64,000 nucleotides of DNA. Origin: Kaistia dalseonensis. Its GTDB lineage: Bacteria; Pseudomonadota; Alphaproteobacteria; Rhizobiales; Kaistiaceae. This document shows, piece by piece, positions 1-64,000 of this stretch; the stretch's first letter is position 1, and every line of letters begins with the position of its first letter. Where the stretch lies: positions 682,001 through 746,000 of the forward strand of contig NZ_JAUSVO010000001.1 in NCBI RefSeq assembly GCF_030814715.1, written 5' to 3'. The position numbers were made by a program, and so were the translations under genes. Under the pieces are notes generated by a model that worked only from the letters and a program-made list of their open reading frames with translations, was not told where the DNA came from and searched no databases.

Positions 1-1592
1 CTTCCCGACGGGCCATCGGCCACGGTGATGAAATCCTTGACGCGCTTGTTGTAGATGGTGAGCTGGCGGAAGCCGATCAGCGTGATGTCGGGCACGTCGT
101 GCGCGATGATCACCTGCAACTGGTTGAAGAGCTCGACGCGCTTGGCCGGATCGTTCTCGATCGCCGCCTGCTCGAGGATCTTGTCGACTTCCGGGTTTGA
201 ATAGCCCGAGCCGTTCGAGAACGGCACGCCCTTCTTGAAGTTCTTCGACCAATAGAGGCGCTGCACGCCGATCGTCGGATCGAATGTGTTGCCCATGCCG
301 TTGGTGACAAAGTCGAAATCGCGATCCGTATAGACGCGCTTCAGCCAGCTGGGCACGTCCTGCCCGCGCAGCACGACCTTGATGCCGACCTTGCCGAGGC
401 TGTCGCGGACATATTCGCCGATGCGCGTATAGGTGTCGCCATAGGGCATGACGTCATGCTCGACGGTGAAGCGGACGCCATCGGCGCCGCGCGGATAGCC
501 GGCCTCGTCGAGCAGCCGCTCCGCTTCCTTCAGGTCGTAGCCATAGACGGGCGTGGCGGGATTGTAGAATTTCTTGAGCAGCGGGCTGATGGGCCCGGTC
601 GCCGGGATGCCGTAGCCATAGAAGGCGATGTCGATGACCTTCTGCCGGTCGATCGCATGGGCGACTGCCTGGCGAACCTTCAGATCCTTGAAATATCTGC
701 TGTCGAGGTTGAACTCGATCCGGTAGACCGTTGGCGAATAGTCCGCGCCGCGATCGTCGACGCCGATATTCGGCAGTTCCTTGATGCGCTCGATTTCCGA
801 GAGCGAGACGGGCGTATCCGGCGCGAGATCGACCTCGCCGGCCTCGATCGCCGCAAGGCGGGCGCTCGCATCGGGAATGAACTTCACGACGATGCGGTCT
901 AGATAGGGCCTCGGCGCGTCCCAATAGTCCGGATTGCGCTCGAGGATGATGTGGCTGCCGACCACCCATTCCTTGAACTTGAACGGGCCGGTGCCGATCG
1001 GCGCGCGGCCGTTCGGGTTGCCGGGAAAATCGGTGGTGCCCTCATAGACATGCTTTGGCACGATCGGAGATTCACTCGCCTGCAGCGCGCCGAGAAGATA
1101 GGGCGCGGGATGGGAGAGCTTGATCACCGCCGTATGGTCGTCCGGCGTCAGCACTTCGGTCACGCTGGAGAAAGTGGCGCGGCCGCGCGGATGCACCTGC
1201 CTCGGCGTCAGGATCGAGAAGGCGACGTCGGCCGAGGTGAAGGGCTGGTCGTCATGCCATTTCACGCCCTCGCGGAGCGTGAAGGTATATTCGAGCCCGT
1301 CCGGCGAGACCGACCAGGCGGTCGCGAGCTGCGGGATCGGCGCGAAGGTATCGAGATCATAGGCGAGCAGGCCTTCGGTGATCTTCGGGCTGACCCGCGT
1401 GGTCGGTCCGGCCGTATGCGCCAGCGTCAGCAGGGTCGGCGGCTCGGGCTGGACCAGGAAGTTCAGCGTGCCGCCGCTCACCGGCGCACTCTCCGCGCCA
1501 TAGGCCGGTGCGATCCGCGCGGCCGGGAGCGCGATCGTCGCCACGCCGAGCATCAGGGCCTTTGCGAAGTCGCGCCGGGACAGTGAGGACAT
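1..1592 (-). CDS. Family-5 ABC transporter substrate-binding protein, C-terminus cut by window edge
   Basis: Periplasmic solute-binding protein of the oligopeptide/nickel (SBP_bac_5) family; about 530 codons are visible and the reading frame is still open at base 1, so the C-terminus lies outside. I start it at the ATG at 1592 because the protein then opens with a twin-arginine signal (SLSRRDFAKALML) and an Ala-rich stretch; longer versions of this frame run into the upstream non-coding region. Family hallmarks are VSPDGLEYTFTLREGVKWH and HPRGRATF in the N-terminal lobe and DPTIGVQRLYWSKNFKKG near the end. It is clearly paralogous to the proteins at 10269 and 19944. It is divergent from the flavin monooxygenase at 1959, which suggests shared regulation and an organosulfur or peptide-like ligand (inference). 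Its own permeases are not adjacent; the only set nearby is at 6040-9959. Confidence 0.93.
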   Translation of the reverse strand, partial: MSSLSRRDFAKALMLGVATIALPAARIAPAYGAESAPVSGGTLNFLVQPEPPTLLTLAHTAGPTTRVSPKITEGLLAYDLDTFAPIPQLATAWSVSPDGLEYTFTLREGVKWHDDQPFTSADVAFSILTPRQVHPRGRATFSSVTEVLTPDDHTAVIKLSHPAPYLLGALQASESPIVPKHVYEGTTDFPGNPNGRAPIGTGPFKFKEWVVGSHIILERNPDYWDAPRPYLDRIVVKFIPDASARLAAIEAGEVDLAPDTPVSLSEIERIKELPNIGVDDRGADYSPTVYRIEFNLDSRYFKDLKVRQAVAHAIDRQKVIDIAFYGYGIPATGPISPLLKKFYNPATPVYGYDLKEAERLLDEAGYPRGADGVRFTVEHDVMPYGDTYTRIGEYVRDSLGKVGIKVVLRGQDVPSWLKRVYTDRDFDFVTNGMGNTFDPTIGVQRLYWSKNFKKGVPFSNGSGYSNPEVDKILEQAAIENDPAKRVELFNQLQVIIAHDVPDITLIGFRQLTIYNKRVKDFITVADGPSG

Positions 1593-1958
1593 CGATCTCT
1601 CCGAAACAGGTGAGGCCGCCGAGCGCAGCCGATATGCTTCGTTTTCGAGCCGAGGGCAGGGTAAGTCGACTGAAAAAATATTGTCGTTGGCCATGCGAAT
1701 GCTTGCTGGCCGAGGTCATCCATTCTCCATTTCATTCTCCCGTGAGTATCGTTGACCCGAGATCGGCCTGGGCGGGCAAGAGTTGCGCGCGGCGGCCGCG
1801 ATCGGCGCCGCAAACGTCTTCGGCGACCGCTCCGGTGGCGTTCAACAGCGCCGTTTCTTCTGCCTATAAATCACCGGAAACCGCCCGTGACTGGCGCGAA
1901 GACCTCGCAGCCGGCATTGTCGCAACGGGCGGGCCGCACATGAATTCCGGAGAGCCGC
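1593..1958. promoter_or_regulatory. Divergent intergenic region, 366 bases
   Basis: This region separates two divergently transcribed genes and shows no convincing coding frame. It contains an A/T-rich patch at 1668-1686; read on the minus strand it is CGACAATATTTTTTCAG, ending about 76 bases before the minus-strand start codon. A near copy of its core (ACAATATTTT) occurs at 23249-23258 upstream of another flavin monooxygenase. A regulator-binding or promoter role is an inference from position and recurrence. Confidence 0.45.
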
Positions 1959-3125
1959 ATGTCCGTCATCGCCGAAGCCGCCGCGCCGCGTTTCCCGAGC
2001 CCCTTCGATTTCCCCGATAGTCCGCTGTCTGAGGCCGCGCGCCAGCCGCTGATGCTCGGCGCGTTCCTGAACCTGCAGGACATCAACATCTCCTCGCATC
2101 CGACCAGCAACAGCTGGACCTTCGACTACAATGCCGAGATCGTCCGCCTCTCCGACGAGCTTGGCTTCGAGCTCGCCTTCAGCCGCACGCAATGGCTGCC
2201 CAAGGGCGGCTATGACGGCGAAGCCTCGCTCGATGCGTTCGTCGCGCTCGGCGCCATGGCGGCGATCACCAGGCGCATCCTGCTGATCTCGACCATGCAC
2301 GTCCTCTACGGTCCGCTGCATCCGCTCCACATCGCCAAATATGGCGCGACGCTGGATCACATCGCCAAGGGGCGCTGGGGCATCAACATCGTGACGGGCC
2401 ATCGCTCTGTCGAGCACGAGATGTTCGGCTGGCAGCGCATCGAGCACGACCAGCGCTACGCCATGACGGCCGAGCTCTTCGACGTCCTGCAGCATCTCTG
2501 GTCTGACGACGAGAATTACTCCTATGACGGCAAGCTCTCGCCCTGGAAGCTGCACAACGCCTTCATCACGCCGAAGCCCGCCTTCGGCCGCCCGATCCTC
2601 GTCAACGCGACCGGTTCTCCGGCCGGCATCGACTTCGCAGCGCATTATTCGGACCTCGTCTTCATTACCTCGCCGGGCGGCGCGCATATCGACAGTGCGC
2701 TCGATACTTTGCCGGCGCATATCGGTCGCATCCGCGCGGCAGCCGCGGCGGCGGGCCGGCCGATCAAGACGCTGATCAACCCGATCATCATCAGCCGCGA
2801 TACTGAGGCGGAAGCGAACGCCTATGCCCAAGCGATCGTCGCCGGCAAGCCGGTCGCGACCAGCCAGGGCTTCTCGCCCCAGGCCTATGACAGCGACGCC
2901 CATGCCTGGCGCGGCCGCCTCGATCCGAGCCACAAGCAGGGTCTCGGCCTCGGCGGCAATATCGAGATCATCGGCACGCCGGAACAGGTGGTGGACAAGC
3001 TCGTCGCCCTGCACAAGACCGGCATCGATGGCGTGCAACTGAGCTTCTACGACTTCGCGCCCGACCTCGAATATTTCGGCGCCCGCGTGCTGCCCCTGCT
3101 CAAGCAGGCGGGCCTGCGGGTTTAG
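1959..3125 (+). CDS. LLM-class flavin-dependent monooxygenase, SfnG/SsuD-like
   Basis: 388 aa FMNH2-dependent monooxygenase of the bacterial luciferase-like (LLM) superfamily, a (beta/alpha)8 barrel enzyme that typically oxidises sulfones or sulfonates using reduced flavin from a separate reductase. Visible signatures are SWTFDYN (residues 52-58), shared with dimethylsulfone monooxygenase SfnG, LPKGGYDGE (80-88) and the core strand GRWGINIVTG (138-147). The C-terminus carries the usual NIEIIGTPEQVVDKL segment. A 393-aa paralogue lies at 11934, with the same motifs and similar length. It is divergent from the binding protein at 1592. The cytoplasmic flavin reductase at 17820-18386 could supply FMNH2. 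The exact substrate cannot be read from sequence; sulfone or sulfonate oxidation is inferred. Confidence 0.9.
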   Translation: MSVIAEAAAPRFPSPFDFPDSPLSEAARQPLMLGAFLNLQDINISSHPTSNSWTFDYNAEIVRLSDELGFELAFSRTQWLPKGGYDGEASLDAFVALGAMAAITRRILLISTMHVLYGPLHPLHIAKYGATLDHIAKGRWGINIVTGHRSVEHEMFGWQRIEHDQRYAMTAELFDVLQHLWSDDENYSYDGKLSPWKLHNAFITPKPAFGRPILVNATGSPAGIDFAAHYSDLVFITSPGGAHIDSALDTLPAHIGRIRAAAAAAGRPIKTLINPIIISRDTEAEANAYAQAIVAGKPVATSQGFSPQAYDSDAHAWRGRLDPSHKQGLGLGGNIEIIGTPEQVVDKLVALHKTGIDGVQLSFYDFAPDLEYFGARVLPLLKQAGLRV

Positions 3126-4245
3126 GGGGCGAAAGAGGGGGCCGCGCTGGACGCGTATGACGGTGCAGGCGGCAGGGCCAAGGCTCCGTCTCAACCCGCC
3201 CGCAAGGGGCGGGTTCAGCGGAGCGTGGGGTTTCGTTCGGGCGCCACGCGAACTCGCCACAGACCGTCATCCCGGGCGGAGCGCAGCGGAGACCCGGGAT
3301 CCATGCAGCCTGAGCGGTTTTTCTTTCACTCCCAATTCCTCGGCTGAATGGGTCCCCGCTTTCGCGGGGATGACGGCGCTGGAGGGGGGATGGTGCAAGC
3401 CAAGCATGACGGCGCAGGCGGCAGGGCGTAGCTCCCCTTAACCCGCCCCTTGCGGGCGGGTCGAAAGTGCGGAGCACTTTCGGGGCGGGGTTAGCCTTGG
3501 CGAAGCCGAGGCGTTCTTGTCTCGAGCCGGTCTTGACGGCTCCGTGTCCGGCCCCTGCAACCCGACCCCGCCCCAAAACCGCTCTGCGGTTTTGACCCGC
3601 CCGCAAGGGGCGGGTTAAGTGGAGCGTGGGGGGGCGTTCGGGGGCTACGCCCAACCCGGCCACAGGCCGTCATCCCGGGCGGAGCGGACTCCCAATGCCT
3701 CGGCTGAATGGGTCCCCGCTTTCGCGGGGATGACGGCGCTGGAGGGGGTGATGGTGCAAGCCAAGCATGACGGCGCAGGCGGCAGGGCGTAGCTCCCCTT
3801 AACCCGCCCCTGGAGGGCGGGCCGAAAGTGCAAAGCACTTTCGGGGCGGGGGTAGCTTCGGCCCTTGCCGAAGCGTGCTTGGCGGTTGGTGTCGGCGGAT
3901 GTCGGCACGGACAGGCGCCGGTCCGATCAACGCGCCCCCCTCCCCAAAACCGCTTTGCGGTTTTGACCCTCCCTCAGGGGGAGGGTTTGGATCGAGCTTG
4001 GGGTGACGCTTGTTGTCCAACATCTGAGCCGTCATGCCCGCACGTGTTGCGGGCGTCCACGTCTTGCCTGCGGTCGGTGTGTGGCGAGGCGAAGGACAGG
4101 AAGGCGTGGATGGCCGGGACAAACCCGGCCACAGGCCGTCATCCCGGGCGGAGCGGACGACCGGGCGTTCCTTGAAACCAGCCAGAACCCGGGCGCGATC
4201 CGTCGCGGGGAGGAGAGGCTGTGTCTGCGCTGGGTCGTGCCGACG
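3126..4245. repeat. 1.1-kb non-coding block of nested direct and palindromic repeats
   Basis: No credible gene is present. The block is built from recurring modules. A roughly 165-base segment beginning at 3331 recurs at 3691 with few differences (offset 360). A second segment, 3193-3290, recurs at about 3595-3690 (offset about 401). Each contains short perfect hairpins: AACCCGCCC/GGGCGGGTT (3193-3215), GTCCCCGC/GCGGGGAT (3352-3373 and 3712-3733), CGAAAGTGC/GCACTTTCG (3462-3482, longer at 3822-3844), and CCCGGG-centred elements near 3267, 3670 and 4139. These resemble the dispersed palindromic intergenic elements of alphaproteobacterial chromosomes. Spacers are irregular, so it is not a CRISPR array. 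It follows the 3125 stop and lies beyond the 3' end of the Rrf2 gene, so both flanking genes converge on it. Confidence 0.8.
3193..3215. terminator. GC-rich hairpin downstream of the LLM monooxygenase gene
   Basis: A perfect 9-bp stem (AACCCGCCC with GGGCGGGTT, 5-base loop) lies 68 bases after the stop codon at 3125. No clear T-run follows, so it may be a weak terminator or simply the first unit of the repeat block, in which the same hairpin recurs near 3595. Confidence 0.35.
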
Positions 4246-4698
4246 CTAGATCTGGTACACGAAGGCGACCTTGTTGTCGCTTTCGCTGCCCAGGTCGCGC
4301 ATTTCGGCGAGCGTGCGATGGTCGAGCACGTCGGCGATCGCCTGGCGCACTTCGAGCATCATGTGCCGAACCTGGCAGGTGATCTCGTCGCAATCATCGC
4401 ACGGCTCGTAGCGCGTGCGGCTGGCGCAGGAAATCGGGGCGAGGGGGCCGTCGAGGACGCGGATGATCTGGCCGACCTTGATCTCGGTCGCGGCCCGCGC
4501 GAGGCGATAGCCGCCGCCCTTGCCCTTGCGGCTGGTGACGAAGCCCGCATTGCGGAGTTCGCCCAATATGGCGTCGAGAAACTTCTTCGGGATGTTGTTG
4601 GCCGTCGCGATATCGCTGACGAGCGCCAATTCACCCTGAGGAATCTGCGCGAGATAGACGAGGGCCTTGAGGCCGTATTTGCCCTTCTTGGTCAGCAT
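4246..4698 (-). CDS. Rrf2-family transcriptional regulator with four clustered cysteines
   Basis: 150 aa winged-helix regulator of the Rrf2 family (IscR, NsrR, CymR relatives). The start at 4698 gives the canonical opening MLTKKGKYGLKAL; an in-frame ATG at 4800 would add 34 non-conserved residues. The wing motif SRKGKGGGYRLAR lies at residues 56-68. Cysteines C91, C100, C103 and C108 sit where Fe-S members such as IscR place cluster ligands (C92, C98, C104), though the spacing differs, so cluster binding is plausible but unproven. It lies between the repeat block and the aldo/keto reductase operon and is transcribed alone. Given the surrounding organosulfur genes, control of sulfur or redox metabolism is an inference. 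Confidence 0.92.
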   Translation of the reverse strand: MLTKKGKYGLKALVYLAQIPQGELALVSDIATANNIPKKFLDAILGELRNAGFVTSRKGKGGGYRLARAATEIKVGQIIRVLDGPLAPISCASRTRYEPCDDCDEITCQVRHMMLEVRQAIADVLDHRTLAEMRDLGSESDNKVAFVYQI

Positions 4699-4855
4699 GA
4701 TGCTCGGCGCACGATCCCGTCCGGAGGCGGTCGGCCCGACGGACTGTCTGAGAATTTCGTTCGGGAACCGTATTTCAGGTCGAACCGGTTTCTTAGACAT
4801 AATTTCTATCGGCCAGATATACAAGCAGGCTGGAGCCGGGATCAACGCTGAGCGA

Positions 4856-4885
4856 GAGATGGCCGCAACAGGGCGCGGCCATCTC
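4856..4885 (-). terminator. Hairpin, probable 3' end of the dpp/aldo-keto reductase operon
   Basis: A perfect 11-bp inverted repeat (GAGATGGCCGC and GCGGCCATCTC, 8-base loop) lies about 50 bases beyond the stop codon of the aldo/keto reductase and before the Rrf2 gene. No long T-tract follows on the minus strand, so it is a terminator-like or RNA-stabilising stem rather than a textbook terminator. Confidence 0.5.
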
Positions 4886-4933
4886 GGTTCAATGGAGATT
4901 TAGCGAGCGCATCAGGCGGATCGGTCGACGACG

Positions 4934-6007
4934 TCAGGCGCCGACTGCCTGCTTGACCGGGCGCACGAAGGGCACGACGGGCGAGGCGCCGCCGGCAGCG
5001 ATGCGCGGCACGCGGCCCTCGACCGGATGGCTCGGATCGTTGAAGCCATGCGTCGAGGCGTGGCCGGTCGTGACCAGCCTGTCGACCAGCGCCTCGTCCT
5101 CGGCGGTCAGGCGGATGTCGAGCGCCTTCACATAGCCGTCCCACTGCTCTTCGGTGCGCGGACCGGCGATCGCGGCGGTGACGATCTGATTGTTCAGCAC
5201 CCAGGCGAGCGCGAAATCGGCGCTCGAAATGCCACGCGCCTCGGCGTGCGCACGGATCTGCTGCGCGATCTGGAGCGATTCCGGACGGAATTCCGTCTCG
5301 AGGATGCGCTTGTCGTTGCGGCCGGCGCGCGTATCGGCGGCCGGTGCCGAAGCGGGATCATACTTGCCCGTCAGCACGCCGCGGGCGAGCGGGCTGTAGG
5401 AGACGACGCCGAGGCCGTAATAGGCGGCGGCCGGGAGTTGCTCGGCTTCCGCGGTGCGGTTGACGATGTTGTAGAGCGGCTGGCTTGCCACCGGCCGGTC
5501 GATGCCGAATTCGTCCGCCAGATGCGCGACTTCGGCGATGCGCCAGGCGCGGAAGTTCGAGACGCCGAAATAGCGCAGCTTGCCGTCGCGGATCAGGTCG
5601 GCAATGGCGCGCACGGCTTCGCCGAGTGGCGCGTCGAAGACGGCCCGGTGGAAGTAGAGGATGTCGATATAGTCGGTGCCGAGCCGGCGCAGGCTGTTCT
5701 CGACCGTCTGGATGATCCATTTGCGCGAATGGCCGCCGAGATTGGGGCCCTTCTTGTGCGAATTGACGAACTTCGTCGCCACGACCCAGTCGTCGCGGTT
5801 CGACTTGATACCGCGGCCCGTCACTTCCTCCGAGACGCCGTCGCCATAGACGTCGGCGGTATCGATGAAATTGATGCCCTGGTCATGCGCCTTGGCGATG
5901 ATGCGGTGGGCGGTGGCCTCGTCGGCGGGGCCGCCGAACATCATCGTGCCGAGCGAGAGCGGCGAGACCTTCAGCGCGCTGCGGCCGAGATAGCGATAGT
6001 CAACCAT
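4934..6007 (-). CDS. Aldo/keto reductase
   Basis: 357 aa NADPH-dependent oxidoreductase of the aldo/keto reductase superfamily, a TIM barrel that reduces aldehydes or ketones. The catalytic tetrad is visible as D49 and Y54 (DTADVYGD), K79 (ATKF) and H120 (LYFHR). The conserved FGVSNF and SYSPLARGVLTGKYD segments confirm the YajO/Tas-like group. It is the last gene of the minus-strand operon and starts 32 bases after the DppF-like ATPase stop, so it is probably co-transcribed with the peptide-type importer. A role in reducing a carbonyl product released from the imported compound is inferred. C-terminal residues after about 330 are not conserved-looking. Confidence 0.93.
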   Translation of the reverse strand: MVDYRYLGRSALKVSPLSLGTMMFGGPADEATAHRIIAKAHDQGINFIDTADVYGDGVSEEVTGRGIKSNRDDWVVATKFVNSHKKGPNLGGHSRKWIIQTVENSLRRLGTDYIDILYFHRAVFDAPLGEAVRAIADLIRDGKLRYFGVSNFRAWRIAEVAHLADEFGIDRPVASQPLYNIVNRTAEAEQLPAAAYYGLGVVSYSPLARGVLTGKYDPASAPAADTRAGRNDKRILETEFRPESLQIAQQIRAHAEARGISSADFALAWVLNNQIVTAAIAGPRTEEQWDGYVKALDIRLTAEDEALVDRLVTTGHASTHGFNDPSHPVEGRVPRIAAGGASPVVPFVRPVKQAVGA

Positions 6008-6039
6008 GGGAGAACTCCAGTTTCAGAAGGCAGGAAGGG

Positions 6040-6958
6040 TCAGGCCGCATCGGCATGGTGGCAGGCCACCTGATGCGTCGGGCCGAAGGATGTGAGCGCC
6101 GGGTCAACGGTGCGGCAGATGTCGGTCGCGAGCGGGCAGCGCGGATGGAAGCGGCAGCCGCTCGGGATATTCTGCGGACTCGGCAGGTCGCCCGAGATCG
6201 GCGCGGCCTGTCGGCGGCGCGACGGATCGGGCACGGCATCCATCAGGGCGCGGGTATAGGGATGTTTCGGCTGTGCCCAGAGGGTCCTGTTGTCGGCGCT
6301 CTCGACGATGCGGCCGAGATACATGACCAGCACGCGATCGGTGAAATAGCGCACCACCGAGAGGTCATGCGAGATGAAGAGATAGGAGAGGCCGAGATCC
6401 TTCTTCATCGAGGAGAGCAGGTTCAGGATTTGCGCCTGGATCGAGAGATCGAGCGCGGAGACCGGCTCGTCGCAGACGACGAGCTCCGGATCGAGGATCA
6501 GTGCGCGCGCGATGCCGATGCGCTGGCGCTGGCCGCCGGAAAACTCATGCGGATAGCGCGAAAGCGCCGTGCGCGGCAGGCCGACGCGGTCGATCAGCGC
6601 CTCGACGCGCTTCGCCCGTTCGGCACGGTTGCCATAGCCGTGGACCACGAGCGGCGCGGTCAGGATATCGCGGATGTTCTGGCGCGGATTGAGCGAGCCG
6701 AACGGGTCCTGGAAGATCATCTGCAGCCGCCGGCGGACCGGGCGTAGCGATCTCTCGCTGATCCTGGTGATGTCTTCCTGCTTGAAGACGATGCTGCCTT
6801 TGGTCGGTGCGACGAGCCGCGTGATCGTCTTGCCGAGCGTCGATTTTCCGCAGCCGGATTCGCCGACGAGGCCGACGGTCTCGCCATCCTCGACGGTGAG
6901 CGAGACATCGTCGACCGCGCGCAGCGTTCCGCTCGGGCCGGCATAATGGGTGTGGAGG

Positions 6959-6981
<23 letters not shown>
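6040..6981 (-). CDS. Opp/Dpp-type ABC transporter ATP-binding protein (DppF-like)
   Basis: 313 aa cytoplasmic ATPase energising the adjacent peptide-type importer. Walker A (GESGCGKSTLGK), signature (FSGGQRQRIGIARAL) and Walker B (LVVCDEPVSALD) are intact, and the C-terminal oligopeptide-transporter extension with GCRFHPRCP is present. The start at 6981 (MSLLAVSDL) is chosen because it opens the ABC domain directly and overlaps the preceding gene by 23 bases; the longer open frame upstream is only the antisense-free shadow of that gene's end. It partners with the 6959-7960 ATPase as the usual D/F heterodimer. Confidence 0.95.
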
Positions 6982-7959
<978 letters not shown>

Positions 7960-7960
<1 letters not shown>

Positions 7961-8973
7961 CAGCGTTCGTCCGTGAAGCGTGGGTTGAGCGCGTCGTTCA
8001 GGCCGTCGCCGATCAGGTTCAGCGCCAGCACGGTGAAGACGATGGCGAGGCCGGGAATGGCGGTGAGGTACCAAGCGGTGCGGAGCAGTTCACGGCCGTC
8101 GCCGATCATCGAGCCCCAGGAGACGAGATTGGGATCGCCGAGGCCCATGAATGAAAGCGCCGATTCCATCAGGATCGCCGAGGCGACCATGACCGACGAG
8201 GTGACGATGATCGGCGGCAGCGCGTTGGGCAGGATTTCGCGGATGATGATGCGAACATGGCCATAGCCGAGGCTGCGCGCCGCCACGACATAGTCCTTCT
8301 CGCGGATGGCGCGGAACTCGGAGCGCACGAGCCGCGCCACGGTCGGCCATGACACGATGCCGACCGCGCCCGTCACGACGGCGACGGATGGCTGGGCGAT
8401 CGCGACCAGCACGACCAGCAGGATGAAGCTCGGCAGCGTCTGCACGATCTCGATGAGCTTGACGAGGACGTCATCGACCCAGCCGCCGAAATAGCCGGCC
8501 GTCGAACCGATGATCAGGCCGACGGCGAGTCCGATTACGGTGGCGACGATGCCGACGAGCAGCGAGATCCGGGCCCCGTGCAGAATGCCGGAAAGGACGT
8601 CGCGGCCGAGCGAGTCGGTGCCGAGCGGATAGGTCGAGTTGGTGCCGGGCCAGATGAAGGGTCGCGCGACCATCGAGAGCGGGTCCTCGGGATAGAGCAC
8701 GGGCGCGAGCAGCGCGGCGGCCACGACGAGGACCAGGAAGATCAGGCCCGTCATGGCATTGGGATTGCGCAGGAAAACCCTGAGCGCGCGGTTCGCCGAC
8801 GTCGTTCCCGTCTCGGCAGAAGCGGTGGTCGCCCTCATCGCGTCCGGGGCATGGACGTTCGACCAGCGTTCCTCATTCGGCGTCGGCGCATCCGGTTTCG
8901 GCGGCGAACGATCATAGGCGAGGGCCGGGTTCAGGACGACCGGCGCGCGCTCGGCGGTATCTGGATTGCTCAT
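7960..8973 (-). CDS. Opp/Dpp-type ABC transporter permease (DppC-like)
   Basis: 337 aa inner-membrane permease with about six transmembrane segments. A long cytoplasmic N-terminus (about 80 residues) precedes the first segment, as is usual for DppC/OppC. The conserved sequence PFIWPGTNSTYPLGTDSLGRD and the EAA-type coupling loop (VAARSLGYGHVRIIIREILPN) identify the family. I use the ATG at 8973, which overlaps the stop of the upstream permease as TGATG; a TTG one codon earlier is possible. It forms the membrane channel with the 8973-9959 product. Confidence 0.94.
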
Positions 8974-9959
8974 CAACGAACTCCGATGCGCGGATCGAGC
9001 CAGGCATGGAGCAGGTCCACGACTGCATTGGCGGCGATCACGACGAGCGAGGAGAGGAGGAGAATGCCGAGAAGGACGGTGAAATCGCGCCCCATCACGG
9101 CCTCGAAGGCGAGGCGGCCGAGGCCAGGCCAGCTATAGACGGTCTCGACGACCACGGCGCCGCCGAGCATGCCGCCGAGATGCATGCCGGCCATCGTCGT
9201 GACCGGCAGCAAGGCGTTGCGGAGGATGTGCCGCGTCGTGATCGTGAAGGGAGAGAGGCCCTTGGCGGCCGCGGTGCGGACATAGTCCTGCGACTTGACC
9301 TCCAGCATCGCCGCACGCGTCAGCCGGGCATAGATCGCGACATAGAACAGCGCCAGCGAGGTCGCCGGCAGGATCATGTAGCGGAGCTGATCGAGGACAG
9401 CATGAAGTCCGGTGAGGTCCGAGCCGATCGTTCCGGAGCCGCCGCTCGGCAGCCAGCCGAGCTTGACCGAGAACAGCACGATCAGCATCAGGCCAATCCA
9501 GAAGCCGGGGATCGAATAGAACAGCAGCGAGAGGACCGAGATGATCCGGTCGGGCAGCTTGCCGGCGAAGACTGCCATGATCGAGCCGAGCGCGAGGCCC
9601 AGGACGACGGCGATCGCCAGCGCGACCAGCATTAGCAGCAGCGTGCCCGGCAGGCGCTGCCCGATCAGTTCGGCGACCGGCATGTTGTAGCGCGGCGAGA
9701 AGCCGAGGCTGAAATGGGCGAGATTGTCCAGATAGGCAAAGAGCCGGTGGAGGATCGGCAAGTCGAGCCCGAAACGTGAGCGCAGCGCCGCGACGGTCTC
9801 CTCCGTCGCCGAACCGGCCTCGCCGGCCATGACGTCGGCAGCGTCGCCAGGTGCGAGCTGCAGCAGGAAGAAGTCGAGGACGATGATCACCAAAATTGTG
9901 GGGATCGCCTGAAGCGCGGTGCGCAGGAGCGCACGCCCTATCCGTCGGTAAGCCGTCAT
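8973..9959 (-). CDS. Opp/Dpp-type ABC transporter permease (DppB-like)
   Basis: 328 aa inner-membrane permease and first gene of the dppBCDF-aldo/keto reductase operon. The N-terminal segment (IPTILVIIVLDFFLLQLAPGDA) with the LAPGD box is the DppB/OppB hallmark, and the EAA loop reads SQDYVRTAAAKGLSPFTITTRHILRN before VETVYSWPGLG. About six membrane helices are expected. No binding protein is encoded in the operon itself; the binding protein at 10269 is transcribed divergently from the same intergenic region and is the natural partner. Confidence 0.94.
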   Translation of the reverse strand: MTAYRRIGRALLRTALQAIPTILVIIVLDFFLLQLAPGDAADVMAGEAGSATEETVAALRSRFGLDLPILHRLFAYLDNLAHFSLGFSPRYNMPVAELIGQRLPGTLLLMLVALAIAVVLGLALGSIMAVFAGKLPDRIISVLSLLFYSIPGFWIGLMLIVLFSVKLGWLPSGGSGTIGSDLTGLHAVLDQLRYMILPATSLALFYVAIYARLTRAAMLEVKSQDYVRTAAAKGLSPFTITTRHILRNALLPVTTMAGMHLGGMLGGAVVVETVYSWPGLGRLAFEAVMGRDFTVLLGILLLSSLVVIAANAVVDLLHAWLDPRIGVR

Positions 9960-10268
9960 CCGATGGTCCGTTCACGCGAATGGATATCGAGCTGTTCAAG
10001 GGTGGCGTCCGGTCATGCCGCCGGGTGGCCAGCTCGTTGAAATATAAGTTGACTAGTTTTATGGACTTTGTCAAATCTAGTTATAGAAATTTGATCCTGA
10101 ATATCGGCATTAACTGGATCTACGTACCGAAATATTGCTCTCTTCGCCGTAGAGCAGGGATGGATTTCTCATCAGGACGGGATCGCGGAAACGCAGACCC
10201 CTCAAACGGCCCAATGATGAAACGGCTCTTCGACCGCTTGACCGGATCTCTTCAAGACAAGGTTCAAC
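9960..10268. promoter_or_regulatory. Divergent promoter region, A/T-rich, between permease operon and binding protein
   Basis: 309 bases without a gene. The part from about 10039 to 10143 is strikingly A/T-rich compared with its surroundings and contains an imperfect direct repeat (CTAGTTTTATGGACTTTG at 10053-10070 and CTAGTTATAGAAATTTG at 10077-10093) and an AATATTGC motif near 10131 that resembles sites at 1668-1686 and 23249-23258. Promoters for both directions and regulator sites are likely here, but I cannot assign -35/-10 boxes with confidence. Confidence 0.5.
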
Positions 10269-11882
10269 ATGACGACATCTCTTCTCACGCCCTCCCGCCG
10301 ACGCTTCCTGGCTCTCTCGGCCGGTGCTGCGGGGGCTGGTCTGCTTGGGCGCGTGTCTCGCCTTTCTGCCGACGAGATCAAGCGCGGAGGAACCGTCAAT
10401 CTCGTGCTTTCCGCCGAGCCGCCAGTCATCACGACGATCGCGCAGACTGCCTATAATTCGGTCTATCTTTCCGCCAAGACGACCGAGGGCCTGCTCACCT
10501 ATGATTTCGACCTGAACCCGAGGCCGCAGCTCGCGACGGAATGGTCGGTCAGCCCGGATGGCCTGCGCTACAGCTTCAAGCTGCGCGAGGGCGTCAAATG
10601 GCATGACGGTCAGCCTTTCACCTCGGCCGACGTCGCCTATTCGATTGCGACTATCAAGGAGGTTCACCCGCGCGGTCGCAGCACGTTCCGCAACCTGGTC
10701 GATATCCAGACGCCGGATGCGCATTCGGTCGTGCTCGTGCTTTCCAGGCCTGCGCCCTACCTGATCAGCGCGCTTGCCGCATCGGAAACCCCGATCGTGC
10801 CGAAGCATCTCTATGAAGGCACCAAGGCGGACACCAATCCCGTCTCGAATGCACCGATCGGCACGGGGCCATATCTCTTCAAGGAATGGGTGCGCGGTAG
10901 CCATATCGTCTACGAGCGCAACCCGGATTATTGGGACCAGCCCAAGCCCTATGTCGACCGGCTCGTGGTTCGCTTCATTCCCGACATCGCCGCCCGCGCG
11001 CTCGCTATCGAGACTGGCGAGATCCAGATCGGGCCGTCCTCGCCGGTGCCGCTCAGCGATCTCGAGCGCTTCGAACAATTGCCGAACATCGCCTTCGAGC
11101 GGAACGGCTACCAATATGCAAACGGCATATCGCGGGTGGAATTCAACCTGGACCGCCCCGTGTTCCAGGATGTCCGCGTCCGCCAGGCCTTCGCCCATGT
11201 GATCGATCGCCAGGTGATCCGCGATACGATCAATTACGGCTATGGCCAGACCATTCCCGGCCCGATCAGCCCGAACCTCACCAAGTTCTACTATCCCGAG
11301 CTGAAGACCTATCCCATCGATCGGGCCAAGGCCGAGGCCCTGCTCGACGAGGCGGGGCTGAAGCGCGGCGAGGACGGCGTGCGCGTTCGGCTCGTGCATG
11401 ACTATGTGCCGAGCGCGGAGAGCTACAAGCGCGGCGCCGACTATATCAAGCAGGCACTCGGCAAGGTCGGCATCGACGTGTCGGTGCGCTCGCAGGATTT
11501 CGCCTCCTACACCAAGCGCGTCTACACCGATCGCGATTTCGACTTCACCTTCAACGGCATGAGCAATTTGTTCGATCCGACGGTCGGCGTGCAGCGCCTC
11601 TACTGGTCGAAGAACTTCAAGCCCGGCGTGCCGTTCTCGAATGGCTCGCACTACAATAATCCGAAGGTCGACGCCCTGCTCGAGGCCGCCTCCGTCGAGG
11701 TGGATCCCGCGCTCCGCTATCAGCAATTCGTCGATTTCCAGAAGATCCTCGTCGAGGACCTGCCGGATATCGGCATCGTCAGCCAGCCGGACCTGACCAT
11801 CTACGACAAGCGCGTTGCGGGACACACGGTCGGCGCCGATGGCGTCGCCGGCAATCTCGCCGACGTGCATTTCATCGCCTGA
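10269..11882 (+). CDS. Family-5 ABC transporter substrate-binding protein
   Basis: 537 aa periplasmic binding protein with a Tat-type signal (PSRRRFLALSAGAAGAGLL, residues 8-26). Conserved SBP_bac_5 motifs include VSPDGLRYSFKLREGVKWH, HPRGRSTF and the C-terminal DPTVGVQRLYWSKNFKPG. It is one of three paralogues in 20 kb and the one physically paired with the dppBCDF-like operon transcribed the other way. Downstream, a GC-rich hairpin separates it from the flavin monooxygenase at 11934, a usual device for keeping binding protein in excess. The ligand is unknown; the following genes point to an organosulfur compound (inference). Confidence 0.94.
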   Translation: MTTSLLTPSRRRFLALSAGAAGAGLLGRVSRLSADEIKRGGTVNLVLSAEPPVITTIAQTAYNSVYLSAKTTEGLLTYDFDLNPRPQLATEWSVSPDGLRYSFKLREGVKWHDGQPFTSADVAYSIATIKEVHPRGRSTFRNLVDIQTPDAHSVVLVLSRPAPYLISALAASETPIVPKHLYEGTKADTNPVSNAPIGTGPYLFKEWVRGSHIVYERNPDYWDQPKPYVDRLVVRFIPDIAARALAIETGEIQIGPSSPVPLSDLERFEQLPNIAFERNGYQYANGISRVEFNLDRPVFQDVRVRQAFAHVIDRQVIRDTINYGYGQTIPGPISPNLTKFYYPELKTYPIDRAKAEALLDEAGLKRGEDGVRVRLVHDYVPSAESYKRGADYIKQALGKVGIDVSVRSQDFASYTKRVYTDRDFDFTFNGMSNLFDPTVGVQRLYWSKNFKPGVPFSNGSHYNNPKVDALLEAASVEVDPALRYQQFVDFQKILVEDLPDIGIVSQPDLTIYDKRVAGHTVGADGVAGNLADVHFIA

Positions 11883-11889
11883 CCTCATC

Positions 11890-11920
11890 AAAAGGGCGGG
11901 CCTCTGCCCGCCCGCCTTTC
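11890..11920 (+). terminator. Intercistronic hairpin after binding-protein gene
   Basis: An 8-bp perfect GC stem (GGGCGGGC and GCCCGCCC, CTCT loop) with flanking AAA and TTT sits 12 bases after the stop codon. It resembles an intrinsic terminator or partial attenuator that would reduce read-through into the next genes while stabilising the binding-protein mRNA. Confidence 0.6.
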
Positions 11921-11933
11921 ACGGACGCGCAGC

Positions 11934-13115
11934 ATGAACATCGCTCATAAGCCGGGATCCATCGTCGGCCTGCCGCATTTGCCTTCGCCGATCGATTATC
12001 CGGATAGCCCGCTCTCCAAGGCGCTCGAGCAGCCGATCCTGCTCGGCCTCTTCCTGCCGATCCAGGCGGGTGGCTGGACGCAATCGACCCTGCCGCGCAC
12101 GACGGATTGGAGCTTCGACTACAACAAGAAGCTGACGCTGCGTGCCGAGGAACTCGGCTTCGACCTCGTCTTCGCACTCTCGCAATGGCTGCCAAAGGGC
12201 GGCTATGGCGGCGTCTTCGACGGGCAGGCGCTCGACAGCTTCATTTCGATCAGCGCGCTCGCCGGCTTGACGAACAGGATCATCCTGATCTCGACCATCC
12301 ACGTCCTCTATGGGCCGTGGCATCCGCTCCATCTCGCGAAGTTCGGCGCGACGCTCGATCACATTACCGGCGGGCGCTGGGGCATCAACGTCGTGACCGG
12401 GCACCGGGCGGTCGAACACGAGATGTTCGGCTGGCCACGGATCGAGCACGACAAGCGCTATGAGCTCGCGGCCGAATTCATCGAGGTGCTGAACCGGCTC
12501 TGGACCGACAAGGAGAATTTCTCCTTCGAGGGTCAGTCGAGTTGGAAGCTTGGCGGCGGCTTCGTGACGCCGAAGCCGAATTTCGGCCGGCCGGTGCTCG
12601 TCAACGCGACCGGCTCGGACGCCGGCATCGCCTTTGCCGGCCGCTATTCCGATATCGTCTTCATCACCAGCCCGACCGGCTCCGACATCGACAGCGCGCT
12701 CGAATCGCTGCCGGCCCATGCGGCGCGGGTCAAGAAGTCGGCGACCGATGTCGGCCGCAGCGTCCGTACGCTGCTCAATCCCATGGTCATCGCCCGCGAG
12801 ACCGAGAAGGAAGCCTGGGACTATGCCGACGCGATCGTCGCCCATGCCGATCATCGCTCGAAGAACGGCTTCCAGTCCTTCGACAGCGACGCTCATGCCT
12901 GGAAGGGTCGCGAGGGCCGCGTCGACCCCTACAAGTTCGTCGGTGGCAATATCCGCGTCATCGGCAGCCCCGAACAGATCGTCGATCAGTTCGTGAAGCT
13001 GAAGCAGGCCGGCATAGACGGGCTGCAGCTCTCCTTCTTCGATTTCGCGCCCGACCTCGAATTCTTCGGCGACCGCATTCTGCCGCTCATGAAGCAGGCC
13101 GGCCTGCGCCTTTGA
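11934..13115 (+). CDS. LLM-class flavin-dependent monooxygenase, SfnG/SsuD-like (paralogue of the 1959 gene)
   Basis: 393 aa luciferase-like FMNH2-dependent monooxygenase. It shares with the protein at 1959 the WSFDYN box, LPKGGYGG, the GRWGINVVTGHRAVEHEMFGW core and the C-terminal DFAPDLEFFGDRILPL ending, so the two are paralogues. The family oxidises C-S bonds of sulfones and sulfonates. It is directly followed (11 bases) by the DszB-like gene and then the DszC- and DszA-like genes, so it most likely acts in the same organosulfur pathway. The substrate is not determinable from sequence. Confidence 0.92.
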   Translation: MNIAHKPGSIVGLPHLPSPIDYPDSPLSKALEQPILLGLFLPIQAGGWTQSTLPRTTDWSFDYNKKLTLRAEELGFDLVFALSQWLPKGGYGGVFDGQALDSFISISALAGLTNRIILISTIHVLYGPWHPLHLAKFGATLDHITGGRWGINVVTGHRAVEHEMFGWPRIEHDKRYELAAEFIEVLNRLWTDKENFSFEGQSSWKLGGGFVTPKPNFGRPVLVNATGSDAGIAFAGRYSDIVFITSPTGSDIDSALESLPAHAARVKKSATDVGRSVRTLLNPMVIARETEKEAWDYADAIVAHADHRSKNGFQSFDSDAHAWKGREGRVDPYKFVGGNIRVIGSPEQIVDQFVKLKQAGIDGLQLSFFDFAPDLEFFGDRILPLMKQAGLRL

Positions 13116-13126
13116 GGGAGATCACC

Positions 13127-14164
13127 ATGACCGACACGAACACGCTCGACGTCTGGTATACGCGCTGCCCCGTGCCGACGCCGCTCGGTCTCGCGGCACA
13201 GCTCGGCTGGCTCGAGGAGACGTTCCAGCATCACGGCGTCACGCTGAAATCAATCATCGATTCACCCGATCGATCAGTGCGCGAGAGCCATTTCGACCAT
13301 CACCTTTCCTGGTCGTTCCGCCAGGGCGGCAATGTTCCGCCGATCCGTGCGCGTTCCGAAGGCCGGGCGACGCGGCTGGTCGGCATAACCTGGACGGATG
13401 AGTTCCAGGCGCTGATCACCTTGCCGGAGACAGGCATCAGGACCACGCGCGATCTAGTTGGCCGCCGCTTCGGCATTGCGAGCCGGCCGGCGGGGATCGT
13501 CGATTTCCTCAAGGCCACCGCCCTGAAGGGCCTCGTCTCCGCGCTGTCGCTGGAAGGGCTGACCAAGCACGATGTGGAGATCGTCGACATTCCCGTCGCC
13601 GAATCCGTGATCGACGGCGTCGGCGACCCCACCCGCTTCGGCCTGAAGCAGCGTCTGCCCTATGCGCACGAGATCGCGGCGCTCATCCGCGGCGAGGTCG
13701 ATGCGGTCTATGTGAAAGGCACGCAGGGGATCACGGTCGCCAACCTGTTCGCCGCCGTTCCGATCGTCGAGTTCGGTTTCCATCCCGACCCGAAGATCCG
13801 CATCAATTCCGGCTCGCCGCGCGTGCTCACGGTCGATGAACGCCTGGCGGAGGAGCGGCCGGATCTGGTCGCGGCTCTGATCGGGACGATCCGGCGCGCC
13901 GGCGCCTGGGCCGAGGCCCATCCAGACGAGGTGCGCCGCTTCGTCGGCCGCGAGGTCGGCGCCTCGGAAGAGACCGTCCTCGCCGCCAACGGGCCGGATC
14001 TGCACCGCCATCTCGGCATCGGACTCGATCCCGACCTCGTCGATGCTGTCGGCCACTACAAGGATTTCCTCCGCGACGAGGGCTTCCTGGCTGGCGATTT
14101 CGGTATCGCGGATTGGGTCGACGAGCGGCCCTATCAAGCGCTCGACACGCTCGCCGTCGCCTGA
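13127..14164 (+). CDS. DszB-like sulfinate desulfinase (periplasmic-binding-protein fold)
   Basis: 345 aa protein that automated pipelines would probably call a sulfonate/nitrate ABC binding protein. It has no signal peptide, which argues against that. It resembles DszB, the 2'-hydroxybiphenyl-2-sulfinate desulfinase that releases sulfite. The DszB nucleophile Cys27 lies in NCPVPN; here RCPVPT puts it at C14. DszB His60 and Arg70 are ten residues apart in H-F...R-x-G-G-x-x-P-P; here H55 and R65 show the same spacing and the same HF and RQGGNVPP context. That identifies a desulfinase-type active site rather than a transporter component. The gene lies between the LLM monooxygenase and the DszC-like gene, matching the 4S pathway. 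The substrate could be any aryl or alkyl sulfinate. Confidence 0.82.
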   Translation: MTDTNTLDVWYTRCPVPTPLGLAAQLGWLEETFQHHGVTLKSIIDSPDRSVRESHFDHHLSWSFRQGGNVPPIRARSEGRATRLVGITWTDEFQALITLPETGIRTTRDLVGRRFGIASRPAGIVDFLKATALKGLVSALSLEGLTKHDVEIVDIPVAESVIDGVGDPTRFGLKQRLPYAHEIAALIRGEVDAVYVKGTQGITVANLFAAVPIVEFGFHPDPKIRINSGSPRVLTVDERLAEERPDLVAALIGTIRRAGAWAEAHPDEVRRFVGREVGASEETVLAANGPDLHRHLGIGLDPDLVDAVGHYKDFLRDEGFLAGDFGIADWVDERPYQALDTLAVA

Positions 14165-14181
14165 CGGCCAAGGGGATCATC

Positions 14182-15330
14182 ATGAACAGTCACGTCGCCG
14201 ATCACGATACGTTCATCGGCAAGGCGCGGGTGCTTGCAGACCGCTTTGCGCAGACTGCCGCGCATCACGATGTTACGGGCGAATTCCCGGCGGCCAATTT
14301 TCAGGCCTTGTTTGAGGCGGGGTTGCTCTCGATCCCCGCCGCCAAGGCTTATGGCGGGCCGGGCAGGGGTCTTGTCGATGCGCAGGCCGTGATCAGCGAG
14401 ATCGCGCGCGGCGAGCCCTCGACGGCGCTCGTGCTCGCGATGAACTATCTCCAGTTCGCGACGATCGCGCGCTCGCCGCAATGGCCGCCACATCTGGCGG
14501 AGGCGCTCGTGCGCCGTTCGCTCGAAAAGCCGACGCTTCTGAACGCGGCGCAGGCCGAACCGAGCGTCGGATCGCCGTCGCACGGCGCGCTGCCCGAGAC
14601 GCGGGCGCGTCTGGTCGACGGCGCCTGGCGGATCACCGGCCGCAAGAGCTACGTCACGGGGCAGCCCGGCTTGACCTATGCCGCCATCCTCGCCGTGACG
14701 GAGGAGGAGAACCCACGCCTCTCCCATCTTCTCGTGCCGCTCGATGCCCCCGGCATCACGGTGATTAAGACATGGGACACGGCCGGAATGCGCGCAACGG
14801 CGAGTCATGACGTTGTTCTCGATGATGTGGCGGTGCCGTTCGACCACCTGCTGGATGAGGTTCCTGCGTCGGCGGGCGTGAAGCGCGACGAGACCGGCAT
14901 GGCCTGGGCTTTCACGCTGATCGCCTCGGTCTATGACGGTGTCGCCCGTTCCGCGCGCGACTGGATCGTCGATTTCGTCAAGAATCGTGTCCCGGGCAGC
15001 CTCGGCGCCCCACTCTCCACCGTCCCGCGCATCCGCGACGGGATCGGCGATATCGAGGTGCGGCTGATCGCGAATGCGCGCCTGCTGCGTTCGATTGCGG
15101 ACGACGTCGATGCCGGGTTGCCGGTCGGTCCGGCTGCGGCGAGCGTCAAGCATGTCGTCATCGAAAACGCCTTCGCGATCACCAGTCTGGCACTCGAACT
15201 GGGCGGCAATCCCGGCATTGCGCGCACGTCGCCGCTGGAGCGTCACCATCGCGACGCTGTCGCCGGCCGTGCCCATGCGCCGCAAAGCAATCTGATCCGC
15301 GGCATCGCCGCCCGCGCCGTCCTGGGCTGA
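14182..15330 (+). CDS. Acyl-CoA-dehydrogenase-fold flavin monooxygenase, DszC/SfnB-like
   Basis: 382 aa flavoprotein of the acyl-CoA dehydrogenase superfamily. Within sulfur clusters this fold is represented by DszC (dibenzothiophene S-oxidation) and SfnB-type proteins, which use reduced flavin rather than CoA substrates. Visible features are EIARGEPSTALVLAMNY, the mid-domain WRITGRKSYVTG, TWDTAGMRATASHDV and a C-terminal helix ending RHHRDAVAGRAHAP, where DszC relatives carry active-site histidines. The ATG at 14182 has AAGGGG just upstream; the open frame extends further but overlaps the previous gene. It starts 17 bases after the DszB-like stop. It is probably S-oxidation or C-S cleavage, working with the flavin reductase at 17820-18386 (inference). 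Confidence 0.85.
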   Translation: MNSHVADHDTFIGKARVLADRFAQTAAHHDVTGEFPAANFQALFEAGLLSIPAAKAYGGPGRGLVDAQAVISEIARGEPSTALVLAMNYLQFATIARSPQWPPHLAEALVRRSLEKPTLLNAAQAEPSVGSPSHGALPETRARLVDGAWRITGRKSYVTGQPGLTYAAILAVTEEENPRLSHLLVPLDAPGITVIKTWDTAGMRATASHDVVLDDVAVPFDHLLDEVPASAGVKRDETGMAWAFTLIASVYDGVARSARDWIVDFVKNRVPGSLGAPLSTVPRIRDGIGDIEVRLIANARLLRSIADDVDAGLPVGPAAASVKHVVIENAFAITSLALELGGNPGIARTSPLERHHRDAVAGRAHAPQSNLIRGIAARAVLG

Positions 15331-15397
15331 GCCGCCACCGTTTCGCCGATGGCCGTTCTGTCGCGATGAACGCCTCTCAACCGGCCTCAAAAGACAA

Positions 15398-15420
15398 TAG
15401 TCTATCTTGTTGATAGACTA
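15398..15420. promoter_or_regulatory. Perfect inverted repeat upstream of the DszA-like gene
   Basis: Arms TAGTCTATC and GATAGACTA are perfectly complementary with a 5-base spacer, 110 bases before the start codon at 15531 and 67 bases after the DszC-like stop. The A/T-rich arms and the lack of a T-tract fit a dimeric regulator operator better than a terminator. The cognate regulator is unknown. Confidence 0.5.
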
Positions 15421-15530
15421 ATCAGCCGGCTAGCATGGCTCCCGTTCATCAAGCGATCCGCCGGCCGAGCCGCATGAGGCTTCGGCTCTGGCCGATCGAA
15501 ATCACCCTTTGACATCGGAGCGGGCCTGTC

Positions 15531-16889
15531 ATGGCAAAGCGCAAGGAACAGTTGAAGCTCGGCGCCTTTCTTCTCTTCACCGGCCACCATGTCGCGGCCT
15601 GGCGCCATCCGAAGGCGCAGCCCGACAGCGAGTTTCAGGATTTCGTCAAGCTGGCGAAGCTCGCCGAGGCGGCCAAGTTTGACGCAATCTTCTTCGCCGA
15701 TGGTGTCGGGGTTCGGCTCGACGATCCTGACGCCGCGAGTCGCAAGGCTCATAACGGCACCTATCCCTTCGAGCCGATCACGCTTCTCTCCGCGCTTGCC
15801 GCCGTCACGGAGAATATCGGCCTGATCGCGACGGCTTCGACGAGCTTCTCCGATCCCTACAATCTGGCCCGCCAGTTCGCCTCGCTCGATCGCTTGAGCG
15901 GAGGACGCGCCGGCTGGAACCTCGTCACGTCGTCGGATGCGGGTGCAGCGCTCAATTTCGGCCATGATGCGCATCTGCTGCATGGCGATCGCTATGAGCG
16001 CGCGCAGGAATTCGCCGATGTCGTGCTGGGCCTATGGGACAGCTGGGAGGATGACGCCTTCCCGCGCGACCGCGAGAGCGGGCGCTATTTCGACCGCGAC
16101 AAGCTGCATGTCCTCAATCATCGCGGCAAGCATTTCAAGGTTCGCGGGCCGCTCAATATTCCCCGCTCGCCGCAGGGCCACCCGGTCGTGGTCCAGGCCG
16201 GCGCCTCCGAGGCCGGCAAGGAACTTGCCGCCCGCACCGCCGAGGCGATTTTCGCCGCGCAGATCACGCTCGATGAGGCTGTCGCCTATTACGCCGACGT
16301 GAAGGGCCGACTGGCGAAATATGGCCGCTCGCCGGATGATCTGAAGATCCTGCCAGGGGTTCATCCGGTGATCGGCCGGACGGAATCCGAGGCGCGGGAG
16401 AAGTTCGAGGAATTGCAGGCGCTCATCCAGCCCGAGGTTGGGCTGAACCTGCTGGCCAACCTCTCTGGAGGCGTCGATCTTTCCCAATATCCGCTCGATG
16501 GCCCGCTGCCGGAGCTGCCCGAGACCAATGGCGGCAAGAGCCGGCAGGCCCTTCTGATAGAGCTGGCGCGGCGTGAAAACCTGACGATCCGCCAGCTCTA
16601 TCTGCGCATTGCCGGGGCGCGCGGCCATTGGCAGCTCGTCGGTACGCCGGAGCAGATTGCCGATCAACTCGAGGAGCGCTTCGAGAATTATGGTGCCGAC
16701 GGTTTCAACCTGATGTCGCCGATCAATCCGGGCGGCCTCACCGATTTCATCGAGCTGGTCGTGCCCGAACTGCGCCGTCGCGGCCTGTTCCGTTCCGAAT
16801 ATGAGGGCAAGACGCTGCGCGAAAATCTCGGGCTCAAGCGTCCGACCAACCGGTTTGCCGCCACTGAGGCGGTGGCCGCCGCCGAATAG
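15531..16889 (+). CDS. NtaA/SnaA/DszA-family FMNH2-dependent monooxygenase
   Basis: 452 aa LLM-superfamily enzyme of the NtaA/SnaA/DszA/SoxA branch, whose members use FMNH2 from a partner reductase; DszA opens the thiophene sulfone ring and NtaA attacks nitrilotriacetate. Family motifs are GHHVAAWRHP (18-27), ASTSFSDPYNLARQFASLD (102-120), SGGRAGWNLVTS (123-134), the linker KHFKVRGPLNIPRSPQGHPV, and the C-terminal LFRSEYEGKTLRENLGL. The start has GGAG 10 bases upstream. A second copy lies at 23342. With the DszB- and DszC-like genes before it, it completes a Dsz-type set, although an intergenic palindrome suggests its own promoter. Confidence 0.93.
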   Translation: MAKRKEQLKLGAFLLFTGHHVAAWRHPKAQPDSEFQDFVKLAKLAEAAKFDAIFFADGVGVRLDDPDAASRKAHNGTYPFEPITLLSALAAVTENIGLIATASTSFSDPYNLARQFASLDRLSGGRAGWNLVTSSDAGAALNFGHDAHLLHGDRYERAQEFADVVLGLWDSWEDDAFPRDRESGRYFDRDKLHVLNHRGKHFKVRGPLNIPRSPQGHPVVVQAGASEAGKELAARTAEAIFAAQITLDEAVAYYADVKGRLAKYGRSPDDLKILPGVHPVIGRTESEAREKFEELQALIQPEVGLNLLANLSGGVDLSQYPLDGPLPELPETNGGKSRQALLIELARRENLTIRQLYLRIAGARGHWQLVGTPEQIADQLEERFENYGADGFNLMSPINPGGLTDFIELVVPELRRRGLFRSEYEGKTLRENLGLKRPTNRFAATEAVAAAE

Positions 16890-16928
16890 CCGACAGGACT
16901 TTCATCCAATGCCAGGGATCAAGCGCTC

Positions 16929-17273
16929 ATGAGCCGAGACAAGCTATTTCTGATTGAGCCGGGCTTCGAGGATCCGACGCGTCCGGGCGAACGCTTCGTT
17001 TGTCCCTACTGCAATCAGGTCGAGGGGCTGCTCGCCGCCTTTCCCGATCTGGCGACCAGGCTCGATGTCGTTCGCGTGCCGTTCGCCCGCCCACGCCAGC
17101 CCGTGATCGATCTTCTCGGCGAGACGAACCAGTCGCTGCCGGTTCTGGTGTTGGCGGATGGCGAGGCGCCGGCGGATGCCGAGCGTCATGACGACCGCGC
17201 CTTCGTCAGCGACACCAGGCGGATCCTCGAACTCCTTTCGGAGCGCCACGGCTTCCCGCGCCTTCACGATTAG
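16929..17273 (+). CDS. DUF3088 family protein with thioredoxin-like CPYC motif
   Basis: 114 aa protein recognisable as DUF3088: it opens MSRDKLFLIEPGFEDP, has a glutaredoxin-type CxxC (FVCPYCNQVEG, C25 and C28), then FARPRQPVIDLLGETNQSLPVLVLADG. The fold is expected to be thioredoxin-like, but no biochemical role is established as far as I know. It lies 39 bases after the DszA-like gene in the same direction, so it may be co-expressed and act in thiol or redox handling during organosulfur use (inference). Full family length. Confidence 0.85.
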   Translation: MSRDKLFLIEPGFEDPTRPGERFVCPYCNQVEGLLAAFPDLATRLDVVRVPFARPRQPVIDLLGETNQSLPVLVLADGEAPADAERHDDRAFVSDTRRILELLSERHGFPRLHD

Positions 17274-17819
17274 AATTCGAGACGACGGAGTTCCCATGAC
17301 CGACCTATTCGAGCCCGATACCACCGATCCGCATCGACCCGTGGATCAAGCGCCACTACGGCGATCTCTACATCGAGACCAGAGACGCGACGGCGCTGGC
17401 GGACCAGGCGCTCGATGCGTTTGATCTTGCCTGGTCGCGTGGCGACGTTGAGCGGAACGCCGCCGGGCGTCCATGAGCAATGGTGGAACCGAAGCTGAGG
17501 CCAAGCAGCGGCAAGGCGACCTTTTCGCCCGGGTCCCACTCGACTGCAGCCTCGTCGGCGTGCTGCAGATCGATCGTGAGCGGCTGAAGCTCGACGAGAG
17601 GCTGCCCGGTGATCTGCCCGTGCCGCAGCAGGATGGCCTGTTCCGTACCGAATATGAGGGCCGCGGTCGACTGGACCGAACAGGCCTCCGTCCGGATCGG
17701 TACGAAAGAGGCCCTGAAGGGTCGCCACGCCATCGCCGACACGATCCGCGCGCTCGGCTTCGCCCTCAAATGAAGCGAGGATCGCGCGGCCGCGGTGCCG
17801 CGTGATCCGCCCCGCATCC
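17274..17819. pseudogene. Patch of gene fragments
   Basis: 546 bases with no intact gene but several protein-like pieces in different frames. ATG at 17296 with an upstream GGAG opens MTDLFEPDTT and then shifts frame into IRIDPWIKRHYGDLYIETRD, which continues to a stop at 17467. Bases 17635-17661 match 27 bases of the DszA-like gene C-terminus (16782-16808, LFRTEYEG against LFRSEYEG) with one mismatch. A plus-strand piece VRIGTKEALKGRHAIADTI ends at a stop at 17778, and a minus-strand frame over about 17474-17637 also looks codon-biased. I read this as remnants of rearranged genes. I recognise only the DszA-like piece. Confidence 0.45.
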
Positions 17820-18386
17820 TCAGCCGGCCTTGCCGGTCGGAGCGGTGTGGTTGGAGAGGTGGCGATAGCCGCCGTGCCAGTAGAGCAGCGGCTGAACTTC
17901 CGATCTGACGGTGATGGCACGGACCGATCCGATCAGGATCGCGTGCGAATGGCGCTCGATCGCTTCCTCGAGTTCGCAATCCAGCACGGTCAGCGCATTG
18001 ACGAGGCCGAGATTGCCCGTGACGAGCTGCTGCCAATCGGCGCCCTGATAGCGATCGGCACCCTTAATGCCACCGCGTCCGGCGAAATTATCGGCGACAT
18101 GCTGCTGGTCGTCGGCGAGTACGTTCACGCAGAAGCTGCGATAGCGCTGGATGATCGGCCAAGAGGAGGACGAGCGGTTCAGCGAGACGATGATCGAGGG
18201 ATTATCGGCCGAGAGCGACGAGACCGAGGTCGCGGTAAAGCCGGTCAGGTCGGAACCCTGGCCGACCGTGATGACGCTGACGGCGCCGGCGAGATGGCGC
18301 ATCGAATTCTTGAACGCGGCACTTTCGACCAGAGGCTGAAAGGGCTCGGCGCTCGTCCGTGAAGGATAGGCTGCGGCGAGGGACAT
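17820..18386 (-). CDS. Flavin reductase (HpaC/DszD-type)
   Basis: 188 aa FMN-binding split-barrel reductase (flavin reductase-like domain) that uses NAD(P)H to supply FMNH2 to two-component monooxygenases. Motifs: FKNSMRHLAGAVSVITVG, GFTATSVSSLSADNPSIIVSLN and FCVNVLADDQQHVADNFAG, with the C-terminal PLLYWHGGYRHL. I prefer the ATG at 18386, with GGAG seven bases upstream, over a GTG at 18398. It is downstream of the LysR gene on the same strand (33-base gap) and is the only reductase near the four LLM monooxygenases and the DszC-like enzyme, so it is the probable electron supplier for all of them. Confidence 0.92.
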   Translation of the reverse strand: MSLAAAYPSRTSAEPFQPLVESAAFKNSMRHLAGAVSVITVGQGSDLTGFTATSVSSLSADNPSIIVSLNRSSSSWPIIQRYRSFCVNVLADDQQHVADNFAGRGGIKGADRYQGADWQQLVTGNLGLVNALTVLDCELEEAIERHSHAILIGSVRAITVRSEVQPLLYWHGGYRHLSNHTAPTGKAG

Positions 18387-18419
18387 GGCGTTCTCCACGG
18401 TGGCGATGGGTCTTGGCGA

Positions 18420-19427
18420 TCAATGATGGGCGAGGGCGGGAACTGGCCGCTCGAAGGGTGGGGGCGCCTGGTCGAGGGCGCGGAGCGCGCGGGCCTCGGC
18501 GAGCAGCCAACTGCGGAACAGGTCGACGCGGGCGAGCTTGGCCTTGTGCGGCAAGGCCGCAAAGAAATAGGAGAACTCGACCTGCCGTGGCGGGCCGAGG
18601 GGCTGCACCAGCCGTCCGGCCTCGATGTCACCTTCGGCGAGACGCAGCTTGCCGAGGGCTATGCCCTGGCCGGCGATCGCGGCGTCAAGCACGAGCGAGG
18701 ACTGGTTGAGCCGGAGGCCGCCGGAGACCAATTGTCCCGGCAATCCGGCTGAACGGAGCCAGCTCGGCCAATCCGGGCAGGTCGGATCGCGCTCCGGCCC
18801 GTCATCGTGAATGACCGGCGCGCCACGCAGCGCTTCCGGGCCGCGGTGAAGGCCGTGGGCATGGGCGAAGGCCGGGCTGCAGACGGGTGCGACCGCCTCC
18901 GCGAACAGGCGCTCCACGGTGAGGCCCGGAAACGAGCCGGTGCCGTAGCGGATCACGCAGTCCATGTCTTCGGAGGCGAGATCGACATGATCGGCGGAGG
19001 CATCGACGACGATTTCAAGATCCGGTGCCGCTTGTTTCAGCGCGTCGAGGCGCGGCAGCAGCCAGCGACCGGCGAAGGAGGGCGGCACGGAGACCTTGAG
19101 CGGCGCGTCGTCCTCATAGCCCGAGAGCCGTGCCACGGATTCGACGACGGCCTCGAAGGCGCTGGTGAGGCCGGGCATCAAGGCGAGCCCGGCCTCGGTC
19201 AGTTGCAGCTTGCCGCGGTTGCGATGGAACAATGCCTGCCCGAGATGGTCTTCGAGCAGGCGAATCTGCTGGCCGATGGCTGCGGACGTGACGTGGAGTT
19301 CGTCGGCTGCCTGGGTGAAGCTCAGATGGCGCGCAGCGGCCACGAAGGCACGCAGCGACGTCAGCGGCGGCAAGCGCGCCAAGGTCGGCTGGAGCTGTCG
19401 GGAGCGAAATGCGTACACCTTGTTCAT
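18420..19427 (-). CDS. LysR-family transcriptional regulator (GcvA-like)
   Basis: 335 aa LysR regulator. The N-terminal helix-turn-helix (LTSLRAFVAAARHLSFTQAADELHVTSAAIGQQIRLLE) is of the GcvA-like type, followed by the usual effector domain (KVSVPPSFAGRWLLPRL, YGTGSFPGL, GQGIALGKLRLAEGDI). The start at 19427 is chosen because the longer open frame upstream is not conserved-looking. It is divergent from the binding protein at 19944 across a 516-base gap and upstream of the flavin reductase, so it probably regulates one or both. The effector is unknown; a sulfur source is inferred from context. Confidence 0.93.
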   Translation of the reverse strand: MNKVYAFRSRQLQPTLARLPPLTSLRAFVAAARHLSFTQAADELHVTSAAIGQQIRLLEDHLGQALFHRNRGKLQLTEAGLALMPGLTSAFEAVVESVARLSGYEDDAPLKVSVPPSFAGRWLLPRLDALKQAAPDLEIVVDASADHVDLASEDMDCVIRYGTGSFPGLTVERLFAEAVAPVCSPAFAHAHGLHRGPEALRGAPVIHDDGPERDPTCPDWPSWLRSAGLPGQLVSGGLRLNQSSLVLDAAIAGQGIALGKLRLAEGDIEAGRLVQPLGPPRQVEFSYFFAALPHKAKLARVDLFRSWLLAEARALRALDQAPPPFERPVPALAHH

Positions 19428-19943
19428 GGGCGCATTGCAGCATGAGAGGCCGCGACCTGACGAGGCCGCCCATGTCACGATCGATGGCGAACGAGACTTT
19501 CCGTCCTCGAAACGCACCGAAATTGAGAAAGGAAATCTGCTCGACGCAAGTTGTCCATTTAGTTGATCAAATTAGTCGTTTTTAGTTCGCTTTCGTTCCT
19601 GCCCCACGACCGAATCCCTGCTCGGCCAATGGCTCCTATGCGGGCCGCCGTGAGATGCGGCCTGGCCGCTCTGAAATGGGCGATGCGGGGCAGGTGTGGT
19701 TGACCATTATTCTGCGTCACAGAGTTCTGGAAGCATTATCGATCAGCGCGGCGCGAGGCGGCGGTAAATGATCTTTAGATTGATCGCGATTGCAAGAATG
19801 CGAATCTCAGAAAGCCGATCTATTCCAGCGCGATAGAAAAATGAACTTCGTTTCCTGCTTGATCGTCTGCACGCTCTGCTGATCGCGTCTGGATGCCCTC
19901 CTAGTCTGGACGCTTCGATTTGAACAAAGGTTCGGAGCAAGCA
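19428..19943. promoter_or_regulatory. Long divergent intergenic region, 516 bases
   Basis: No credible coding frame. A T-rich stretch at about 19550-19590 contains the perfect palindrome TTGATCAA (19563-19570) within TTTAGTTGATCAAATTAG, a reasonable LysR-type (T-N11-A-like) candidate site for the adjacent regulator. A second A/T-rich patch lies at 19755-19850. GGAG at 19934-19937 serves the downstream start. Beyond these I see nothing definite. Confidence 0.4.
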
Positions 19944-21542
19944 ATGACGATCACCCGACGGCTCTTCAACCAGATGCTGTTTCTTGCCGGTGCCAGCACG
20001 GCGCTGCCGTTTCACGCCTTCGCCGAAGAGAGCAAGCCGACGACAGGCGGGACGCTCAACTTCGTCTATTATCCCGAGCCCAACCAGATTGTCGCGATCA
20101 ACACCAGCGCCGGCGGCCCGGCGACGATCGGTCCGAAGATCTTCGACGGACTGCTCGCTTATGACTACAATCTCAATCCGAAGCCGGCTCTCGCCAAGGA
20201 ATGGTCGGTCAGCCCCGATGGGCTGGAACTGACCTTCAAGCTGCGCGAGGGTGTGAAATTCAGCGACGGCCATGATCTGACCTCGGAAGACGTCGCCTTC
20301 TCGATATCGCGCCTGCGCGAGGCGCATCCACGCGGCCGTATCACCTTCCAGAACGTGACGAATATCGACACGTCGGACCCGCATATCGTCAAGATCACGC
20401 TGTCGAAGCCGTCGGCCCCGATCCTCTCCGCGCTCGCGGCTACCGAGTCGCCGATCGTGCCGAAGCACATCTTCGAGGCGCTGAAGCCGACGGACGATCC
20501 CGCCTATGAGCAGATCATCGGCAGCGGACCGTTCGTGCTGAAGGAATGGGTCAAGGGCAGCCACATCCTCGTCGAACGCAACCCGACCTATTGGGATGCG
20601 CCGCGCCCCCATCTCGACCGCATCATCTTCCGCTTCATCACCGATCCTGGCGCACGCGCGGCGGCACTGGAAGCTGGCGAGGTCGATATCGGCCCGAACC
20701 CGGTCTCGTTTGGCGATCTGGAACGCTTCAAGGCCCTGCCGCAATTCGTCGTCGATACGACGGTGTTTGCCTATAGCGGTCCGCTGCACCAGCTGATCAT
20801 CAATCTGGAGAACAACTACCTGAAGGATCAGAAGGTTCGTCAGGCGATCGCCCATGCGATCAACCTTGAGCAACTCAACAATATCGTCTTCTACGGCTAT
20901 GGTCAGGTCTCGCCGACGCCGATCAGCGTGGTGAACACCAAATATTTCGATCCCGACGTCAAGGCGGCGACATTCGATCCCGCGCTTTCGGACAAGATTC
21001 TCGACGAGGCCGGCTACAAGCGCGGCGCCGATGGCTTCCGCTTCAAGCTGCGGCTCACCAACAATCCCTACAACCCTTCAGGCTATTCCGACTTCCTGAA
21101 GCAGGCGCTCGCCAAGATCGGCATCGACGCCGAAATCCAGAAGTTCGACTTCGGCACCTATGTGAAGACGATCTACACCGATGGCGCATGGGATCTCTCG
21201 ACCGAGTCCTGCGGCAATATCTTCGACCCGAGTGCCGGCGCACAACGTCTCTACTGGTCGAAGAACATCAAGAAGGGCCTGCCCTTCTCGAACGGCACCC
21301 ACTACGCCAATCCCGAGGTCGACGCCATCCTCGAGGCAGCCGCCATTGAGCTCGATGAAACCAAGCGCAAGGCGCTCTTCTTCAAGTTCCAGGAGATCAT
21401 CGCGCAGGAGCTGCCGATCATCAATCTGATCGCGCCGCCTACCATCATCGTTTCCAAGAAGACCGTGAAGAACTACGCACCGGGCGGGGAGGGGCTCTCC
21501 GGCAGCTTCGCCGACGCCTATATCGATCCTAACGCGGCCTGA
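19944..21542 (+). CDS. Family-5 ABC transporter substrate-binding protein, orphan
   Basis: 532 aa periplasmic binding protein with a Tat-like N-terminus (MTITRRLFNQMLFLAGAST). ATG at 19944 is preceded by GGAG with a 6-base spacer; a TTG eight codons earlier is less likely. The motifs VSPDGLELTFKLREGVKF, HPRGRITF and AGAQRLYWSKNIKKG mark it as the third paralogue of the 1-1592 and 10269 proteins. No permease or ATPase genes adjoin it, so it probably delivers to the transporter at 6040-9959. It stands opposite a LysR gene and converges on a FAD-dependent oxidoreductase. Confidence 0.93.
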   Translation: MTITRRLFNQMLFLAGASTALPFHAFAEESKPTTGGTLNFVYYPEPNQIVAINTSAGGPATIGPKIFDGLLAYDYNLNPKPALAKEWSVSPDGLELTFKLREGVKFSDGHDLTSEDVAFSISRLREAHPRGRITFQNVTNIDTSDPHIVKITLSKPSAPILSALAATESPIVPKHIFEALKPTDDPAYEQIIGSGPFVLKEWVKGSHILVERNPTYWDAPRPHLDRIIFRFITDPGARAAALEAGEVDIGPNPVSFGDLERFKALPQFVVDTTVFAYSGPLHQLIINLENNYLKDQKVRQAIAHAINLEQLNNIVFYGYGQVSPTPISVVNTKYFDPDVKAATFDPALSDKILDEAGYKRGADGFRFKLRLTNNPYNPSGYSDFLKQALAKIGIDAEIQKFDFGTYVKTIYTDGAWDLSTESCGNIFDPSAGAQRLYWSKNIKKGLPFSNGTHYANPEVDAILEAAAIELDETKRKALFFKFQEIIAQELPIINLIAPPTIIVSKKTVKNYAPGGEGLSGSFADAYIDPNAA

Positions 21543-21560
21543 TCTCGTTGTAGCAATCTG

Positions 21561-21600
21561 GGTCCCGGCGCATCCCGGCTTTCGGGCGGGCGCCGGGGCC
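21561..21600 (+). terminator. Nested hairpin in convergent intergenic region
   Basis: An 11-bp arm pair (GGTCCCGGCGC and GCGCCGGGGCC, one wobble) encloses a smaller CCCG/CGGG stem, 18 bases after the binding-protein stop. It lies between convergent genes and could terminate transcription from the plus strand; a T-tract is absent. Confidence 0.45.
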
Positions 21601-21742
21601 AAACTGCGTCTGGCGGGCGGTGCTCACAGAGCGCTGGGATACGCAATGGCCGTGTGAGGAGCGCGTTTGGAAGCAGGGCGCCAAGGCGCGGAGAGCGCTG
21701 CTACCACTAAGCGCCGCATGATCGGACGAATGTCGATTCGAC

Positions 21743-23164
21743 TCAAGCCGGGATAGGTTCATAGGACTCGACCGGCAGGATCTGCTCAGCAAGCGCGATG
21801 GCCTGCGCAAGCTGTTCGCCGATCGAACTCGACTCCCAGGCGACGCCGCGAAACGGATGGCCGATGGCGAGGATGTTCGGCTGGACATGGCCGCGCCCGT
21901 CGATCACGAGCCCCTGCCTCGTGGCGTCGATGCCGAAGCCGGTGGCATGGGGACGAACGATCCCCTCCGCGACGAGGTTGCGGACGAGCGGATCGTCGAT
22001 CCGTGTCCAATCATGTTCCTGATGGCCACGGCAGTCGATGACACCGTCGAAGGCACGTTCTTCTACCGCACCGTTGTGACGCCAGCGGATCGTGGCAGCC
22101 AATCGGCTACCGATCGCGTCGAGCGATGTGACGCGGCCGGCACCGCGCGTGAGCCGCCCCTCTCGGATGACGTTGTCCACAACGGCGCCCGACGGCGGCG
22201 CTGCCCGGTGCAGCGCGACATCCCAGAAGGCGCGCAGATGCCGCGCGAAGCGCCTCTGTTCGGCGGCGTCCGCGCCCTGCCAGAGCGCCAGCACATGCGG
22301 GCGAATGGCGAGCGGGAGCCGTTGCCAATCCTCGCCGATCGCCGAGATTGCGCGTCGCTCGGCCTTGACGGCCGCAAGAAGCGCCTTGGCCGTCGTCGGG
22401 AAGGAGCCCGGCACGAGAAAGCTCGGCCATACCTCGGTCGTGCGTCGGGGTTCGATGAACTGGCCTCGCCGCGAGACGACCTGATAGCAACCGGCATAGC
22501 CGCGGCTCTCCAGGCTCGCGACGACATCGACCATGCTGAGGCTCGATCCAATGAGCAGTACCTCCCTTGCATTGGTGAGCCGGTCTATGGCGGCGCGATC
22601 CCAGGGATCGCGGACGAAACGCGGATGATCGGCGATCGCCGCCTCCTGCGGGCGAAGGGCCGATTGAAACACGCCGAGCGCAAGGACGACGCGATTGGCG
22701 ACAAGGGTTTCGCCGCCGTCGAGCTTGACCTCTGCCCTTCCATCGATCTGCCTGATCGATATGGCGGAGCCCTGCACATGGCGAAAGCTGGCGCGGCCCC
22801 CTGCCTCTCGCTGTGCGCGCTCGAGCTCGGACTGGAGATAGCTGCCATAGAGCCAGCGCGGCGCACTGCTTTCATGGATGTCGTCGGGAACGGCCCAGCC
22901 ATGCGCCGCACCGTGCTGCCGCAGCCAGTCGACCAGATGGTCGGGCCGATCGGGATGGAGGCCGAAGATGCGGGCGGGGCCGTTCAGCAGATGGACCGGG
23001 TCGGTGGTGCCGTAGGCGACGCCACGGCCCAGTTCAACGCGGCGCTCGATGATGGTGATGGCGAGCGGCGCTCTTGCCCGGTCCAGAAGCTTGATCGCCG
23101 TCACCGTTCCGGCGAAGCCGCCGCCGATGATGATGATGGAGCGGGGGGCGGCGCCGTTCGACAT
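21743..23164 (-). CDS. FAD/NAD(P)-binding oxidoreductase (NAD_binding_9 type)
   Basis: 473 aa flavoprotein with an N-terminal Rossmann motif (IIIIGGGFAGTVTAIKLL) followed by RGVAYGTTDPVHLLNGPA and later VLLIGSSLSMVDVV, the second dinucleotide fold. The arrangement matches the FAD-NAD(P)-binding family (pfam13454-like) with no assigned substrate. The start at 23164 has GGAG upstream. A clear paralogue lies at 33770-35242. It is divergent from the DszA-like gene at 23342, suggesting linked regulation. Reaction unknown; a monooxygenase or oxidoreductase role in the same catabolic region is inferred only from location. Confidence 0.88.
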   Translation of the reverse strand: MSNGAAPRSIIIIGGGFAGTVTAIKLLDRARAPLAITIIERRVELGRGVAYGTTDPVHLLNGPARIFGLHPDRPDHLVDWLRQHGAAHGWAVPDDIHESSAPRWLYGSYLQSELERAQREAGGRASFRHVQGSAISIRQIDGRAEVKLDGGETLVANRVVLALGVFQSALRPQEAAIADHPRFVRDPWDRAAIDRLTNAREVLLIGSSLSMVDVVASLESRGYAGCYQVVSRRGQFIEPRRTTEVWPSFLVPGSFPTTAKALLAAVKAERRAISAIGEDWQRLPLAIRPHVLALWQGADAAEQRRFARHLRAFWDVALHRAAPPSGAVVDNVIREGRLTRGAGRVTSLDAIGSRLAATIRWRHNGAVEERAFDGVIDCRGHQEHDWTRIDDPLVRNLVAEGIVRPHATGFGIDATRQGLVIDGRGHVQPNILAIGHPFRGVAWESSSIGEQLAQAIALAEQILPVESYEPIPA

Positions 23165-23341
23165 GGAGTTCTCCGACAGGATTGAAGCCGGCACGAGCGG
23201 CATCGTATGCAGACGACTTGGCCAGTCGCGCTAAGGCTCTGTCAAAGAACAATATTTTCGCCACCCGCGAAGGCCAGCTTCGCGCGCCTGTGCGTGAATG
23301 GCGCTAAGCATTGCACCATTGGCAGATGGGAGCAGCGTGCA
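23165..23341. promoter_or_regulatory. Divergent promoter region with ACAATATTTT motif
   Basis: 177 bases between two divergent genes. ACAATATTTT at 23249-23258, about 83 bases before the plus-strand start, matches the core of the minus-strand patch at 1668-1686 and a weaker site near 10131. A shared promoter element or operator is inferred. Confidence 0.4.
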
Positions 23342-24697
23342 ATGTCGGACCAACGGAAAATCAGGCTCGGCGCCTTCCTGCGCGGGCCGGGCCATCATGT
23401 CGCGGCGTGGCGCCATCCCGATGTGCCGGCCAATCCCGGCCTCAGCCTGAAGCATTATGCAGAAGGGGCTCGGACGGCTGAGCGCGGGCTGTTCGACATG
23501 GCCTTTCTCGCTGACAGCCTGGTGGCGCGCAATGGCGACCAGCCGATCGCGACCTTCGAGCGGACGGGGCATGTCGCCCATTTCGAGCCGCTGACGCTTC
23601 TCTCCGCGCTCTCGGCGCTGACCGAGCATATCGGCCTCGTCGCCACTGCTTCGACGACCTATGACGATCCCTTCCATATGGCTCGCGTCTTTGCCTCGCT
23701 CGATCATCTGAGCGGCGGGCGGGCCGGTTGGAATGTCGTCACCTCGGCCGATCCGGGTGCCGCCGCCAATTTCAGCCGCGACCGCCACCTGAACCATGCC
23801 GAGCGCTATGACCGCGCGCTCGAATTCGTCACCGTAGTCAAGAAGCTCTGGGATTCCTATGACGACGACGCCTTCGTCGCCGACAAGGCGAGCGGCATCG
23901 CGATCGATCGCGACAAGATCCATGTGGCGAACCATATTGGACGTCATTTTCAGGTGCGGGGCCCACTCAATGTCGCCCGTCCGCCACAGGGCCACCCTGT
24001 CATCGTTCAGGCGGGGTCCTCCGATGCCGGCCAGGATCTCGCGGCGGAGACGGCCGAGGTCGTATTCACTGCACACGCGAATATCGGTTCGGCGAAGCGG
24101 TTCTATAGCGATCTGAAAGGCCGCCTCGCGCGCTTCGGCCGCTCGCCCGGCGGGCTGAAGATCATGCCGGGCATATTCCCGGTAATCGGCCGGACGCAGG
24201 CCGAAGCCGAGGACAAGTACGACGCGATCCAGGACCTTATTGATCCGGTGGTCGGGCTCGCGCTCGCCTCGGGGCTTCTCGGCGGCGTCGATCTTTCATC
24301 CTATCCGCTCGACGGACCCTTGCCGGATTTGCCGGAGTCGGAAACCGTCAAGAGCCGGTTCAAGCTGGTCTCCGATCTCGCTCACGACCGGCAACTCACG
24401 ATCCGCGAACTCTACAAGGCCATCGCGGGCGCCCGGGGGCATTACCAGATCGTCGGTACCGCAAACGATGTTGCCGATCTCCTGGAGGAGTGGTTCACCG
24501 AGGGTGCCGCGGACGGCTTCAACATCATGCCGCCGATCCAGCCCTCCGGCCTCAGCGACTTCGTCGACACGGTCGTCCCCGAACTCCAACGTCGCAGCCT
24601 CTTCCGCACGGCCTATGAAGGTGAGACGCTGCGCGAAAATCTGGGTCTGGAGCGGCCGCTGAGCGGTAGCCAGCTCCTTGCGACCCAGCGAGCCTGA
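23342..24697 (+). CDS. NtaA/SnaA/DszA-family FMNH2-dependent monooxygenase (second copy)
   Basis: 451 aa LLM monooxygenase paralogous to the one at 15531. Shared motifs: GHHVAAWRHPD, TASTTYDDPFHMARVFASLD, SGGRAGWNVVTSADPGAAANF, HFQVRGPLNVARPPQGHPV, GVDLSSYPLDGPLPDLPE and C-terminal LFRTAYEGETLRENLGL. The start at 23342 removes 45 poorly conserved residues of the open frame. It is monocistronic, opposite the FAD/NAD(P)-binding protein, and converges on dgdR. It needs an external reductase, probably the one at 17820-18386. The substrate differs presumably from that of the 15531 enzyme but cannot be assigned. Confidence 0.93.
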   Translation: MSDQRKIRLGAFLRGPGHHVAAWRHPDVPANPGLSLKHYAEGARTAERGLFDMAFLADSLVARNGDQPIATFERTGHVAHFEPLTLLSALSALTEHIGLVATASTTYDDPFHMARVFASLDHLSGGRAGWNVVTSADPGAAANFSRDRHLNHAERYDRALEFVTVVKKLWDSYDDDAFVADKASGIAIDRDKIHVANHIGRHFQVRGPLNVARPPQGHPVIVQAGSSDAGQDLAAETAEVVFTAHANIGSAKRFYSDLKGRLARFGRSPGGLKIMPGIFPVIGRTQAEAEDKYDAIQDLIDPVVGLALASGLLGGVDLSSYPLDGPLPDLPESETVKSRFKLVSDLAHDRQLTIRELYKAIAGARGHYQIVGTANDVADLLEEWFTEGAADGFNIMPPIQPSGLSDFVDTVVPELQRRSLFRTAYEGETLRENLGLERPLSGSQLLATQRA

Positions 24698-24816
24698 GTG
24701 CCGCCGGATGCGCCCCTGACGTTGGGCATTGAGCCCCCATTGCCGTTCGATTGGGGAGGCAAATGCCTGCGCTCCGTGATCAGAAGGGGGGTGAGTTGTT
24801 CGGACCAAGCGCTGCC

Positions 24817-25665
24817 CTACAACTCCGGGAGCACCTTGCGGATGTGGTCGCCGAGGGCTTTGGCGGCGGGGGATGGTCGCGGTTCGGCGAATTCCAGCGC
24901 GATGCCGATCGTCGGAAGCGGCGGCAATCCGGCCGAGACGATATGGAGATCGGGCGGAACGGCGGTTCGTGTCAGGACACTGATCGCGTGGCCTGATCGG
25001 GCGATGGCGATCAGGCCGGCGAGGCTGTTGCTCGCGAAGGCGACCCGATAGCGGCGGTTGACCGACTCCATGGCCTCGCAGGCCGCCCGATAATCGAGCG
25101 TCGTCGGCGCGGACAGCGCCAGCGGCAGGCTGGCATGGCCGAGACTGTCAGGCTCCACCGCATCCGCGACCCAGACGAAGCTCTCCTTGCGGATGACGTC
25201 GCTGCTCTCTGGGTCGGATAGCGACACAAGCGCCATATCGATCTGCCGCCGATGCAGCATCGGGCGGAGGCTCGGGGTCGGCGCGCAGACCATGTGCAAT
25301 TCGACGTCGGGATGGAGTGCGCAGAAGCCGCGCAGCAGGTCGGGCAGGAAGGCGATGGAATAATCCTCGGGACAGCCGAGGCTGACCGAGCCTCTGAGCC
25401 CCGATCCACCCATATCGGCCAGGATCTCGTCATGTCTGGCCATAAGGGATTCCGCATGAGCCAGGAATCTCTCGCCCGCAGCCGTGAGCCGCACGCCCGA
25501 CCCGCTGCGATGGAGGAGCGGCTGCCCGATCAATTCCTCCAGGCGATGCATCTGCATGCTCAGCGCCGATTGGGTGCGTCCGACTTGTTGCGCGGCGAGG
25601 CTGATCGATCCGGTGCGGGCGACAATGATGAAGTTTCGCAGCAGGGGGAGATCGAGGAGCCGCAC
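24817..25665 (-). CDS. dgdR: LysR-family regulator, probable DgdR
   Basis: 282 aa LysR protein; helix-turn-helix FIIVARTGSISLAAQQVGRTQSALSMQMHRLEEL is intact and the effector domain follows (GSVSLGCPEDYSIAFLPDLL). The start is a GTG at 25665 because an in-frame stop lies just upstream and no ATG is available. It is divergent, with a 99-base gap, from a gene that closely matches dgdA; in Burkholderia cepacia the LysR regulator DgdR is likewise divergent from dgdA and represses it until 2-aminoisobutyrate is present. The name is inferred from that arrangement and from protein type. Confidence 0.85.
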   Translation of the reverse strand: MRLLDLPLLRNFIIVARTGSISLAAQQVGRTQSALSMQMHRLEELIGQPLLHRSGSGVRLTAAGERFLAHAESLMARHDEILADMGGSGLRGSVSLGCPEDYSIAFLPDLLRGFCALHPDVELHMVCAPTPSLRPMLHRRQIDMALVSLSDPESSDVIRKESFVWVADAVEPDSLGHASLPLALSAPTTLDYRAACEAMESVNRRYRVAFASNSLAGLIAIARSGHAISVLTRTAVPPDLHIVSAGLPPLPTIGIALEFAEPRPSPAAKALGDHIRKVLPEL

Positions 25666-27075
<1,410 letters not shown>

Positions 27076-27897
27076 AACTTGCAGGGCTAGACAGTTTTGG
27101 ATCAGGCCGGATGCGAAGCGCCACGGGCATTGCATCCGGCCAGTCTGAACACGATGGTTCGGAGCCTGGCGTGAGGGCTGCGAGCTGCTCGCCGCCGCGA
27201 CCTCCGTCATTGATGCGAGCAGAGCCGAGATTTTCGGCGTGGCGACATTCGAGAATGTGTCGGAGACGGCGTCGGGCAGGATGACGCGGCCGGGATCAGG
27301 CCGCAGATGGAGCGCCTCGCGGTTCGGAAGTGTCGCTTGAGGCAAGATAGTCTCGGTTCTGTCGAGTGAGGAAGAAGGACCACGCTCTGGGCGCGCACGG
27401 GCGGCAATCGTCGCCGTGCAGCAAAAGGCAACAGACGAAAGACCGATAATCTCTTGCTCGTCGGTAACGAGCCGATATTCGCCGGCGGGTTGAAGCTGCC
27501 CGATGGTCGACATCATGAACGGATGTTCGAACGTGATCGTCGTCTCAGTCGCTCCGGTCGCCATATCGTATCTTCCCGCATCCGCGGTCGCTGTGCCGGG
27601 CTGGATGCTCCCGCGGTGTGCACAGGGGTCGTGCAACAGGGCTATCGACGACGGTCTGATCGCGACTTCGCTGCACCACGCGGTCGTGCTGGAGAAGCCA
27701 TGTCTATCCGCGAGGCGGGGCGACTGATTGGCCTGACCGGAGGCGGCGCGGCGGACAGTGCTGATCCGGGCGACGGCGAGAGCTGAGATAGCGGAACTGA
27801 AATGACTGCCGCTGCATTGTGATCACGCCGGCATCGCAACTCTTGCAGCCGCGTGAGCCGTCCCGGCCGACCTGCCGTTCCAAATCGGACTTTTCAA
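27076..27897. other. 822-base region with only degenerate coding signal
   Basis: Between dgdA and the small membrane-protein gene. The only protein-like signal I recognise is the minus-strand remnant at 27205-27564, described separately. A 28-codon plus-strand ORF at 27700-27786 (MSIREAGRLIGLTGG) has a GGAG before it but nothing else to support it. No repeats or RNA genes are seen. Confidence 0.5.
27205..27564 (-). pseudogene. Degenerate copy of a small Hyphomicrobiales hypothetical protein
   Basis: From ATG at 27564 the frame reads a recognisable small-protein start: TITFEHPFMMSTIGQLQPAG, EYRLVTDEQEIIGLSSVAF. Small alphaproteobacterial proteins of unknown function share the pattern PF-x-L...QPAGxYRxxxDEExIxGLSFxAxxR. 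Here the part after residue 50 loses similarity, the usual Arg is Cys-Cys, and the frame has no early stop and runs into the antisense of dgdA, so the C-terminus is probably frameshifted or decayed. Function unknown. Confidence 0.35.
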
Positions 27898-28140
27898 ATG
27901 TTGATGTCGATCTTCCATGCCTTCGCGGCGCTGGCGCTGGCGGGCGCAATCTGCGCCGTCGTCGCAGGGACCGCGGCCGAACATTTCCGGCGGGCCGAGA
28001 TGAGCCAAGCCGCCGAAACGGGCCCGCGAACCGATATCGCGGCCCATCGGCACGAATTCGCCATGGGCTATGGCGTAATCTGCGTCAGGGCGTCGGCTGT
28101 CTTCGCCGTCATCGCGGGCGCGGCCTATCTGGTCGCATAG
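27898..28140 (+). CDS. Small membrane protein, unknown function
   Basis: 80 aa with two hydrophobic segments (residues about 6-25, FHAFAALALAGAICAVVAG, and about 60-79, ICVRASAVFAVIAGAAYLVA) separated by a charged loop, so a two-pass inner-membrane protein is likely. ATG at 27898 directly gives the first segment; the open frame extends only slightly further. It stands alone and converges with the desaturase gene. I do not recognise a family. Confidence 0.55.
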   Translation: MLMSIFHAFAALALAGAICAVVAGTAAEHFRRAEMSQAAETGPRTDIAAHRHEFAMGYGVICVRASAVFAVIAGAAYLVA

Positions 28141-28183
28141 ACCGGCAGGGCCGGCGCCCCATGAACCCGCGCCCCATAAGGGG

Positions 28184-29194
28184 CTACGCGCTGCGCAGTC
28201 TCAGTTCCCGGAACGAGATCAGGCGACCAGCCTTCTCGTCCCAGAGCGCCAGGGTGGCGCAGCGAAAGCTCTGAAGCAGCGTCAGGCGGCCGACGCTCGC
28301 CAGTTCCGGATGGTCGTCGAGTACTTCGCTGAGGCGATAGAACGGAATCCGGCTCGAGAGATGGTGCACGTGGTGCACGCCGATATTGCCGGTGAACCAG
28401 GCGAGCGGGCCGGGCAGCTCATAGTGGGAACTGCCCTGCAGCGCGGCCTCGTGGAAGTTCCATGCCTCGGCGTGGTCCCATTTCGTGCCCTCGAACTGGT
28501 GCTGCACGTAGAAGAACCAGACGGCGAGCGTCGCGGCGATCAGCAGAACGGGCCCCTGGATCATCAGGAGGGGTCCGAGGCCGAGAAGCCAGATCAAGCC
28601 AATGACGAGGGCGGCAATGGCGACATTCGTGCCCATGGTGCTCGCCCAAGGCTCATAACCAGCGCGCATCAGGCCGACCGGCACCCGGTAATGCAGCAGG
28701 AAGAGATAGCCCGGGATCAGGCCGAAGATCACCAGCGGGTTCCGATAGATGCGGTATTTGAGCCGCCCCATGCGATCGAGCGCGGCATATTCGGCGACCG
28801 TCAGCGTGTCGATGTCGCCCATGCCGCGCCGGTCGAGATTGCCGACCGCCGCGTGATGGACGGCATGCGTCCTGCGCCAGAATGCGTAGGGCGTGAAGGT
28901 CAGAACGCCCAGCGTCCGGCCGACCCAGTCATTGGCGGCGCGCCAGCGGAAGAAGGCGCCATGGCCGCAATCATGCTGGATCATGAAGAGCCGCATCAGG
29001 AAGGCGGCCGCCGGCGCGGCGAGCAGTAGCGTCAGCCAGTAGCTCACGTCCAGCAGGACCCACATGGCGAGCCAGATTCCCAGAAGCGGCAACAAGGTGA
29101 CCGACAGCTCGAAGATGCTGCGTGCCGTTCTCGGCTCGCGGTAGCGTCCAAGGCTCTGCATCAGGCGCTTGTCGTCAATAAAAGCGGCAGTCAT
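28184..29194 (-). CDS. Fatty acid desaturase
   Basis: 336 aa integral-membrane di-iron desaturase. The three histidine boxes are complete: HDCGH (74-78), HAVHH (110-114) and HHVHH (274-278), interleaved with four or more hydrophobic segments (30-70, 160-180, 190-230). QHQFE at 231-235 is also typical of the DesA-like group. It introduces a double bond into membrane lipid acyl chains, using an external electron donor not encoded here. The start at 29194 gives a normal N-terminus; 17 extra codons upstream are unlikely. The position of desaturation cannot be told from sequence. Confidence 0.93.
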   Translation of the reverse strand: MTAAFIDDKRLMQSLGRYREPRTARSIFELSVTLLPLLGIWLAMWVLLDVSYWLTLLLAAPAAAFLMRLFMIQHDCGHGAFFRWRAANDWVGRTLGVLTFTPYAFWRRTHAVHHAAVGNLDRRGMGDIDTLTVAEYAALDRMGRLKYRIYRNPLVIFGLIPGYLFLLHYRVPVGLMRAGYEPWASTMGTNVAIAALVIGLIWLLGLGPLLMIQGPVLLIAATLAVWFFYVQHQFEGTKWDHAEAWNFHEAALQGSSHYELPGPLAWFTGNIGVHHVHHLSSRIPFYRLSEVLDDHPELASVGRLTLLQSFRCATLALWDEKAGRLISFRELRLRSA

Positions 29195-29287
29195 TCGACG
29201 TTGTCTCTCCAGAAAGCCGCCAGACACGGCACAGCACATTGGCAATTCGGTTCAGCGTTCAGCGCCATGGCAGGCCCATGCCGGTGG

Positions 29288-29467
29288 TCACGGCCGCGAT
29301 TTCGGACACGTCCATGCGGTCGCCTCTCTCTCGATCCAGGCCTGCAAGCGGCGAGAGCCGGCCAAGTCTTCGATCAGAGAGCGGATGGCCGGGGAGGGTG
29401 TTCCGAACGCGCGGGTGACTTCACTCTTGGTGAAATACACGACAGCCGGAGCATGCAGGTTGTGCAC
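29288..29467 (-). CDS. Small protein of 59 codons, unknown function
   Basis: A GTG at 29467, preceded by AAAGG with a 6-base spacer, opens a frame ending at TGA 29290-29288. It reads HNLHAPAVVYFTKSEVTRAF, then GTPSPAIRSLIEDLAGSRRL and QAWIEREATAWTC. The composition (helical, charged, few Arg/Ser runs) looks like a real protein, unlike the antisense shadows around it. It lies 93 bases upstream of the desaturase start on the same strand and might be co-transcribed. No family recognised; too short and GTG-started for routine ORF lists. Confidence 0.45.
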   Translation of the reverse strand: MHNLHAPAVVYFTKSEVTRAFGTPSPAIRSLIEDLAGSRRLQAWIEREATAWTCPKSRP

Positions 29468-29624
29468 GTAACGCCTTTCTCTGGCGACTGCACTCCCGTC
29501 CGTGGGTCGGTCAGGCCGCTAGTAGACGCGAGTTGGCCCCAACAAGCAATGACAGAACGCACGCTCCTCCGCCCGCATTGGGCGAATTGGCGCCGCTTCT
29601 TGCCGGATTGGGCGATGTGACAGC
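29468..29624. other. Intergenic region between small ORF and iron-transport operon
   Basis: 157 bases downstream of the ferric ABC ATPase stop and upstream of the small ORF. I see no gene, no strong hairpin and no recognisable regulatory motif. Confidence 0.4.
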
Positions 29625-30752
29625 CTAGCGGATGGGTGGCAAGCTGGACGTCGTGGCCACCGCGTTCGGGAGAATGTGGCCCGGTCCATTGATGATCAGG
29701 CGCATGAGGGTGCCGGGCTCGGGTGTTTCCATCGGCGCACGCGGCAGGCTGAACCGCGTCGTGGCGGGTGCCTCACCCGGTATCTTCGCGGTCGATGCGC
29801 CTCTCTCGACTTCGAGCGTGATCGTACAAAGCGCGCCGCCAAAATCCGTCTCGACGACGCGCGCGAAAACGTCCTGTTCGGTGGCCGGCTGAGTCAATGG
29901 CTCGGCAGGCATGAGCCCGATCTGTTCCGGGCGCAGCATGATCATGGCCGGCGACACTGGTTGTTGGTCTCCGACGCGAACGATCCCAAGGGCGCAGCGC
30001 GCCCATCCATCTGCCATCTCCGCCGGAATAATGATGGCATCGCCCAGGAACGACGCGACCATCGGATCGCTCGGCCGCAGATAGAGCTCGCGCGGTGAAC
30101 CGACCTGCAGCAACTTGCCCTGCCGCATCACCGCGACCTGATCAGCGAAGGAGAGCGCTTCGGCCTGGTCGTGCGTGACGAGGATCGTCGTCACGCCGGC
30201 GGCACTCAGCAGATCCGATACCGCCTTCCGGGTGCTGGCGCGCAGCGCCGTGTCGAGGGCCGAGAAGGGCTCGTCGAGCAAGACGAGGCGCGGTCGCGGG
30301 GCAAGCGCCCGAGCGAGCGCGACGCGCTGCTGCTGGCCACCGGAGAGCTGGTCCGGCCGCCGCCGCAACAGCGCCGGATCGAGTTCCACCATCGCCATCA
30401 GTTCGCGAATGCGTGCGTCGCGTCCGGAATCGCGCCGTGGCAGGCCGAAGCCGATATTCTCGGCGATGCTGAGATGGGGGAAGAGCGCGCCGTCCTGCGC
30501 CACGATGCCGATGCCCCGACGATACGCGGGAACCGACGAGGCGCCATCGGCCAGGGTTTCGCCGCCGAGCATCAGGCGGCCTGAATCGGGCGTGTCCGAT
30601 CCGGCGATAATGCGCAGGAGCGTCGTCTTGCCCGAGCCGGACGGCCCGACAATGGCCGTGCGACTGCCGCGCTCGACGCCGAGATCGATACCATCAAGCG
30701 CCATCGTTGCGCCGTAGCGCTTGCGAATGGCTTGAAGCGTCAGGAAGCTCAT
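29625..30752 (-). CDS. Ferric-iron ABC transporter ATP-binding protein (FbpC-type)
   Basis: 375 aa ATPase of the Fe3+/thiamine/spermidine subfamily. Walker A ([13 protein letters not shown]), signature ([15 protein letters not shown]), Walker B ([12 protein letters not shown]) and H-loop ([10 protein letters not shown]) are present, followed by a TOBE-like C-terminal domain of about 130 residues with [14 protein letters not shown] at 30752 overlaps the permease gene by 4 bases (ATGA). With the adjacent permease and binding protein it forms a complete ferric importer. Confidence 0.93.
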
Positions 30753-32344
30753 CGGCCTGCACTCCGTCGCGATTGCACATAGAGGAGCCAGGTCAGCGGC
30801 ATTGAGAACAGCACCATGATCAGCGCATAGGGCGCCGCCGCGGCATAGTCGATCTCGCCGCTCAGCGACCAGAACGCCATGGCGAGCGTGCGCGTGCCGT
30901 TCGGCGCCAGCATCTGGGTTGCCGTCAACTCGTTGAAGACCCCGAGCGACACCAGCGCCATGCTTGCCGCGGCGCCGGGTGCGGCGAGGCGCATCGTGAC
31001 GGACCAGAGCACATGGATCGGCCTGCGGCCCAGGCTCGCCGCTGCTTGCTCCAGCTCCACAGGCGCCTGCGCCATGCTGGCGCGCAGGCTGATTAGCGCG
31101 CGGGGCAGGAACATCAGCGCATAGGCGACAAGGATCGTGAACAGCGTCTGGTAGAGCGGCAGGGCCACGCGGACCGTAATGGTCACGAGAGCCAGGGCGA
31201 CGACGACGCCGGGCAGGGAGCCGACGATATAGTTGCAGCCCTCGAGCAGGCGCTGCAGCCGGCCGGGCCTGCGGATCGAAAGCCAGGCCATCGGGATCGC
31301 CGCCATTGTGGCGAGTGCCGCACCGGCAAGGGCGAGGAAGAGTGTCTGGCCGAGCGCGAGGCCGATGCTGCCGAGGTCCCAGATCTCCGCGCCGCCGGCG
31401 ATGAGCCAGCGGGCCAGGGTTAGTGCCGGCACGCCGAGGGAGAGGAAGGCGACGAGCAGTGGCAGCAGCAGGCAGGGCCAGGCCGCGCGGCCAAGCCGGA
31501 GGGGGCGGGCCCGCATCGCCGCACCGGAGCCGACGCGCGCATAGCGCTCACGGCCTCGCAATCCGGCTTCGAGCGTCAGGAGCAGCAGGCAGCACATGAC
31601 CAGCACACCCGCCAGCATATTGGCGGCGGGGCCGTTGAACGTCGACTGGAACTGCTCGACGATCGCAGTCGTGAAGGTATCGAAGCGGATCATGGCATAG
31701 AGGCCATATTCGGCCAGCAGGTGCAGAGCGACCAGAAGCGCGCCGCCGAGGATGGCGAGCCGCAATTGCGGCAGCACGATGCGGAAGAAGACGCGCGCAG
31801 GGGAATGACCGAGCGAAGCGGCGGCGTCTTCAAGGCCTGGATCGAGCCGGCGCATCGCGGCCGAGATCGGCAGATAGAGAAACGGAAAATAGGCGAGCAC
31901 GGAGATCAGGACGCCCGCGCCGAGGCCGTGCAGGCTCGGGATAAGGCTGATCCAGGCATAACTCTGGACGAAGGCTGGCACGGCAAGCGGCGCAACGGCC
32001 AGCCACGACCAGAGCCGGGCCGCCGGCAGGTCGGTCCGCTCGGTGAGCCAGGCGAGCGCCGTAGCGAGCACGGCCGAGATCGGCACCGTCGCGATCACCA
32101 GCAGGACGGTATTGACCATGAGCTCGCCGACGCGTGGCCGGAAGATCATGGCCGACGCGGTGGCCCATCCGGTCTGGATGGTGACGCCGATGACGAAGCC
32201 GAGCGGAAGCAGCGAGGCAGCCGAGACGAGAACCGCGAGGATCGCCATCCAGGGCGGGGCAGGGCGTCGGCTCCAGGGCCGCACCCGCAGCAGGATCGGG
32301 GTCCCGTCCGGCCGGATGGTTTCAACGGATCCGTGCATCGTCAT
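30749..32344 (-). CDS. Ferric-iron ABC transporter permease (FbpB-type)
   Basis: 531 aa fused permease with about twelve transmembrane helices in two homologous halves, each with an EAA coupling loop ([22 protein letters not shown] split near residue 180; [16 protein letters not shown] near 440). Such double-length permeases are typical of FbpB/SfuB/HitB ferric importers. The start at 32344 (MTMHGS) follows a 153-base gap containing a strong hairpin after the binding-protein gene. Confidence 0.92.
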
Positions 32345-32435
32345 GTCTCAATATCGGGATGAATGCGGCGACCGCATCTCGTCATGACGTCGCACCGTGG
32401 CGAAAACGGGTCGCTCATCGCGCGAGCAACCAAAT

Positions 32436-32468
32436 TGGCCTTGCGGGGCGCAGGGTCCCGCAAGGCCA
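32436..32468 (-). terminator. Strong hairpin between ferric binding-protein and permease genes
   Basis: A perfect 12-bp stem (TGGCCTTGCGGG and CCCGCAAGGCCA, 9-base loop) begins 30 bases after the stop of the binding-protein gene; on the minus strand it is followed by ATTTGGTT. It is probably an attenuator or partial terminator that keeps binding protein more abundant than the membrane components. Confidence 0.65.
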
Positions 32469-32497
32469 TTTCCGAATGGTCGGGCACTATGCCCGGA

Positions 32498-33514
32498 TTA
32501 CAGGATGCCGGCCGCCGTCATCAGGTCCGTGACCTTCTTGCTGTCGAGCGTGGACGGCTCGACCTTCGGCGCCTGGAGATCGGCGAGGGGAACGAGCTTG
32601 GGATTCGAGTCCGCGCCCTTGCCGACGGCGTATTCGAACGAGGTTCCGGTCTTCAATATGTCCTGGCCACCCTTGCCGGCGATCCACTTGACGAAGGCCT
32701 GCGCCTCTTCGGGATGCTTGCTCGAGGCGAGCACGCCACCGCCGGAAATGCTGACGAACGCGCCCGGATCCTGATTGCGGAAATAGTGCAGCGCGACGTT
32801 CTTGCTGTTCTCGCCGGTCTTGGCCTGATCGCCGAACCAGTAATAGTGATAGATGACGGCGCCTTCGATCTGGCCGGCATTGACGGCCTTCATGGCCGTG
32901 CTGTTGCCCTTGTAGGCGGTGAAGTTCTCCTTCATCGCCTTCAGCCAGGCGGCCGTGGCCTCTTCGCCCTTCAGCTCGAGCAGCGCGGCGACGATCGCCT
33001 GGAAATCGGCGCCGCCGGGGGAGGCGGCCCAGCGGCCCTTCCAACTCGGGTCGGCAAGGTCGAGCAGCGATTTCGGCAACTGGTCTTCGCTCAGCTTGGT
33101 CTTGTCATAGGCGAAGACGGTGCTGCGGGCGGCGATGCCGGTCCACTTGCCGTCGGCGGGGCGGAAATTGTCCGGCACCTGCGCCAGCGTCGCGGCATCG
33201 AGCGGCGCGAACAGCCCGGCAGCGTCGACGAGGGCCATGGCGGGCGAGTTTTCGGTCAGAAACACGTCGGCCGACGAGGCGGCGCCTTCCTGGACGATCT
33301 GGTTTCCGAGTTCGGTATCGCTGCCATTGCGCAGCGTGACCTTGATGCCGGTCTCGGCCGTGAATGCATCGGCCCAGGCCTGCGTCAGGCTCTCATGCTG
33401 GGCGTTATAGACCACGATTCCGTCGGCGCTTTGCGCATTGGCTGCAACGGGGGCGGCGATCAGGCCGAGGGCGAAGGTCGCGACGCTTGCGAGGAGGGGG
33501 AGGGAGAGTTTCAT
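32498..33514 (-). CDS. Ferric-iron ABC transporter substrate-binding protein (FbpA-type)
   Basis: 338 aa periplasmic Fe3+-binding protein. It has a Sec signal peptide (residues 1-27, cleavage after AANA). Iron-ligand positions of the FbpA/FutA family are visible: H40 in VVYNAQHESL and the tyrosine pair Y224-Y225 in YHYYWFGDQA. GNQIVQEGAASSADVFLTENSP is the family's conserved second block. ATG at 33514 begins the signal peptide; the open frame extends 17 unlikely codons further. A candidate iron-control element lies 87-103 bases upstream, indicating iron-responsive control by Irr. Confidence 0.94.
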   Translation of the reverse strand: MKLSLPLLASVATFALGLIAAPVAANAQSADGIVVYNAQHESLTQAWADAFTAETGIKVTLRNGSDTELGNQIVQEGAASSADVFLTENSPAMALVDAAGLFAPLDAATLAQVPDNFRPADGKWTGIAARSTVFAYDKTKLSEDQLPKSLLDLADPSWKGRWAASPGGADFQAIVAALLELKGEEATAAWLKAMKENFTAYKGNSTAMKAVNAGQIEGAVIYHYYWFGDQAKTGENSKNVALHYFRNQDPGAFVSISGGGVLASSKHPEEAQAFVKWIAGKGGQDILKTGTSFEYAVGKGADSNPKLVPLADLQAPKVEPSTLDSKKVTDLMTAAGIL

Positions 33515-33600
33515 GAACCACCTTTGACGGCGCCGGTCTTCAGCATGACGCGCCGTGCGGTCCATCTACCGTCGGATCGAAGTACAATCAATGCGTATGT

Positions 33601-33617
33601 TTTGGAATTATTATAAA
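33601..33617. promoter_or_regulatory. Candidate iron control element (Irr box) overlapping a -10 sequence
   Basis: TTTGGAATTATTATAAA agrees at 12 of 14 defined positions with the rhizobial ICE consensus TTTAGAA-N3-TTCTAAA bound by Irr. On the minus strand it contains TATAAT (33615-33610), a perfect -10 hexamer in the right orientation for the ferric importer genes, so binding would block transcription when heme/iron is sufficient or change it under iron limitation. The assignment is by motif match and position only. Confidence 0.6.
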
Positions 33618-33769
33618 TCCAGACAGCAATCGAGCCGCCGTGAACAGTTAAAACAGATGTATTCGTCAGTATAGATCACGGGCATCGAATGTCGAACCGT
33701 GCATCCATTCCTGCATGGTGGCGAGGGGGTGCAACGGGCCGATATCGGCCGGCCGGCGGGACGAGTTCG

Positions 33770-35242
33770 TCAGATGCCGGCGCCGAGGTCGAAGAATTCG
33801 GTCGCAAGCGCCGTGCGCGTGAGGAGATCTTCCGGCTCGCCGCGATCGGCGCGGGCAAGCTCGTCGACGAGCCGTGCGACCTGCGCCGCGATCTCAGGCA
33901 CGGCGGTGACTTCCCACCAGGCGGGACGCGTCAGCGGGCCGAGCGCGTGCAGCCAGCGCGAGCCGGTGCCGGACCGGTCGATGATGGCGCAATCGGCCGT
34001 CTCGATGCCGAGGCCGAGCGCATCGGCCTTGATATGGCCGCGCTCGCGCAAGGCGGCGTAGAGCGGCAGGCCGATCGTATCGAAATCGCTGCGCGGGCCG
34101 GTGCAGTTGATGACGCGGGCGAAGTCTCGTTGCTCGGTACGGAACTGGCCGCGCCGGCCGATCGTCACCGTCACGCGCCCATCCGCCTCGTGGAAGCCGC
34201 GCAGCCTGCCGGCCTGCACGCCGAGGCGCCCCGAACTAAGGAGAGCGTCGAGCCCGGCTGCGATCCGGGGCGCCATGCGGTGGCGGTGGACATCCCAATA
34301 GGGGCGCGCATGGCGAAGGAAGCTCGCCCGCTGCCGCTCGTTCCAGCCGGACCAGACCCGCGCGACGGCCGGCCGCGCCGCATCCATCACGCGCTGCCAG
34401 GGTATGCCGGCGGCCTCCGCCTCGGCGGCCTGGGCGCGCACGGCCTTCATGGCGCGAAGTGGCGTCGCTGTCATCGCCTCGTCGAGGAAGGGCGCCCAGT
34501 GGCCACCCGCGCGATGCGCCTTGGGCAGCAGGCCACGACGCGAGAGCGCCAGGATCGGCCCGCTATGGCCCGTCTCCGTCAGTGCCAGCGCCACGTCGAC
34601 CATGGTCAGCCCCGTGCCGATCAGCAGCACGGCGCCATCATCCGGAACGCTCGAAAGCGCGCTCGCGGCCCATGGGTCTCCAACAAAGAGGGGCGAATCG
34701 TAGAACCAGTCGTCGCGCGAGCGCGGCGCCTTGGGCGGCAGGTTGCCCGTCGCGAGGATCACGCGATCGGCCGGCAGGCTGCGGCCATCGGCGAGCAGCA
34801 CGGCGCGCTCGGGCTGTTCGCTCAGGCCGACGGCTTCGCCGCGCACCCGCCGGATGCCGGTGCCGCCATTGCGCGCGGTCGCGGCTTCGAGCCGTTCGCG
34901 GAGATAGGCGCCGAAAGCGGCGCGCGACACGAAGGCCTGCGCCAGTTCGCCGCCCGCTTCCTCCAGCACGGCATCGAGCTCGGCCGGCGCATGGGACGTC
35001 AGCCAATTGGTGAAGCTCGGCGCGAGGCCGAGTTCCATCCGGTGCACCGGCACGTTCAGGAGATGGATCGGCTGGCAGGCGCCATAGGCGAGGCCGTGCC
35101 CGGCGATCTCGTTGCGCTCGACCAGGACGATATCGGCGAGCGGATCCGCGGCGGCGAGCTTGATCGCGAAGAGGCTGCCGCTGAAGCCGCCGCCAATGAT
35201 CACGATCCGCGACCGCTTCGCGCTTATGGTGTCGCCGTCCAT
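33770..35242 (-). CDS. FAD/NAD(P)-binding oxidoreductase (NAD_binding_9 type), second copy
   Basis: 490 aa flavoprotein paralogous to the 21743-23164 product: same opening IVIIGGGFSGSLFAIKLAAADP, GLAYGACQPIHLLNVPVHRM, the second nucleotide fold VLLIGTGLTMVDVALAL, SRRGLLPKAHR and C-terminal CTGPRSD and LGPLTRPAWWEVTAVPEI. The start at 35242 gives the Rossmann motif close to the N-terminus, whereas the upstream extension is Arg/Ser-rich shadow sequence. The stop lies 255 bases before the ferric operon start, so co-transcription is unlikely. In this family some members accompany siderophore or hydroxylation clusters, but its reaction is unknown here. Confidence 0.87.
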   Translation of the reverse strand: MDGDTISAKRSRIVIIGGGFSGSLFAIKLAAADPLADIVLVERNEIAGHGLAYGACQPIHLLNVPVHRMELGLAPSFTNWLTSHAPAELDAVLEEAGGELAQAFVSRAAFGAYLRERLEAATARNGGTGIRRVRGEAVGLSEQPERAVLLADGRSLPADRVILATGNLPPKAPRSRDDWFYDSPLFVGDPWAASALSSVPDDGAVLLIGTGLTMVDVALALTETGHSGPILALSRRGLLPKAHRAGGHWAPFLDEAMTATPLRAMKAVRAQAAEAEAAGIPWQRVMDAARPAVARVWSGWNERQRASFLRHARPYWDVHRHRMAPRIAAGLDALLSSGRLGVQAGRLRGFHEADGRVTVTIGRRGQFRTEQRDFARVINCTGPRSDFDTIGLPLYAALRERGHIKADALGLGIETADCAIIDRSGTGSRWLHALGPLTRPAWWEVTAVPEIAAQVARLVDELARADRGEPEDLLTRTALATEFFDLGAGI

Positions 35243-35357
35243 GGGGAGGCCTCCGCTTGATCGCGATGCGGGGAAGGCGCATCGCCGCCCGCCGGAGCGA
35301 GTCAGGAAGGTCCTAGTTGACCCGACATCGCTGCTGACGGCAACGCCGCATCGGCCG

Positions 35358-36254
35358 CTAGAAGACGGCCTTCTCCGGCTGCGGCAGCACGTCTGCGCCG
35401 ATGGCGAAGGCGAGGCTTGCGAGGCGGCTGCGCTCTCCTTTCTTGCGCGAAACGAAATGGAGCGGGATCGTGAGCGTCTCGGCAAAGGCCAGCCGCTTCA
35501 GCCCGTCGACATGGACCTGGCCGTTATACGGCAGGATGCCGATGCCGATATTCTCATGTGCGAGATGCCAGATGGTCTCGACTGAACTGACCTCCTGAAT
35601 GGTCTCCGGCTGCACGTCGAATTGCTGCAGATAGCCGTCGAAGACCTGTCGGGAGCGCCGGCTGCGCGGCGAGATGATGATCTTCTGCCCCGAAAGCGCG
35701 CTGACGGAGATACGGTCCGCCATGGCGAATTCATGATCGAGCGAGGCATAGGCGAAGAAGGGGTAGCGTCCCACCTCGACGGCGTCTATCTCGTTGTCCT
35801 CGCCCGGCATGGTGAGGAAACCCACATCGCATTCGCGCGAGCGCAGCGCCGCGAGCACCTGGTCATAGGTCGATATCGTCACGTCGAAATCGATGCTCGG
35901 AATGCGCTCCTTGCAGCGGCGCATCAGCTCGCCGAGCTTCGGCGTCGTCACGGAGCGGATGCGCAGGGTTCGGCGGGAGAACGAGGCCGCGACATCCTCG
36001 ACGTCGGCGAAAGCATCGATCAGTCTATCCGTTGCGGCAAGCAGCGCTTCGCCCTCAGGCGTGAGCACCACGCCCTGTCGTCCTCGTGTAAGCAGGGCAA
36101 CGCCGCAAATATCCTCAAGCCCCTGTATATGACGCGTCAACGCAGGTTGCGAGATGTTGATCTTTGCCGCAGCGGATGAAAAGCCGCCATAGCGTGCAAC
36201 CGCGTGGAAATATTTCAGATGTGTGAACGTTATGCTCATCGCGGCGGTATCCAT
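35358..36254 (-). CDS. LysR-family transcriptional regulator
   Basis: 298 aa LysR regulator (CbbR/CysB-like length). Helix-turn-helix: HLKYFHAVARYGGFSSAAAKINISQPALTRHIQGLE; effector domain includes VTTPKLGELMRRCKERIPSI and HENIGIGILPYNGQVHVDGL. I use the ATG at 36254; a second ATG at 36239 is also possible. Divergent from the binding protein at 36353 across about 98 bases containing the rare palindrome CTAGCTAG (36286-36293), so it likely controls the Opp-type transporter and phosphodiesterase operon. Effector unknown. Confidence 0.92.
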   Translation of the reverse strand: MDTAAMSITFTHLKYFHAVARYGGFSSAAAKINISQPALTRHIQGLEDICGVALLTRGRQGVVLTPEGEALLAATDRLIDAFADVEDVAASFSRRTLRIRSVTTPKLGELMRRCKERIPSIDFDVTISTYDQVLAALRSRECDVGFLTMPGEDNEIDAVEVGRYPFFAYASLDHEFAMADRISVSALSGQKIIISPRSRRSRQVFDGYLQQFDVQPETIQEVSSVETIWHLAHENIGIGILPYNGQVHVDGLKRLAFAETLTIPLHFVSRKKGERSRLASLAFAIGADVLPQPEKAVF

Positions 36255-36352
36255 GCCCAATCGGTATTTCCACCCCTGAATCTATCTAGCTAGGTCTGGC
36301 GACATCGCGGTGACGGCGCGCTCAGCGCTCCGTCGACATGGAGAACGGGACC

Positions 36353-37930
36353 ATGCTCAAGACCAGTCGCAGAGATCTTCTGAAAGGCATCGCGGCCGCC
36401 GGCGTGTTCGGGGCGCTGCCGGGTGGATTGGCCCATGCGGCCGACGCAGCCGGTCGTCCGGACCTGCGCATTGGCGCCAACGGCCTGCCGCGCAGCCTGG
36501 AGCCGATCAACGGCATCGGCAATACCGGCATCCGCATCCTCAACCAGCTCTACGACACGCTGATCGTCCGCGATTTCTTCCATGATGGCGCTGCCGGCGA
36601 CGCCACAGCGCTCGTACCGGGCCTCGCCGAACGCTGGGAGAGGCTCGACGACCGCACCGTGCGCTTCACGCTGCGCCAGGGCGTCCTGTTCCATAACGGC
36701 GTCGAGATGACGGCCGACGATGTGGCCTTCTCGTTCTCCTCCGAGCGCCTCTGGGGCGACGCGGCGCTGAAGGGCGTTCCGAACGGCCGCGCCTTCTCGC
36801 CCGATTTCGACGAGCCGGTCGTCGAGAGCCGCTATAGCGTGCTCATCAAGACGAAGACGCCGAGCTATCTGATCGAGAAGTTCATGGCGTCGTGGGTCGG
36901 CCGCGTCGTGCCGCGCGACTATTATCGCCAGCTCGGCGCCGAGGGCTTCGGCAATGCGCCGGTCGGCACCGGCCCGTACAAGCTGGCCGAATTCCGCCCG
37001 AACGACCGCGTGGTGATCGAGGCCTTCGACGGCTATTGGGGCGCGAAGCCGACCGCGGCCCGCATCATCTTCCAGTCGGTTCCCGAGCCCGCCACCCGCG
37101 TGGCCGGCCTCATCAGCGGCGAATACGACATCGTCACCACGCTGACGCCCGACGACATGGCGATGATCCAGCGCTTCCCGAATTTCGAGACGCGCGGCAT
37201 GAACATCGAGAATTTCCAGATGTTCGTGTTCAACATGAACCAGCCGATCTTCAAGGATAACACGCTGCGCCGCGCCATGGCGCTCGCGGTCAACCGCCCG
37301 CTCCTGAACCAGTCGCTCTGGCACGACATGGCCTCGCTGCCGCGCGGCTTCAACTTCCCGCATTACGGCGCGACCTACGATCCGAACCGCGATTTCTTCC
37401 GCTACGATCCGGCGGCCGCGCGCGATCTCGTCAAGCAGAGCGGCTATGACGGCCGCGAGCTGACCTACCTGACCTTCGGCAACTACTACGCCAATGCCGT
37501 GCCGGCCATGATGATGATGATCGAGATGTGGCGCGACATCGGCGTCAAGGTCGTGCCGCTCAATGTCGCGCAGGGCAGCACCGTGCCGAACGAGCAGGTC
37601 TATCTGCGCAACTGGTCGAACGGCATGTCGCTCACCGACGCCGCCACCACGCTGGTGACGGAGTTCGGACCCGGCCGCCAGGTCCAGACGCGCCATGGCT
37701 GGCAGGCCCCGGCCGAGTTCAACGAGCTGGCCCTCAAGGTCATGCAGATCCAGGACGGCCCCGAGCGGTCCGCCGCCTTCAGTCGCATGCGCGATATCTT
37801 CGAGGCCGAAAGCCCGGCCGTGCCGCTCTACCGGCCGTTCGACGTCTATGCCGCGCGCAAGGACGTCATCTGGCATCCGGTCAGCTTCGAGATGATGGAG
37901 CTTCGCGCCAACAATCTGAAGTTCGCCTGA
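36353..37930 (+). CDS. Family-5 ABC transporter substrate-binding protein
   Basis: 525 aa periplasmic binding protein, Tat-exported (TSRRDLLKGIAAAGVFGALP). The ATG at 36353 has GGAG nine bases upstream; the ATG at 36338 lacks a Shine-Dalgarno sequence. SBP_bac_5 motifs: VRFTLRQGVLFHNGVEMTADDV, APVGTGPYKL, RRAMALAVNRPLLNQ. It is more distant from the three binding proteins in the first 21 kb. It leads an operon with its own ATPases and permeases and a terminal phosphodiesterase gene, so a glycerophosphodiester or opine-sugar phosphodiester ligand is plausible (inference by analogy to AccA). Confidence 0.94.
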   Translation: MLKTSRRDLLKGIAAAGVFGALPGGLAHAADAAGRPDLRIGANGLPRSLEPINGIGNTGIRILNQLYDTLIVRDFFHDGAAGDATALVPGLAERWERLDDRTVRFTLRQGVLFHNGVEMTADDVAFSFSSERLWGDAALKGVPNGRAFSPDFDEPVVESRYSVLIKTKTPSYLIEKFMASWVGRVVPRDYYRQLGAEGFGNAPVGTGPYKLAEFRPNDRVVIEAFDGYWGAKPTAARIIFQSVPEPATRVAGLISGEYDIVTTLTPDDMAMIQRFPNFETRGMNIENFQMFVFNMNQPIFKDNTLRRAMALAVNRPLLNQSLWHDMASLPRGFNFPHYGATYDPNRDFFRYDPAAARDLVKQSGYDGRELTYLTFGNYYANAVPAMMMMIEMWRDIGVKVVPLNVAQGSTVPNEQVYLRNWSNGMSLTDAATTLVTEFGPGRQVQTRHGWQAPAEFNELALKVMQIQDGPERSAAFSRMRDIFEAESPAVPLYRPFDVYAARKDVIWHPVSFEMMELRANNLKFA

Positions 37931-37956
37931 TCCAAGCGCCGCCCGGTCACAGCGTC

Positions 37957-38919
37957 ATGCTTCTCCAGGTCTCCGACCTCGCCATACGCTCCCGCTCGGG
38001 CGGCGTCCGTATCCTCGACGGCGTCGATCTGCAACTCGGCGCCGGCGAGGTCCTCGGGCTCGTGGGCGAATCCGGCTGCGGCAAGAGCATGACGTGCTAC
38101 GCCATCGCCGACCTGCTGCCCGCCGGCCTCGTCCGCGCGGGCGGCAGCGTGCGCTTCGACGGCGTCGACATGGGCAGCCTCGACGAGCCGGCCCGGCGTC
38201 GGCTGCGCGGCGGCCGGATCGCCATGATCTTCCAGGATCCGACCAGCCATCTCAATCCCGTCCACCGCGTCGGCACCTATCTGGAAGGCGCGCTGAAGCG
38301 CCATCGTGGGCTCTCCGGTACCGACGCGCGCATGGAGGCGATCCGCCTGCTGGAGCGCGTCGGGATCAGTGATGCCAAGCGGCGCATGAACGCCTATCCG
38401 CATGAATTCTCCGGCGGCATGAACCAGCGCCTGATGATTGCCCATGCGCTGGCCTGCGAGCCGGACCTGCTCATCGCCGACGAGCCGACCACCGCACTCG
38501 ACGTAACGACACAGGCCCAGATCCTCGACCTGATCGAGACGGTGCGCGCGGAGACCGGCATGGCAATCCTGATCGTCTCGCATGATCTCGGTGTGATCGC
38601 CCGCCTCGCCGATCGTGCCGCCGTCATGCATTGCGGCCGCATCGTCGAGACCGCGCCGGTCGAGGCGCTGTTCGACCGACCCGCCCATCCCTATACGAGC
38701 GCACTCATCGGCTGCATGCCGACCGTCGATCCGGATGATTGCGATCCGCCGCGGCCGATTCGCGGGTCCGTGCCGTCGCTCGCCGACCTGCCGGGCGGCT
38801 GCCATTTCCACCCGCGCTGCGATCGCCGGATGCCCGCCTGCGGGCTCGCTCGTCCGCCCCTTGCAGCGCTGGCCGATGGGCAGTCGAGCGCGTGCTTCAA
38901 TCCGGTGCCGACATGGTGA
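37957..38919 (+). CDS. Opp-type ABC transporter ATP-binding protein (D subunit)
   Basis: 320 aa ATPase; Walker A (GESGCGKSMTCYAI), signature (FSGGMNQRLMIAHAL), Walker B ([12 protein letters not shown]) and H-loop (IVSHDLGVI) are intact, and the C-terminal GGCHFHPRCDRRMPACG carries the peptide-transporter cysteines. It starts 26 bases after the binding protein and its stop overlaps the next ATPase by 7 bases. Confidence 0.94.
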   Translation: MLLQVSDLAIRSRSGGVRILDGVDLQLGAGEVLGLVGESGCGKSMTCYAIADLLPAGLVRAGGSVRFDGVDMGSLDEPARRRLRGGRIAMIFQDPTSHLNPVHRVGTYLEGALKRHRGLSGTDARMEAIRLLERVGISDAKRRMNAYPHEFSGGMNQRLMIAHALACEPDLLIADEPTTALDVTTQAQILDLIETVRAETGMAILIVSHDLGVIARLADRAAVMHCGRIVETAPVEALFDRPAHPYTSALIGCMPTVDPDDCDPPRPIRGSVPSLADLPGGCHFHPRCDRRMPACGLARPPLAALADGQSSACFNPVPTW

Positions 38920-39923
38920 GTGCAGTCCCCATTCTCGAGGCGCGCGGCCTCGGCCGCATATTCACCCGGCGCGGCGGCCTCTTCGCGCCCAGATCGGTGC
39001 TGCGCGCCGTCGAAGGCATCGACCTTGAACTGCCCGTTGGCGGACGCCTCGCCATTGTCGGCGAATCCGGCTGCGGCAAGTCCACGCTCGGCCGCCTGCT
39101 GCTCGGTCTCGCCGCGCCTTCCGCCGGAACCATCCTCTTCGAGAGCATGGAACATGGCCATCGCTCGCCTGCCGACTGGAAGCGCTTTCGTCGCGAGAGC
39201 GCGCTGGTGCAGCAGAACCCGCTTGCCGCCCTCGACCCGCAGATGACGATCGGCGCGCAGGTGGCCGAGCCGCTGACCGTCCATGGCCGGGCGCGTGGCG
39301 CCGCCGCGCGGGAGATGGCGGAGCGCGGCCTCGTCGAGGTCGGCCTCGGGCCGGAGATGATGGCCCGCTTCCCGCACCAGCTGTCCGGCGGCCAACGCCA
39401 GCGCGTCGTGATTGCCCGCGCGCTCGTCATGTCGCCGAAGCTCGTCGTCTTCGACGAAGCCGTCTCGGCGCTCGACGTTTCGGTGCAGGCGCAGGTCGTG
39501 GGGCTGATCAACGCGCAGCAACACCGGCTCGGGCTCAGCTATCTCTTCATCTCGCATGATCTCCGGATCGTGCGGCATGTCGCCGATCGCATCGCCGTCA
39601 TGTATCTCGGCCGCATTGTCGAAACCGGCCCGATCGACGCGATCTATCGTGCGCCCACGCATCCCTACACGCAGGCGCTTCTCGCCGCGGTGCCCCGTCT
39701 CGATCCCCGCGCGCGCCGTCCGGCGGTCACCATTCGCGGCGAGGCGACCGCCTCGGCTGCCGACGGACCGGGCTGCGCGTTCCGGACGCGCTGCGCCATG
39801 GCGATCGCGCGCTGCGCCAGCGAGCGGCCGGAGCTTCTCGCGCTCGGCGACCGCGCGACCGCCTGCCATCGCGCGGGGGAAGTGTCCGAGCCGCAGCGCG
39901 AACGGATGGAGCTGGTCTCGTGA
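38913..39923 (+). CDS. Opp-type ABC transporter ATP-binding protein (F subunit)
   Basis: 336 aa ATPase, second of the pair. Walker A (GESGCGKSTLGRLLL), signature (LSGGQRQRVVIARAL), Walker B (LVVFDEAVSALDVS, Ala replacing the usual Pro after Glu) and the C-terminal GCAFRTRCAMAIARC are visible. The start at 38913 is inside the previous gene's end; the longer open frame is a shadow. Its stop codon shares bases with the GTG of the next permease. Confidence 0.93.
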   Translation: MVSAVPILEARGLGRIFTRRGGLFAPRSVLRAVEGIDLELPVGGRLAIVGESGCGKSTLGRLLLGLAAPSAGTILFESMEHGHRSPADWKRFRRESALVQQNPLAALDPQMTIGAQVAEPLTVHGRARGAAAREMAERGLVEVGLGPEMMARFPHQLSGGQRQRVVIARALVMSPKLVVFDEAVSALDVSVQAQVVGLINAQQHRLGLSYLFISHDLRIVRHVADRIAVMYLGRIVETGPIDAIYRAPTHPYTQALLAAVPRLDPRARRPAVTIRGEATASAADGPGCAFRTRCAMAIARCASERPELLALGDRATACHRAGEVSEPQRERMELVS

Positions 39924-40852
39924 GCCGCTTTCTCGCCAACCGCCTGCTGCGCGCGCTGATCACGCTGTTCCTGACCGTGACCTTCGTCTTTATCGTGCTG
40001 CGCTTCAGCGGCGATCCGGCGGAGCAAATGCTGTCGCCCGACGCCACCCCGGAGGCGATGCAGGCCTTCCGCGAGCGCTGGGGCCTCGATCGGTCGATCC
40101 TCGAACAATATCTCTTCTATGTCCGCAACATCGCCTCGGGCGAGTTCGGCTTTTCCTATGCCAATGGCCGCCCGGTGATCGATGTCGTTACCGAGCGCAT
40201 ACCGAAGACGCTGATCCTGACGGGCGCCGGCCTCGTGACGCTGATCCTGATCGGCGTTCCCGCCGGCATCGCCGCGGCGCTCCGCCGCAACACCGCCGCC
40301 GACCGGATCACCATGAGCCTCGCCGTCGGGGGCTACAGCATACCGAGCTTCCTGCTCGGCCTCGCGCTCATCTATGTCTTCGCCGTCGAATTGCGCTGGC
40401 TGCCGAGCTCCGGCAGCGGCGACTGGCGCCACGCCGTGCTGCCGATCGCGACCTACGGTCTGGCCGGGGCGGCCGGTATCGCCCGCTTCACGCGCTCAGC
40501 GATGATCGAGGTGCTCGACCAGCCCTATATCCGCGCCGCCAAGGCGGCGGGAATCGCGCCCATCGAGATCGTGTTCCGCCATGCGCTGCCCAATGCGTCA
40601 ATCCCGATCGTCACCATGCTCGGCTTCAATGTCGCGGGGCTGCTCGGCGGCGCCGTCCTCGTCGAGACCGTGTTCGCCTGGCCCGGTCTCGGCAGCGGCT
40701 TTGTGCGCGCCGTAAGCCAGGGCGATCTCGCGGTGGTCCAGTTCATGGTGCTGATCTTCACCGCCTTCATGGTCTCGGTGAATTTCACCGTCGACGTCCT
40801 CTACGCCGTCCTCAATCCTCGCATCCGGCTGTCCGACCATGGCGCTCACTAG
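39920..40852 (+). CDS. Opp-type ABC transporter permease (B subunit)
   Basis: 310 aa inner-membrane permease, about six helices. The GTG start at 39920 overlaps the preceding TGA and is followed by SRFLANRLLRALITLFLTVT. EAA loop: DQPYIRAAKAAGIAPIEIVFRHALPN; then VETVFAWPGLGSGFV, the family's C-terminal signature. Overlaps the next gene by 14 bases. Confidence 0.93.
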   Translation: MSRFLANRLLRALITLFLTVTFVFIVLRFSGDPAEQMLSPDATPEAMQAFRERWGLDRSILEQYLFYVRNIASGEFGFSYANGRPVIDVVTERIPKTLILTGAGLVTLILIGVPAGIAAALRRNTAADRITMSLAVGGYSIPSFLLGLALIYVFAVELRWLPSSGSGDWRHAVLPIATYGLAGAAGIARFTRSAMIEVLDQPYIRAAKAAGIAPIEIVFRHALPNASIPIVTMLGFNVAGLLGGAVLVETVFAWPGLGSGFVRAVSQGDLAVVQFMVLIFTAFMVSVNFTVDVLYAVLNPRIRLSDHGAH

Positions 40853-41708
40853 TCTTCCGGGGGCGCTTCGCCTCAGCACGTCGGGGATGCGCTCGCCGCT
40901 CTCGATCCGACTCGCCATGCTCTGGCTCGTCGCCGTGCTCGCGATCGGCATCTTCGCGCCGCTCCTGGCGCCGCACGATTATCTGCACCAGTCGCCGCTC
41001 GAGCGCTTCCTGCAGCCCTGGTTCCTGGGCGGCACGCCGACCCATCTGTTCGGCACCGACTATCTCGGACGCGATGTGCTGAGCAACCTGCTGATGGCGA
41101 CGCGGACATCGCTCGTCGTGGCGATCCTCGGCTCGCTGATCTGCGCGCTGCTCGGTACGGCACTCGGTTTCACGGCGGCGCATTTCGGCGGCACGGTCGA
41201 CAATCTGATCATGGGCTTCTCGGACGCGATGGCGTCGGTGCCGTTCATCATCTTCGCGCTCGCCGTGCTCGCTTTTTTCGGCTCCGATCCGCTGATCTTC
41301 ATCGGGCTCGTCGGTGTCGCGTCATGGGAGCGCTATGCGCGGCTGACGCGCGGGCTCGTACTCGATGCCGCGACCAACGGCTATGCCGAGGCCGTGCGGA
41401 TCACCGGCGCGGCGCCTTTGCGGATCTATCTGCGGCACATCCTGCCCAACATCATCGGCCCGCTCGTCGTGCAACTCACGATCAACTTCCCCGAGATCAT
41501 CCTGCTCGAAAGCGGTCTGTCCTTCCTTGGTCTCGGCATCCAGCCGCCCTTGACCAGCCTTGGTCTGATGGTCGCGGAAGGGCGGGACTATGTCGCCATC
41601 GCCTGGTGGCTCTGCGCGCTGCCGGGCATCGTCATCCTGCTCACGACACTCGCCGTCAGCCTTGCCGGCGACCATCTGCGCGACCGTTTCGACGCGCGCC
41701 TGCGCTAA
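40839..41708 (+). CDS. Opp-type ABC transporter permease (C subunit)
   Basis: 289 aa inner-membrane permease with about six helices. THLFGTDYLGRDVLSNLLM is the OppC/DppC periplasmic signature and NGYAEAVRITGAAPLRIYLR with HILPN is the EAA loop. Followed 24 bases later by the phosphodiesterase gene, so translationally part of one operon. Confidence 0.93.
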   Translation: MALTSLPGALRLSTSGMRSPLSIRLAMLWLVAVLAIGIFAPLLAPHDYLHQSPLERFLQPWFLGGTPTHLFGTDYLGRDVLSNLLMATRTSLVVAILGSLICALLGTALGFTAAHFGGTVDNLIMGFSDAMASVPFIIFALAVLAFFGSDPLIFIGLVGVASWERYARLTRGLVLDAATNGYAEAVRITGAAPLRIYLRHILPNIIGPLVVQLTINFPEIILLESGLSFLGLGIQPPLTSLGLMVAEGRDYVAIAWWLCALPGIVILLTTLAVSLAGDHLRDRFDARLR

Positions 41709-41732
41709 TTCCCCCAACGACCTGGAGAAACC

Positions 41733-42545
41733 ATGTCCCTGCTGCGATCCGAAACCGGCAAGATTCATATTTGTGGCCATCGCGGCCACAGCGTCGGCGC
41801 GCCCGAAAACACGCTTGCCGCCTTCCGGATGGCGAAGAGCCTGGGCGGCACGTTTTGCGAAACCGATCTGGCGCTGACGCAGGACGGCGAACTCGTGCTG
41901 ATCCATGACCAGACCGTCGACCGCACTACCGACGGCAAGGGGCTCGTGGCCGGCATGACGCTCGCAGAACTCGCGAGCCTGGATGCGGGCGGCTGGTTCG
42001 GCGCGGAATTCGCCGGCGAGCCGATCCCGACGCTGCGCGACGCATTGGCGCTCGCCCGTGACATCGGGCTGATGCTCCAGGTCGAGCTCAAGATCTATGG
42101 CCGCGACGATGCGCTCCTTCCTCCGCTCGCCGCGCTCCTTGACGAGATGGACGCGCATGAGCTGGTTCAGTTCTCCTCCTTCGACTTCCGGCAATTGCGC
42201 GAGGCGAAACGCCAGATCCCGAAGGTGCGCACCGTCGGCATCACCCATTCGCGCCTGATCGACCCGGTGGCGACGGCGCGGGCGACCAATCTCGACGCGA
42301 TCAACATCGAGATCCAGCATTTCCCGAGCGGCGAGGCGCTGGAACTGCACGAGGCCGGCATCGCCGCCTTCCTCTACGTGCCGCGCCCCGAGAAGATCGC
42401 GCGCGATGCGGCCTACGGCCTCGACATTGAGGGTGCGCTGCTCGGCTGGGTCGAGGACGGCCGGATCGACCAGCTCTGCGGCGACGATGTCGGCTGGCTG
42501 ACGCGTTTCGTCAGTGGCGAGCCTTGGTCGATGCAGGCCGAATGA
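41733..42545 (+). CDS. Glycerophosphodiester phosphodiesterase family protein
   Basis: 270 aa metal-dependent phosphodiesterase with a TIM-barrel GDPD domain. The catalytic signature is complete: H16-R17 (GHRGHSVGAPENT), E43 and D45 (CETDLALTQDGELVLIHD) and H58. It lacks a signal peptide, so it acts on imported substrate in the cytoplasm. As the last gene of an Opp-type importer operon, the arrangement mirrors the Ti-plasmid acc operon, where AccF, a GDPD-like enzyme, hydrolyses imported agrocinopine. The substrate may be a sugar or glycerol phosphodiester (inference). Converges with the LysR gene 25 bases on. Confidence 0.92.
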   Translation: MSLLRSETGKIHICGHRGHSVGAPENTLAAFRMAKSLGGTFCETDLALTQDGELVLIHDQTVDRTTDGKGLVAGMTLAELASLDAGGWFGAEFAGEPIPTLRDALALARDIGLMLQVELKIYGRDDALLPPLAALLDEMDAHELVQFSSFDFRQLREAKRQIPKVRTVGITHSRLIDPVATARATNLDAINIEIQHFPSGEALELHEAGIAAFLYVPRPEKIARDAAYGLDIEGALLGWVEDGRIDQLCGDDVGWLTRFVSGEPWSMQAE

Positions 42546-42570
42546 GGGCAGGCCGGATCCGGTCGGGCGA

Positions 42571-43521
42571 TCAGCGTCCCCAGACGACGGCGTTTTCGTG
42601 GCGCTTGATGATGTGCTTCAGGTTCTCGAACGCCGTCGTGACATGGCCGGCGAATCGCTCGGCGGCGGGCGAACGATGCCCGCCGACCCGCCGCAGGATG
42701 CCGAGTGAGCGGTTGGGCTGCGGGATCTCATAGGGGAGGACCATCACGCGGTTCTCCTTTCTCTGCGCGAACACGACGGAGAAGGGCAGCACGGCGAGCG
42801 CGTCCGTCTCGGCGAGAAAATTGATGACGCTCATCAGCGAGCCACCGGAATAGCGAACGTTGAGGTCCGACATGCCGATGCTCATCAGGATCATCTGCAG
42901 GTCCGACATCAGCGGCGAGCCGGGCAGGGGGGCCACCCAGGGAAAGCTGGTCAGGTCGTGCGCCCGGAGGCGCCGATTGCGCAGCAGCGGATGGTCCGGA
43001 CGGCAGGCCACGATGTTGCGGCCAGGCAGGATCTCGGTGAATTCGAAGCCGGGTCCGAGGTCGAGGACGCCGATCGGCACGATGCCGAGGTCGATCTGGT
43101 TGCCCTCCAGCGCCGCGACCATTTCGGGCAGGTTCAGATAGCTCTGCTGGACGGTGACCTCAGGCTCCAGGTTCTGGAATTCGCCAATCATCCGGCTGAT
43201 CATCGCATCCATGAAAAACGGCACGCCGCCGACGCGCACGACGCCCTTGGTGCCCTTCATGAAGCCTTGCACGGCATCGGACGCCTTGCGCGAGGCGGTG
43301 ATGATCGTCCGGCCCTGCGCGGCAAGCTGAGCGCCGAGCGGCGTCGCCTGCAAGGGGCGGCGGCCTTTCAGAAACAGCGGTTCGCCGACCCGCGCTTCCA
43401 GCATGGCGAGCGAACGGCTGACCGCCGGCTGGGTCAGGCCCAGCATGGCGGCGCCCTCCGATACGCCGCCCGCATCCAGCACGGCGGCAAGCTGCATCAA
43501 ATGGCGTTCATTCAGCTTCAT
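42571..43521 (-). CDS. LysR-family regulator of the aromatic-degradation operon
   Basis: 316 aa LysR regulator: helix-turn-helix region HLMQLAAVLDAGGVSEGAAM, GLTQPAVSRSLAMLEARVG, and effector domain motifs VRVGGVPFFMDAMISRMI and LAETDALAVLPFSVVFA. It is divergent from the intradiol dioxygenase at 43615 with a 93-base gap, the standard layout for activators of catechol or hydroxyquinol pathways. Ligand is unknown; a pathway intermediate or hydroxyquinol-type compound is expected. Confidence 0.93.
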   Translation of the reverse strand: MKLNERHLMQLAAVLDAGGVSEGAAMLGLTQPAVSRSLAMLEARVGEPLFLKGRRPLQATPLGAQLAAQGRTIITASRKASDAVQGFMKGTKGVVRVGGVPFFMDAMISRMIGEFQNLEPEVTVQQSYLNLPEMVAALEGNQIDLGIVPIGVLDLGPGFEFTEILPGRNIVACRPDHPLLRNRRLRAHDLTSFPWVAPLPGSPLMSDLQMILMSIGMSDLNVRYSGGSLMSVINFLAETDALAVLPFSVVFAQRKENRVMVLPYEIPQPNRSLGILRRVGGHRSPAAERFAGHVTTAFENLKHIIKRHENAVVWGR

Positions 43522-43614
43522 AGCAAAGTGCTATACAAGCCTGCTCACAACTCATCAAGCATCGCCTCGGACCGTGCTATCCCGTTGAGCAAGGGGAAGG
43601 GAGGCCCCGGCGGA

Positions 43615-44523
43615 ATGCACGGCCAGCACGACGGCCCGCAGAGGGATGAAATCCCCGGGGCGATCTCGACGCAGGCGGAGGAGTTCTCGCGTCGTTTGAC
43701 GGCAGCAGGCCAGTCCCGCCTCGCAGCGGCGGCGCAGGCGGCCGTGGATGGATTACACGCGCTGATCGCGGAGCTGCGGCCCTCGGGCGAGGAGTTCCGC
43801 CTGGCGATCGATTTCCTGACAGAGGTCGGTCACTACGCCGACGCCCGGCGGCAGGAATGGGTGCTGTTCGCCGATGTCCTCGGCGTGTCCTCGCTGATCG
43901 AGGACCAGAACAGCCCGCGGCCTGCCGGTGCGACCCCCAACACGCTGGCCGGTCCGTTCTACCGGTCCGACGTGCCGGAAATGCCGCTCGGCGCCAATAT
44001 CTCGCGCGACCACAAGGGCGAGCCTCTCGATGTCGAGGGCCGAATCGTCGGCCTTGATGGCGCCGGGATCGGCGGCGCGCTCGTCGAGGTCTGGCAGGCC
44101 AATGCCGAGGGTCTCTACGAGAACCAGGAGCCGGACAGGCAGCCCGAGTTCAATCTGCGTGGCCGATTCCATGCCGATCCGCAGGGGCGGTTTCGCTTCG
44201 TCACGGTGAAGCCGAAGGGCTACGCGCTGCCATCGGACGGGCCTGTCGGCCAGCTGATGTCGGCGCTCGGTCTCGGCCTCGAACGACCCGCCCACATTCA
44301 TTTCCGTGTCTCGGCCGACGGTTTCGAGACGCTGACGACCCACATTTTCGACCGATCCGACCCTGCGATCGGCCGGGACGCCATTTTCGGGGTCAAGCCC
44401 GAACTCATGGCCGAGTTTCGTGCGCTTCCTCCCGGTGGAGGAAAACGGAAGCACGCCCTCGACCTCAATCTCGTGCTCTGCCCACAGCGGCAGGGCGAAA
44501 GCGGAACCTCTGGGAGGAGATGA
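43615..44523 (+). CDS. Intradiol ring-cleavage dioxygenase, hydroxyquinol 1,2-dioxygenase-like (copy 1)
   Basis: 302 aa non-heme Fe3+ dioxygenase that cleaves hydroxyquinol (or catechol) between the two hydroxylated carbons to maleylacetate or a muconate. The four iron ligands are in place: Y168 (ANAEGLYENQ), Y203 (KGYALPSDGPVG), H227 and H229 (RPAHIHFRV). The N-terminal helical linker domain (residues about 15-110) is that of dimeric catechol/hydroxyquinol enzymes. The ATG at 43615 sits behind CGGA; the open frame extends much further but through a non-coding promoter region. First gene of the large plus-strand operon. It is diverged from the copy at 53664. Confidence 0.93.
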   Translation: MHGQHDGPQRDEIPGAISTQAEEFSRRLTAAGQSRLAAAAQAAVDGLHALIAELRPSGEEFRLAIDFLTEVGHYADARRQEWVLFADVLGVSSLIEDQNSPRPAGATPNTLAGPFYRSDVPEMPLGANISRDHKGEPLDVEGRIVGLDGAGIGGALVEVWQANAEGLYENQEPDRQPEFNLRGRFHADPQGRFRFVTVKPKGYALPSDGPVGQLMSALGLGLERPAHIHFRVSADGFETLTTHIFDRSDPAIGRDAIFGVKPELMAEFRALPPGGGKRKHALDLNLVLCPQRQGESGTSGRR

Positions 44524-44526
44524 CCG

Positions 44527-45486
44527 ATGGCCCGTATAAGCGGCTACCACCATTTGACGATGTCGACCGACAGCGCGCAGGACGACTATGACTTCTATAC
44601 CAAGACGCTCGGCCTGCATTCGGTGAAGCGCACCGTCCTGTTCGACGGCGTGATCCCTGTCTATCACCTCTATTACGGCTCGCCGAACGGCGATGCTTCG
44701 ACGATCATCACCACGTTTCCGTTCCGCAAGCCCGGTGTCTATGGCCGTCGCGGTACGAACCAATCACGCACCATCATGCAGGCCATCCCCAAGGGAGCGG
44801 CCGATTTCTGGGTCGACCGGCTGAACGAGCGCGGCATCGAGGCGACGAAGATCACGCGTTTCGGCGCCGATCGCGCTCTCTTCGCGCATCCGTGCGGCAT
44901 TGTGCATGAGCTGGTGGAGAGCGACAGCGATCCGCGCGAGCCCATCACCAACGCGGCACAGGGCATCGGCAAGGATCATGGCATCAAGGGCATTTATGGC
45001 AGCGTCGTCGCCGTCATGGACCGCACCGCCATGGACGACTTCCTGACCATCGCGCTGCCGCTGGAGAAGGAAGCCGACACGCATGAAGGCCTCGTTTATC
45101 GCGTGCCCGACGCTGGTGGCGTCAATCAGCGCGTCGAGGTGATCGTCGACCGCGATAGCCCTCAGGGCACATGGACGCTGGCCGGCGGCACGATCCACCA
45201 TCTCGCGCTCAATACGGGCGACGAAGAAAACCAGATGGCGCTGCGTGCCCATATCGAAGGTCTCGGCTTCACCGACATCTCCGAGCAGAAGGACCGCAAC
45301 TACTTCAAGTCCTGCTATGTCCGTTCGCCCGGTGGCGCACTGTTCGAGCTCGCCTGGACCACGCCGGAAGGCTGGGCCAAGGACGAGCCTCCGGGCGCGA
45401 TTGGCAAGACGCTCGTGTTCCCGCCCTGGTTCAAGGATCGCGAGGCGGAACTCCGCGCCGGCCTCGAGGAGGCGGAATTCGCATGA
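44527..45486 (+). CDS. VOC-superfamily ring-cleaving dioxygenase (MhqO-like)
   Basis: 319 aa two-domain vicinal oxygen chelate protein. N-terminal module starts ISGYHHLTMSTDSAQDDYDFY, and the C-terminal one has GGTIHHLALNT and GALFELAWT, which supply the His/Glu metal ligands. The family includes extradiol dioxygenases for (substituted) hydroquinones such as MhqO and LinE. It starts 3 bases after the dioxygenase stop. A hydroquinone- or hydroxyquinol-cleaving side path is plausible, together with the esterase that follows (MhqD-like), as in Bacillus mhqNOD; exact substrate unknown. Confidence 0.88.
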   Translation: MARISGYHHLTMSTDSAQDDYDFYTKTLGLHSVKRTVLFDGVIPVYHLYYGSPNGDASTIITTFPFRKPGVYGRRGTNQSRTIMQAIPKGAADFWVDRLNERGIEATKITRFGADRALFAHPCGIVHELVESDSDPREPITNAAQGIGKDHGIKGIYGSVVAVMDRTAMDDFLTIALPLEKEADTHEGLVYRVPDAGGVNQRVEVIVDRDSPQGTWTLAGGTIHHLALNTGDEENQMALRAHIEGLGFTDISEQKDRNYFKSCYVRSPGGALFELAWTTPEGWAKDEPPGAIGKTLVFPPWFKDREAELRAGLEEAEFA

Positions 45487-46142
45487 ATTCCGGCAGCGGT
45501 CCGCTTCGGCTTGGGTCGAGGGGTTCGGAGGCGAAGGCGATCTGCGTCTTCGTCCACGGCCGCGGCCAATCGCCGGAAGAGATGCAGTCCCATGTGCTGG
45601 CGCGGCTTTCCGCGCCATCCGTGGCCTTCGTCTTGCCGCGCGCACCGCTGGGTGCGTGGTGGGATGCGCGCGCCGTCGAGCCGCTAACGCCGGTCGCCCG
45701 TGCGCAGCTTTCCGCCGCGCTCGATCATCTGGCGGCGGCGCTCGCCGCCGCGCGGGGAGAACTGCCCGGCCGGCCGCTGCTTCTGGCCGGCTTCTCGCAA
45801 GGGGCGTGTCTCGCTATCGAATATCTCTGCGCCGGATTGCCGCCGCCGGACGCGCTGGCGGCCTTTACCGGCTGCCGCGTCGGTGTCGCGACCGATGCGC
45901 GGTCCGAGGCCGCACCAGCCGGAACCACCGTCTATCTCTCCGGCGGTGATGCCGACCCCTGGATTCCCGTCTCGGCCTTTGCCGATGCGGCCCAGTCGCT
46001 CGGCGGCAGTGGCGTGCGCCTCCGGGCCGATCTGTTTCCCGGCCGCGGCCACGAGGTCAGTGACAGCGAGATCGCCATGCTGGACGGGATGCTTGCCGAC
46101 CTTGCGGCCGGCCGGAATCCGCGGATGGAGGCGGCACGATGA
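45483..46142 (+). CDS. Carboxylesterase/phospholipase family hydrolase (MhqD-like)
   Basis: 219 aa alpha/beta hydrolase. Catalytic triad: S105 in GFSQG, D158 in GGDADPW and H190 in GRGHEV; oxyanion region near FVHGRGQ. Length and motifs match the phospholipase/carboxylesterase family (EstB, MhqD). Its ATG overlaps the previous TGA (ATGA) and its own TGA overlaps the next gene's ATG, so it is tightly coupled between the VOC dioxygenase and maleylacetate reductase. It probably hydrolyses an ester or ring-fission product; the precise reaction is inferred. Confidence 0.88.
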   Translation: MNSGSGPLRLGSRGSEAKAICVFVHGRGQSPEEMQSHVLARLSAPSVAFVLPRAPLGAWWDARAVEPLTPVARAQLSAALDHLAAALAAARGELPGRPLLLAGFSQGACLAIEYLCAGLPPPDALAAFTGCRVGVATDARSEAAPAGTTVYLSGGDADPWIPVSAFADAAQSLGGSGVRLRADLFPGRGHEVSDSEIAMLDGMLADLAAGRNPRMEAAR

Positions 46143-47203
46143 TGGAGAATTTCGTCTTCCCGGGTCTGACGACGCGCGTCGTTTTCGGTTCGGGAACGAT
46201 GGCGCGCGCGGAAGAGGAAGTCCGGCGGCTCGGCCATGACAAGGTCCTGGTGCTCTCTACGCCGCATCAGAAGGCGGATGCCGAGAAGCTGGCGACGAGC
46301 CTGGGTAGCCTGTCCGCCGGGATCTTTGCCGGCGCGGTCATGCATACGCCGGTCAATGTGACCGAAGAGGCGGTCGAGGCGTTCCGAGCCAGTGGTGCGA
46401 GCGCGGTCGTCAGCCTCGGCGGCGGCTCGACCACGGGGCTCGGCAAGGCGATTGCGCTGCGGACGGGCGCCGATCAGGTCGTGATCCCCACGACCTATGC
46501 CGGCTCGGAAATGACCGACATTCTCGGCGAGACGGCGGGGGGCGAGAAGACCACGCGCCGTTCGCCGGATATTCGTCCCGAGACCGTCATCTATGACGTC
46601 GACCTGACGCTGAGCCTGCCGGTCGGGCTCACCGTGACCTCGGCAATGAACGCGATCGCCCACGCGATGGAGGCGTTCTACGCGCCAGACCGCAATCCGG
46701 TGATCGTGCTGATGTGCAGGGATGCGCTTGCCGCCTTTCGCGACGGCATCCCGAAGCTGATCGAGGATCCGCACGACCGGACGGCGCGGGCCGAGGCGCT
46801 TTATGCGGCGTGGTGCTGCTCGACGGCGCTCGGCTATGTCCAGATGGCGCTGCATCACAAGCTCGCCCATGTCTTTGGCGGTTCGCTCGACACGCCCCAT
46901 GCCGAGACCCACGCGATCCTGCTGCCCTATACGACTGCCTTCAACGAAGCGGCGGTGCCAGAACTGCTTGCTCCGATTGCCGATGCGTTCGGCGGCGGAT
47001 CGGCCGGCGGCGGAATTTGGGATTTCGCGAGAAGCGTCGGCTCGCCGCTGAGCCTCAAGGCGATTGGTATCGAGGAAGCCGATCTCGACCGGGCCACGGC
47101 GATCGCCGTCAGGAATGCCTACGCCAATCCGAGGCCAATAGACCCGGGATCGATCCGCGAACTTCTCCAGGCGGCGTGGGAGGGACGCCGTCCGGGGGGC
47201 TGA
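46139..47203 (+). CDS. Maleylacetate reductase
   Basis: 354 aa iron-type alcohol dehydrogenase family protein. Motifs typical of maleylacetate reductase are the N-terminal FVFPGLTTRVVFGSGT, the NAD(H)-binding GGGSTTGLGKAIAL, IPTTYAGSEMTDILGETAGG and HHKLAHVFGGSLDTPHAETHAILLP split near residue 250. It reduces maleylacetate, the product of hydroxyquinol cleavage, to 3-oxoadipate with NADH. ATG overlaps the previous gene's stop. With the dioxygenase at 43615 or 53664 it completes the lower hydroxyquinol pathway; beta-ketoadipate thiolase steps are not in the window. Confidence 0.95.
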   Translation: MMENFVFPGLTTRVVFGSGTMARAEEEVRRLGHDKVLVLSTPHQKADAEKLATSLGSLSAGIFAGAVMHTPVNVTEEAVEAFRASGASAVVSLGGGSTTGLGKAIALRTGADQVVIPTTYAGSEMTDILGETAGGEKTTRRSPDIRPETVIYDVDLTLSLPVGLTVTSAMNAIAHAMEAFYAPDRNPVIVLMCRDALAAFRDGIPKLIEDPHDRTARAEALYAAWCCSTALGYVQMALHHKLAHVFGGSLDTPHAETHAILLPYTTAFNEAAVPELLAPIADAFGGGSAGGGIWDFARSVGSPLSLKAIGIEEADLDRATAIAVRNAYANPRPIDPGSIRELLQAAWEGRRPGG

Positions 47204-47229
47204 GAATAAACAAGAGGGAGGAGGAAGAC

Positions 47230-48501
47230 ATGATTACAAGACGCAGCTTACTGAAGGCTTCGGCGGCGACGGGACTGACCCTCGCCACGTCTGGCCTTGC
47301 CATGCCGGCCATCGCGCAGGGCGCCAAGATCCGCCTCGGCTATGTCTCGCCACAGACGGGGCCGCTCGCCGGCTTCGCCGAGAGCGACGCCTACAACATC
47401 AAGGCGTTCCTGGCTTCCGAGGCCGGCAAGAACTTCGAAGTCATCGTCAAGGACAGCCAGTCCAATCCGAACCGCGCGGCCGAGGTGGCGAAGAGCCTGA
47501 TCGTCGATGACGAGATCAACCTGATGCTCGTCGGCTCGACGCCGGAAAACACCAATCCGGTCGCCACCACCTGCGAGGCGGAAGGCGTGCCCGTCATCTC
47601 GACCATGGCGCCCTGGCAGCCCTGGTTCATCGGCCAGCAGGGCAATCCCGGCGATCCCGCGTCCTGGAAGCCGTTCGAGTTCGCCTATCACTATTTCTGG
47701 GGTCTCGAAGACATCATCGCCGTCTATACCGGCATGTGGAAACAGCTCGACACCAACGGCAAGGTCGGCGGGCTGTTCCCGAACGATGCCGACGGCAATG
47801 CCTGGGGCGATCCGAAGAATGGCCTGAAGCCCGGCCTTGATGCGGCGGGCTTCAGCCTGACCGATCCCGGCCGCTACCAGAACCTGTCGGATGATTTCAC
47901 CGCCCAGGTGAACGCGTTCAAGGCCGCCAATGTCGAGATCGTGACCGGCGTGGTGATCCCGCCCGATTTCACGACCTTCTGGAACCAGGCCCGTCAGCAG
48001 GGCTTCAAGCCGAAGGCCGTGACGGTCGCCAAGGCGATCCTGTTCCCGCAATCGGTCGAGACGCTGGGCGATGCCGGCAACAACCTCTCCTCCGAAGTCT
48101 GGTGGTCGGCGTCCCATCCGTTCAAGTCGACCCTGACAGGCCAGTCCTCGGCCGAGCTTGCGGCCGACTATACCGCCAAGTCCGGGCGCCCGTGGACCCA
48201 GCCGATCGGCTTCGTCCATTCGCTGTTCGAAGTGGCGGCGAATGTCATGGGCCGCGTCTCCGACCCGACCAAGGCCGAGGCGATCGCGGAGGCGATTGCC
48301 GCCACCGACATGACGACGGTCGTCGGCAAGGTGGCGTGGAACGGTGCCGGCGTGCCGCCCTTCGCGGCCAAGAACGTCTGCAAGACGCCGCTCGTCGGCG
48401 GGCAGTGGCGGAAGAAGGATAGCGGCTTCGATCTCGTCATCGTCGAGAACGCCAGCGCGCCCGAGATTCCGGCCGCCGGCAAGATGGAAGCCCTGGTCTG
48501 A
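47230..48501 (+). CDS. Branched-chain-amino-acid-type ABC substrate-binding protein (Liv system 1)
   Basis: 423 aa periplasmic binding protein (type-1 fold, LivK/Peripla_BP_6). Tat signal ITRRSLLKASAATGLTLATS; then IRLGYVSPQTGPLAGFAESDAY. ATG at 47230 has a strong AGGGAGGAGG ribosome site. Paralogue at 55508. The frequent WGxx...FWG aromatic-rich patches (AYHYFWGLEDI) fit binding of aromatic acids rather than leucine, as for other Liv-type importers in aromatic gene clusters (inference). A 12-bp hairpin follows its stop. Confidence 0.93.
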   Translation: MITRRSLLKASAATGLTLATSGLAMPAIAQGAKIRLGYVSPQTGPLAGFAESDAYNIKAFLASEAGKNFEVIVKDSQSNPNRAAEVAKSLIVDDEINLMLVGSTPENTNPVATTCEAEGVPVISTMAPWQPWFIGQQGNPGDPASWKPFEFAYHYFWGLEDIIAVYTGMWKQLDTNGKVGGLFPNDADGNAWGDPKNGLKPGLDAAGFSLTDPGRYQNLSDDFTAQVNAFKAANVEIVTGVVIPPDFTTFWNQARQQGFKPKAVTVAKAILFPQSVETLGDAGNNLSSEVWWSASHPFKSTLTGQSSAELAADYTAKSGRPWTQPIGFVHSLFEVAANVMGRVSDPTKAEAIAEAIAATDMTTVVGKVAWNGAGVPPFAAKNVCKTPLVGGQWRKKDSGFDLVIVENASAPEIPAAGKMEALV

Positions 48502-48508
48502 TGCCTGC

Positions 48509-48535
48509 CGAGGGCGGCGACATTCGCCGCCCTCG
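48509..48535 (+). terminator. Intercistronic hairpin after the first Liv-type binding protein
   Basis: A perfect 12-bp stem (CGAGGGCGGCGA and TCGCCGCCCTCG, CAT loop) begins 8 bases after the stop and is followed by TTCC. It is likely to attenuate downstream expression and stabilise binding-protein mRNA, a common device in binding-protein operons. Confidence 0.6.
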
Positions 48536-48561
48536 TTCCGCGCGACCCGAGGATGAAAGCA

Positions 48562-49278
48562 ATGATACTCAGGCTGGACAATGTCTCGAAATCGTACGGG
48601 GCGCTGAAGGTTACGGATAACGTGACCGTCGCGGTGCCGCGTGGCGAAGCTCTGGGCATTATCGGCCCGAACGGGGCGGGGAAGTCGACGCTCTTCAACC
48701 TCATCACCGGCAATGTGCTGCCGAATGAGGGCCGCATCGAATTCCTCGGCCGCGACGTAACCCGCGCTCCCGCGATGGAACGCGTGCGCATGGGTGTCGG
48801 GCGCTCGTTCCAGATCCCTCAGCCCTTCGAGGGGCTGACGGTGTTCGAGAACCTGCTGACGGCCGCCGCTTTCGGCCGTGGCGGTCGCGAGGCCGACATG
48901 GTCGATGCTTGCGCACACATCCTCGACGAAACCGAATTGCTGAAGAAGGCCAATGTCGTGGCGGGAACGCTGAGCCTGCTCGATCGCAAGCGGCTGGAGC
49001 TCGCCCGCGCATTGGCGACCGGCCCTGAACTCCTGCTGCTGGACGAGATTGCCGGTGGGCTCACCGAAGGCGAATGCAAGGCACTGGTCGCGACGATCCG
49101 GGCGATCCATGCACGGAGCACCACGATCATCTGGATCGAGCATGTCCTGCACGCGCTGAACTCCGTGGTCGAGCGGCTGCTGGTGCTGGATTTCGGCCGC
49201 GTGATCGGCATCGGCGCGCCGGACGAGATCATGGCGTCCCGCGAAGTCCGCGAAATCTATCTGGGGCTCGAAGTCTGA
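48562..49278 (+). CDS. Branched-chain-type ABC transporter ATP-binding protein (LivG-like, system 1)
   Basis: 238 aa ATPase: ILRLDNVSKSYGALKVTDNV, Walker A (GPNGAGKSTLFNLI), LivG-type signature region GTLSLLDRKRLELARAL, Walker B (LLLLDEIAGGLTEGE). I use the ATG at 48562, nine bases after GAGG; the ATG at 48553 abuts that GAGG and is less likely. Ends overlapping the next gene (TGATG). Confidence 0.93.
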   Translation: MILRLDNVSKSYGALKVTDNVTVAVPRGEALGIIGPNGAGKSTLFNLITGNVLPNEGRIEFLGRDVTRAPAMERVRMGVGRSFQIPQPFEGLTVFENLLTAAAFGRGGREADMVDACAHILDETELLKKANVVAGTLSLLDRKRLELARALATGPELLLLDEIAGGLTEGECKALVATIRAIHARSTTIIWIEHVLHALNSVVERLLVLDFGRVIGIGAPDEIMASREVREIYLGLEV

Positions 49279-49982
49279 TGCTGCTCGAGACGCGCGCCCT
49301 TACCGCGAGCTATGGCCAGTTCCGGGCGCTGTTCGGCGTGGATATCACCGTGGCTGCGGGCGAATGCGTCGCCATCATCGGCGCCAATGGCGCCGGAAAA
49401 TCCACGCTGATGCGCTCGATCACGGGCGTGATCCGCAACGAGCCCGGCATGGTGCTGCACCGGGGCGAGCCGATCGGTGCGCTCAGTTCGGCCGAGGTGA
49501 TGAAGCGCGGCATCGCCATGGTGCCCGAGGGTCGCAAGCTCTTCCCCTCGCTCACGGTTGAGGAAAACCTGCTGATCGGCGGGCAGATGCGCAAGGTGCC
49601 GGGGCCGTGGAACCTCGACGCCGTCTATGAACTGTTTCCGATCCTGCGCGAGCGGCGCAACAATTCCGGCACGGCGCTTTCGGGCGGACAGCAGCAGATG
49701 GTGGCCATCGGCCGCGCGCTGATGTCGAACCCCGAGCTGTTGCTTTGCGACGAGATCAGCCTCGGCCTCGCGCCGGTGGTCATCCGCGACATCTATGCGG
49801 CACTGCCCAAGGTTCGCGCCGGCGGTGCCGCGATCGTCGTGGTCGAGCAGGATATCGGCAAGGCGCTCGCCGTCGCCGACCGGGTCTACTGCATGATGGA
49901 AGGCCGCGTGACGCTTACTGCGAAGGCGGCCGACGTGTCGCGCCAGCAGATCCATGCGGCCTATTTCGGGGAGGCCGCATGA
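49278..49982 (+). CDS. Branched-chain-type ABC transporter ATP-binding protein (LivF-like, system 1)
   Basis: 234 aa ATPase: Walker A (GANGAGKSTLMRSI), signature (LSGGQQQMVAIGRAL), Walker B (LLLCDEISLGLAP), H-loop region VVVEQDIGKAL. Its ATG shares the A of the preceding TGA, and its stop shares bases with the permease start. Partner of the LivG-like subunit. Confidence 0.94.
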   Translation: MLLETRALTASYGQFRALFGVDITVAAGECVAIIGANGAGKSTLMRSITGVIRNEPGMVLHRGEPIGALSSAEVMKRGIAMVPEGRKLFPSLTVEENLLIGGQMRKVPGPWNLDAVYELFPILRERRNNSGTALSGGQQQMVAIGRALMSNPELLLCDEISLGLAPVVIRDIYAALPKVRAGGAAIVVVEQDIGKALAVADRVYCMMEGRVTLTAKAADVSRQQIHAAYFGEAA

Positions 49983-50842
49983 TGTGGCTCGACACCCTCG
50001 TGCAGGGCATTCTGCTGGGCGGCCTCTATGCGCTGTTCGCGGCCGGCCTCAGCCTCGTCTTCGGCATCATGCGGCTGGTCAACCTCGCCCATGGCGACCT
50101 GATCGTCTTCGCCGCTTATCTTGTGCTGATAGGCGTCACGCTGTTCGGCCTCTCGCCCTGGCTCGCCGCCCTTCTCGCCATGCCGGTGATGTTCGCGTTC
50201 GGCTGGCTTTTGCAGACCGCCGTGCTCAACCGCGTGCTCGGCAAGGACATCCTGCCGCCGCTCCTCGTCACGTTCGGCCTCTCGGTCGTGCTGCAGAACG
50301 GGCTGCTCGAAGGCTTCTCGGCCGATAGCCGCCGCATTCCGGCGGGCAGCCTGGAGGGCGCATCGCTCGATCTCGGCCTCGTCACGGTGGGCGTGATGCC
50401 GCTCCTGACCTTCGCCTCCGCGATCGCCGCGATCGTCGCGCTGAACGCCCTTTTCTATCACACGGCGCTCGGCAGGGCGTTCCGCGCCACCTCGGACGAT
50501 GTCGTCACGGCTGGGCTTATGGGGATCGAGCCGAAGCGGATTTTCGCCATCGCCACCGGCATCGCCATGGTCGTGGTGACGCTGGCCGCGCTCTATCTGG
50601 GCATGCGCGCCAATTTCGATCCCTCGATCGGGCCGGCACGGCTGATCTACGCCTTCGAGGCGGTGATCATCGGCGGCCTCGGCAGCCTGTGGGGGACGCT
50701 CGCCGGCGGCGTGATCATTGGTGTGGCGCAGACGTTCGGCGCCGCAGTGAACCCAGAATGGCAGATTCTGGCCGGCCATATCGCCTTCCTGGCGGTGATG
50801 CTGCTCAAGCCGCGCGGCCTTTTCCCGCGCGCCGTGGATTGA
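49979..50842 (+). CDS. Branched-chain-type ABC transporter permease (LivH-like, system 1)
   Basis: 287 aa inner-membrane permease, about eight helices. Family motifs: WLDTLVQGILLGGLYALFA, MRLVNLAHGDLIVFAAYL, LIYAFEAVIIGGLGSLWGTL. Start is ATG at 49979 overlapping the previous TGA. Works with the LivM-like subunit. Confidence 0.94.
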   Translation: MMWLDTLVQGILLGGLYALFAAGLSLVFGIMRLVNLAHGDLIVFAAYLVLIGVTLFGLSPWLAALLAMPVMFAFGWLLQTAVLNRVLGKDILPPLLVTFGLSVVLQNGLLEGFSADSRRIPAGSLEGASLDLGLVTVGVMPLLTFASAIAAIVALNALFYHTALGRAFRATSDDVVTAGLMGIEPKRIFAIATGIAMVVVTLAALYLGMRANFDPSIGPARLIYAFEAVIIGGLGSLWGTLAGGVIIGVAQTFGAAVNPEWQILAGHIAFLAVMLLKPRGLFPRAVD

Positions 50843-50849
50843 GGGCGGC

Positions 50850-51899
50850 ATGTACAAGCTCACCACCCGAACCCGCGCCGGCACAGCGACCGCCATCGCC
50901 GTGCTCGTCCTGATCCTGGCCGGATTGGCCTTGCCTGCGGTCGCCTCTCGCGGCGCGATCCAGGATCTGTTCTTCATCCTGACCATGCTGACGCTGGCGC
51001 AGCTCTGGAACCTCTTGGCGGGTTATGGCGGCCTCGTCTCGGTCGGGCAGCAGGCCTTTGTCGGCATCGGTGCCTATGCGATGTTCGCGGGCGTCATCCT
51101 GCTCGGCTGGAATCCGGTCTGGGCGATCCTGCTCGGCGGCCTCGCCGCGCTGGTGCTCGCCATTCCGACGGCCTTCTTCGCCTTCCGCTTGCAGGGCGCC
51201 TATTTCGCCATCGGCACCTGGGTCATCGCCGAGGTGACACGCTTGCTGATCGCCCAGTGGAAGACGCTCGGCGGCGGCACCGGCACCTCGCTGCCGCGCG
51301 AGGCGACGAGCAATATCCTTGGCACCGACCTGATCCGCGCGCTGTTCGGCGTGCGCGAGGCGGCGGCGCGCGACATCCTCGCCTATTGGCTGGCGCTGCT
51401 GCTGGTCGTGGTGGTGACGGGCGGGATCTACTGGCTGCAGCGCAGCCGCCTCGGGCTCGCCCTTGCGGCCGTCCGCGACAATGTCGAGGCGGCGCGATCG
51501 GTCGGCGTCGATGCCGGGCGGCTCAAATGGGCGGTCTTCCTGATCGCCGCGGTCGCCACGGGCCTGACCGGCGCGCTGATCTTCCTGCAGACGGCCCGCA
51601 TCTCGCCGGATGCCGCCTTCGCGGTCACCGACTGGACGGCCTACGTCATCTTCATCGTCGTCATTGGCGGCATCGGCACCATCGAGGGGCCGATCGTCGG
51701 CGTGATCGTCTTCTTCGTGCTGCGTTCGGCGCTGGCCGATTACGGCAGCTGGTACCTGATGACACTCGGCCTGATCGCCATCGCCGTGATGCTGTTCGCG
51801 CCGAAAGGGTTGTGGGGGCTGATCTCGGCCCGCAGCGGCCTGCACCTGTTTCCGGTCCGCCGCAGGCTGGCCGGTCCTAAGATCGAGGGAGGAAACTGA
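50850..51899 (+). CDS. Branched-chain-type ABC transporter permease (LivM-like, system 1)
   Basis: 349 aa inner-membrane permease: LAQLWNLLAGYGGLVSVGQQAF is the LivM hallmark; also QGAYFAIGTWVIAEV and GGIGTIEGPIVGVI. About nine helices. Its TGA overlaps the ATG of the TfdB-like hydroxylase gene, linking uptake directly to the hydroxylation step. Confidence 0.94.
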   Translation: MYKLTTRTRAGTATAIAVLVLILAGLALPAVASRGAIQDLFFILTMLTLAQLWNLLAGYGGLVSVGQQAFVGIGAYAMFAGVILLGWNPVWAILLGGLAALVLAIPTAFFAFRLQGAYFAIGTWVIAEVTRLLIAQWKTLGGGTGTSLPREATSNILGTDLIRALFGVREAAARDILAYWLALLLVVVVTGGIYWLQRSRLGLALAAVRDNVEAARSVGVDAGRLKWAVFLIAAVATGLTGALIFLQTARISPDAAFAVTDWTAYVIFIVVIGGIGTIEGPIVGVIVFFVLRSALADYGSWYLMTLGLIAIAVMLFAPKGLWGLISARSGLHLFPVRRRLAGPKIEGGN

Positions 51900-53653
51900 T
51901 GGCTGATATCGAAACCGACGTCCTGGTCGTGGGAACGGGCCCTGCCGGCTCGGCCACGGCAGCGCTTCTGTCCAGCGCGGGCGTGGCCAACATGGTCGTT
52001 AACCGCTACCGCTGGCTCGCGAATACGCCGCGCGCCCACATTACGAACCAGCGCGCCATGGAAGTGCTGCGCGATCTCGGTCCCGACGTCGAGGCCGAAG
52101 CCGTCATGCATGCGTCGCCCCAGGAACTGATGGGCGAGAACGTGTTCTGCGAAAGCCTCGCCGGCGAGGAGATCGGCCGCATGAAGAGCTGGGGCACGCA
52201 CCCGCTCTCCAAGGCCGAGCACCTCCTGTCGTCGCCGACCTTCATGAACGATCTGCCGCAGACCTTCATGGAGCCGATCCTGTTCAAGACGGCCTGCTCG
52301 CGCGGCACGCAGGCCCGCATGAGCACGGAATATCTGAGCCACGTCCAGGACGAGGATGGCGTCACTACGACGCTGCGCGACCGCCTCTCGGGCGGCACGT
52401 TCACGGTGCGCTCGAAGTTCCTCGTCGGCGCCGATGGCGGCAACTCGCTGGTGGCCGAACAGCTCGGCCTGCCCTTCGAAGGCAAGATGGGCGTCGGCGG
52501 GTCGATGAACATCCTGTTCCGCGCTGACCTTTCGAAGTATGTCGCTCATCGGCCGAGCGTCCTCTACTGGGTCATGCAGCCCGGCGCCGATGTCGGCGGC
52601 ATCGGCATGGGCCTCGTGCGCATGGTGCGGCCGTGGAACGAATGGCTGATCGTCTGGGGCTATGACATCAACCAGCCGCCGCCGGATGTGACGCCGGAGC
52701 TTGCGACGGAGGTCGCGCGCCAGCTGGTCGGCGATCCCGCGCTCGAGATCGAACTGCTCGGTGCCAACACCTGGACGGTGAACAACTGCTTCGCCACCAA
52801 CATGCAGAAGGGGCGGGTGTTCATCATGGGCGATGCCGCACATCGGCACCCCCCGTCGAACGGTCTCGGCTCGAACACGTCGATCCAGGACGGCTTCAAC
52901 CTCGCTTGGAAGCTCGCCAAGGTGGTCAAGGGCCAGGCCGGCATCGGTCTGCTCGACAGCTACACTGTGGAGCGTGCCCCGATCGCGCGCCAGATCGTGA
53001 CGCGCGCCAACCAGTCCATCGCCGAGTTCGGTCCGATCTTCGAGGCGCTCGGCATGGATGGCGGCGTCGATCACGAGAAGATCCAGAAGAACATGGAAGC
53101 GCGCTGCGACGCGACACCTGCCGCCGAGGCGCAGCGCGAGGCGCTCCGCAAGGCGATGGCCTTCAAGAAATACGAGTTCGACGCGCATGGTGTCGAGATG
53201 AACCAGCGCTACCGGTCCGATGCGGTGGTGACGGACGGGCAGGAGGAGCCGGCCTTCGAGAAGGATCGTGAGCTGCATTACGCGCCCACGACCTGGCCCG
53301 GCGCACGGCTGCCGCATGTCTGGGTGTTCGAACGCTCGGGCAACAAGGTCTCGACGCTTGATCTGTGCGGCCGTGGCGAGTTCACGCTGCTGACCGGGAT
53401 TGGCGGCGAGGCGTGGGTGAAGGCGGCCGAGACGGTCGGCGCGGAACTCGGCCTGCCGATCCGCACCCATGTCATCGGACCGCGTCGCCCGATCGAGGAC
53501 CACACCGGCGACTGGGCCCGCGCCAGCGAGATCCGCGACGCCGGCTGCCTGATCGTCCGTCCGGATCATCACGTCGCCTGGCGCTCCGAGACGCTGGCGG
53601 CCGATCCGGTGGCCGAGCTGCGCCGCGTCCTCAAATCCATTCTCGCGCGCTGA
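51899..53653 (+). CDS. TfdB-like FAD-dependent phenol hydroxylase
   Basis: 584 aa class-A flavoprotein monooxygenase. N-terminal FAD motif VLVVGTGPAGSATAALL, TPRAHITNQRAMEVLRDLG, LVGADGGNSLVAEQLGLP (DG motif), FIMGDAAHRHPPSNGLGSNT (GD motif) and the C-terminal thioredoxin-like domain (about 470-584). These blocks match 2,4-dichlorophenol 6-monooxygenase TfdB closely. It would hydroxylate a phenolic ring ortho to OH with NAD(P)H and O2; with the hydroxyquinol dioxygenase right behind it, resorcinol or a substituted resorcinol to hydroxyquinol is the most economical assignment (inference). Full length, no signal peptide. Confidence 0.92.
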   Translation: MADIETDVLVVGTGPAGSATAALLSSAGVANMVVNRYRWLANTPRAHITNQRAMEVLRDLGPDVEAEAVMHASPQELMGENVFCESLAGEEIGRMKSWGTHPLSKAEHLLSSPTFMNDLPQTFMEPILFKTACSRGTQARMSTEYLSHVQDEDGVTTTLRDRLSGGTFTVRSKFLVGADGGNSLVAEQLGLPFEGKMGVGGSMNILFRADLSKYVAHRPSVLYWVMQPGADVGGIGMGLVRMVRPWNEWLIVWGYDINQPPPDVTPELATEVARQLVGDPALEIELLGANTWTVNNCFATNMQKGRVFIMGDAAHRHPPSNGLGSNTSIQDGFNLAWKLAKVVKGQAGIGLLDSYTVERAPIARQIVTRANQSIAEFGPIFEALGMDGGVDHEKIQKNMEARCDATPAAEAQREALRKAMAFKKYEFDAHGVEMNQRYRSDAVVTDGQEEPAFEKDRELHYAPTTWPGARLPHVWVFERSGNKVSTLDLCGRGEFTLLTGIGGEAWVKAAETVGAELGLPIRTHVIGPRRPIEDHTGDWARASEIRDAGCLIVRPDHHVAWRSETLAADPVAELRRVLKSILAR

Positions 53654-53663
53654 GGAGGACCCC

Positions 53664-54551
53664 ATGATCGCCGAACACGAATATGGCTATTTCACCGAGG
53701 CGAACTCGGCCGAAGTCGTCGTGGCGCGCAACAGGAATGCGAAGGACGAGCGGCTGAAGCAGGTGATGGAGGTCATCACCCGCAAACTGCACGAGGCGGT
53801 GAAGGAGATCGAGCCGACCCAGGAGGAGTGGTTCGCCGCGATCATGTTCCTGACCGAGACGGGCCAGATCTGCAATGAATGGCGGCAGGAATACATCCTG
53901 CTGTCGGATGTGCTCGGCGTCTCGATGCTGGTCGACGCCATCAACAACCGGAAGCCCTCCGGCGCCTCGGAATCGACGGTGCTTGGGCCGTTCCATGTCG
54001 CCGACGCGCCCGAACTGCCGATGGGCTCGAACATCTGCCTCGACCAGAAGGGCGAGCCGATGTTCGTCCATGGCCGCATCCTCGACACCGAGGGTCGTCC
54101 GATCGAGGGCGCCAAGATCGATGTCTGGCAGGCCAATGACGAGGGCTTCTACGACGTGCAGCAGAAGGGCATCCAGCCCGATTTCAACCTGCGCGGCGTG
54201 TTCCGCACCGGCGCGGACGGGCGCTACTGGTTCCGTGGTGTGAAGCCGAAATACTACCCGATCCCCGATGACGGCCCGGTCGGCAAGCTGCTCGGCGCGC
54301 TCGGACGCCATCCGAACCGGCCGGCACACTTGCACTACATCGTCGAGGCCCCGGGCTTCGACGCGCTCACGACGCACATCTTCGATCCCGGCGATCCGTA
54401 CATCGATTCCGATGCCGTTTTCGGCGTGAAGAAGAGCCTGCTGGCCGAGTTCCGCAAGGTCGACGATCCGGAGGCGGCGGCGAAGGTCGACGTCCCCGCG
54501 CCGTTCTATGACGTGGAATTCGATTTCGTGCTGTCGCGCAAGAAGACGTAG
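53664..54551 (+). CDS. Intradiol ring-cleavage dioxygenase, hydroxyquinol 1,2-dioxygenase-like (copy 2)
   Basis: 295 aa Fe3+ dioxygenase. Iron ligands: Y163 (ANDEGFYDVQQ), Y198 (KYYPIPDDGPVG), H222 and H224 (RPAHLHYIV). GAKIDVWQANDEGFYDVQ and FNLRGVFRT are characteristic of the hydroxyquinol branch, and this copy is closer to the consensus than the 43615 one. It starts 10 bases after the TfdB-like gene with GAGGAGG. Product maleylacetate feeds the reductase at 46139. Confidence 0.94.
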   Translation: MIAEHEYGYFTEANSAEVVVARNRNAKDERLKQVMEVITRKLHEAVKEIEPTQEEWFAAIMFLTETGQICNEWRQEYILLSDVLGVSMLVDAINNRKPSGASESTVLGPFHVADAPELPMGSNICLDQKGEPMFVHGRILDTEGRPIEGAKIDVWQANDEGFYDVQQKGIQPDFNLRGVFRTGADGRYWFRGVKPKYYPIPDDGPVGKLLGALGRHPNRPAHLHYIVEAPGFDALTTHIFDPGDPYIDSDAVFGVKKSLLAEFRKVDDPEAAAKVDVPAPFYDVEFDFVLSRKKT

Positions 54552-54616
54552 CCCGCGTCGCGGGCGCCGGGGAGGGCGCCCACGACGGGAGAACGATGCG
54601 AAAATGGGAGGACTGA
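54552..54616 (+). promoter_or_regulatory. Intercistronic spacer with two short hairpins and a ribosome binding site
   Basis: GCCCGCG/CGCGGGC (54552-54566) and GGGCGCC/GGGCGCCC (54563-54582) can form small stems; GGGAGGA at about 54605-54611 is the ribosome binding site of the SDR gene. A processing or attenuation site is possible. Confidence 0.35.
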
Positions 54617-55435
54617 ATGGCCGCGCTTGAGAAGATGTTCGATGTCCGGGGCAAGTCGGTGATCGTTACCGGCGGCGCCAGCGGCATCGGCAGGGCCTAT
54701 GCCGAGATCATGGCGGAGAATGGCGCGAAGGTCTGCATCTTCGATATTGATCGGGATGGCCTGGCGCGGGTCGTCGCGGAGATGACGGCGCAGGGCTGGG
54801 ACGTCTGGGGCCAGGCGGTGGATGTCAGTGACCGCCCCGCCATGGCCGCGGCGTTCGATGCCGTTGCGGCACGGAACGGCCGCATCGACACGGTCTTCGC
54901 CAATGCAGGCATCGATCCGGGCCCCGGCTTCAACACGGTGACGGGCGAGCGCAATCCGGACGGGGCGATCGAGAATATTCCCGACGAGCAATGGGACCGG
55001 GGCATCGAGCTCAATCTGACGTCGGTCTACACGACGGTGAAGAACGCCGTTCGCCACATGAAGCCGAATGGCGGCGGCGAGATCATCGTCACCTCGTCAA
55101 TCGCCTCGATGATCAATGAGAGCATAGTCGGCACGTCCTACATGCCGGCCAAGGCCGCGGTGAACCATTTCGTCCGCCACATGGCGATGGAGCTCGGCGC
55201 CTATGGCATTCGCGTCAATGCCATCCTTCCCGGGCCATTCATCACCAACATCGCCGGCGGCAGGCTGCGCAACAAGGCCGACCGCGCTGCCTTCGAAAGC
55301 CAGTCGCTGATCGGACGCATCGGTGATGTCGAGGACATCAAGGGCCTGGCGCTGCTGCTCGCCTCGCCGGCCGGTTCCTTTTTCACCGGCTCGCTGATCG
55401 TGATCGACGGCGGCTCGCTGACCCGCATGACCTGA
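54617..55435 (+). CDS. Short-chain dehydrogenase/reductase
   Basis: 272 aa classical SDR. NAD(P)-binding TGGASGIGRAYAEI, structural FANAGIDPG, catalytic Ser in IVTSSIASM and Y-x3-K in TSYMPAKAAVNHFVRHMA, C-terminal GSLIVIDGGS. After D42 (IFDIDRDGL) an acidic residue follows the second beta strand, favouring NAD(H). Its position between dioxygenase and second Liv importer suggests oxidation of an alcohol substituent of the aromatic substrate or a fission product; the substrate is not known. Confidence 0.92.
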   Translation: MAALEKMFDVRGKSVIVTGGASGIGRAYAEIMAENGAKVCIFDIDRDGLARVVAEMTAQGWDVWGQAVDVSDRPAMAAAFDAVAARNGRIDTVFANAGIDPGPGFNTVTGERNPDGAIENIPDEQWDRGIELNLTSVYTTVKNAVRHMKPNGGGEIIVTSSIASMINESIVGTSYMPAKAAVNHFVRHMAMELGAYGIRVNAILPGPFITNIAGGRLRNKADRAAFESQSLIGRIGDVEDIKGLALLLASPAGSFFTGSLIVIDGGSLTRMT

Positions 55436-55507
55436 TCGAAGCCAGCGGCCTGCCAGGGAGGGCGGGCCGCCCAACAAAAGCAAACCATCCAGAAGGAGGA
55501 GTCTCGG

Positions 55508-56815
55508 ATGACTTACTACAACCGCATTGTAAAGTCGGGCCTGCGCCCCAGCCGCCGAAGCGTGCTGAAGGGGCTCGGCGCCAGTGCAGCCGCCAGCACG
55601 CTCGCTTTGCCGGGCTATGCCCGTGCCGCGAGCGCCGGCAAGATCAAGATCGGCTATATCAGCCCGACAACCGGCCCGTTGGCTCTGTTCGGCGAGACCG
55701 ATGGCTATACGCTGCAGAAGATCCGCGCCCTGCTGGGTGGCCAGCTGCAGTCCTCGAACGGCAATACCTACGAGATCGAAATCCTCGATCGCGACAGCCA
55801 GTCGAACCCGAACAAGTCGGCCGAAATCGCGGGCAATCTCATCCTGAACGACGAGATCCAGCTGCTGCTTCCCGCCTCCACCACCGACACGATCCTGCCG
55901 GCGGCCGAGCAGGCCGAACTCTACGAGACGCCGTGCCTCTCGTCCGGCGCACCGTGGCAGGCCGTCGTCTTCCCGCGCGGCGGCGGCAAGCAGACCTTCG
56001 AGTGGACCTACCATTTCTTCTGGGGCCTCGACGAGGCGCTCAACACCTTTGTCGGGCTCTGGAACCATCTGGAGACCAACAAGAAGGTCGGCATGCTGTT
56101 CCCCCAGAACATTGACGGCGAGACCTGGGGCAATGACGAGTACGGCCTGCCGGCGCCGACGCGCAAGGCCGGCTACGAGGTCGTGGTGCCCGGCTACTTC
56201 CAGCCGCGCACCAATGACTTCTCCGCCCAGATCTCCGAGTTCAAGAAGCAGAACTGCGAGATCATCGGCGGCATCACCTATCCCGATGATCTGAAGACCT
56301 TCGTCACCCAGTGCAACCAGCAGGGCTTCAAGCCCAAGGCGATCACCGTGGCGGCGGCGCTCCTGTTCCCGAGCGGCGTCGAGGCCATGGGTCCGCTCGG
56401 CAACGGCATGTCGTCGGAGGTCTGGTGGACGCCGGCCTTCCCCTTCAAGTCGTCGCTCACCGGCCAGGTCAGCCAGGATATCGCCGACCAGTGGGAAGCC
56501 GATACCAAGAAGCAGTGGACCCAGCCGCTTGGCTATTCGCACGCGCTGCTGGAGGTCGCGATCGACATTCTGAAGCGCTCGTCCGACCCGCTCAGCCGCG
56601 AGGCCAACCGCGACGCGATGGCCGCCACCGACCTGCAGTCGCTCGTCGGGCACATCAAGTTCGACGGCTCGCCGCACAAGAACATCTGCAAGACGCCGAT
56701 CTTCGGCGGCCAGTGGGTGAAGGGCGAGAAGTGGCCATACGACCTGAAGATCGTGGACAACACGGTCAATCAGCTCTTTGCGCCCCAGCAGGCGATCCAG
56801 CCGATCGCGTGGTGA
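55508..56815 (+). CDS. Branched-chain-amino-acid-type ABC substrate-binding protein (Liv system 2)
   Basis: 435 aa periplasmic binding protein with Tat signal (PSRRSVLKGLGASAAASTLALP). Mature part opens KIKIGYISPTTGPLALFGET. Similar to the 47230 protein over its length (FWGLDEAL, GFKPKAITVAAALLFPSGVE, HKNICKTPIFGGQW) but distinct. RBS GGAGGAG upstream of 55508. Serves the second Liv-type importer that follows and probably recognises a related aromatic compound. Confidence 0.93.
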   Translation: MTYYNRIVKSGLRPSRRSVLKGLGASAAASTLALPGYARAASAGKIKIGYISPTTGPLALFGETDGYTLQKIRALLGGQLQSSNGNTYEIEILDRDSQSNPNKSAEIAGNLILNDEIQLLLPASTTDTILPAAEQAELYETPCLSSGAPWQAVVFPRGGGKQTFEWTYHFFWGLDEALNTFVGLWNHLETNKKVGMLFPQNIDGETWGNDEYGLPAPTRKAGYEVVVPGYFQPRTNDFSAQISEFKKQNCEIIGGITYPDDLKTFVTQCNQQGFKPKAITVAAALLFPSGVEAMGPLGNGMSSEVWWTPAFPFKSSLTGQVSQDIADQWEADTKKQWTQPLGYSHALLEVAIDILKRSSDPLSREANRDAMAATDLQSLVGHIKFDGSPHKNICKTPIFGGQWVKGEKWPYDLKIVDNTVNQLFAPQQAIQPIAW

Positions 56816-56840
56816 GATGAGACAGGACGCGGGTGGAGTA

Positions 56841-57569
56841 ATGGATAGCGAGATCCTGCTGAAAGCGCGCGGCGTGTCGAAATCCTTCGGCGCCGTCCGC
56901 GTCCTGCATGAGGTGAGCTTCGATGTGCATCGGGGCGAGGTGCTCGGCATCCTCGGCCCGAATGGAGCGGGCAAGACGACGCTGTTCAATATGATCAGCG
57001 GTGATCTGAAGGTATCGGCGGGCGAAATCCAGCTCGGCGACACCGCGCTGCGCGGCGAGCCGCCGTTCCGGCGCTGCAAGATGGGGATCGGGCGGACCTA
57101 CCAGATCCCGCGCCCCTATTCCGGCATGACGACCTTCGAGAACCTGCTGGTCGCCGCCGCGTTTGGCGGCGGCCGGTCGGAGAAGCAGAGCTATGCCTTC
57201 TGCGCGCAGGTCCTGCGCGATTGCGAGCTCTCCGACAAGGCGAACGTCTCCGCCGGCAAGCTGACGCTGCTCGACCGCAAGCGGCTCGAACTGGCGCGTG
57301 CGCTCGCCTCGGACCCGAAGCTCCTGCTTCTGGACGAGATAGCGGGCGGGCTGACCGACGATGAATCGAAGGCGCTGGTGGCGCTGGTGCGCCGCATCCG
57401 CGACCGCGGCATCACCATCGTGTGGATCGAGCATGTGCTGCATGCGCTGCTGGCGGTGGCCGACCGGCTGCTGGTGCTGAACTTCGGCGAGAAGATCGCC
57501 GAAGGCGTACCCGCCGAGGTGATCGCGCTGCCCGAGGTCCAGCGCGTCTATATGGGGATCGAGGTATGA
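56841..57569 (+). CDS. Branched-chain-type ABC transporter ATP-binding protein (LivG-like, system 2)
   Basis: 242 aa ATPase. ILLKARGVSKSFGAVRVLHEV, Walker A (GPNGAGKTTLFNMI), LDRKRLELARALASDP, Walker B (LLLLDEIAGGLTDDE). Two starts are possible, 56817 and 56841; I prefer 56841, which aligns with the paralogue at 48562, although its GGAG is very close. Overlaps the LivF-like gene by 4 bases. Confidence 0.92.
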   Translation: MDSEILLKARGVSKSFGAVRVLHEVSFDVHRGEVLGILGPNGAGKTTLFNMISGDLKVSAGEIQLGDTALRGEPPFRRCKMGIGRTYQIPRPYSGMTTFENLLVAAAFGGGRSEKQSYAFCAQVLRDCELSDKANVSAGKLTLLDRKRLELARALASDPKLLLLDEIAGGLTDDESKALVALVRRIRDRGITIVWIEHVLHALLAVADRLLVLNFGEKIAEGVPAEVIALPEVQRVYMGIEV

Positions 57570-58294
57570 CGGCCGTTCTTTCGACCCAGGGGCTCATCGC
57601 CCGCTATGGGGATTTCCAGGCGCTCTACGGCGTCGACACCGAGTTGCACCAGGGCGAGGCCGTGGCCCTGATTGGCGCGAACGGGGCGGGCAAGTCGACC
57701 TTCCTGCGCTCGATCATGGGCCTGCTTCCCGTCGCCCGCGACATGGTGAGGCTGGATGGCGAGCCCGTCGGCGGGACCGCGACCGACCGCATGGTGCAGA
57801 AGGGCGTCGCGATCGTCCCGGAAGGGCGTCGCCTCTTCACCGGCATGTCGGTCGAGGACAATCTGCGCGTCGCCATCGACCAGGCCGCGCGCATCGGCGC
57901 CAAGGGCGGATGGACGCTTCCGCGCGTTCACCAGCTGTTCCCGATCCTGAAGGAAAAGGCACGCACCCAGGTGCAGAGCCTTTCCGGCGGGCAGCAGCAG
58001 ATGGTGGCGATCGGCCGTGCGCTGCTCTGCCAGCCGCGCGTGCTGCTCTGCGACGAGATCAGCCTGGGCCTCGCGCCCAAGGTGATCCGCGAGATCTATG
58101 CCGCCCTGCCGGAGATCCGCGCCACGGGCACGGCGGTGATCGTGGTCGAGCAGGATGTGGGCCTCGCCCAGTCCGCCTCGGACCGCCTCTATTGCATGCT
58201 GGAGGGCCGCGTGACCCTGACCGGCAGGTCCGCCGACGTCACGCGCGAGCAGATTGGCAAAGCCTATTTTGGAGCGGGCCATGGAGTGGTTTGA
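57566..58294 (+). CDS. Branched-chain-type ABC transporter ATP-binding protein (LivF-like, system 2)
   Basis: 242 aa ATPase: Walker A (GANGAGKSTFLRSI), signature (LSGGQQQMVAIGRAL), Walker B (VLLCDEISLGLAP). Parallel to the 49278 protein. ATG at 57566 overlaps the previous stop (ATGA); its own end overlaps the permease start by 14 bases. Confidence 0.94.
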   Translation: MTAVLSTQGLIARYGDFQALYGVDTELHQGEAVALIGANGAGKSTFLRSIMGLLPVARDMVRLDGEPVGGTATDRMVQKGVAIVPEGRRLFTGMSVEDNLRVAIDQAARIGAKGGWTLPRVHQLFPILKEKARTQVQSLSGGQQQMVAIGRALLCQPRVLLCDEISLGLAPKVIREIYAALPEIRATGTAVIVVEQDVGLAQSASDRLYCMLEGRVTLTGRSADVTREQIGKAYFGAGHGVV

Positions 58295-59144
58295 CGCACT
58301 GGTGCAGGGCATCCTGCTGGGCGGCATGTACGCCCAATATGCGCTCGGCATGGCGCTGATGTTCGGCGTCATGCGGATCGTGAACATCAGCCATGGCGAT
58401 CTGGTGATCCTGCTGTCGCTGATCGGCATATCGATGGCCACCGCCTGGGGGCTCGGGCCGCTGCCCGTGCTGATCGTCCTCGTGCCGCTCGCGGTGCTGA
58501 TGGGCTGGGTGCTGCAGAAGGCCGTCCTGAACAAGGTGGTCGGCAGCGATCCGCTGCCCTCGCTGATCGCCACGTTCGGCCTGTCGATCGCGCTGCAGAA
58601 CCTGATGCTGCAGATCTGGTCGGCGAACAGCCGGTCCTTGCCCGGCCATGGCCTCGAAAGCCAGTCGATCGAGATCGGCGGCATCTATATCGGCCTGCTG
58701 CCGGTGATCGTGCTGGTGGTGGCGACCGCGTTGACCTGGGGCCTCGACCTGACCCTGAAGCGCACGCGCTTCGGCCGCGCGCTGCGGGCCGCATCGGCGG
58801 ATGTCGAGGCGGCGGCCATGACGGGCATCAACCCCCGCGCCGTTTATGCGATGGCGACGGCGGCGGCGGTCGGCATCCTCGGCTTTGCCGCCGTCTTCCA
58901 GTCGCTGCGCTCGACCGTCGCGCCGGCCGATGGCCCGGCCCAGCTGATCTACGCCTTCGAGGCGGTGATCATCGGCGGCATGGGCGCCGTCTGGGGAGCG
59001 TTCCTCGGCTCCATGGTGCTCGGCATATCGCAGGCTATCGGTTTCCGCATCGATCCGGGCTTCGGCGTCCTCGCCGGGCACATCGTCTTCCTGATCGTGC
59101 TGGCGACCCGCCCGCAGGGCCTGTTCGGAAAGGCAACGACATGA
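58281..59144 (+). CDS. Branched-chain-type ABC transporter permease (LivH-like, system 2)
   Basis: 287 aa permease, same length as its system-1 paralogue: WFDALVQGILLGGMYAQYALG, MRIVNISHGDLVILLSL, LIYAFEAVIIGGMGAVWGAF. ATG at 58281 with GGAG upstream. About eight helices. Confidence 0.94.
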   Translation: MEWFDALVQGILLGGMYAQYALGMALMFGVMRIVNISHGDLVILLSLIGISMATAWGLGPLPVLIVLVPLAVLMGWVLQKAVLNKVVGSDPLPSLIATFGLSIALQNLMLQIWSANSRSLPGHGLESQSIEIGGIYIGLLPVIVLVVATALTWGLDLTLKRTRFGRALRAASADVEAAAMTGINPRAVYAMATAAAVGILGFAAVFQSLRSTVAPADGPAQLIYAFEAVIIGGMGAVWGAFLGSMVLGISQAIGFRIDPGFGVLAGHIVFLIVLATRPQGLFGKATT

Positions 59145-60166
59145 GCGCAATCCCGTATCCCGCAGCCGAAGTGCCCGAGGTCCAGGTCCAGCGCCAGACC
59201 CCGTCGGGCCGGATCGCGATGACGCTGGCCGTGTTCGCCTTGGTCGCGATCGCCGCCATGCCGTGGTGGGCCTCGACCGGAACGATCCGCTCGATCCTGG
59301 TGCTCTGCTGCTACATCGCGGTCGCGCAGATGTGGAACCTGCTCGCCGGCTATGCCGGTCTCGTCTCGGTCGGTCAGCAGGCCTTCATGGGCGCGGCGGG
59401 CTATGCGCTCTTCGTGCTGGCGCAGACCTACGGCATCAACCCGTTCGTCGCGGTCTTCCTTTCGCTGCTGGTGCCGGCGGCGCTGGCCGTGCCGATCTAT
59501 TTCCTGCTGCACCGCCTCGATGGACCCTATTTCTCGATCGGTACGTGGGTCGTGGCCGAAGTGTTCCGCTTGGCGGCATCGAACCTGCCGATCGTCAATG
59601 CCGGAGCCGGCATGTCGCTGCGCGTGATGAAGGATTATTCGTCCTTCGAGCGCAATGTCGCCATGTCGCTGCTCTGCGCCGGCATGCTGCTCGTCACGCT
59701 CGGCGGCAGCTACTGGCTGCTGCGTTCGCGCTTCGGCCTCGCGCTGATCGCCATGCGCGACAATCCCGTCGCCGCGGCGAGCCAGGGCGTCAATGTCGCG
59801 AAGCTGCGCTTCCTGATCTACATTGCCTCGGCGGTCGGCTGCGGCTTGGCTGGCGCGATCTATTTCATGGCGCAACTCCGCATCACGCCCGGCTCCGCCT
59901 TCGACCCGATGTGGGCGAACGTCGCCATCTTCATCGTGATGGTCGGTGGCATCGGCTCCATCGAAGGCGTGCTGATCGGCTCGCTGATCTACTTCATCGC
60001 AGATCGCTGGTTCGGTGAATATGGCGCGAGCTATTTCGTCGTGCTCGGCCTGATGACGCTGCTGGTGGCGCTCTATGCCCGCACCGGCATATGGGGCCTG
60101 GTCTCCAAGCGATGGGATGCGCCGTGGTTCCCGATCCGGCGCAAGCTCGTCGATCAGAACCGCTGA
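59141..60166 (+). CDS. Branched-chain-type ABC transporter permease (LivM-like, system 2)
   Basis: 341 aa permease with the LivM block AQMWNLLAGYAGLVSVGQQ, GPYFSIGTWVVAEV and GGIGSIEGVLIGSL. Start overlaps LivH-like stop (ATGA). Last transport gene before the zinc alcohol dehydrogenase, 14 bases later. Confidence 0.94.
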   Translation: MSAIPYPAAEVPEVQVQRQTPSGRIAMTLAVFALVAIAAMPWWASTGTIRSILVLCCYIAVAQMWNLLAGYAGLVSVGQQAFMGAAGYALFVLAQTYGINPFVAVFLSLLVPAALAVPIYFLLHRLDGPYFSIGTWVVAEVFRLAASNLPIVNAGAGMSLRVMKDYSSFERNVAMSLLCAGMLLVTLGGSYWLLRSRFGLALIAMRDNPVAAASQGVNVAKLRFLIYIASAVGCGLAGAIYFMAQLRITPGSAFDPMWANVAIFIVMVGGIGSIEGVLIGSLIYFIADRWFGEYGASYFVVLGLMTLLVALYARTGIWGLVSKRWDAPWFPIRRKLVDQNR

Positions 60167-60180
60167 GGAGGGAGGGGACC

Positions 60181-61197
60181 ATGAAAGCAGCAATATTCGA
60201 TACGGTCGGCATTCCGCTCAGGATCGGGACTGTTCCCGATCCCGCGCCGGCGCCGGACGAGGTCGTCGTCAGGGTCGCCGCCTGCGGCATCTGCGGCAGC
60301 GACCTGCACATAACGGAGGACCCGGTGCCGTTCGGCATCGGCGCGGGCTTCGTCCTTGGGCATGAATTCGCCGGCAACATCGTGGCACTCGGCTCCGATG
60401 TCTCCGATTTCCGGATCGGCGACCGCGTCGCCGTCGTGCCGATGCGCGGCTGCGGCCATTGCGATGCCTGCCGGCGGGGAGATCCGGGGAGGTGCCCCGA
60501 AATGACGCTGATCGGCGGTGGCTATGCGGAATATGCGACCGTCGCGGCGCGCCAGTGCCACATTCTGCCCGATGACGTGGCGCTCGAGGACGGCGCGCTC
60601 GCCGAACCGCTCTCGGTCGCGCTGCATTGCATCGTCCGCTCGGGCATGAAGCCGGGTGACAGGGTCGCGATCCTCGGCGCTGGGCCGATTGGCCTGCTCG
60701 TCGCCTTCTGGGCACGGCGGATGGGGGCGTCGCGGATCGTGGTGGCCGATATCCACGAGCACCAGCGCGACCGGGCGCTTGCCCTCGGGGCGACCGGCTT
60801 CGCGCTCTCGGGCGAGAGACTGGCCGAAAACCTCGCCGATCTCTGCGACGGCCCGCCGGACATCATCTTCGAATGCGTCGGCAAGCGCGGCCTGCTCGCC
60901 GCGGCGGTCGACGCTGTCCGCCTGCAGGGCACCGTCGTCGGCGTCGGGCTCTGCATCGGCGGCGACGAATGGGATCCGTTCGTCGCGCTTTCCAAGGAGG
61001 TGAACCTGCTGTTCTCGGTTTTCTTCCACCAGCGCAACGAATTCGGCGTCGCGCTCGACGCCCTGAGGGGCGGCCCGTTTGCGCCGCAGGCTCTCATCAC
61101 CGACCGGATCGATCTGTCGCCCGTGCCGCAGATCTTCGAGAGCCTTCGCCGGCGAACCACGCAATGCAAGGTGCTGATCCAGCCCGAATTTGTCTGA
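60181..61197 (+). CDS. Zinc-dependent alcohol dehydrogenase (sorbitol/threonine dehydrogenase-like)
   Basis: 338 aa medium-chain dehydrogenase. Catalytic zinc ligands C35, H61 and E62 (ACGICGSDLH; LGHEFAG), structural zinc cysteines C91, C94, C97 and C105, all present, and nucleotide-binding GAGPIGLL. It oxidises a secondary or primary alcohol with NAD. ATG at 60181 follows GGAGGGAGGGG. The place in the pathway, for instance side-chain alcohol oxidation, is inferred from context. Confidence 0.93.
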   Translation: MKAAIFDTVGIPLRIGTVPDPAPAPDEVVVRVAACGICGSDLHITEDPVPFGIGAGFVLGHEFAGNIVALGSDVSDFRIGDRVAVVPMRGCGHCDACRRGDPGRCPEMTLIGGGYAEYATVAARQCHILPDDVALEDGALAEPLSVALHCIVRSGMKPGDRVAILGAGPIGLLVAFWARRMGASRIVVADIHEHQRDRALALGATGFALSGERLAENLADLCDGPPDIIFECVGKRGLLAAAVDAVRLQGTVVGVGLCIGGDEWDPFVALSKEVNLLFSVFFHQRNEFGVALDALRGGPFAPQALITDRIDLSPVPQIFESLRRRTTQCKVLIQPEFV

Positions 61198-61209
61198 GGA
61201 GGACTGAAC

Positions 61210-61998
61210 ATGGCCGTTTCATTCGAAACGCTCGAATATGATATCGGCGGCACGAAGACGGTGGTGAAGGCCATCGGCGAGGGCAAGCCCGTGCTGTTCC
61301 TGCACGGTGCATCGACGCTCGAAGGCTTCGATTTCGCCGAAGGGCTCGCCGATCGCTTCCGCGTGCTGCTGCCGAGCCATCCGGGCTTCGGCTTCTCGGG
61401 TGATGCGCCGCATATATCGGGCATGTCCGACATGGTGCTGCATTATCTGAACCTGCTCGACGCGCTGGAGCTTGAGGAAAAGCCGCATCTGGTCGGCTTC
61501 TCCATGGGCGGCTGGATGGCGACCGAGCTTGCGGCGGTGGCGCGCGAGCGCTTCGACAAGGTGGTGCTGGTCGCGCCGGCCGGGCTCAACGACCCCGCTC
61601 ATCCTGCGACCAATCTCGGCGCGCTCGCGCCGCAGGACCTGCCGGGCTATCTCGCGCACGATGTGTCCGTGGCACTGCGCTATTTCCCTGACGGCTCGGA
61701 TGCGGCGTTTGCCGAGGCGTTCGGGGCTGACCGGGTCCGCGAGGGCGAGACGCTCGGCCGGCTGCTGGCGCCGTTCGGCATGGGCCATCCAAACCTGACC
61801 CGCTTCCTCGGACGCATCAGCAACCCGGCGCTGGTGGTCTGGGGCACGGAGGACCGGCTGCTGCCGGCGAGCCAGGCGCCGCTCTTCGTCTCGGCGCTGC
61901 CCGATGCGGAACTGCTGCTGGTGGAGGACGCCGGCCATTTCGTCATGCAGGAAAAGCCCGAGACGCTGACCAGGATCGGCGATTTTCTCGCCGGCTGA
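61210..61998 (+). CDS. Alpha/beta hydrolase (C-C bond or ester hydrolase)
   Basis: 262 aa alpha/beta-hydrolase fold protein. Triad: S98 in GFSMGG, D214 in GTEDRLLP, H242 in DAGHFVMQEKP; oxyanion LHGAST at about 31-36. Length and motifs match hydrolases of ring-fission products and esters (MhpC-like group). It starts 12 bases after the zinc dehydrogenase with GAGGAGG. The natural substrate may be an ester or side-chain diketone of the aromatic compound; unproven. Confidence 0.9.
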   Translation: MAVSFETLEYDIGGTKTVVKAIGEGKPVLFLHGASTLEGFDFAEGLADRFRVLLPSHPGFGFSGDAPHISGMSDMVLHYLNLLDALELEEKPHLVGFSMGGWMATELAAVARERFDKVVLVAPAGLNDPAHPATNLGALAPQDLPGYLAHDVSVALRYFPDGSDAAFAEAFGADRVREGETLGRLLAPFGMGHPNLTRFLGRISNPALVVWGTEDRLLPASQAPLFVSALPDAELLLVEDAGHFVMQEKPETLTRIGDFLAG

Positions 61999-62024
61999 AC
62001 TGACTTCAAGGAGGAGGAGAGATC

Positions 62025-63245
62025 ATGAACAAACCCATCAAGCACGGCTATTGGGGCTCGAGCGTCGACTATCGCGATCTCCTGAAGCGGATCGCCGAGA
62101 TCGGGCCGACGCTGGAGGCGAACGCCGCGGCCGACGAGGAGGCCGGCGAACTGACGCAAGAGAGCTTCGAACTGCTGAAGCCGCTGCGCATTTCGCATTT
62201 GCTGGCGACCGAAGCGCTCGGCGGCGCGCAATTGCCGCCAACCCAGGTGCTGGAATTGCTGGAGGCGATCACCTGGCATTCCGGCGCGGCGGGTTGGGTG
62301 TCGATGGTGCATTGCTGCATCGGCGCCATGTCGGCCGCCTTCCTGCCGGATAGCGCCGTCGAGCGTCTTTTCGCACCGGGCACCGACAATCGCTTCTCAG
62401 GGCAGGGCGCACCGCTCGGCATGCTGAAGAAGGTCGAGGGCGGCTACCGGCTGACCGGCAAGTGGAGCTATGGCAGCGGCTTCAGCCACGCCACCTATTC
62501 CCACAGCGCCGCCTTCGTCGATGACGGCACCGGCAAGCCCGCCAAGGACGAGAACGGCAACGTCATCGTCATGTGCGCGCACGCACCGATCCCCGAGCAC
62601 ACGATGCTCGGCAACTGGGATGTGCTGGGGCTCGGCGGCACGGGCAGCATCGATTATGCGGCGGAAGATGTCTTCATCGCCGATGATCTCGTCTTCCCGA
62701 TCCTGACTGCGCCGCCGATGCGGCAGAAGGAGCTGTTCAGCCTCGGCGTCGTCGGCCTCGCGGCCATCGGCCATACCGGCTGGGCGCTTGGCACCGGCCG
62801 TCGCATGCTGGACGAGATCGCCAAGTTCGCGCGCGCCAAGTCGGGCCGTGCCGGCCTGATCGGCGAGAGCGAGAAGTTCTGGTACGATTACGGCCGCGCC
62901 GAGGCCCGTTATCGGGCGGCTCGCGCCTTTGTCTTCGAGACGTGGCGTGAAATCGAGGCGCTTGCCGAGGCCGGCGAGAAGATGTCCACCCGCCAGATCA
63001 GCCTCGTGCATCTGGCGAAGTCGGAGATCCACGAAGCCGGCGTCGATATCTGCAACTTCGCCTATCGGGCGGGTGGTGGCGCTTCGCTCCGTGCCGGCGT
63101 GATCCAGCGCACCTTCCGCGAGATGATGGTGGCCGCCAACCACTTCACGATCGCGCCGTCGATCGTCACCTCGGCGGGTCGCGACCTCGGCGGCGTCTGG
63201 AGCAACCGTGTCTGGCAGTTCTACGACCTGATCGAGAAGAAGTAA
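62025..63245 (+). CDS. Two-component flavin-dependent hydroxylase, oxygenase subunit (GraA/HsaA-like)
   Basis: 406 aa acyl-CoA-dehydrogenase-fold, group D flavin monooxygenase. Features: ITWHSGAAGWVSMVHCCIGA, YRLTGKWSYGSGFSHATY, NWDVLGLGGTGSIDY and RAGGGASLRAGVIQRTFREM, with a C-terminal catalytic helix region. Close in size and motifs to GraA, the oxygenase of resorcinol hydroxylase of Rhizobium, and to HsaA and IacA. It uses reduced flavin from the reductase encoded next (63309). Hydroxylation of resorcinol or a related phenol to hydroxyquinol is inferred from the downstream pathway genes. AGGAGGAGG precedes the start. Confidence 0.9.
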   Translation: MNKPIKHGYWGSSVDYRDLLKRIAEIGPTLEANAAADEEAGELTQESFELLKPLRISHLLATEALGGAQLPPTQVLELLEAITWHSGAAGWVSMVHCCIGAMSAAFLPDSAVERLFAPGTDNRFSGQGAPLGMLKKVEGGYRLTGKWSYGSGFSHATYSHSAAFVDDGTGKPAKDENGNVIVMCAHAPIPEHTMLGNWDVLGLGGTGSIDYAAEDVFIADDLVFPILTAPPMRQKELFSLGVVGLAAIGHTGWALGTGRRMLDEIAKFARAKSGRAGLIGESEKFWYDYGRAEARYRAARAFVFETWREIEALAEAGEKMSTRQISLVHLAKSEIHEAGVDICNFAYRAGGGASLRAGVIQRTFREMMVAANHFTIAPSIVTSAGRDLGGVWSNRVWQFYDLIEKK

Positions 63246-63252
63246 TCCCTGG

Positions 63253-63278
63253 GGCCGGGCGGCGCGTGCCGTCCGGCC
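63253..63278 (+). terminator. Intercistronic hairpin between oxygenase and reductase genes
   Basis: A 10-bp GC-rich stem (GGCCGGGCGG and CCGTCCGGCC, one G-U pair, 6-base loop) begins 8 bases after the oxygenase stop, with TTCCC after it. Likely partial terminator or stabiliser, giving more oxygenase than reductase. Confidence 0.5.
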
Positions 63279-63308
63279 TTCCCGTCCTGCTGCAGAAGAG
63301 ATACGCCG

Positions 63309-63857
63309 ATGAGCCAGCCGCATCCGATGACCAGCGCCTTTCGGGAAGCCTTTCGCCGGCATCCGGCAGGCGTCGCCGTGATCACCGCCGATCCAGGCGA
63401 CCGACCGGTGGCGATGACCGTATCCTCGCTGATCTCGGTCAGCGCCGCGCCGCCGATCGTCGCCTTCTCGCTTTCGACCAAGTCCGGCTCGTCCGAGCCG
63501 TTGCTGCGAGCGGAGACGATGGTGATCCACCTGCTCCGCTACACCGATATCGATCTGGCCCAGCTCTGCGCGTCGAGCGGCGCCGACCGCTTTCCGCCGG
63601 GCGGCGCGTGGGAACGGCTGCCGACGGGCGAGCCGCGCTATACGGGCGTCGCCACATGGTTCCGTGCCCGGCGCCTCGGCCTGCTGCCGATCGAGGGTGC
63701 GACGCTGGTCGCGGCCGAACTGCTCGAGGGCGAGGCCCATCCGGAAGAGGCGCCGCCCGAGGCGCATTCGCTTGTCTACCTCGACCGGCGCTGGCATCGG
63801 TTGCACAAGGAACTGGACGGTTCCGACTCGCTTCTCGAAACGTCACATTTTCTTTGA
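63309..63857 (+). CDS. Flavin reductase of the two-component hydroxylase (GraD/HsaB-like)
   Basis: 182 aa FMN/FAD split-barrel reductase: TSAFREAFRRHPAGVAVITAD, AMTVSSLISVSAAPPIVAFSLS, and C-terminal HSLVYLDRRWHRLHKELDG. Its N-terminal domain is the flavin reductase-like domain found with HsaA/GraA-type oxygenases. It reduces flavin with NAD(P)H for the 62025 enzyme. Start at 63309. Confidence 0.92.
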   Translation: MSQPHPMTSAFREAFRRHPAGVAVITADPGDRPVAMTVSSLISVSAAPPIVAFSLSTKSGSSEPLLRAETMVIHLLRYTDIDLAQLCASSGADRFPPGGAWERLPTGEPRYTGVATWFRARRLGLLPIEGATLVAAELLEGEAHPEEAPPEAHSLVYLDRRWHRLHKELDGSDSLLETSHFL

Positions 63858-63910
63858 GCGAGCCGGCTTCGCGCCTCGACTGAAGCCAGCGACCTCCGCG
63901 GAAAGACCTT

Positions 63911-64000
63911 ATGCCCGACGCCAGCCAGCAGCCGGCCGATTTCGGCACGTTCGACGTGATCATTGTTGGCGCGGGTTCGGCCGGATCCGTGATCGCCAAT
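63911..64000 (+). CDS. GMC-family oxidoreductase, N-terminus only
   Basis: 30 residues before the window ends: a short leader and then VIIVGAGSAGSVIAN, the ADP-binding motif of GMC oxidoreductases (choline dehydrogenase, alcohol oxidases). The A-x-S-x-G-S/A-V-x-A context fits GMC better than other FAD proteins. Continues beyond the window, presumably in the same operon. Confidence 0.7.
   Translation, partial: MPDASQQPADFGTFDVIIVGAGSAGSVIAN

Follow-up and report, generated by a model that had tools for sequence, protein, structure and literature searches.

Soil sulfur is mostly organic, and DszB is known from fuel desulfurization in actinobacteria. What, then, does a DszB-like gene do beside an Opp-type importer in Kaistia dalseonensis, a member of the Rhizobiales? 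An earlier note had read this gene and the flavin-enzyme genes around it as a re-ordered dszABC set outside the classical plasmid context, tied to transport and releasing sulfite from an imported sulfur compound. The genes named there (an LLM, a DszB-like protein, a flavoprotein, a second LLM, a DUF3088 protein, a flavin reductase, and an Opp importer spanning 6040-11882) were all confirmed in the window, i.e., the whole 64,000-nucleotide stretch of DNA that was analyzed. They are given below with their neighbors; counts refer to the best 80 of 101 confirmed loci.

1-1694, minus strand: OppA3 solute-binding protein, its open frame running about 33 bp beyond the left edge (SBP_bac_5 1.1e-95; L092 14968-16695)
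1959-3125, plus strand: LLM4, a paralog of LLM1 (59%)
4249-4701, minus strand: Rrf2-family regulator, CymR-like, a neighbor (Rrf2 121 bits, above the cut-off of 73; CymR 89 bits, below the cut-off of 195)
4934-6007, minus strand: aldo-keto reductase (AKR), a conserved core gene (PF00248 1.8e-68; 72/80 loci)
6040-6984, minus strand: OppF-type ATPase (ABC_tran and oligo_HPY; 72/80 loci)
6959-7960, minus strand: OppD-type ATPase (ABC_tran and oligo_HPY; 73/80 loci)
7960-8838, minus strand: OppC-type permease, start codon uncertain (BPD_transp_1 and OppC_N; 76/80 loci)
8973-9959, minus strand: OppB-type permease (BPD_transp_1 and an N-terminal domain; 77/80 loci, 76 with a stricter length limit)
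10046-10077, no strand: conserved dyad TTGAC-N16-GTCAA in the gap that separates the divergently oriented OppB and OppA genes, a candidate operator/promoter element
10269-11882, plus strand: OppA1 solute-binding protein (SBP_bac_5 2.5e-91; 77/80 loci at a level of at least 50%)
11934-13115, plus strand: LLM1, luciferase-like monooxygenase of the SfnG/RutA group (SfnG TIGR04021 211.4 bits, below the cut-off of 382.95; 47/80 loci at a level of at least 60% identity)
13127-14164, plus strand: DszB-family protein, a predicted cytoplasmic sulfinate desulfinase (Cys14, His55, Arg65-X-Gly67-Gly68)
14182-15330, plus strand: ACAD1, flavoprotein of acyl-CoA-dehydrogenase fold with a C-terminal H-A/S-P motif (70/80 loci)
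15531-16889, plus strand: LLM2, FMN-dependent monooxygenase of the NtaA/DmoA family, that of DszA, CmoJ, and DmoA (TIGR03860 592.2 bits, above the cut-off of 279.7)
16929-17273, plus strand: DUF3088 protein with a CPYC motif (PF11287 2.5e-45; 4/80 loci)
17820-18398, minus strand: flavin reductase (PF01613 1.1e-35; 12/80 loci, 11 with a stricter length limit)
18420-19430, minus strand: LysR-type regulator, GcvA type (PRK11139 296.7 bits, above the cut-off of 288)
19920-21542, plus strand: OppA2 solute-binding protein, second module (best family Opp4A, below its cut-off)
21743-23167, minus strand: FAD-NAD(P)-binding oxidoreductase, second module (PF13454 8.7e-33)
23342-24697, plus strand: LLM3, NtaA/DmoA-family monooxygenase, second module (TIGR03860 584.4 bits, above the cut-off of 279.7)

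In most of the 80 loci, mainly from the Rhizobiales, AKR and OppFDCB are divergent from OppA, an LLM, the DszB-type gene, and the flavoprotein gene around one dyad of ~30 bp, and because this arrangement recurs in other genomes it is not a product of chance. The proposed tie to transport is thus borne out, the DszB-type protein sharing a conserved unit with an Opp importer and flavin monooxygenases, whereas the composition of the core requires revision: AKR and OppFDCB, not counted as core in the earlier note, belong to it, while LLM2, DUF3088, and the flavin reductase are optional neighbors outside it. Just beyond the left edge of the window there is an SfnB/DszC-type gene (best family SfnB TIGR04022, 296.6 bits, below the cut-off of 430.9), together with an SsuC-type permease and an SsuB-type ATPase with rhodanese domains, both below their cut-offs; SfnB homologs (at least 50%, at least 200 aa) accompany 57 of the 80 best loci. 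Elements of the second module likewise recur, with OppA2 relatives adjoining the cluster in other loci and LLM3 copies (76-77% identical) doing so in L032, L042, and L054. The wording "outside the classical plasmid context" is loose, as a relative occurs in 87 plasmid records, 60 of them predicted to be conjugative.

The flavin enzymes do not add up to dszABC. For the 14182 protein, labeled DszC-like, the DszC model scores 48 bits, its cut-off being 850, and with a clean ACAD1 profile (A3, 34 rows) DszC ranks under ordinary acyl-CoA dehydrogenases. The reverse ranking obtained with profile A2 was discarded, since 6 of its 40 rows were of another flavoprotein type (five SfnB-type copies and one 25% relative in L081); the AlphaFold model of this protein was built with the A2 alignment and so includes the same six rows. 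The top PDB sequence matches are 5gj7 and 5z8t (7e-54), the best Foldseek match is 5z8t, a "flavin-containing monooxygenase," and 60 of 67 ACAD1 rows carry the H-A/S-P motif in place of the dehydrogenase catalytic glutamate, at what we take to be its C-terminal position. Acyl-CoA dehydrogenases with the catalytic base elsewhere do exist; ACAD1 is probably a flavin monooxygenase, not DszC. The labels SfnG-like for LLM1 and DszA-like for LLM2 stand at the family level only: LLM1 has the SfnG structure 8t0u as its best PDB match (8.9e-47) but falls short of the SfnG cut-off, and the best solved relatives of LLM2 are MoxC, 7e36, and YtnJ, with the DszA-type enzyme 5tlc ranking later. The place of an NtaA-type LLM, assigned by best place, is occupied in 45 of the 80 best loci; among the 70 of these that exceed 19 kb, such an enzyme is found in 30 of the 32 without LLM1 versus 14 of the 38 with it, and the two loci with neither are L038 and L056, the latter having a shorter NtaA-type match. 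The 17820-18398 flavin reductase likely supplies FMNH2.

Could these enzymes form a Sfn/Msu-type pathway for small alkyl sulfones, in which LLM1 would yield an alkanesulfinate, a flavoprotein would convert it to the sulfonate, and LLM2 would desulfonate it, the DszB relative being accessory? The families do match the SfnG and MsuC/SfnB roles (PMC8234197); nevertheless, LLM2 is of the NtaA/DmoA rather than the MsuD/SsuD type, an NtaA-type LLM is confined to the 45 loci above, the DszB protein holds a full desulfinase site, and small sulfones should need no Opp importer, which together render this pathway unlikely.

Evidence on physiology comes from Sinorhizobium meliloti, which carries the cluster on pSymA near a sulfate-binding protein gene (422 bits, above the cut-off of 155.5) and a homolog of SorA/SoxC-type sulfite dehydrogenases (below the cut-off). 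Each is a neighbor in only one of the 80 best loci, although a sulfate-binding protein would mostly fall beyond the 10-kb flanks. Reporters of sma2085-sma2077 and sma2087-sma2101 are raised specifically in deletion B180 (PMC5940162), and these fusions appear to sit in the divergent promoters of the cluster, the sma numbers having been assigned to this locus from the replicon, the divergent layout, and the number of genes rather than from annotation. Deletion B180 removes ~234 kb of pSymB, including a sulfate-binding protein gene (pSymB 771,894-772,916) whose counterpart in strain Ak57 is the first gene of an sbp-cysT-cysW-ATPase operon; because the reporters rise in B180 and a sulfate transporter lies within it, a response of the cluster promoters to sulfur starvation is suggested. 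Against this, a word search of the main text of PMC5940162 found none of "sulfur," "sulfate," "sulfonate," and "taurine," and the medium contained 1 mM MgSO4. That the cluster serves sulfur supply is, in our judgment, highly probable. Opp importers and NtaA-type enzymes also act on non-sulfur substrates, and some loci have nearby genes for FAD monooxygenases, amidohydrolases, or NAD(P)-binding proteins, as would befit the catabolism of an opine-like or xenobiotic compound for its carbon or nitrogen, with sulfur release incidental; given the SfnB, rhodanese, and SsuBC-type neighbors and the induction in a deletion that lacks a sulfate transporter, such a role is very unlikely.

The dyad offers a candidate element for this control. 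It was found in 71 of 77 promoter regions (that of the window and those of 76 loci in which OppB is encoded by the minus strand), the exceptions being five betaproteobacterial loci (L075, L076, L077, L081, and L082) and L027; L086 has two copies, each 5' of an OppA gene. In the whole K. dalseonensis genome it is a single site: the three rows retrieved amount to one place on both strands and a poor match, and a control pattern gave five, so that no second convincing site was found. Across 297 genomes of the order, matches with at most three mismatches occur in 38, versus 23 for a control pattern, and perfect ones in G000 and G187 only; most of the others look like chance. As the strict pattern was also not found in the B180 region, the idea of a wider regulon was set aside. 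Neither a sigma-70 match by a promoter scanner nor, within window positions 1-30000, an Rfam match was found. The Rrf2 regulator was weakened as a candidate to act on the dyad: homologs accompany 15 of the 80 best loci, and it is not the obvious regulator in S. meliloti because its homolog there (pSymB 1,230,321-1,230,755) lies outside B180.

What remains is whether the 13127-14164 protein is an enzyme or an ordinary binding protein that delivers sulfonates to an ABC importer. Its fold is that of SsuA and TauA, the SsuA family TIGR01728 (SsuA_fam) scores 58.8 bits, and among 30 of the 87 plasmid records listed, nine of the ten that name the gene call it an "ABC transporter substrate-binding protein." Structure prediction, which the earlier note had proposed as a check, was carried through without discriminating, the model giving a TM of 0.72 to DszB and SsuA alike, such that the fold alone does not tell them apart. 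In sequence, however, the protein resembles DszB more than it does periplasmic binding proteins, and the earlier assignment holds: its sole PDB match at E ≤ 0.001 is DszB (2.5e-13), the family profile retrieves DszB at 3.8e-29 versus 0.0089 for the best binding protein, SsuA, and the SsuA score misses the cut-off of 163.5. DszB has been described as a cofactor-free enzyme with C27 as proton donor and an RXGG motif common to its homologs (PMC6100217). Equivalents of Cys27 and His60 are each kept in 98 of 99 homologs of the 13127-14164 protein, and the Arg and both Gly of Arg70-X-Gly72-Gly73 in 99 of 99; in nine further loci with 14 matches (L083 among them repeats L002, and L087 seems to be the contig of L052), Cys and His are kept in 13 and Arg/Gly/Gly in all 14. 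In both exceptions (one of 99, one of 14), Cys and His are missing jointly. Residues 7-13 of the model form the first strand and Cys14 follows immediately, so that, judged by eye, a signal peptide would not fit; SsuA/TauA binding proteins are exported, whereas this protein is predicted to be cytoplasmic. The importer is already served by OppA1, with its N-terminal twin-arginine stretch RRRFLAL (by eye), and a DszB-like homolog on a Streptomyces plasmid adjoins a separate NrtA/SsuA-type binding protein. A binding protein is therefore highly improbable; membership in the DszB family is strongly supported, and a sulfinate desulfinase can be predicted with good confidence. Counted against desulfination is that DszB chemistry as described is aromatic substitution, with no such substrate on record for the cluster.

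Members of this branch extend beyond the Rhizobiales to Comamonas, Variovorax, Burkholderia, and Streptomyces, and include tandem copies and paralogs in which neither catalytic residue is left. A second DszB relative in the K. dalseonensis genome adjoins a SulP permease.

A true dibenzothiophene 4S pathway in the Rhizobiales is scarcely credible, for although a DszB-family protein is present and a Chelatococcus genome (L053) carries the cluster, with dibenzothiophene desulfurization and a DszB-like peptide reported from a Chelatococcus strain (PMC4839641), that peptide matches the 2de2 sequence rather than the family consensus, identity to DszB is 24-25%, the importer is of the Opp type, and the operon has no dszC ortholog and the conserved unit no dszA ortholog.

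The favored explanation, which we consider reasonably likely, is an import-coupled pathway from organosulfur compound to sulfite that ends in a DszB-type desulfinase, a variant of 4S logic; the sulfite release claimed earlier is supported, as a pointer, by the DszB-type protein, the Opp importer, and the flavin monooxygenases. The sequence of steps (import, sulfur oxidation, C-S cleavage, desulfination) is proposed tentatively, with a little less than even confidence. The importer would take up an organic sulfur compound, which would be oxidized at sulfur by the 14182 flavoprotein, by the SfnB/DszC-type enzyme encoded beyond the left edge, or by both; LLM1 would then cut one C-S bond to give a sulfinate and probably an aldehyde, a cut that in relatives lacking LLM1 would usually fall to an NtaA/DszA-type enzyme, and AKR would reduce the aldehyde. 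In the cytoplasm, the 13127 enzyme would release sulfite from the sulfinate, Cys14 being the putative proton donor and His55 and Arg65 assisting, and the sulfite would enter cysteine synthesis. The dyad at 10046-10077 may set transcription in both directions, probably raised when sulfate supply fails.

The cluster probably lets soil bacteria draw sulfur from an organic compound. It is possible, if somewhat doubtful, that rhizobia possess a widespread import-coupled desulfination pathway, distinct from dszABC, by which sulfur is drawn on sulfate starvation from an aromatic or vinylic sulfide or sulfone of plant or humus origin, its DszB-family branch hidden among ABC substrate-binding proteins; the literature searched, which included few subscription papers, yielded no prior description of this cluster. 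Were this correct, enzymatic desulfination would belong to the ordinary sulfur nutrition of root-associated bacteria, including S. meliloti, many proteins named as transporters would be enzymes, and a rhizobial route to organic soil sulfur could be tested with existing mutants and promoter fusions.

Among known systems, SsuA/TauA sulfonate-binding proteins share the fold but match the 13127 protein much more weakly in sequence, and the site His and Arg are missing in the 3uif alignment, with 2x26 and 3uif keeping the second Gly only. In Gordonia without dsz, an sfnB/sfnG region has been proposed to replace the dsz genes in dibenzothiophene use (PMC9861168); it likewise unites an LLM, SfnG, and SfnB, but as TetR-LLM-SfnG-SfnB-TerD, with no DszB-type gene or Opp importer in the part of its description drawn on (PMC9861168). 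The Sfn/Msu pathway of Pseudomonas has in common with the cluster an SfnG-group LLM, an SfnB-type flavoprotein nearby, and a separate flavin reductase, and differs in that the genes here fall below the equivalog cut-offs, a DszB-type protein replaces oxidation to the sulfonate, and an Opp importer is present. With the 4S dszABC system the cluster would share sulfur oxidation, C-S cleavage by an FMN-dependent LLM, and desulfination, whereas its gene set and order differ, it has a dedicated importer, and it is found mostly in the Rhizobiales. Lastly, DszB itself (2'-hydroxybiphenyl-2-sulfinate desulfinase of Rhodococcus, 2de2/2de3) resembles the 13127 protein in fold, length, and Cys/His/Arg-X-Gly-Gly, its Ser25 aligning with Thr12 such that the hydroxyl is kept, but is distant in sequence, and an Opp importer, LLM1, and AKR stand here in place of dszA and dszC.

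Every gene named in the earlier note is present where that note had placed it, and the locus reads as follows.

Left of LLM1, minus strand: importer genes OppF, OppD, OppC and OppB, and an aldo-keto reductase gene (AKR)
Left of LLM1, plus strand: OppA1, solute-binding protein
11934-13115: LLM1, luciferase-like monooxygenase, nearest SfnG (211 bits against a cut-off of 383)
13127-14164: DszB-like gene
14182-15330: ACAD1, flavoprotein of acyl-CoA-dehydrogenase fold
15531-16889: LLM2, NtaA/DmoA family, reaching the cut-off
16929-17273: DUF3088 gene
17820-18398: flavin reductase gene

Between the last two, 17297-17805 holds coding-like pieces in differing frames, one resembling by eye an NtaA-type C-terminal end; the stretch looks like a gene remnant.

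The 13127-14164 product is a predicted sulfinate desulfinase. Queried by itself against the full set of solved structures, it has DszB, the Rhodococcus 2'-hydroxybiphenyl-2-sulfinate desulfinase, as its sole match at E<=0.001 (2.5e-13), and a profile of 42 homologues places DszB at 3.8e-29 with SsuA as runner-up (0.0089). Its Cys14, His55, Arg65, Gly67 and Gly68 align with DszB Cys27, His60, Arg70, Gly72 and Gly73; in DszB, the proton comes from C27, which is stabilised by H60, and RXGG recurs across homologues (PMC6100217). Among 99 homologues (the window counted), Cys and His are each conserved in 98, and Arg and both Gly in all 99. Nine further loci (L083 repeating L002, and L087 apparently the same contig as L052) gave 14 matches with identities down to 26%, 13 of which keep Cys and His and all of which keep Arg-X-Gly-Gly. 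The exceptions, one copy in L043 (1906-2874) and one in L094 (5264-6253), are paralogues that lack both Cys and His, retain Arg-X-Gly-Gly and may be binding proteins without catalytic activity; OppA and an SfnB-type gene flank the copy in L043. In the SsuA alignments obtained, the second Gly is the sole site residue kept, and the further-reaching one (3uif) lacks His and Arg. Foldseek E-values rank DszB first for the predicted structure, whose pLDDT is 89.5 (6e-21 vs 1e-14 for SsuA), but TM-scores bring it no closer to DszB than to SsuA, so the argument for DszB rests on residues and sequence, not on fold.

The DszC-like label attached to the 14182-15330 protein did not hold up: by sequence, ACAD1 finds 5gj7/5z8t first (7e-54), short-chain acyl-CoA dehydrogenase next and DszC at just 6e-13, and a clean 34-row profile returns the same ranking. 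A profile favouring DszC was discarded because of contaminated rows. The structure nearest to the ACAD1 model is 5z8t, titled a flavin-containing monooxygenase, followed by acyl-CoA dehydrogenases, and 60 of 67 ACAD1 rows carry H-A-P or H-S-P at the site of the catalytic glutamate in acyl-CoA dehydrogenases; ACAD1 is likely a flavin monooxygenase. The SfnB/DszC-type gene of the relatives also occurs here, as a match at 680645-681835 of the contig, under 0.2 kb to the left of where the window begins (682001), scoring 297 bits for SfnB and 134 bits for DszC, both below cut-off.

A pattern scan of a genome collection (84,980 species per the tool description) yielded 101 confirmed relatives, the best 80 of which were kept and are, by record titles, mostly from Rhizobiales. 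Within these best 80 of 101 loci, AKR occurs in 72, OppF in 72, OppD in 73, OppC in 76, OppB in 77, OppA in 77, ACAD1 in 70 and LLM1 in 47, with flavin reductase in 12, DUF3088 in 4, Rrf2 in 15 and a second DszB in 16; a stricter recount gave SfnB homologues in 57/80 and an NtaA-type LLM in 45/80. The LLM-B-C-A order put forward in the earlier note is therefore not the right unit: what recurs is AKR, OppFDCB, OppA and ACAD1 (70-77/80), with LLM1 in just over half. LLM1 is present in 38 of the 70 loci longer than 19 kb, and there an NtaA-type LLM accompanies 30 of 32 LLM1-less loci vs 14 of 38 LLM1-bearing ones (counts that ignore shared ancestry); the two enzyme types seem to replace one another.

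The distribution of the cluster is patchy, and the cluster is perhaps mobile. Of 297 genomes sampled from the order, five hold a relative (E<=1e-20), Kaistia dalseonensis included; the five others from its genus hold none. Relatives were found in 87 plasmid records, 60 of them predicted conjugative; among those listed, the gene is named in 10 of 30, nine times as an ABC transporter substrate-binding protein and once, for a Mycobacterium plasmid gene 26% identical, as 2'-hydroxybiphenyl-2-sulfinate desulfinase. On a Streptomyces plasmid (L095, 7950-13739), the genes after a 38% DszB relative encode an SsuA-type binding protein, a permease, an ATPase, a further binding protein and an LLM, the same enzymatic principle coupled to a different kind of importer. 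At L089 (8821-12894), a 34% DszB relative has a Rieske oxygenase nearby, together with an NtaA-type LLM that shares about 55% identity with LLM2.

In K. dalseonensis, the cluster region is part of a larger island. To its left lie OppA, a paralogue of LLM1 (59%), two SfnB-type genes, an SsuC-type permease, an amidohydrolase, an Rrf2 regulator and, outside the window, an SsuB-type ATPase joined to three rhodanese stretches in a single reading frame (624 residues; L092, 9797-11668); 12 of the best 80 of 101 loci have related rhodanese proteins. To its right, a second module comprises OppA2, an FAD oxidoreductase and the NtaA-type LLM3, genes that likewise stand beside the cluster in three loci of Mesorhizobium (L032, L042 and L054). 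A second, distant DszB relative on another contig (L083, 8684-9889; 27% identity; Cys, His and Arg-X-Gly-Gly kept) neighbours genes for an AraC regulator, a SulP permease and a fusion of disulfide reductase with rhodanese; at E<=1e-40, two of the 297 genomes contain a relative of it, its own genome being one of them.

A TTGAC-N16-GTCAA dyad lies within a longer conserved stretch in 71 of 77 OppB-OppA (or OppB-DszB) regions, the six without it being five betaproteobacterial loci and L027. The site is unique in the Kaistia dalseonensis genome, and mismatch-free copies occur in just two of the 297 genomes (K. dalseonensis and G187), both bearing the cluster; up to three mismatches admit 38 genomes, and a control pattern matches in 23 (our own count). 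G158, another genome with the cluster, carries the site twice, in both cases upstream of an OppA gene.

The dyad is also present in the Sinorhizobium meliloti cluster on pSymA, whose DszB protein is 74.5% identical. In strain ml28, this cluster is flanked on one side by sulfate ABC transporter genes and on the other by a SorA/SoxC-type sulfite dehydrogenase gene; the sulfate-binding and sulfite dehydrogenase genes were each found in just 1/80 loci, though the former, at a distance of some 10.4 kb from the DszB gene, would mostly lie beyond the flanks of the 80 loci. ACAD1 is apparently in two pieces in strain 1021 (L093, 13058-14259) and in one frame in ml28. Two divergent promoters, one driving sma2085-sma2077 (five genes) and the other sma2087-sma2101 (eight genes), are reported to be up specifically in B180, a deletion of pSymB 635,940-869,642, in M9-sucrose with 1 mM MgSO4 (PMC5940162). 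By replicon, divergent layout and gene counts, these units fit OppB-C-D-F-AKR and the DszB operon, respectively. The B180 segment encodes a sulfate-binding protein that shares 83% identity with the one on pSymA, and the counterpart of its gene in strain Ak57 (on a 1.66-Mb record titled pSymA yet pSymB-sized) is the first in an sbp-cysT-cysW-ATPase operon; B180 does not take in the Rrf2 homologue. The simplest, though not the only, link between B180 and the cluster would be sulfur starvation.

The individual parts are observed, and from them we infer a chain from import to sulfite: the Opp system would import a compound, which would be oxidised at sulfur; an LLM would cleave the C-S bond, giving a sulfinate and an aldehyde; and the DszB-type enzyme would desulfinate the former to sulfite while AKR would reduce the latter. 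DszB chemistry, as described in PMC6100217, suggests that the sulfinate may be aromatic or similar. In the literature covered, on DszB/desulfinases, SfnB/SfnG and the SMa locus tags, no description of the cluster was found; the proposed pathway should surprise a specialist and is directly testable in a model strain. DszB-type desulfination is already known; it is the combination of gene set, importer, taxonomic setting and promoter element that is new.
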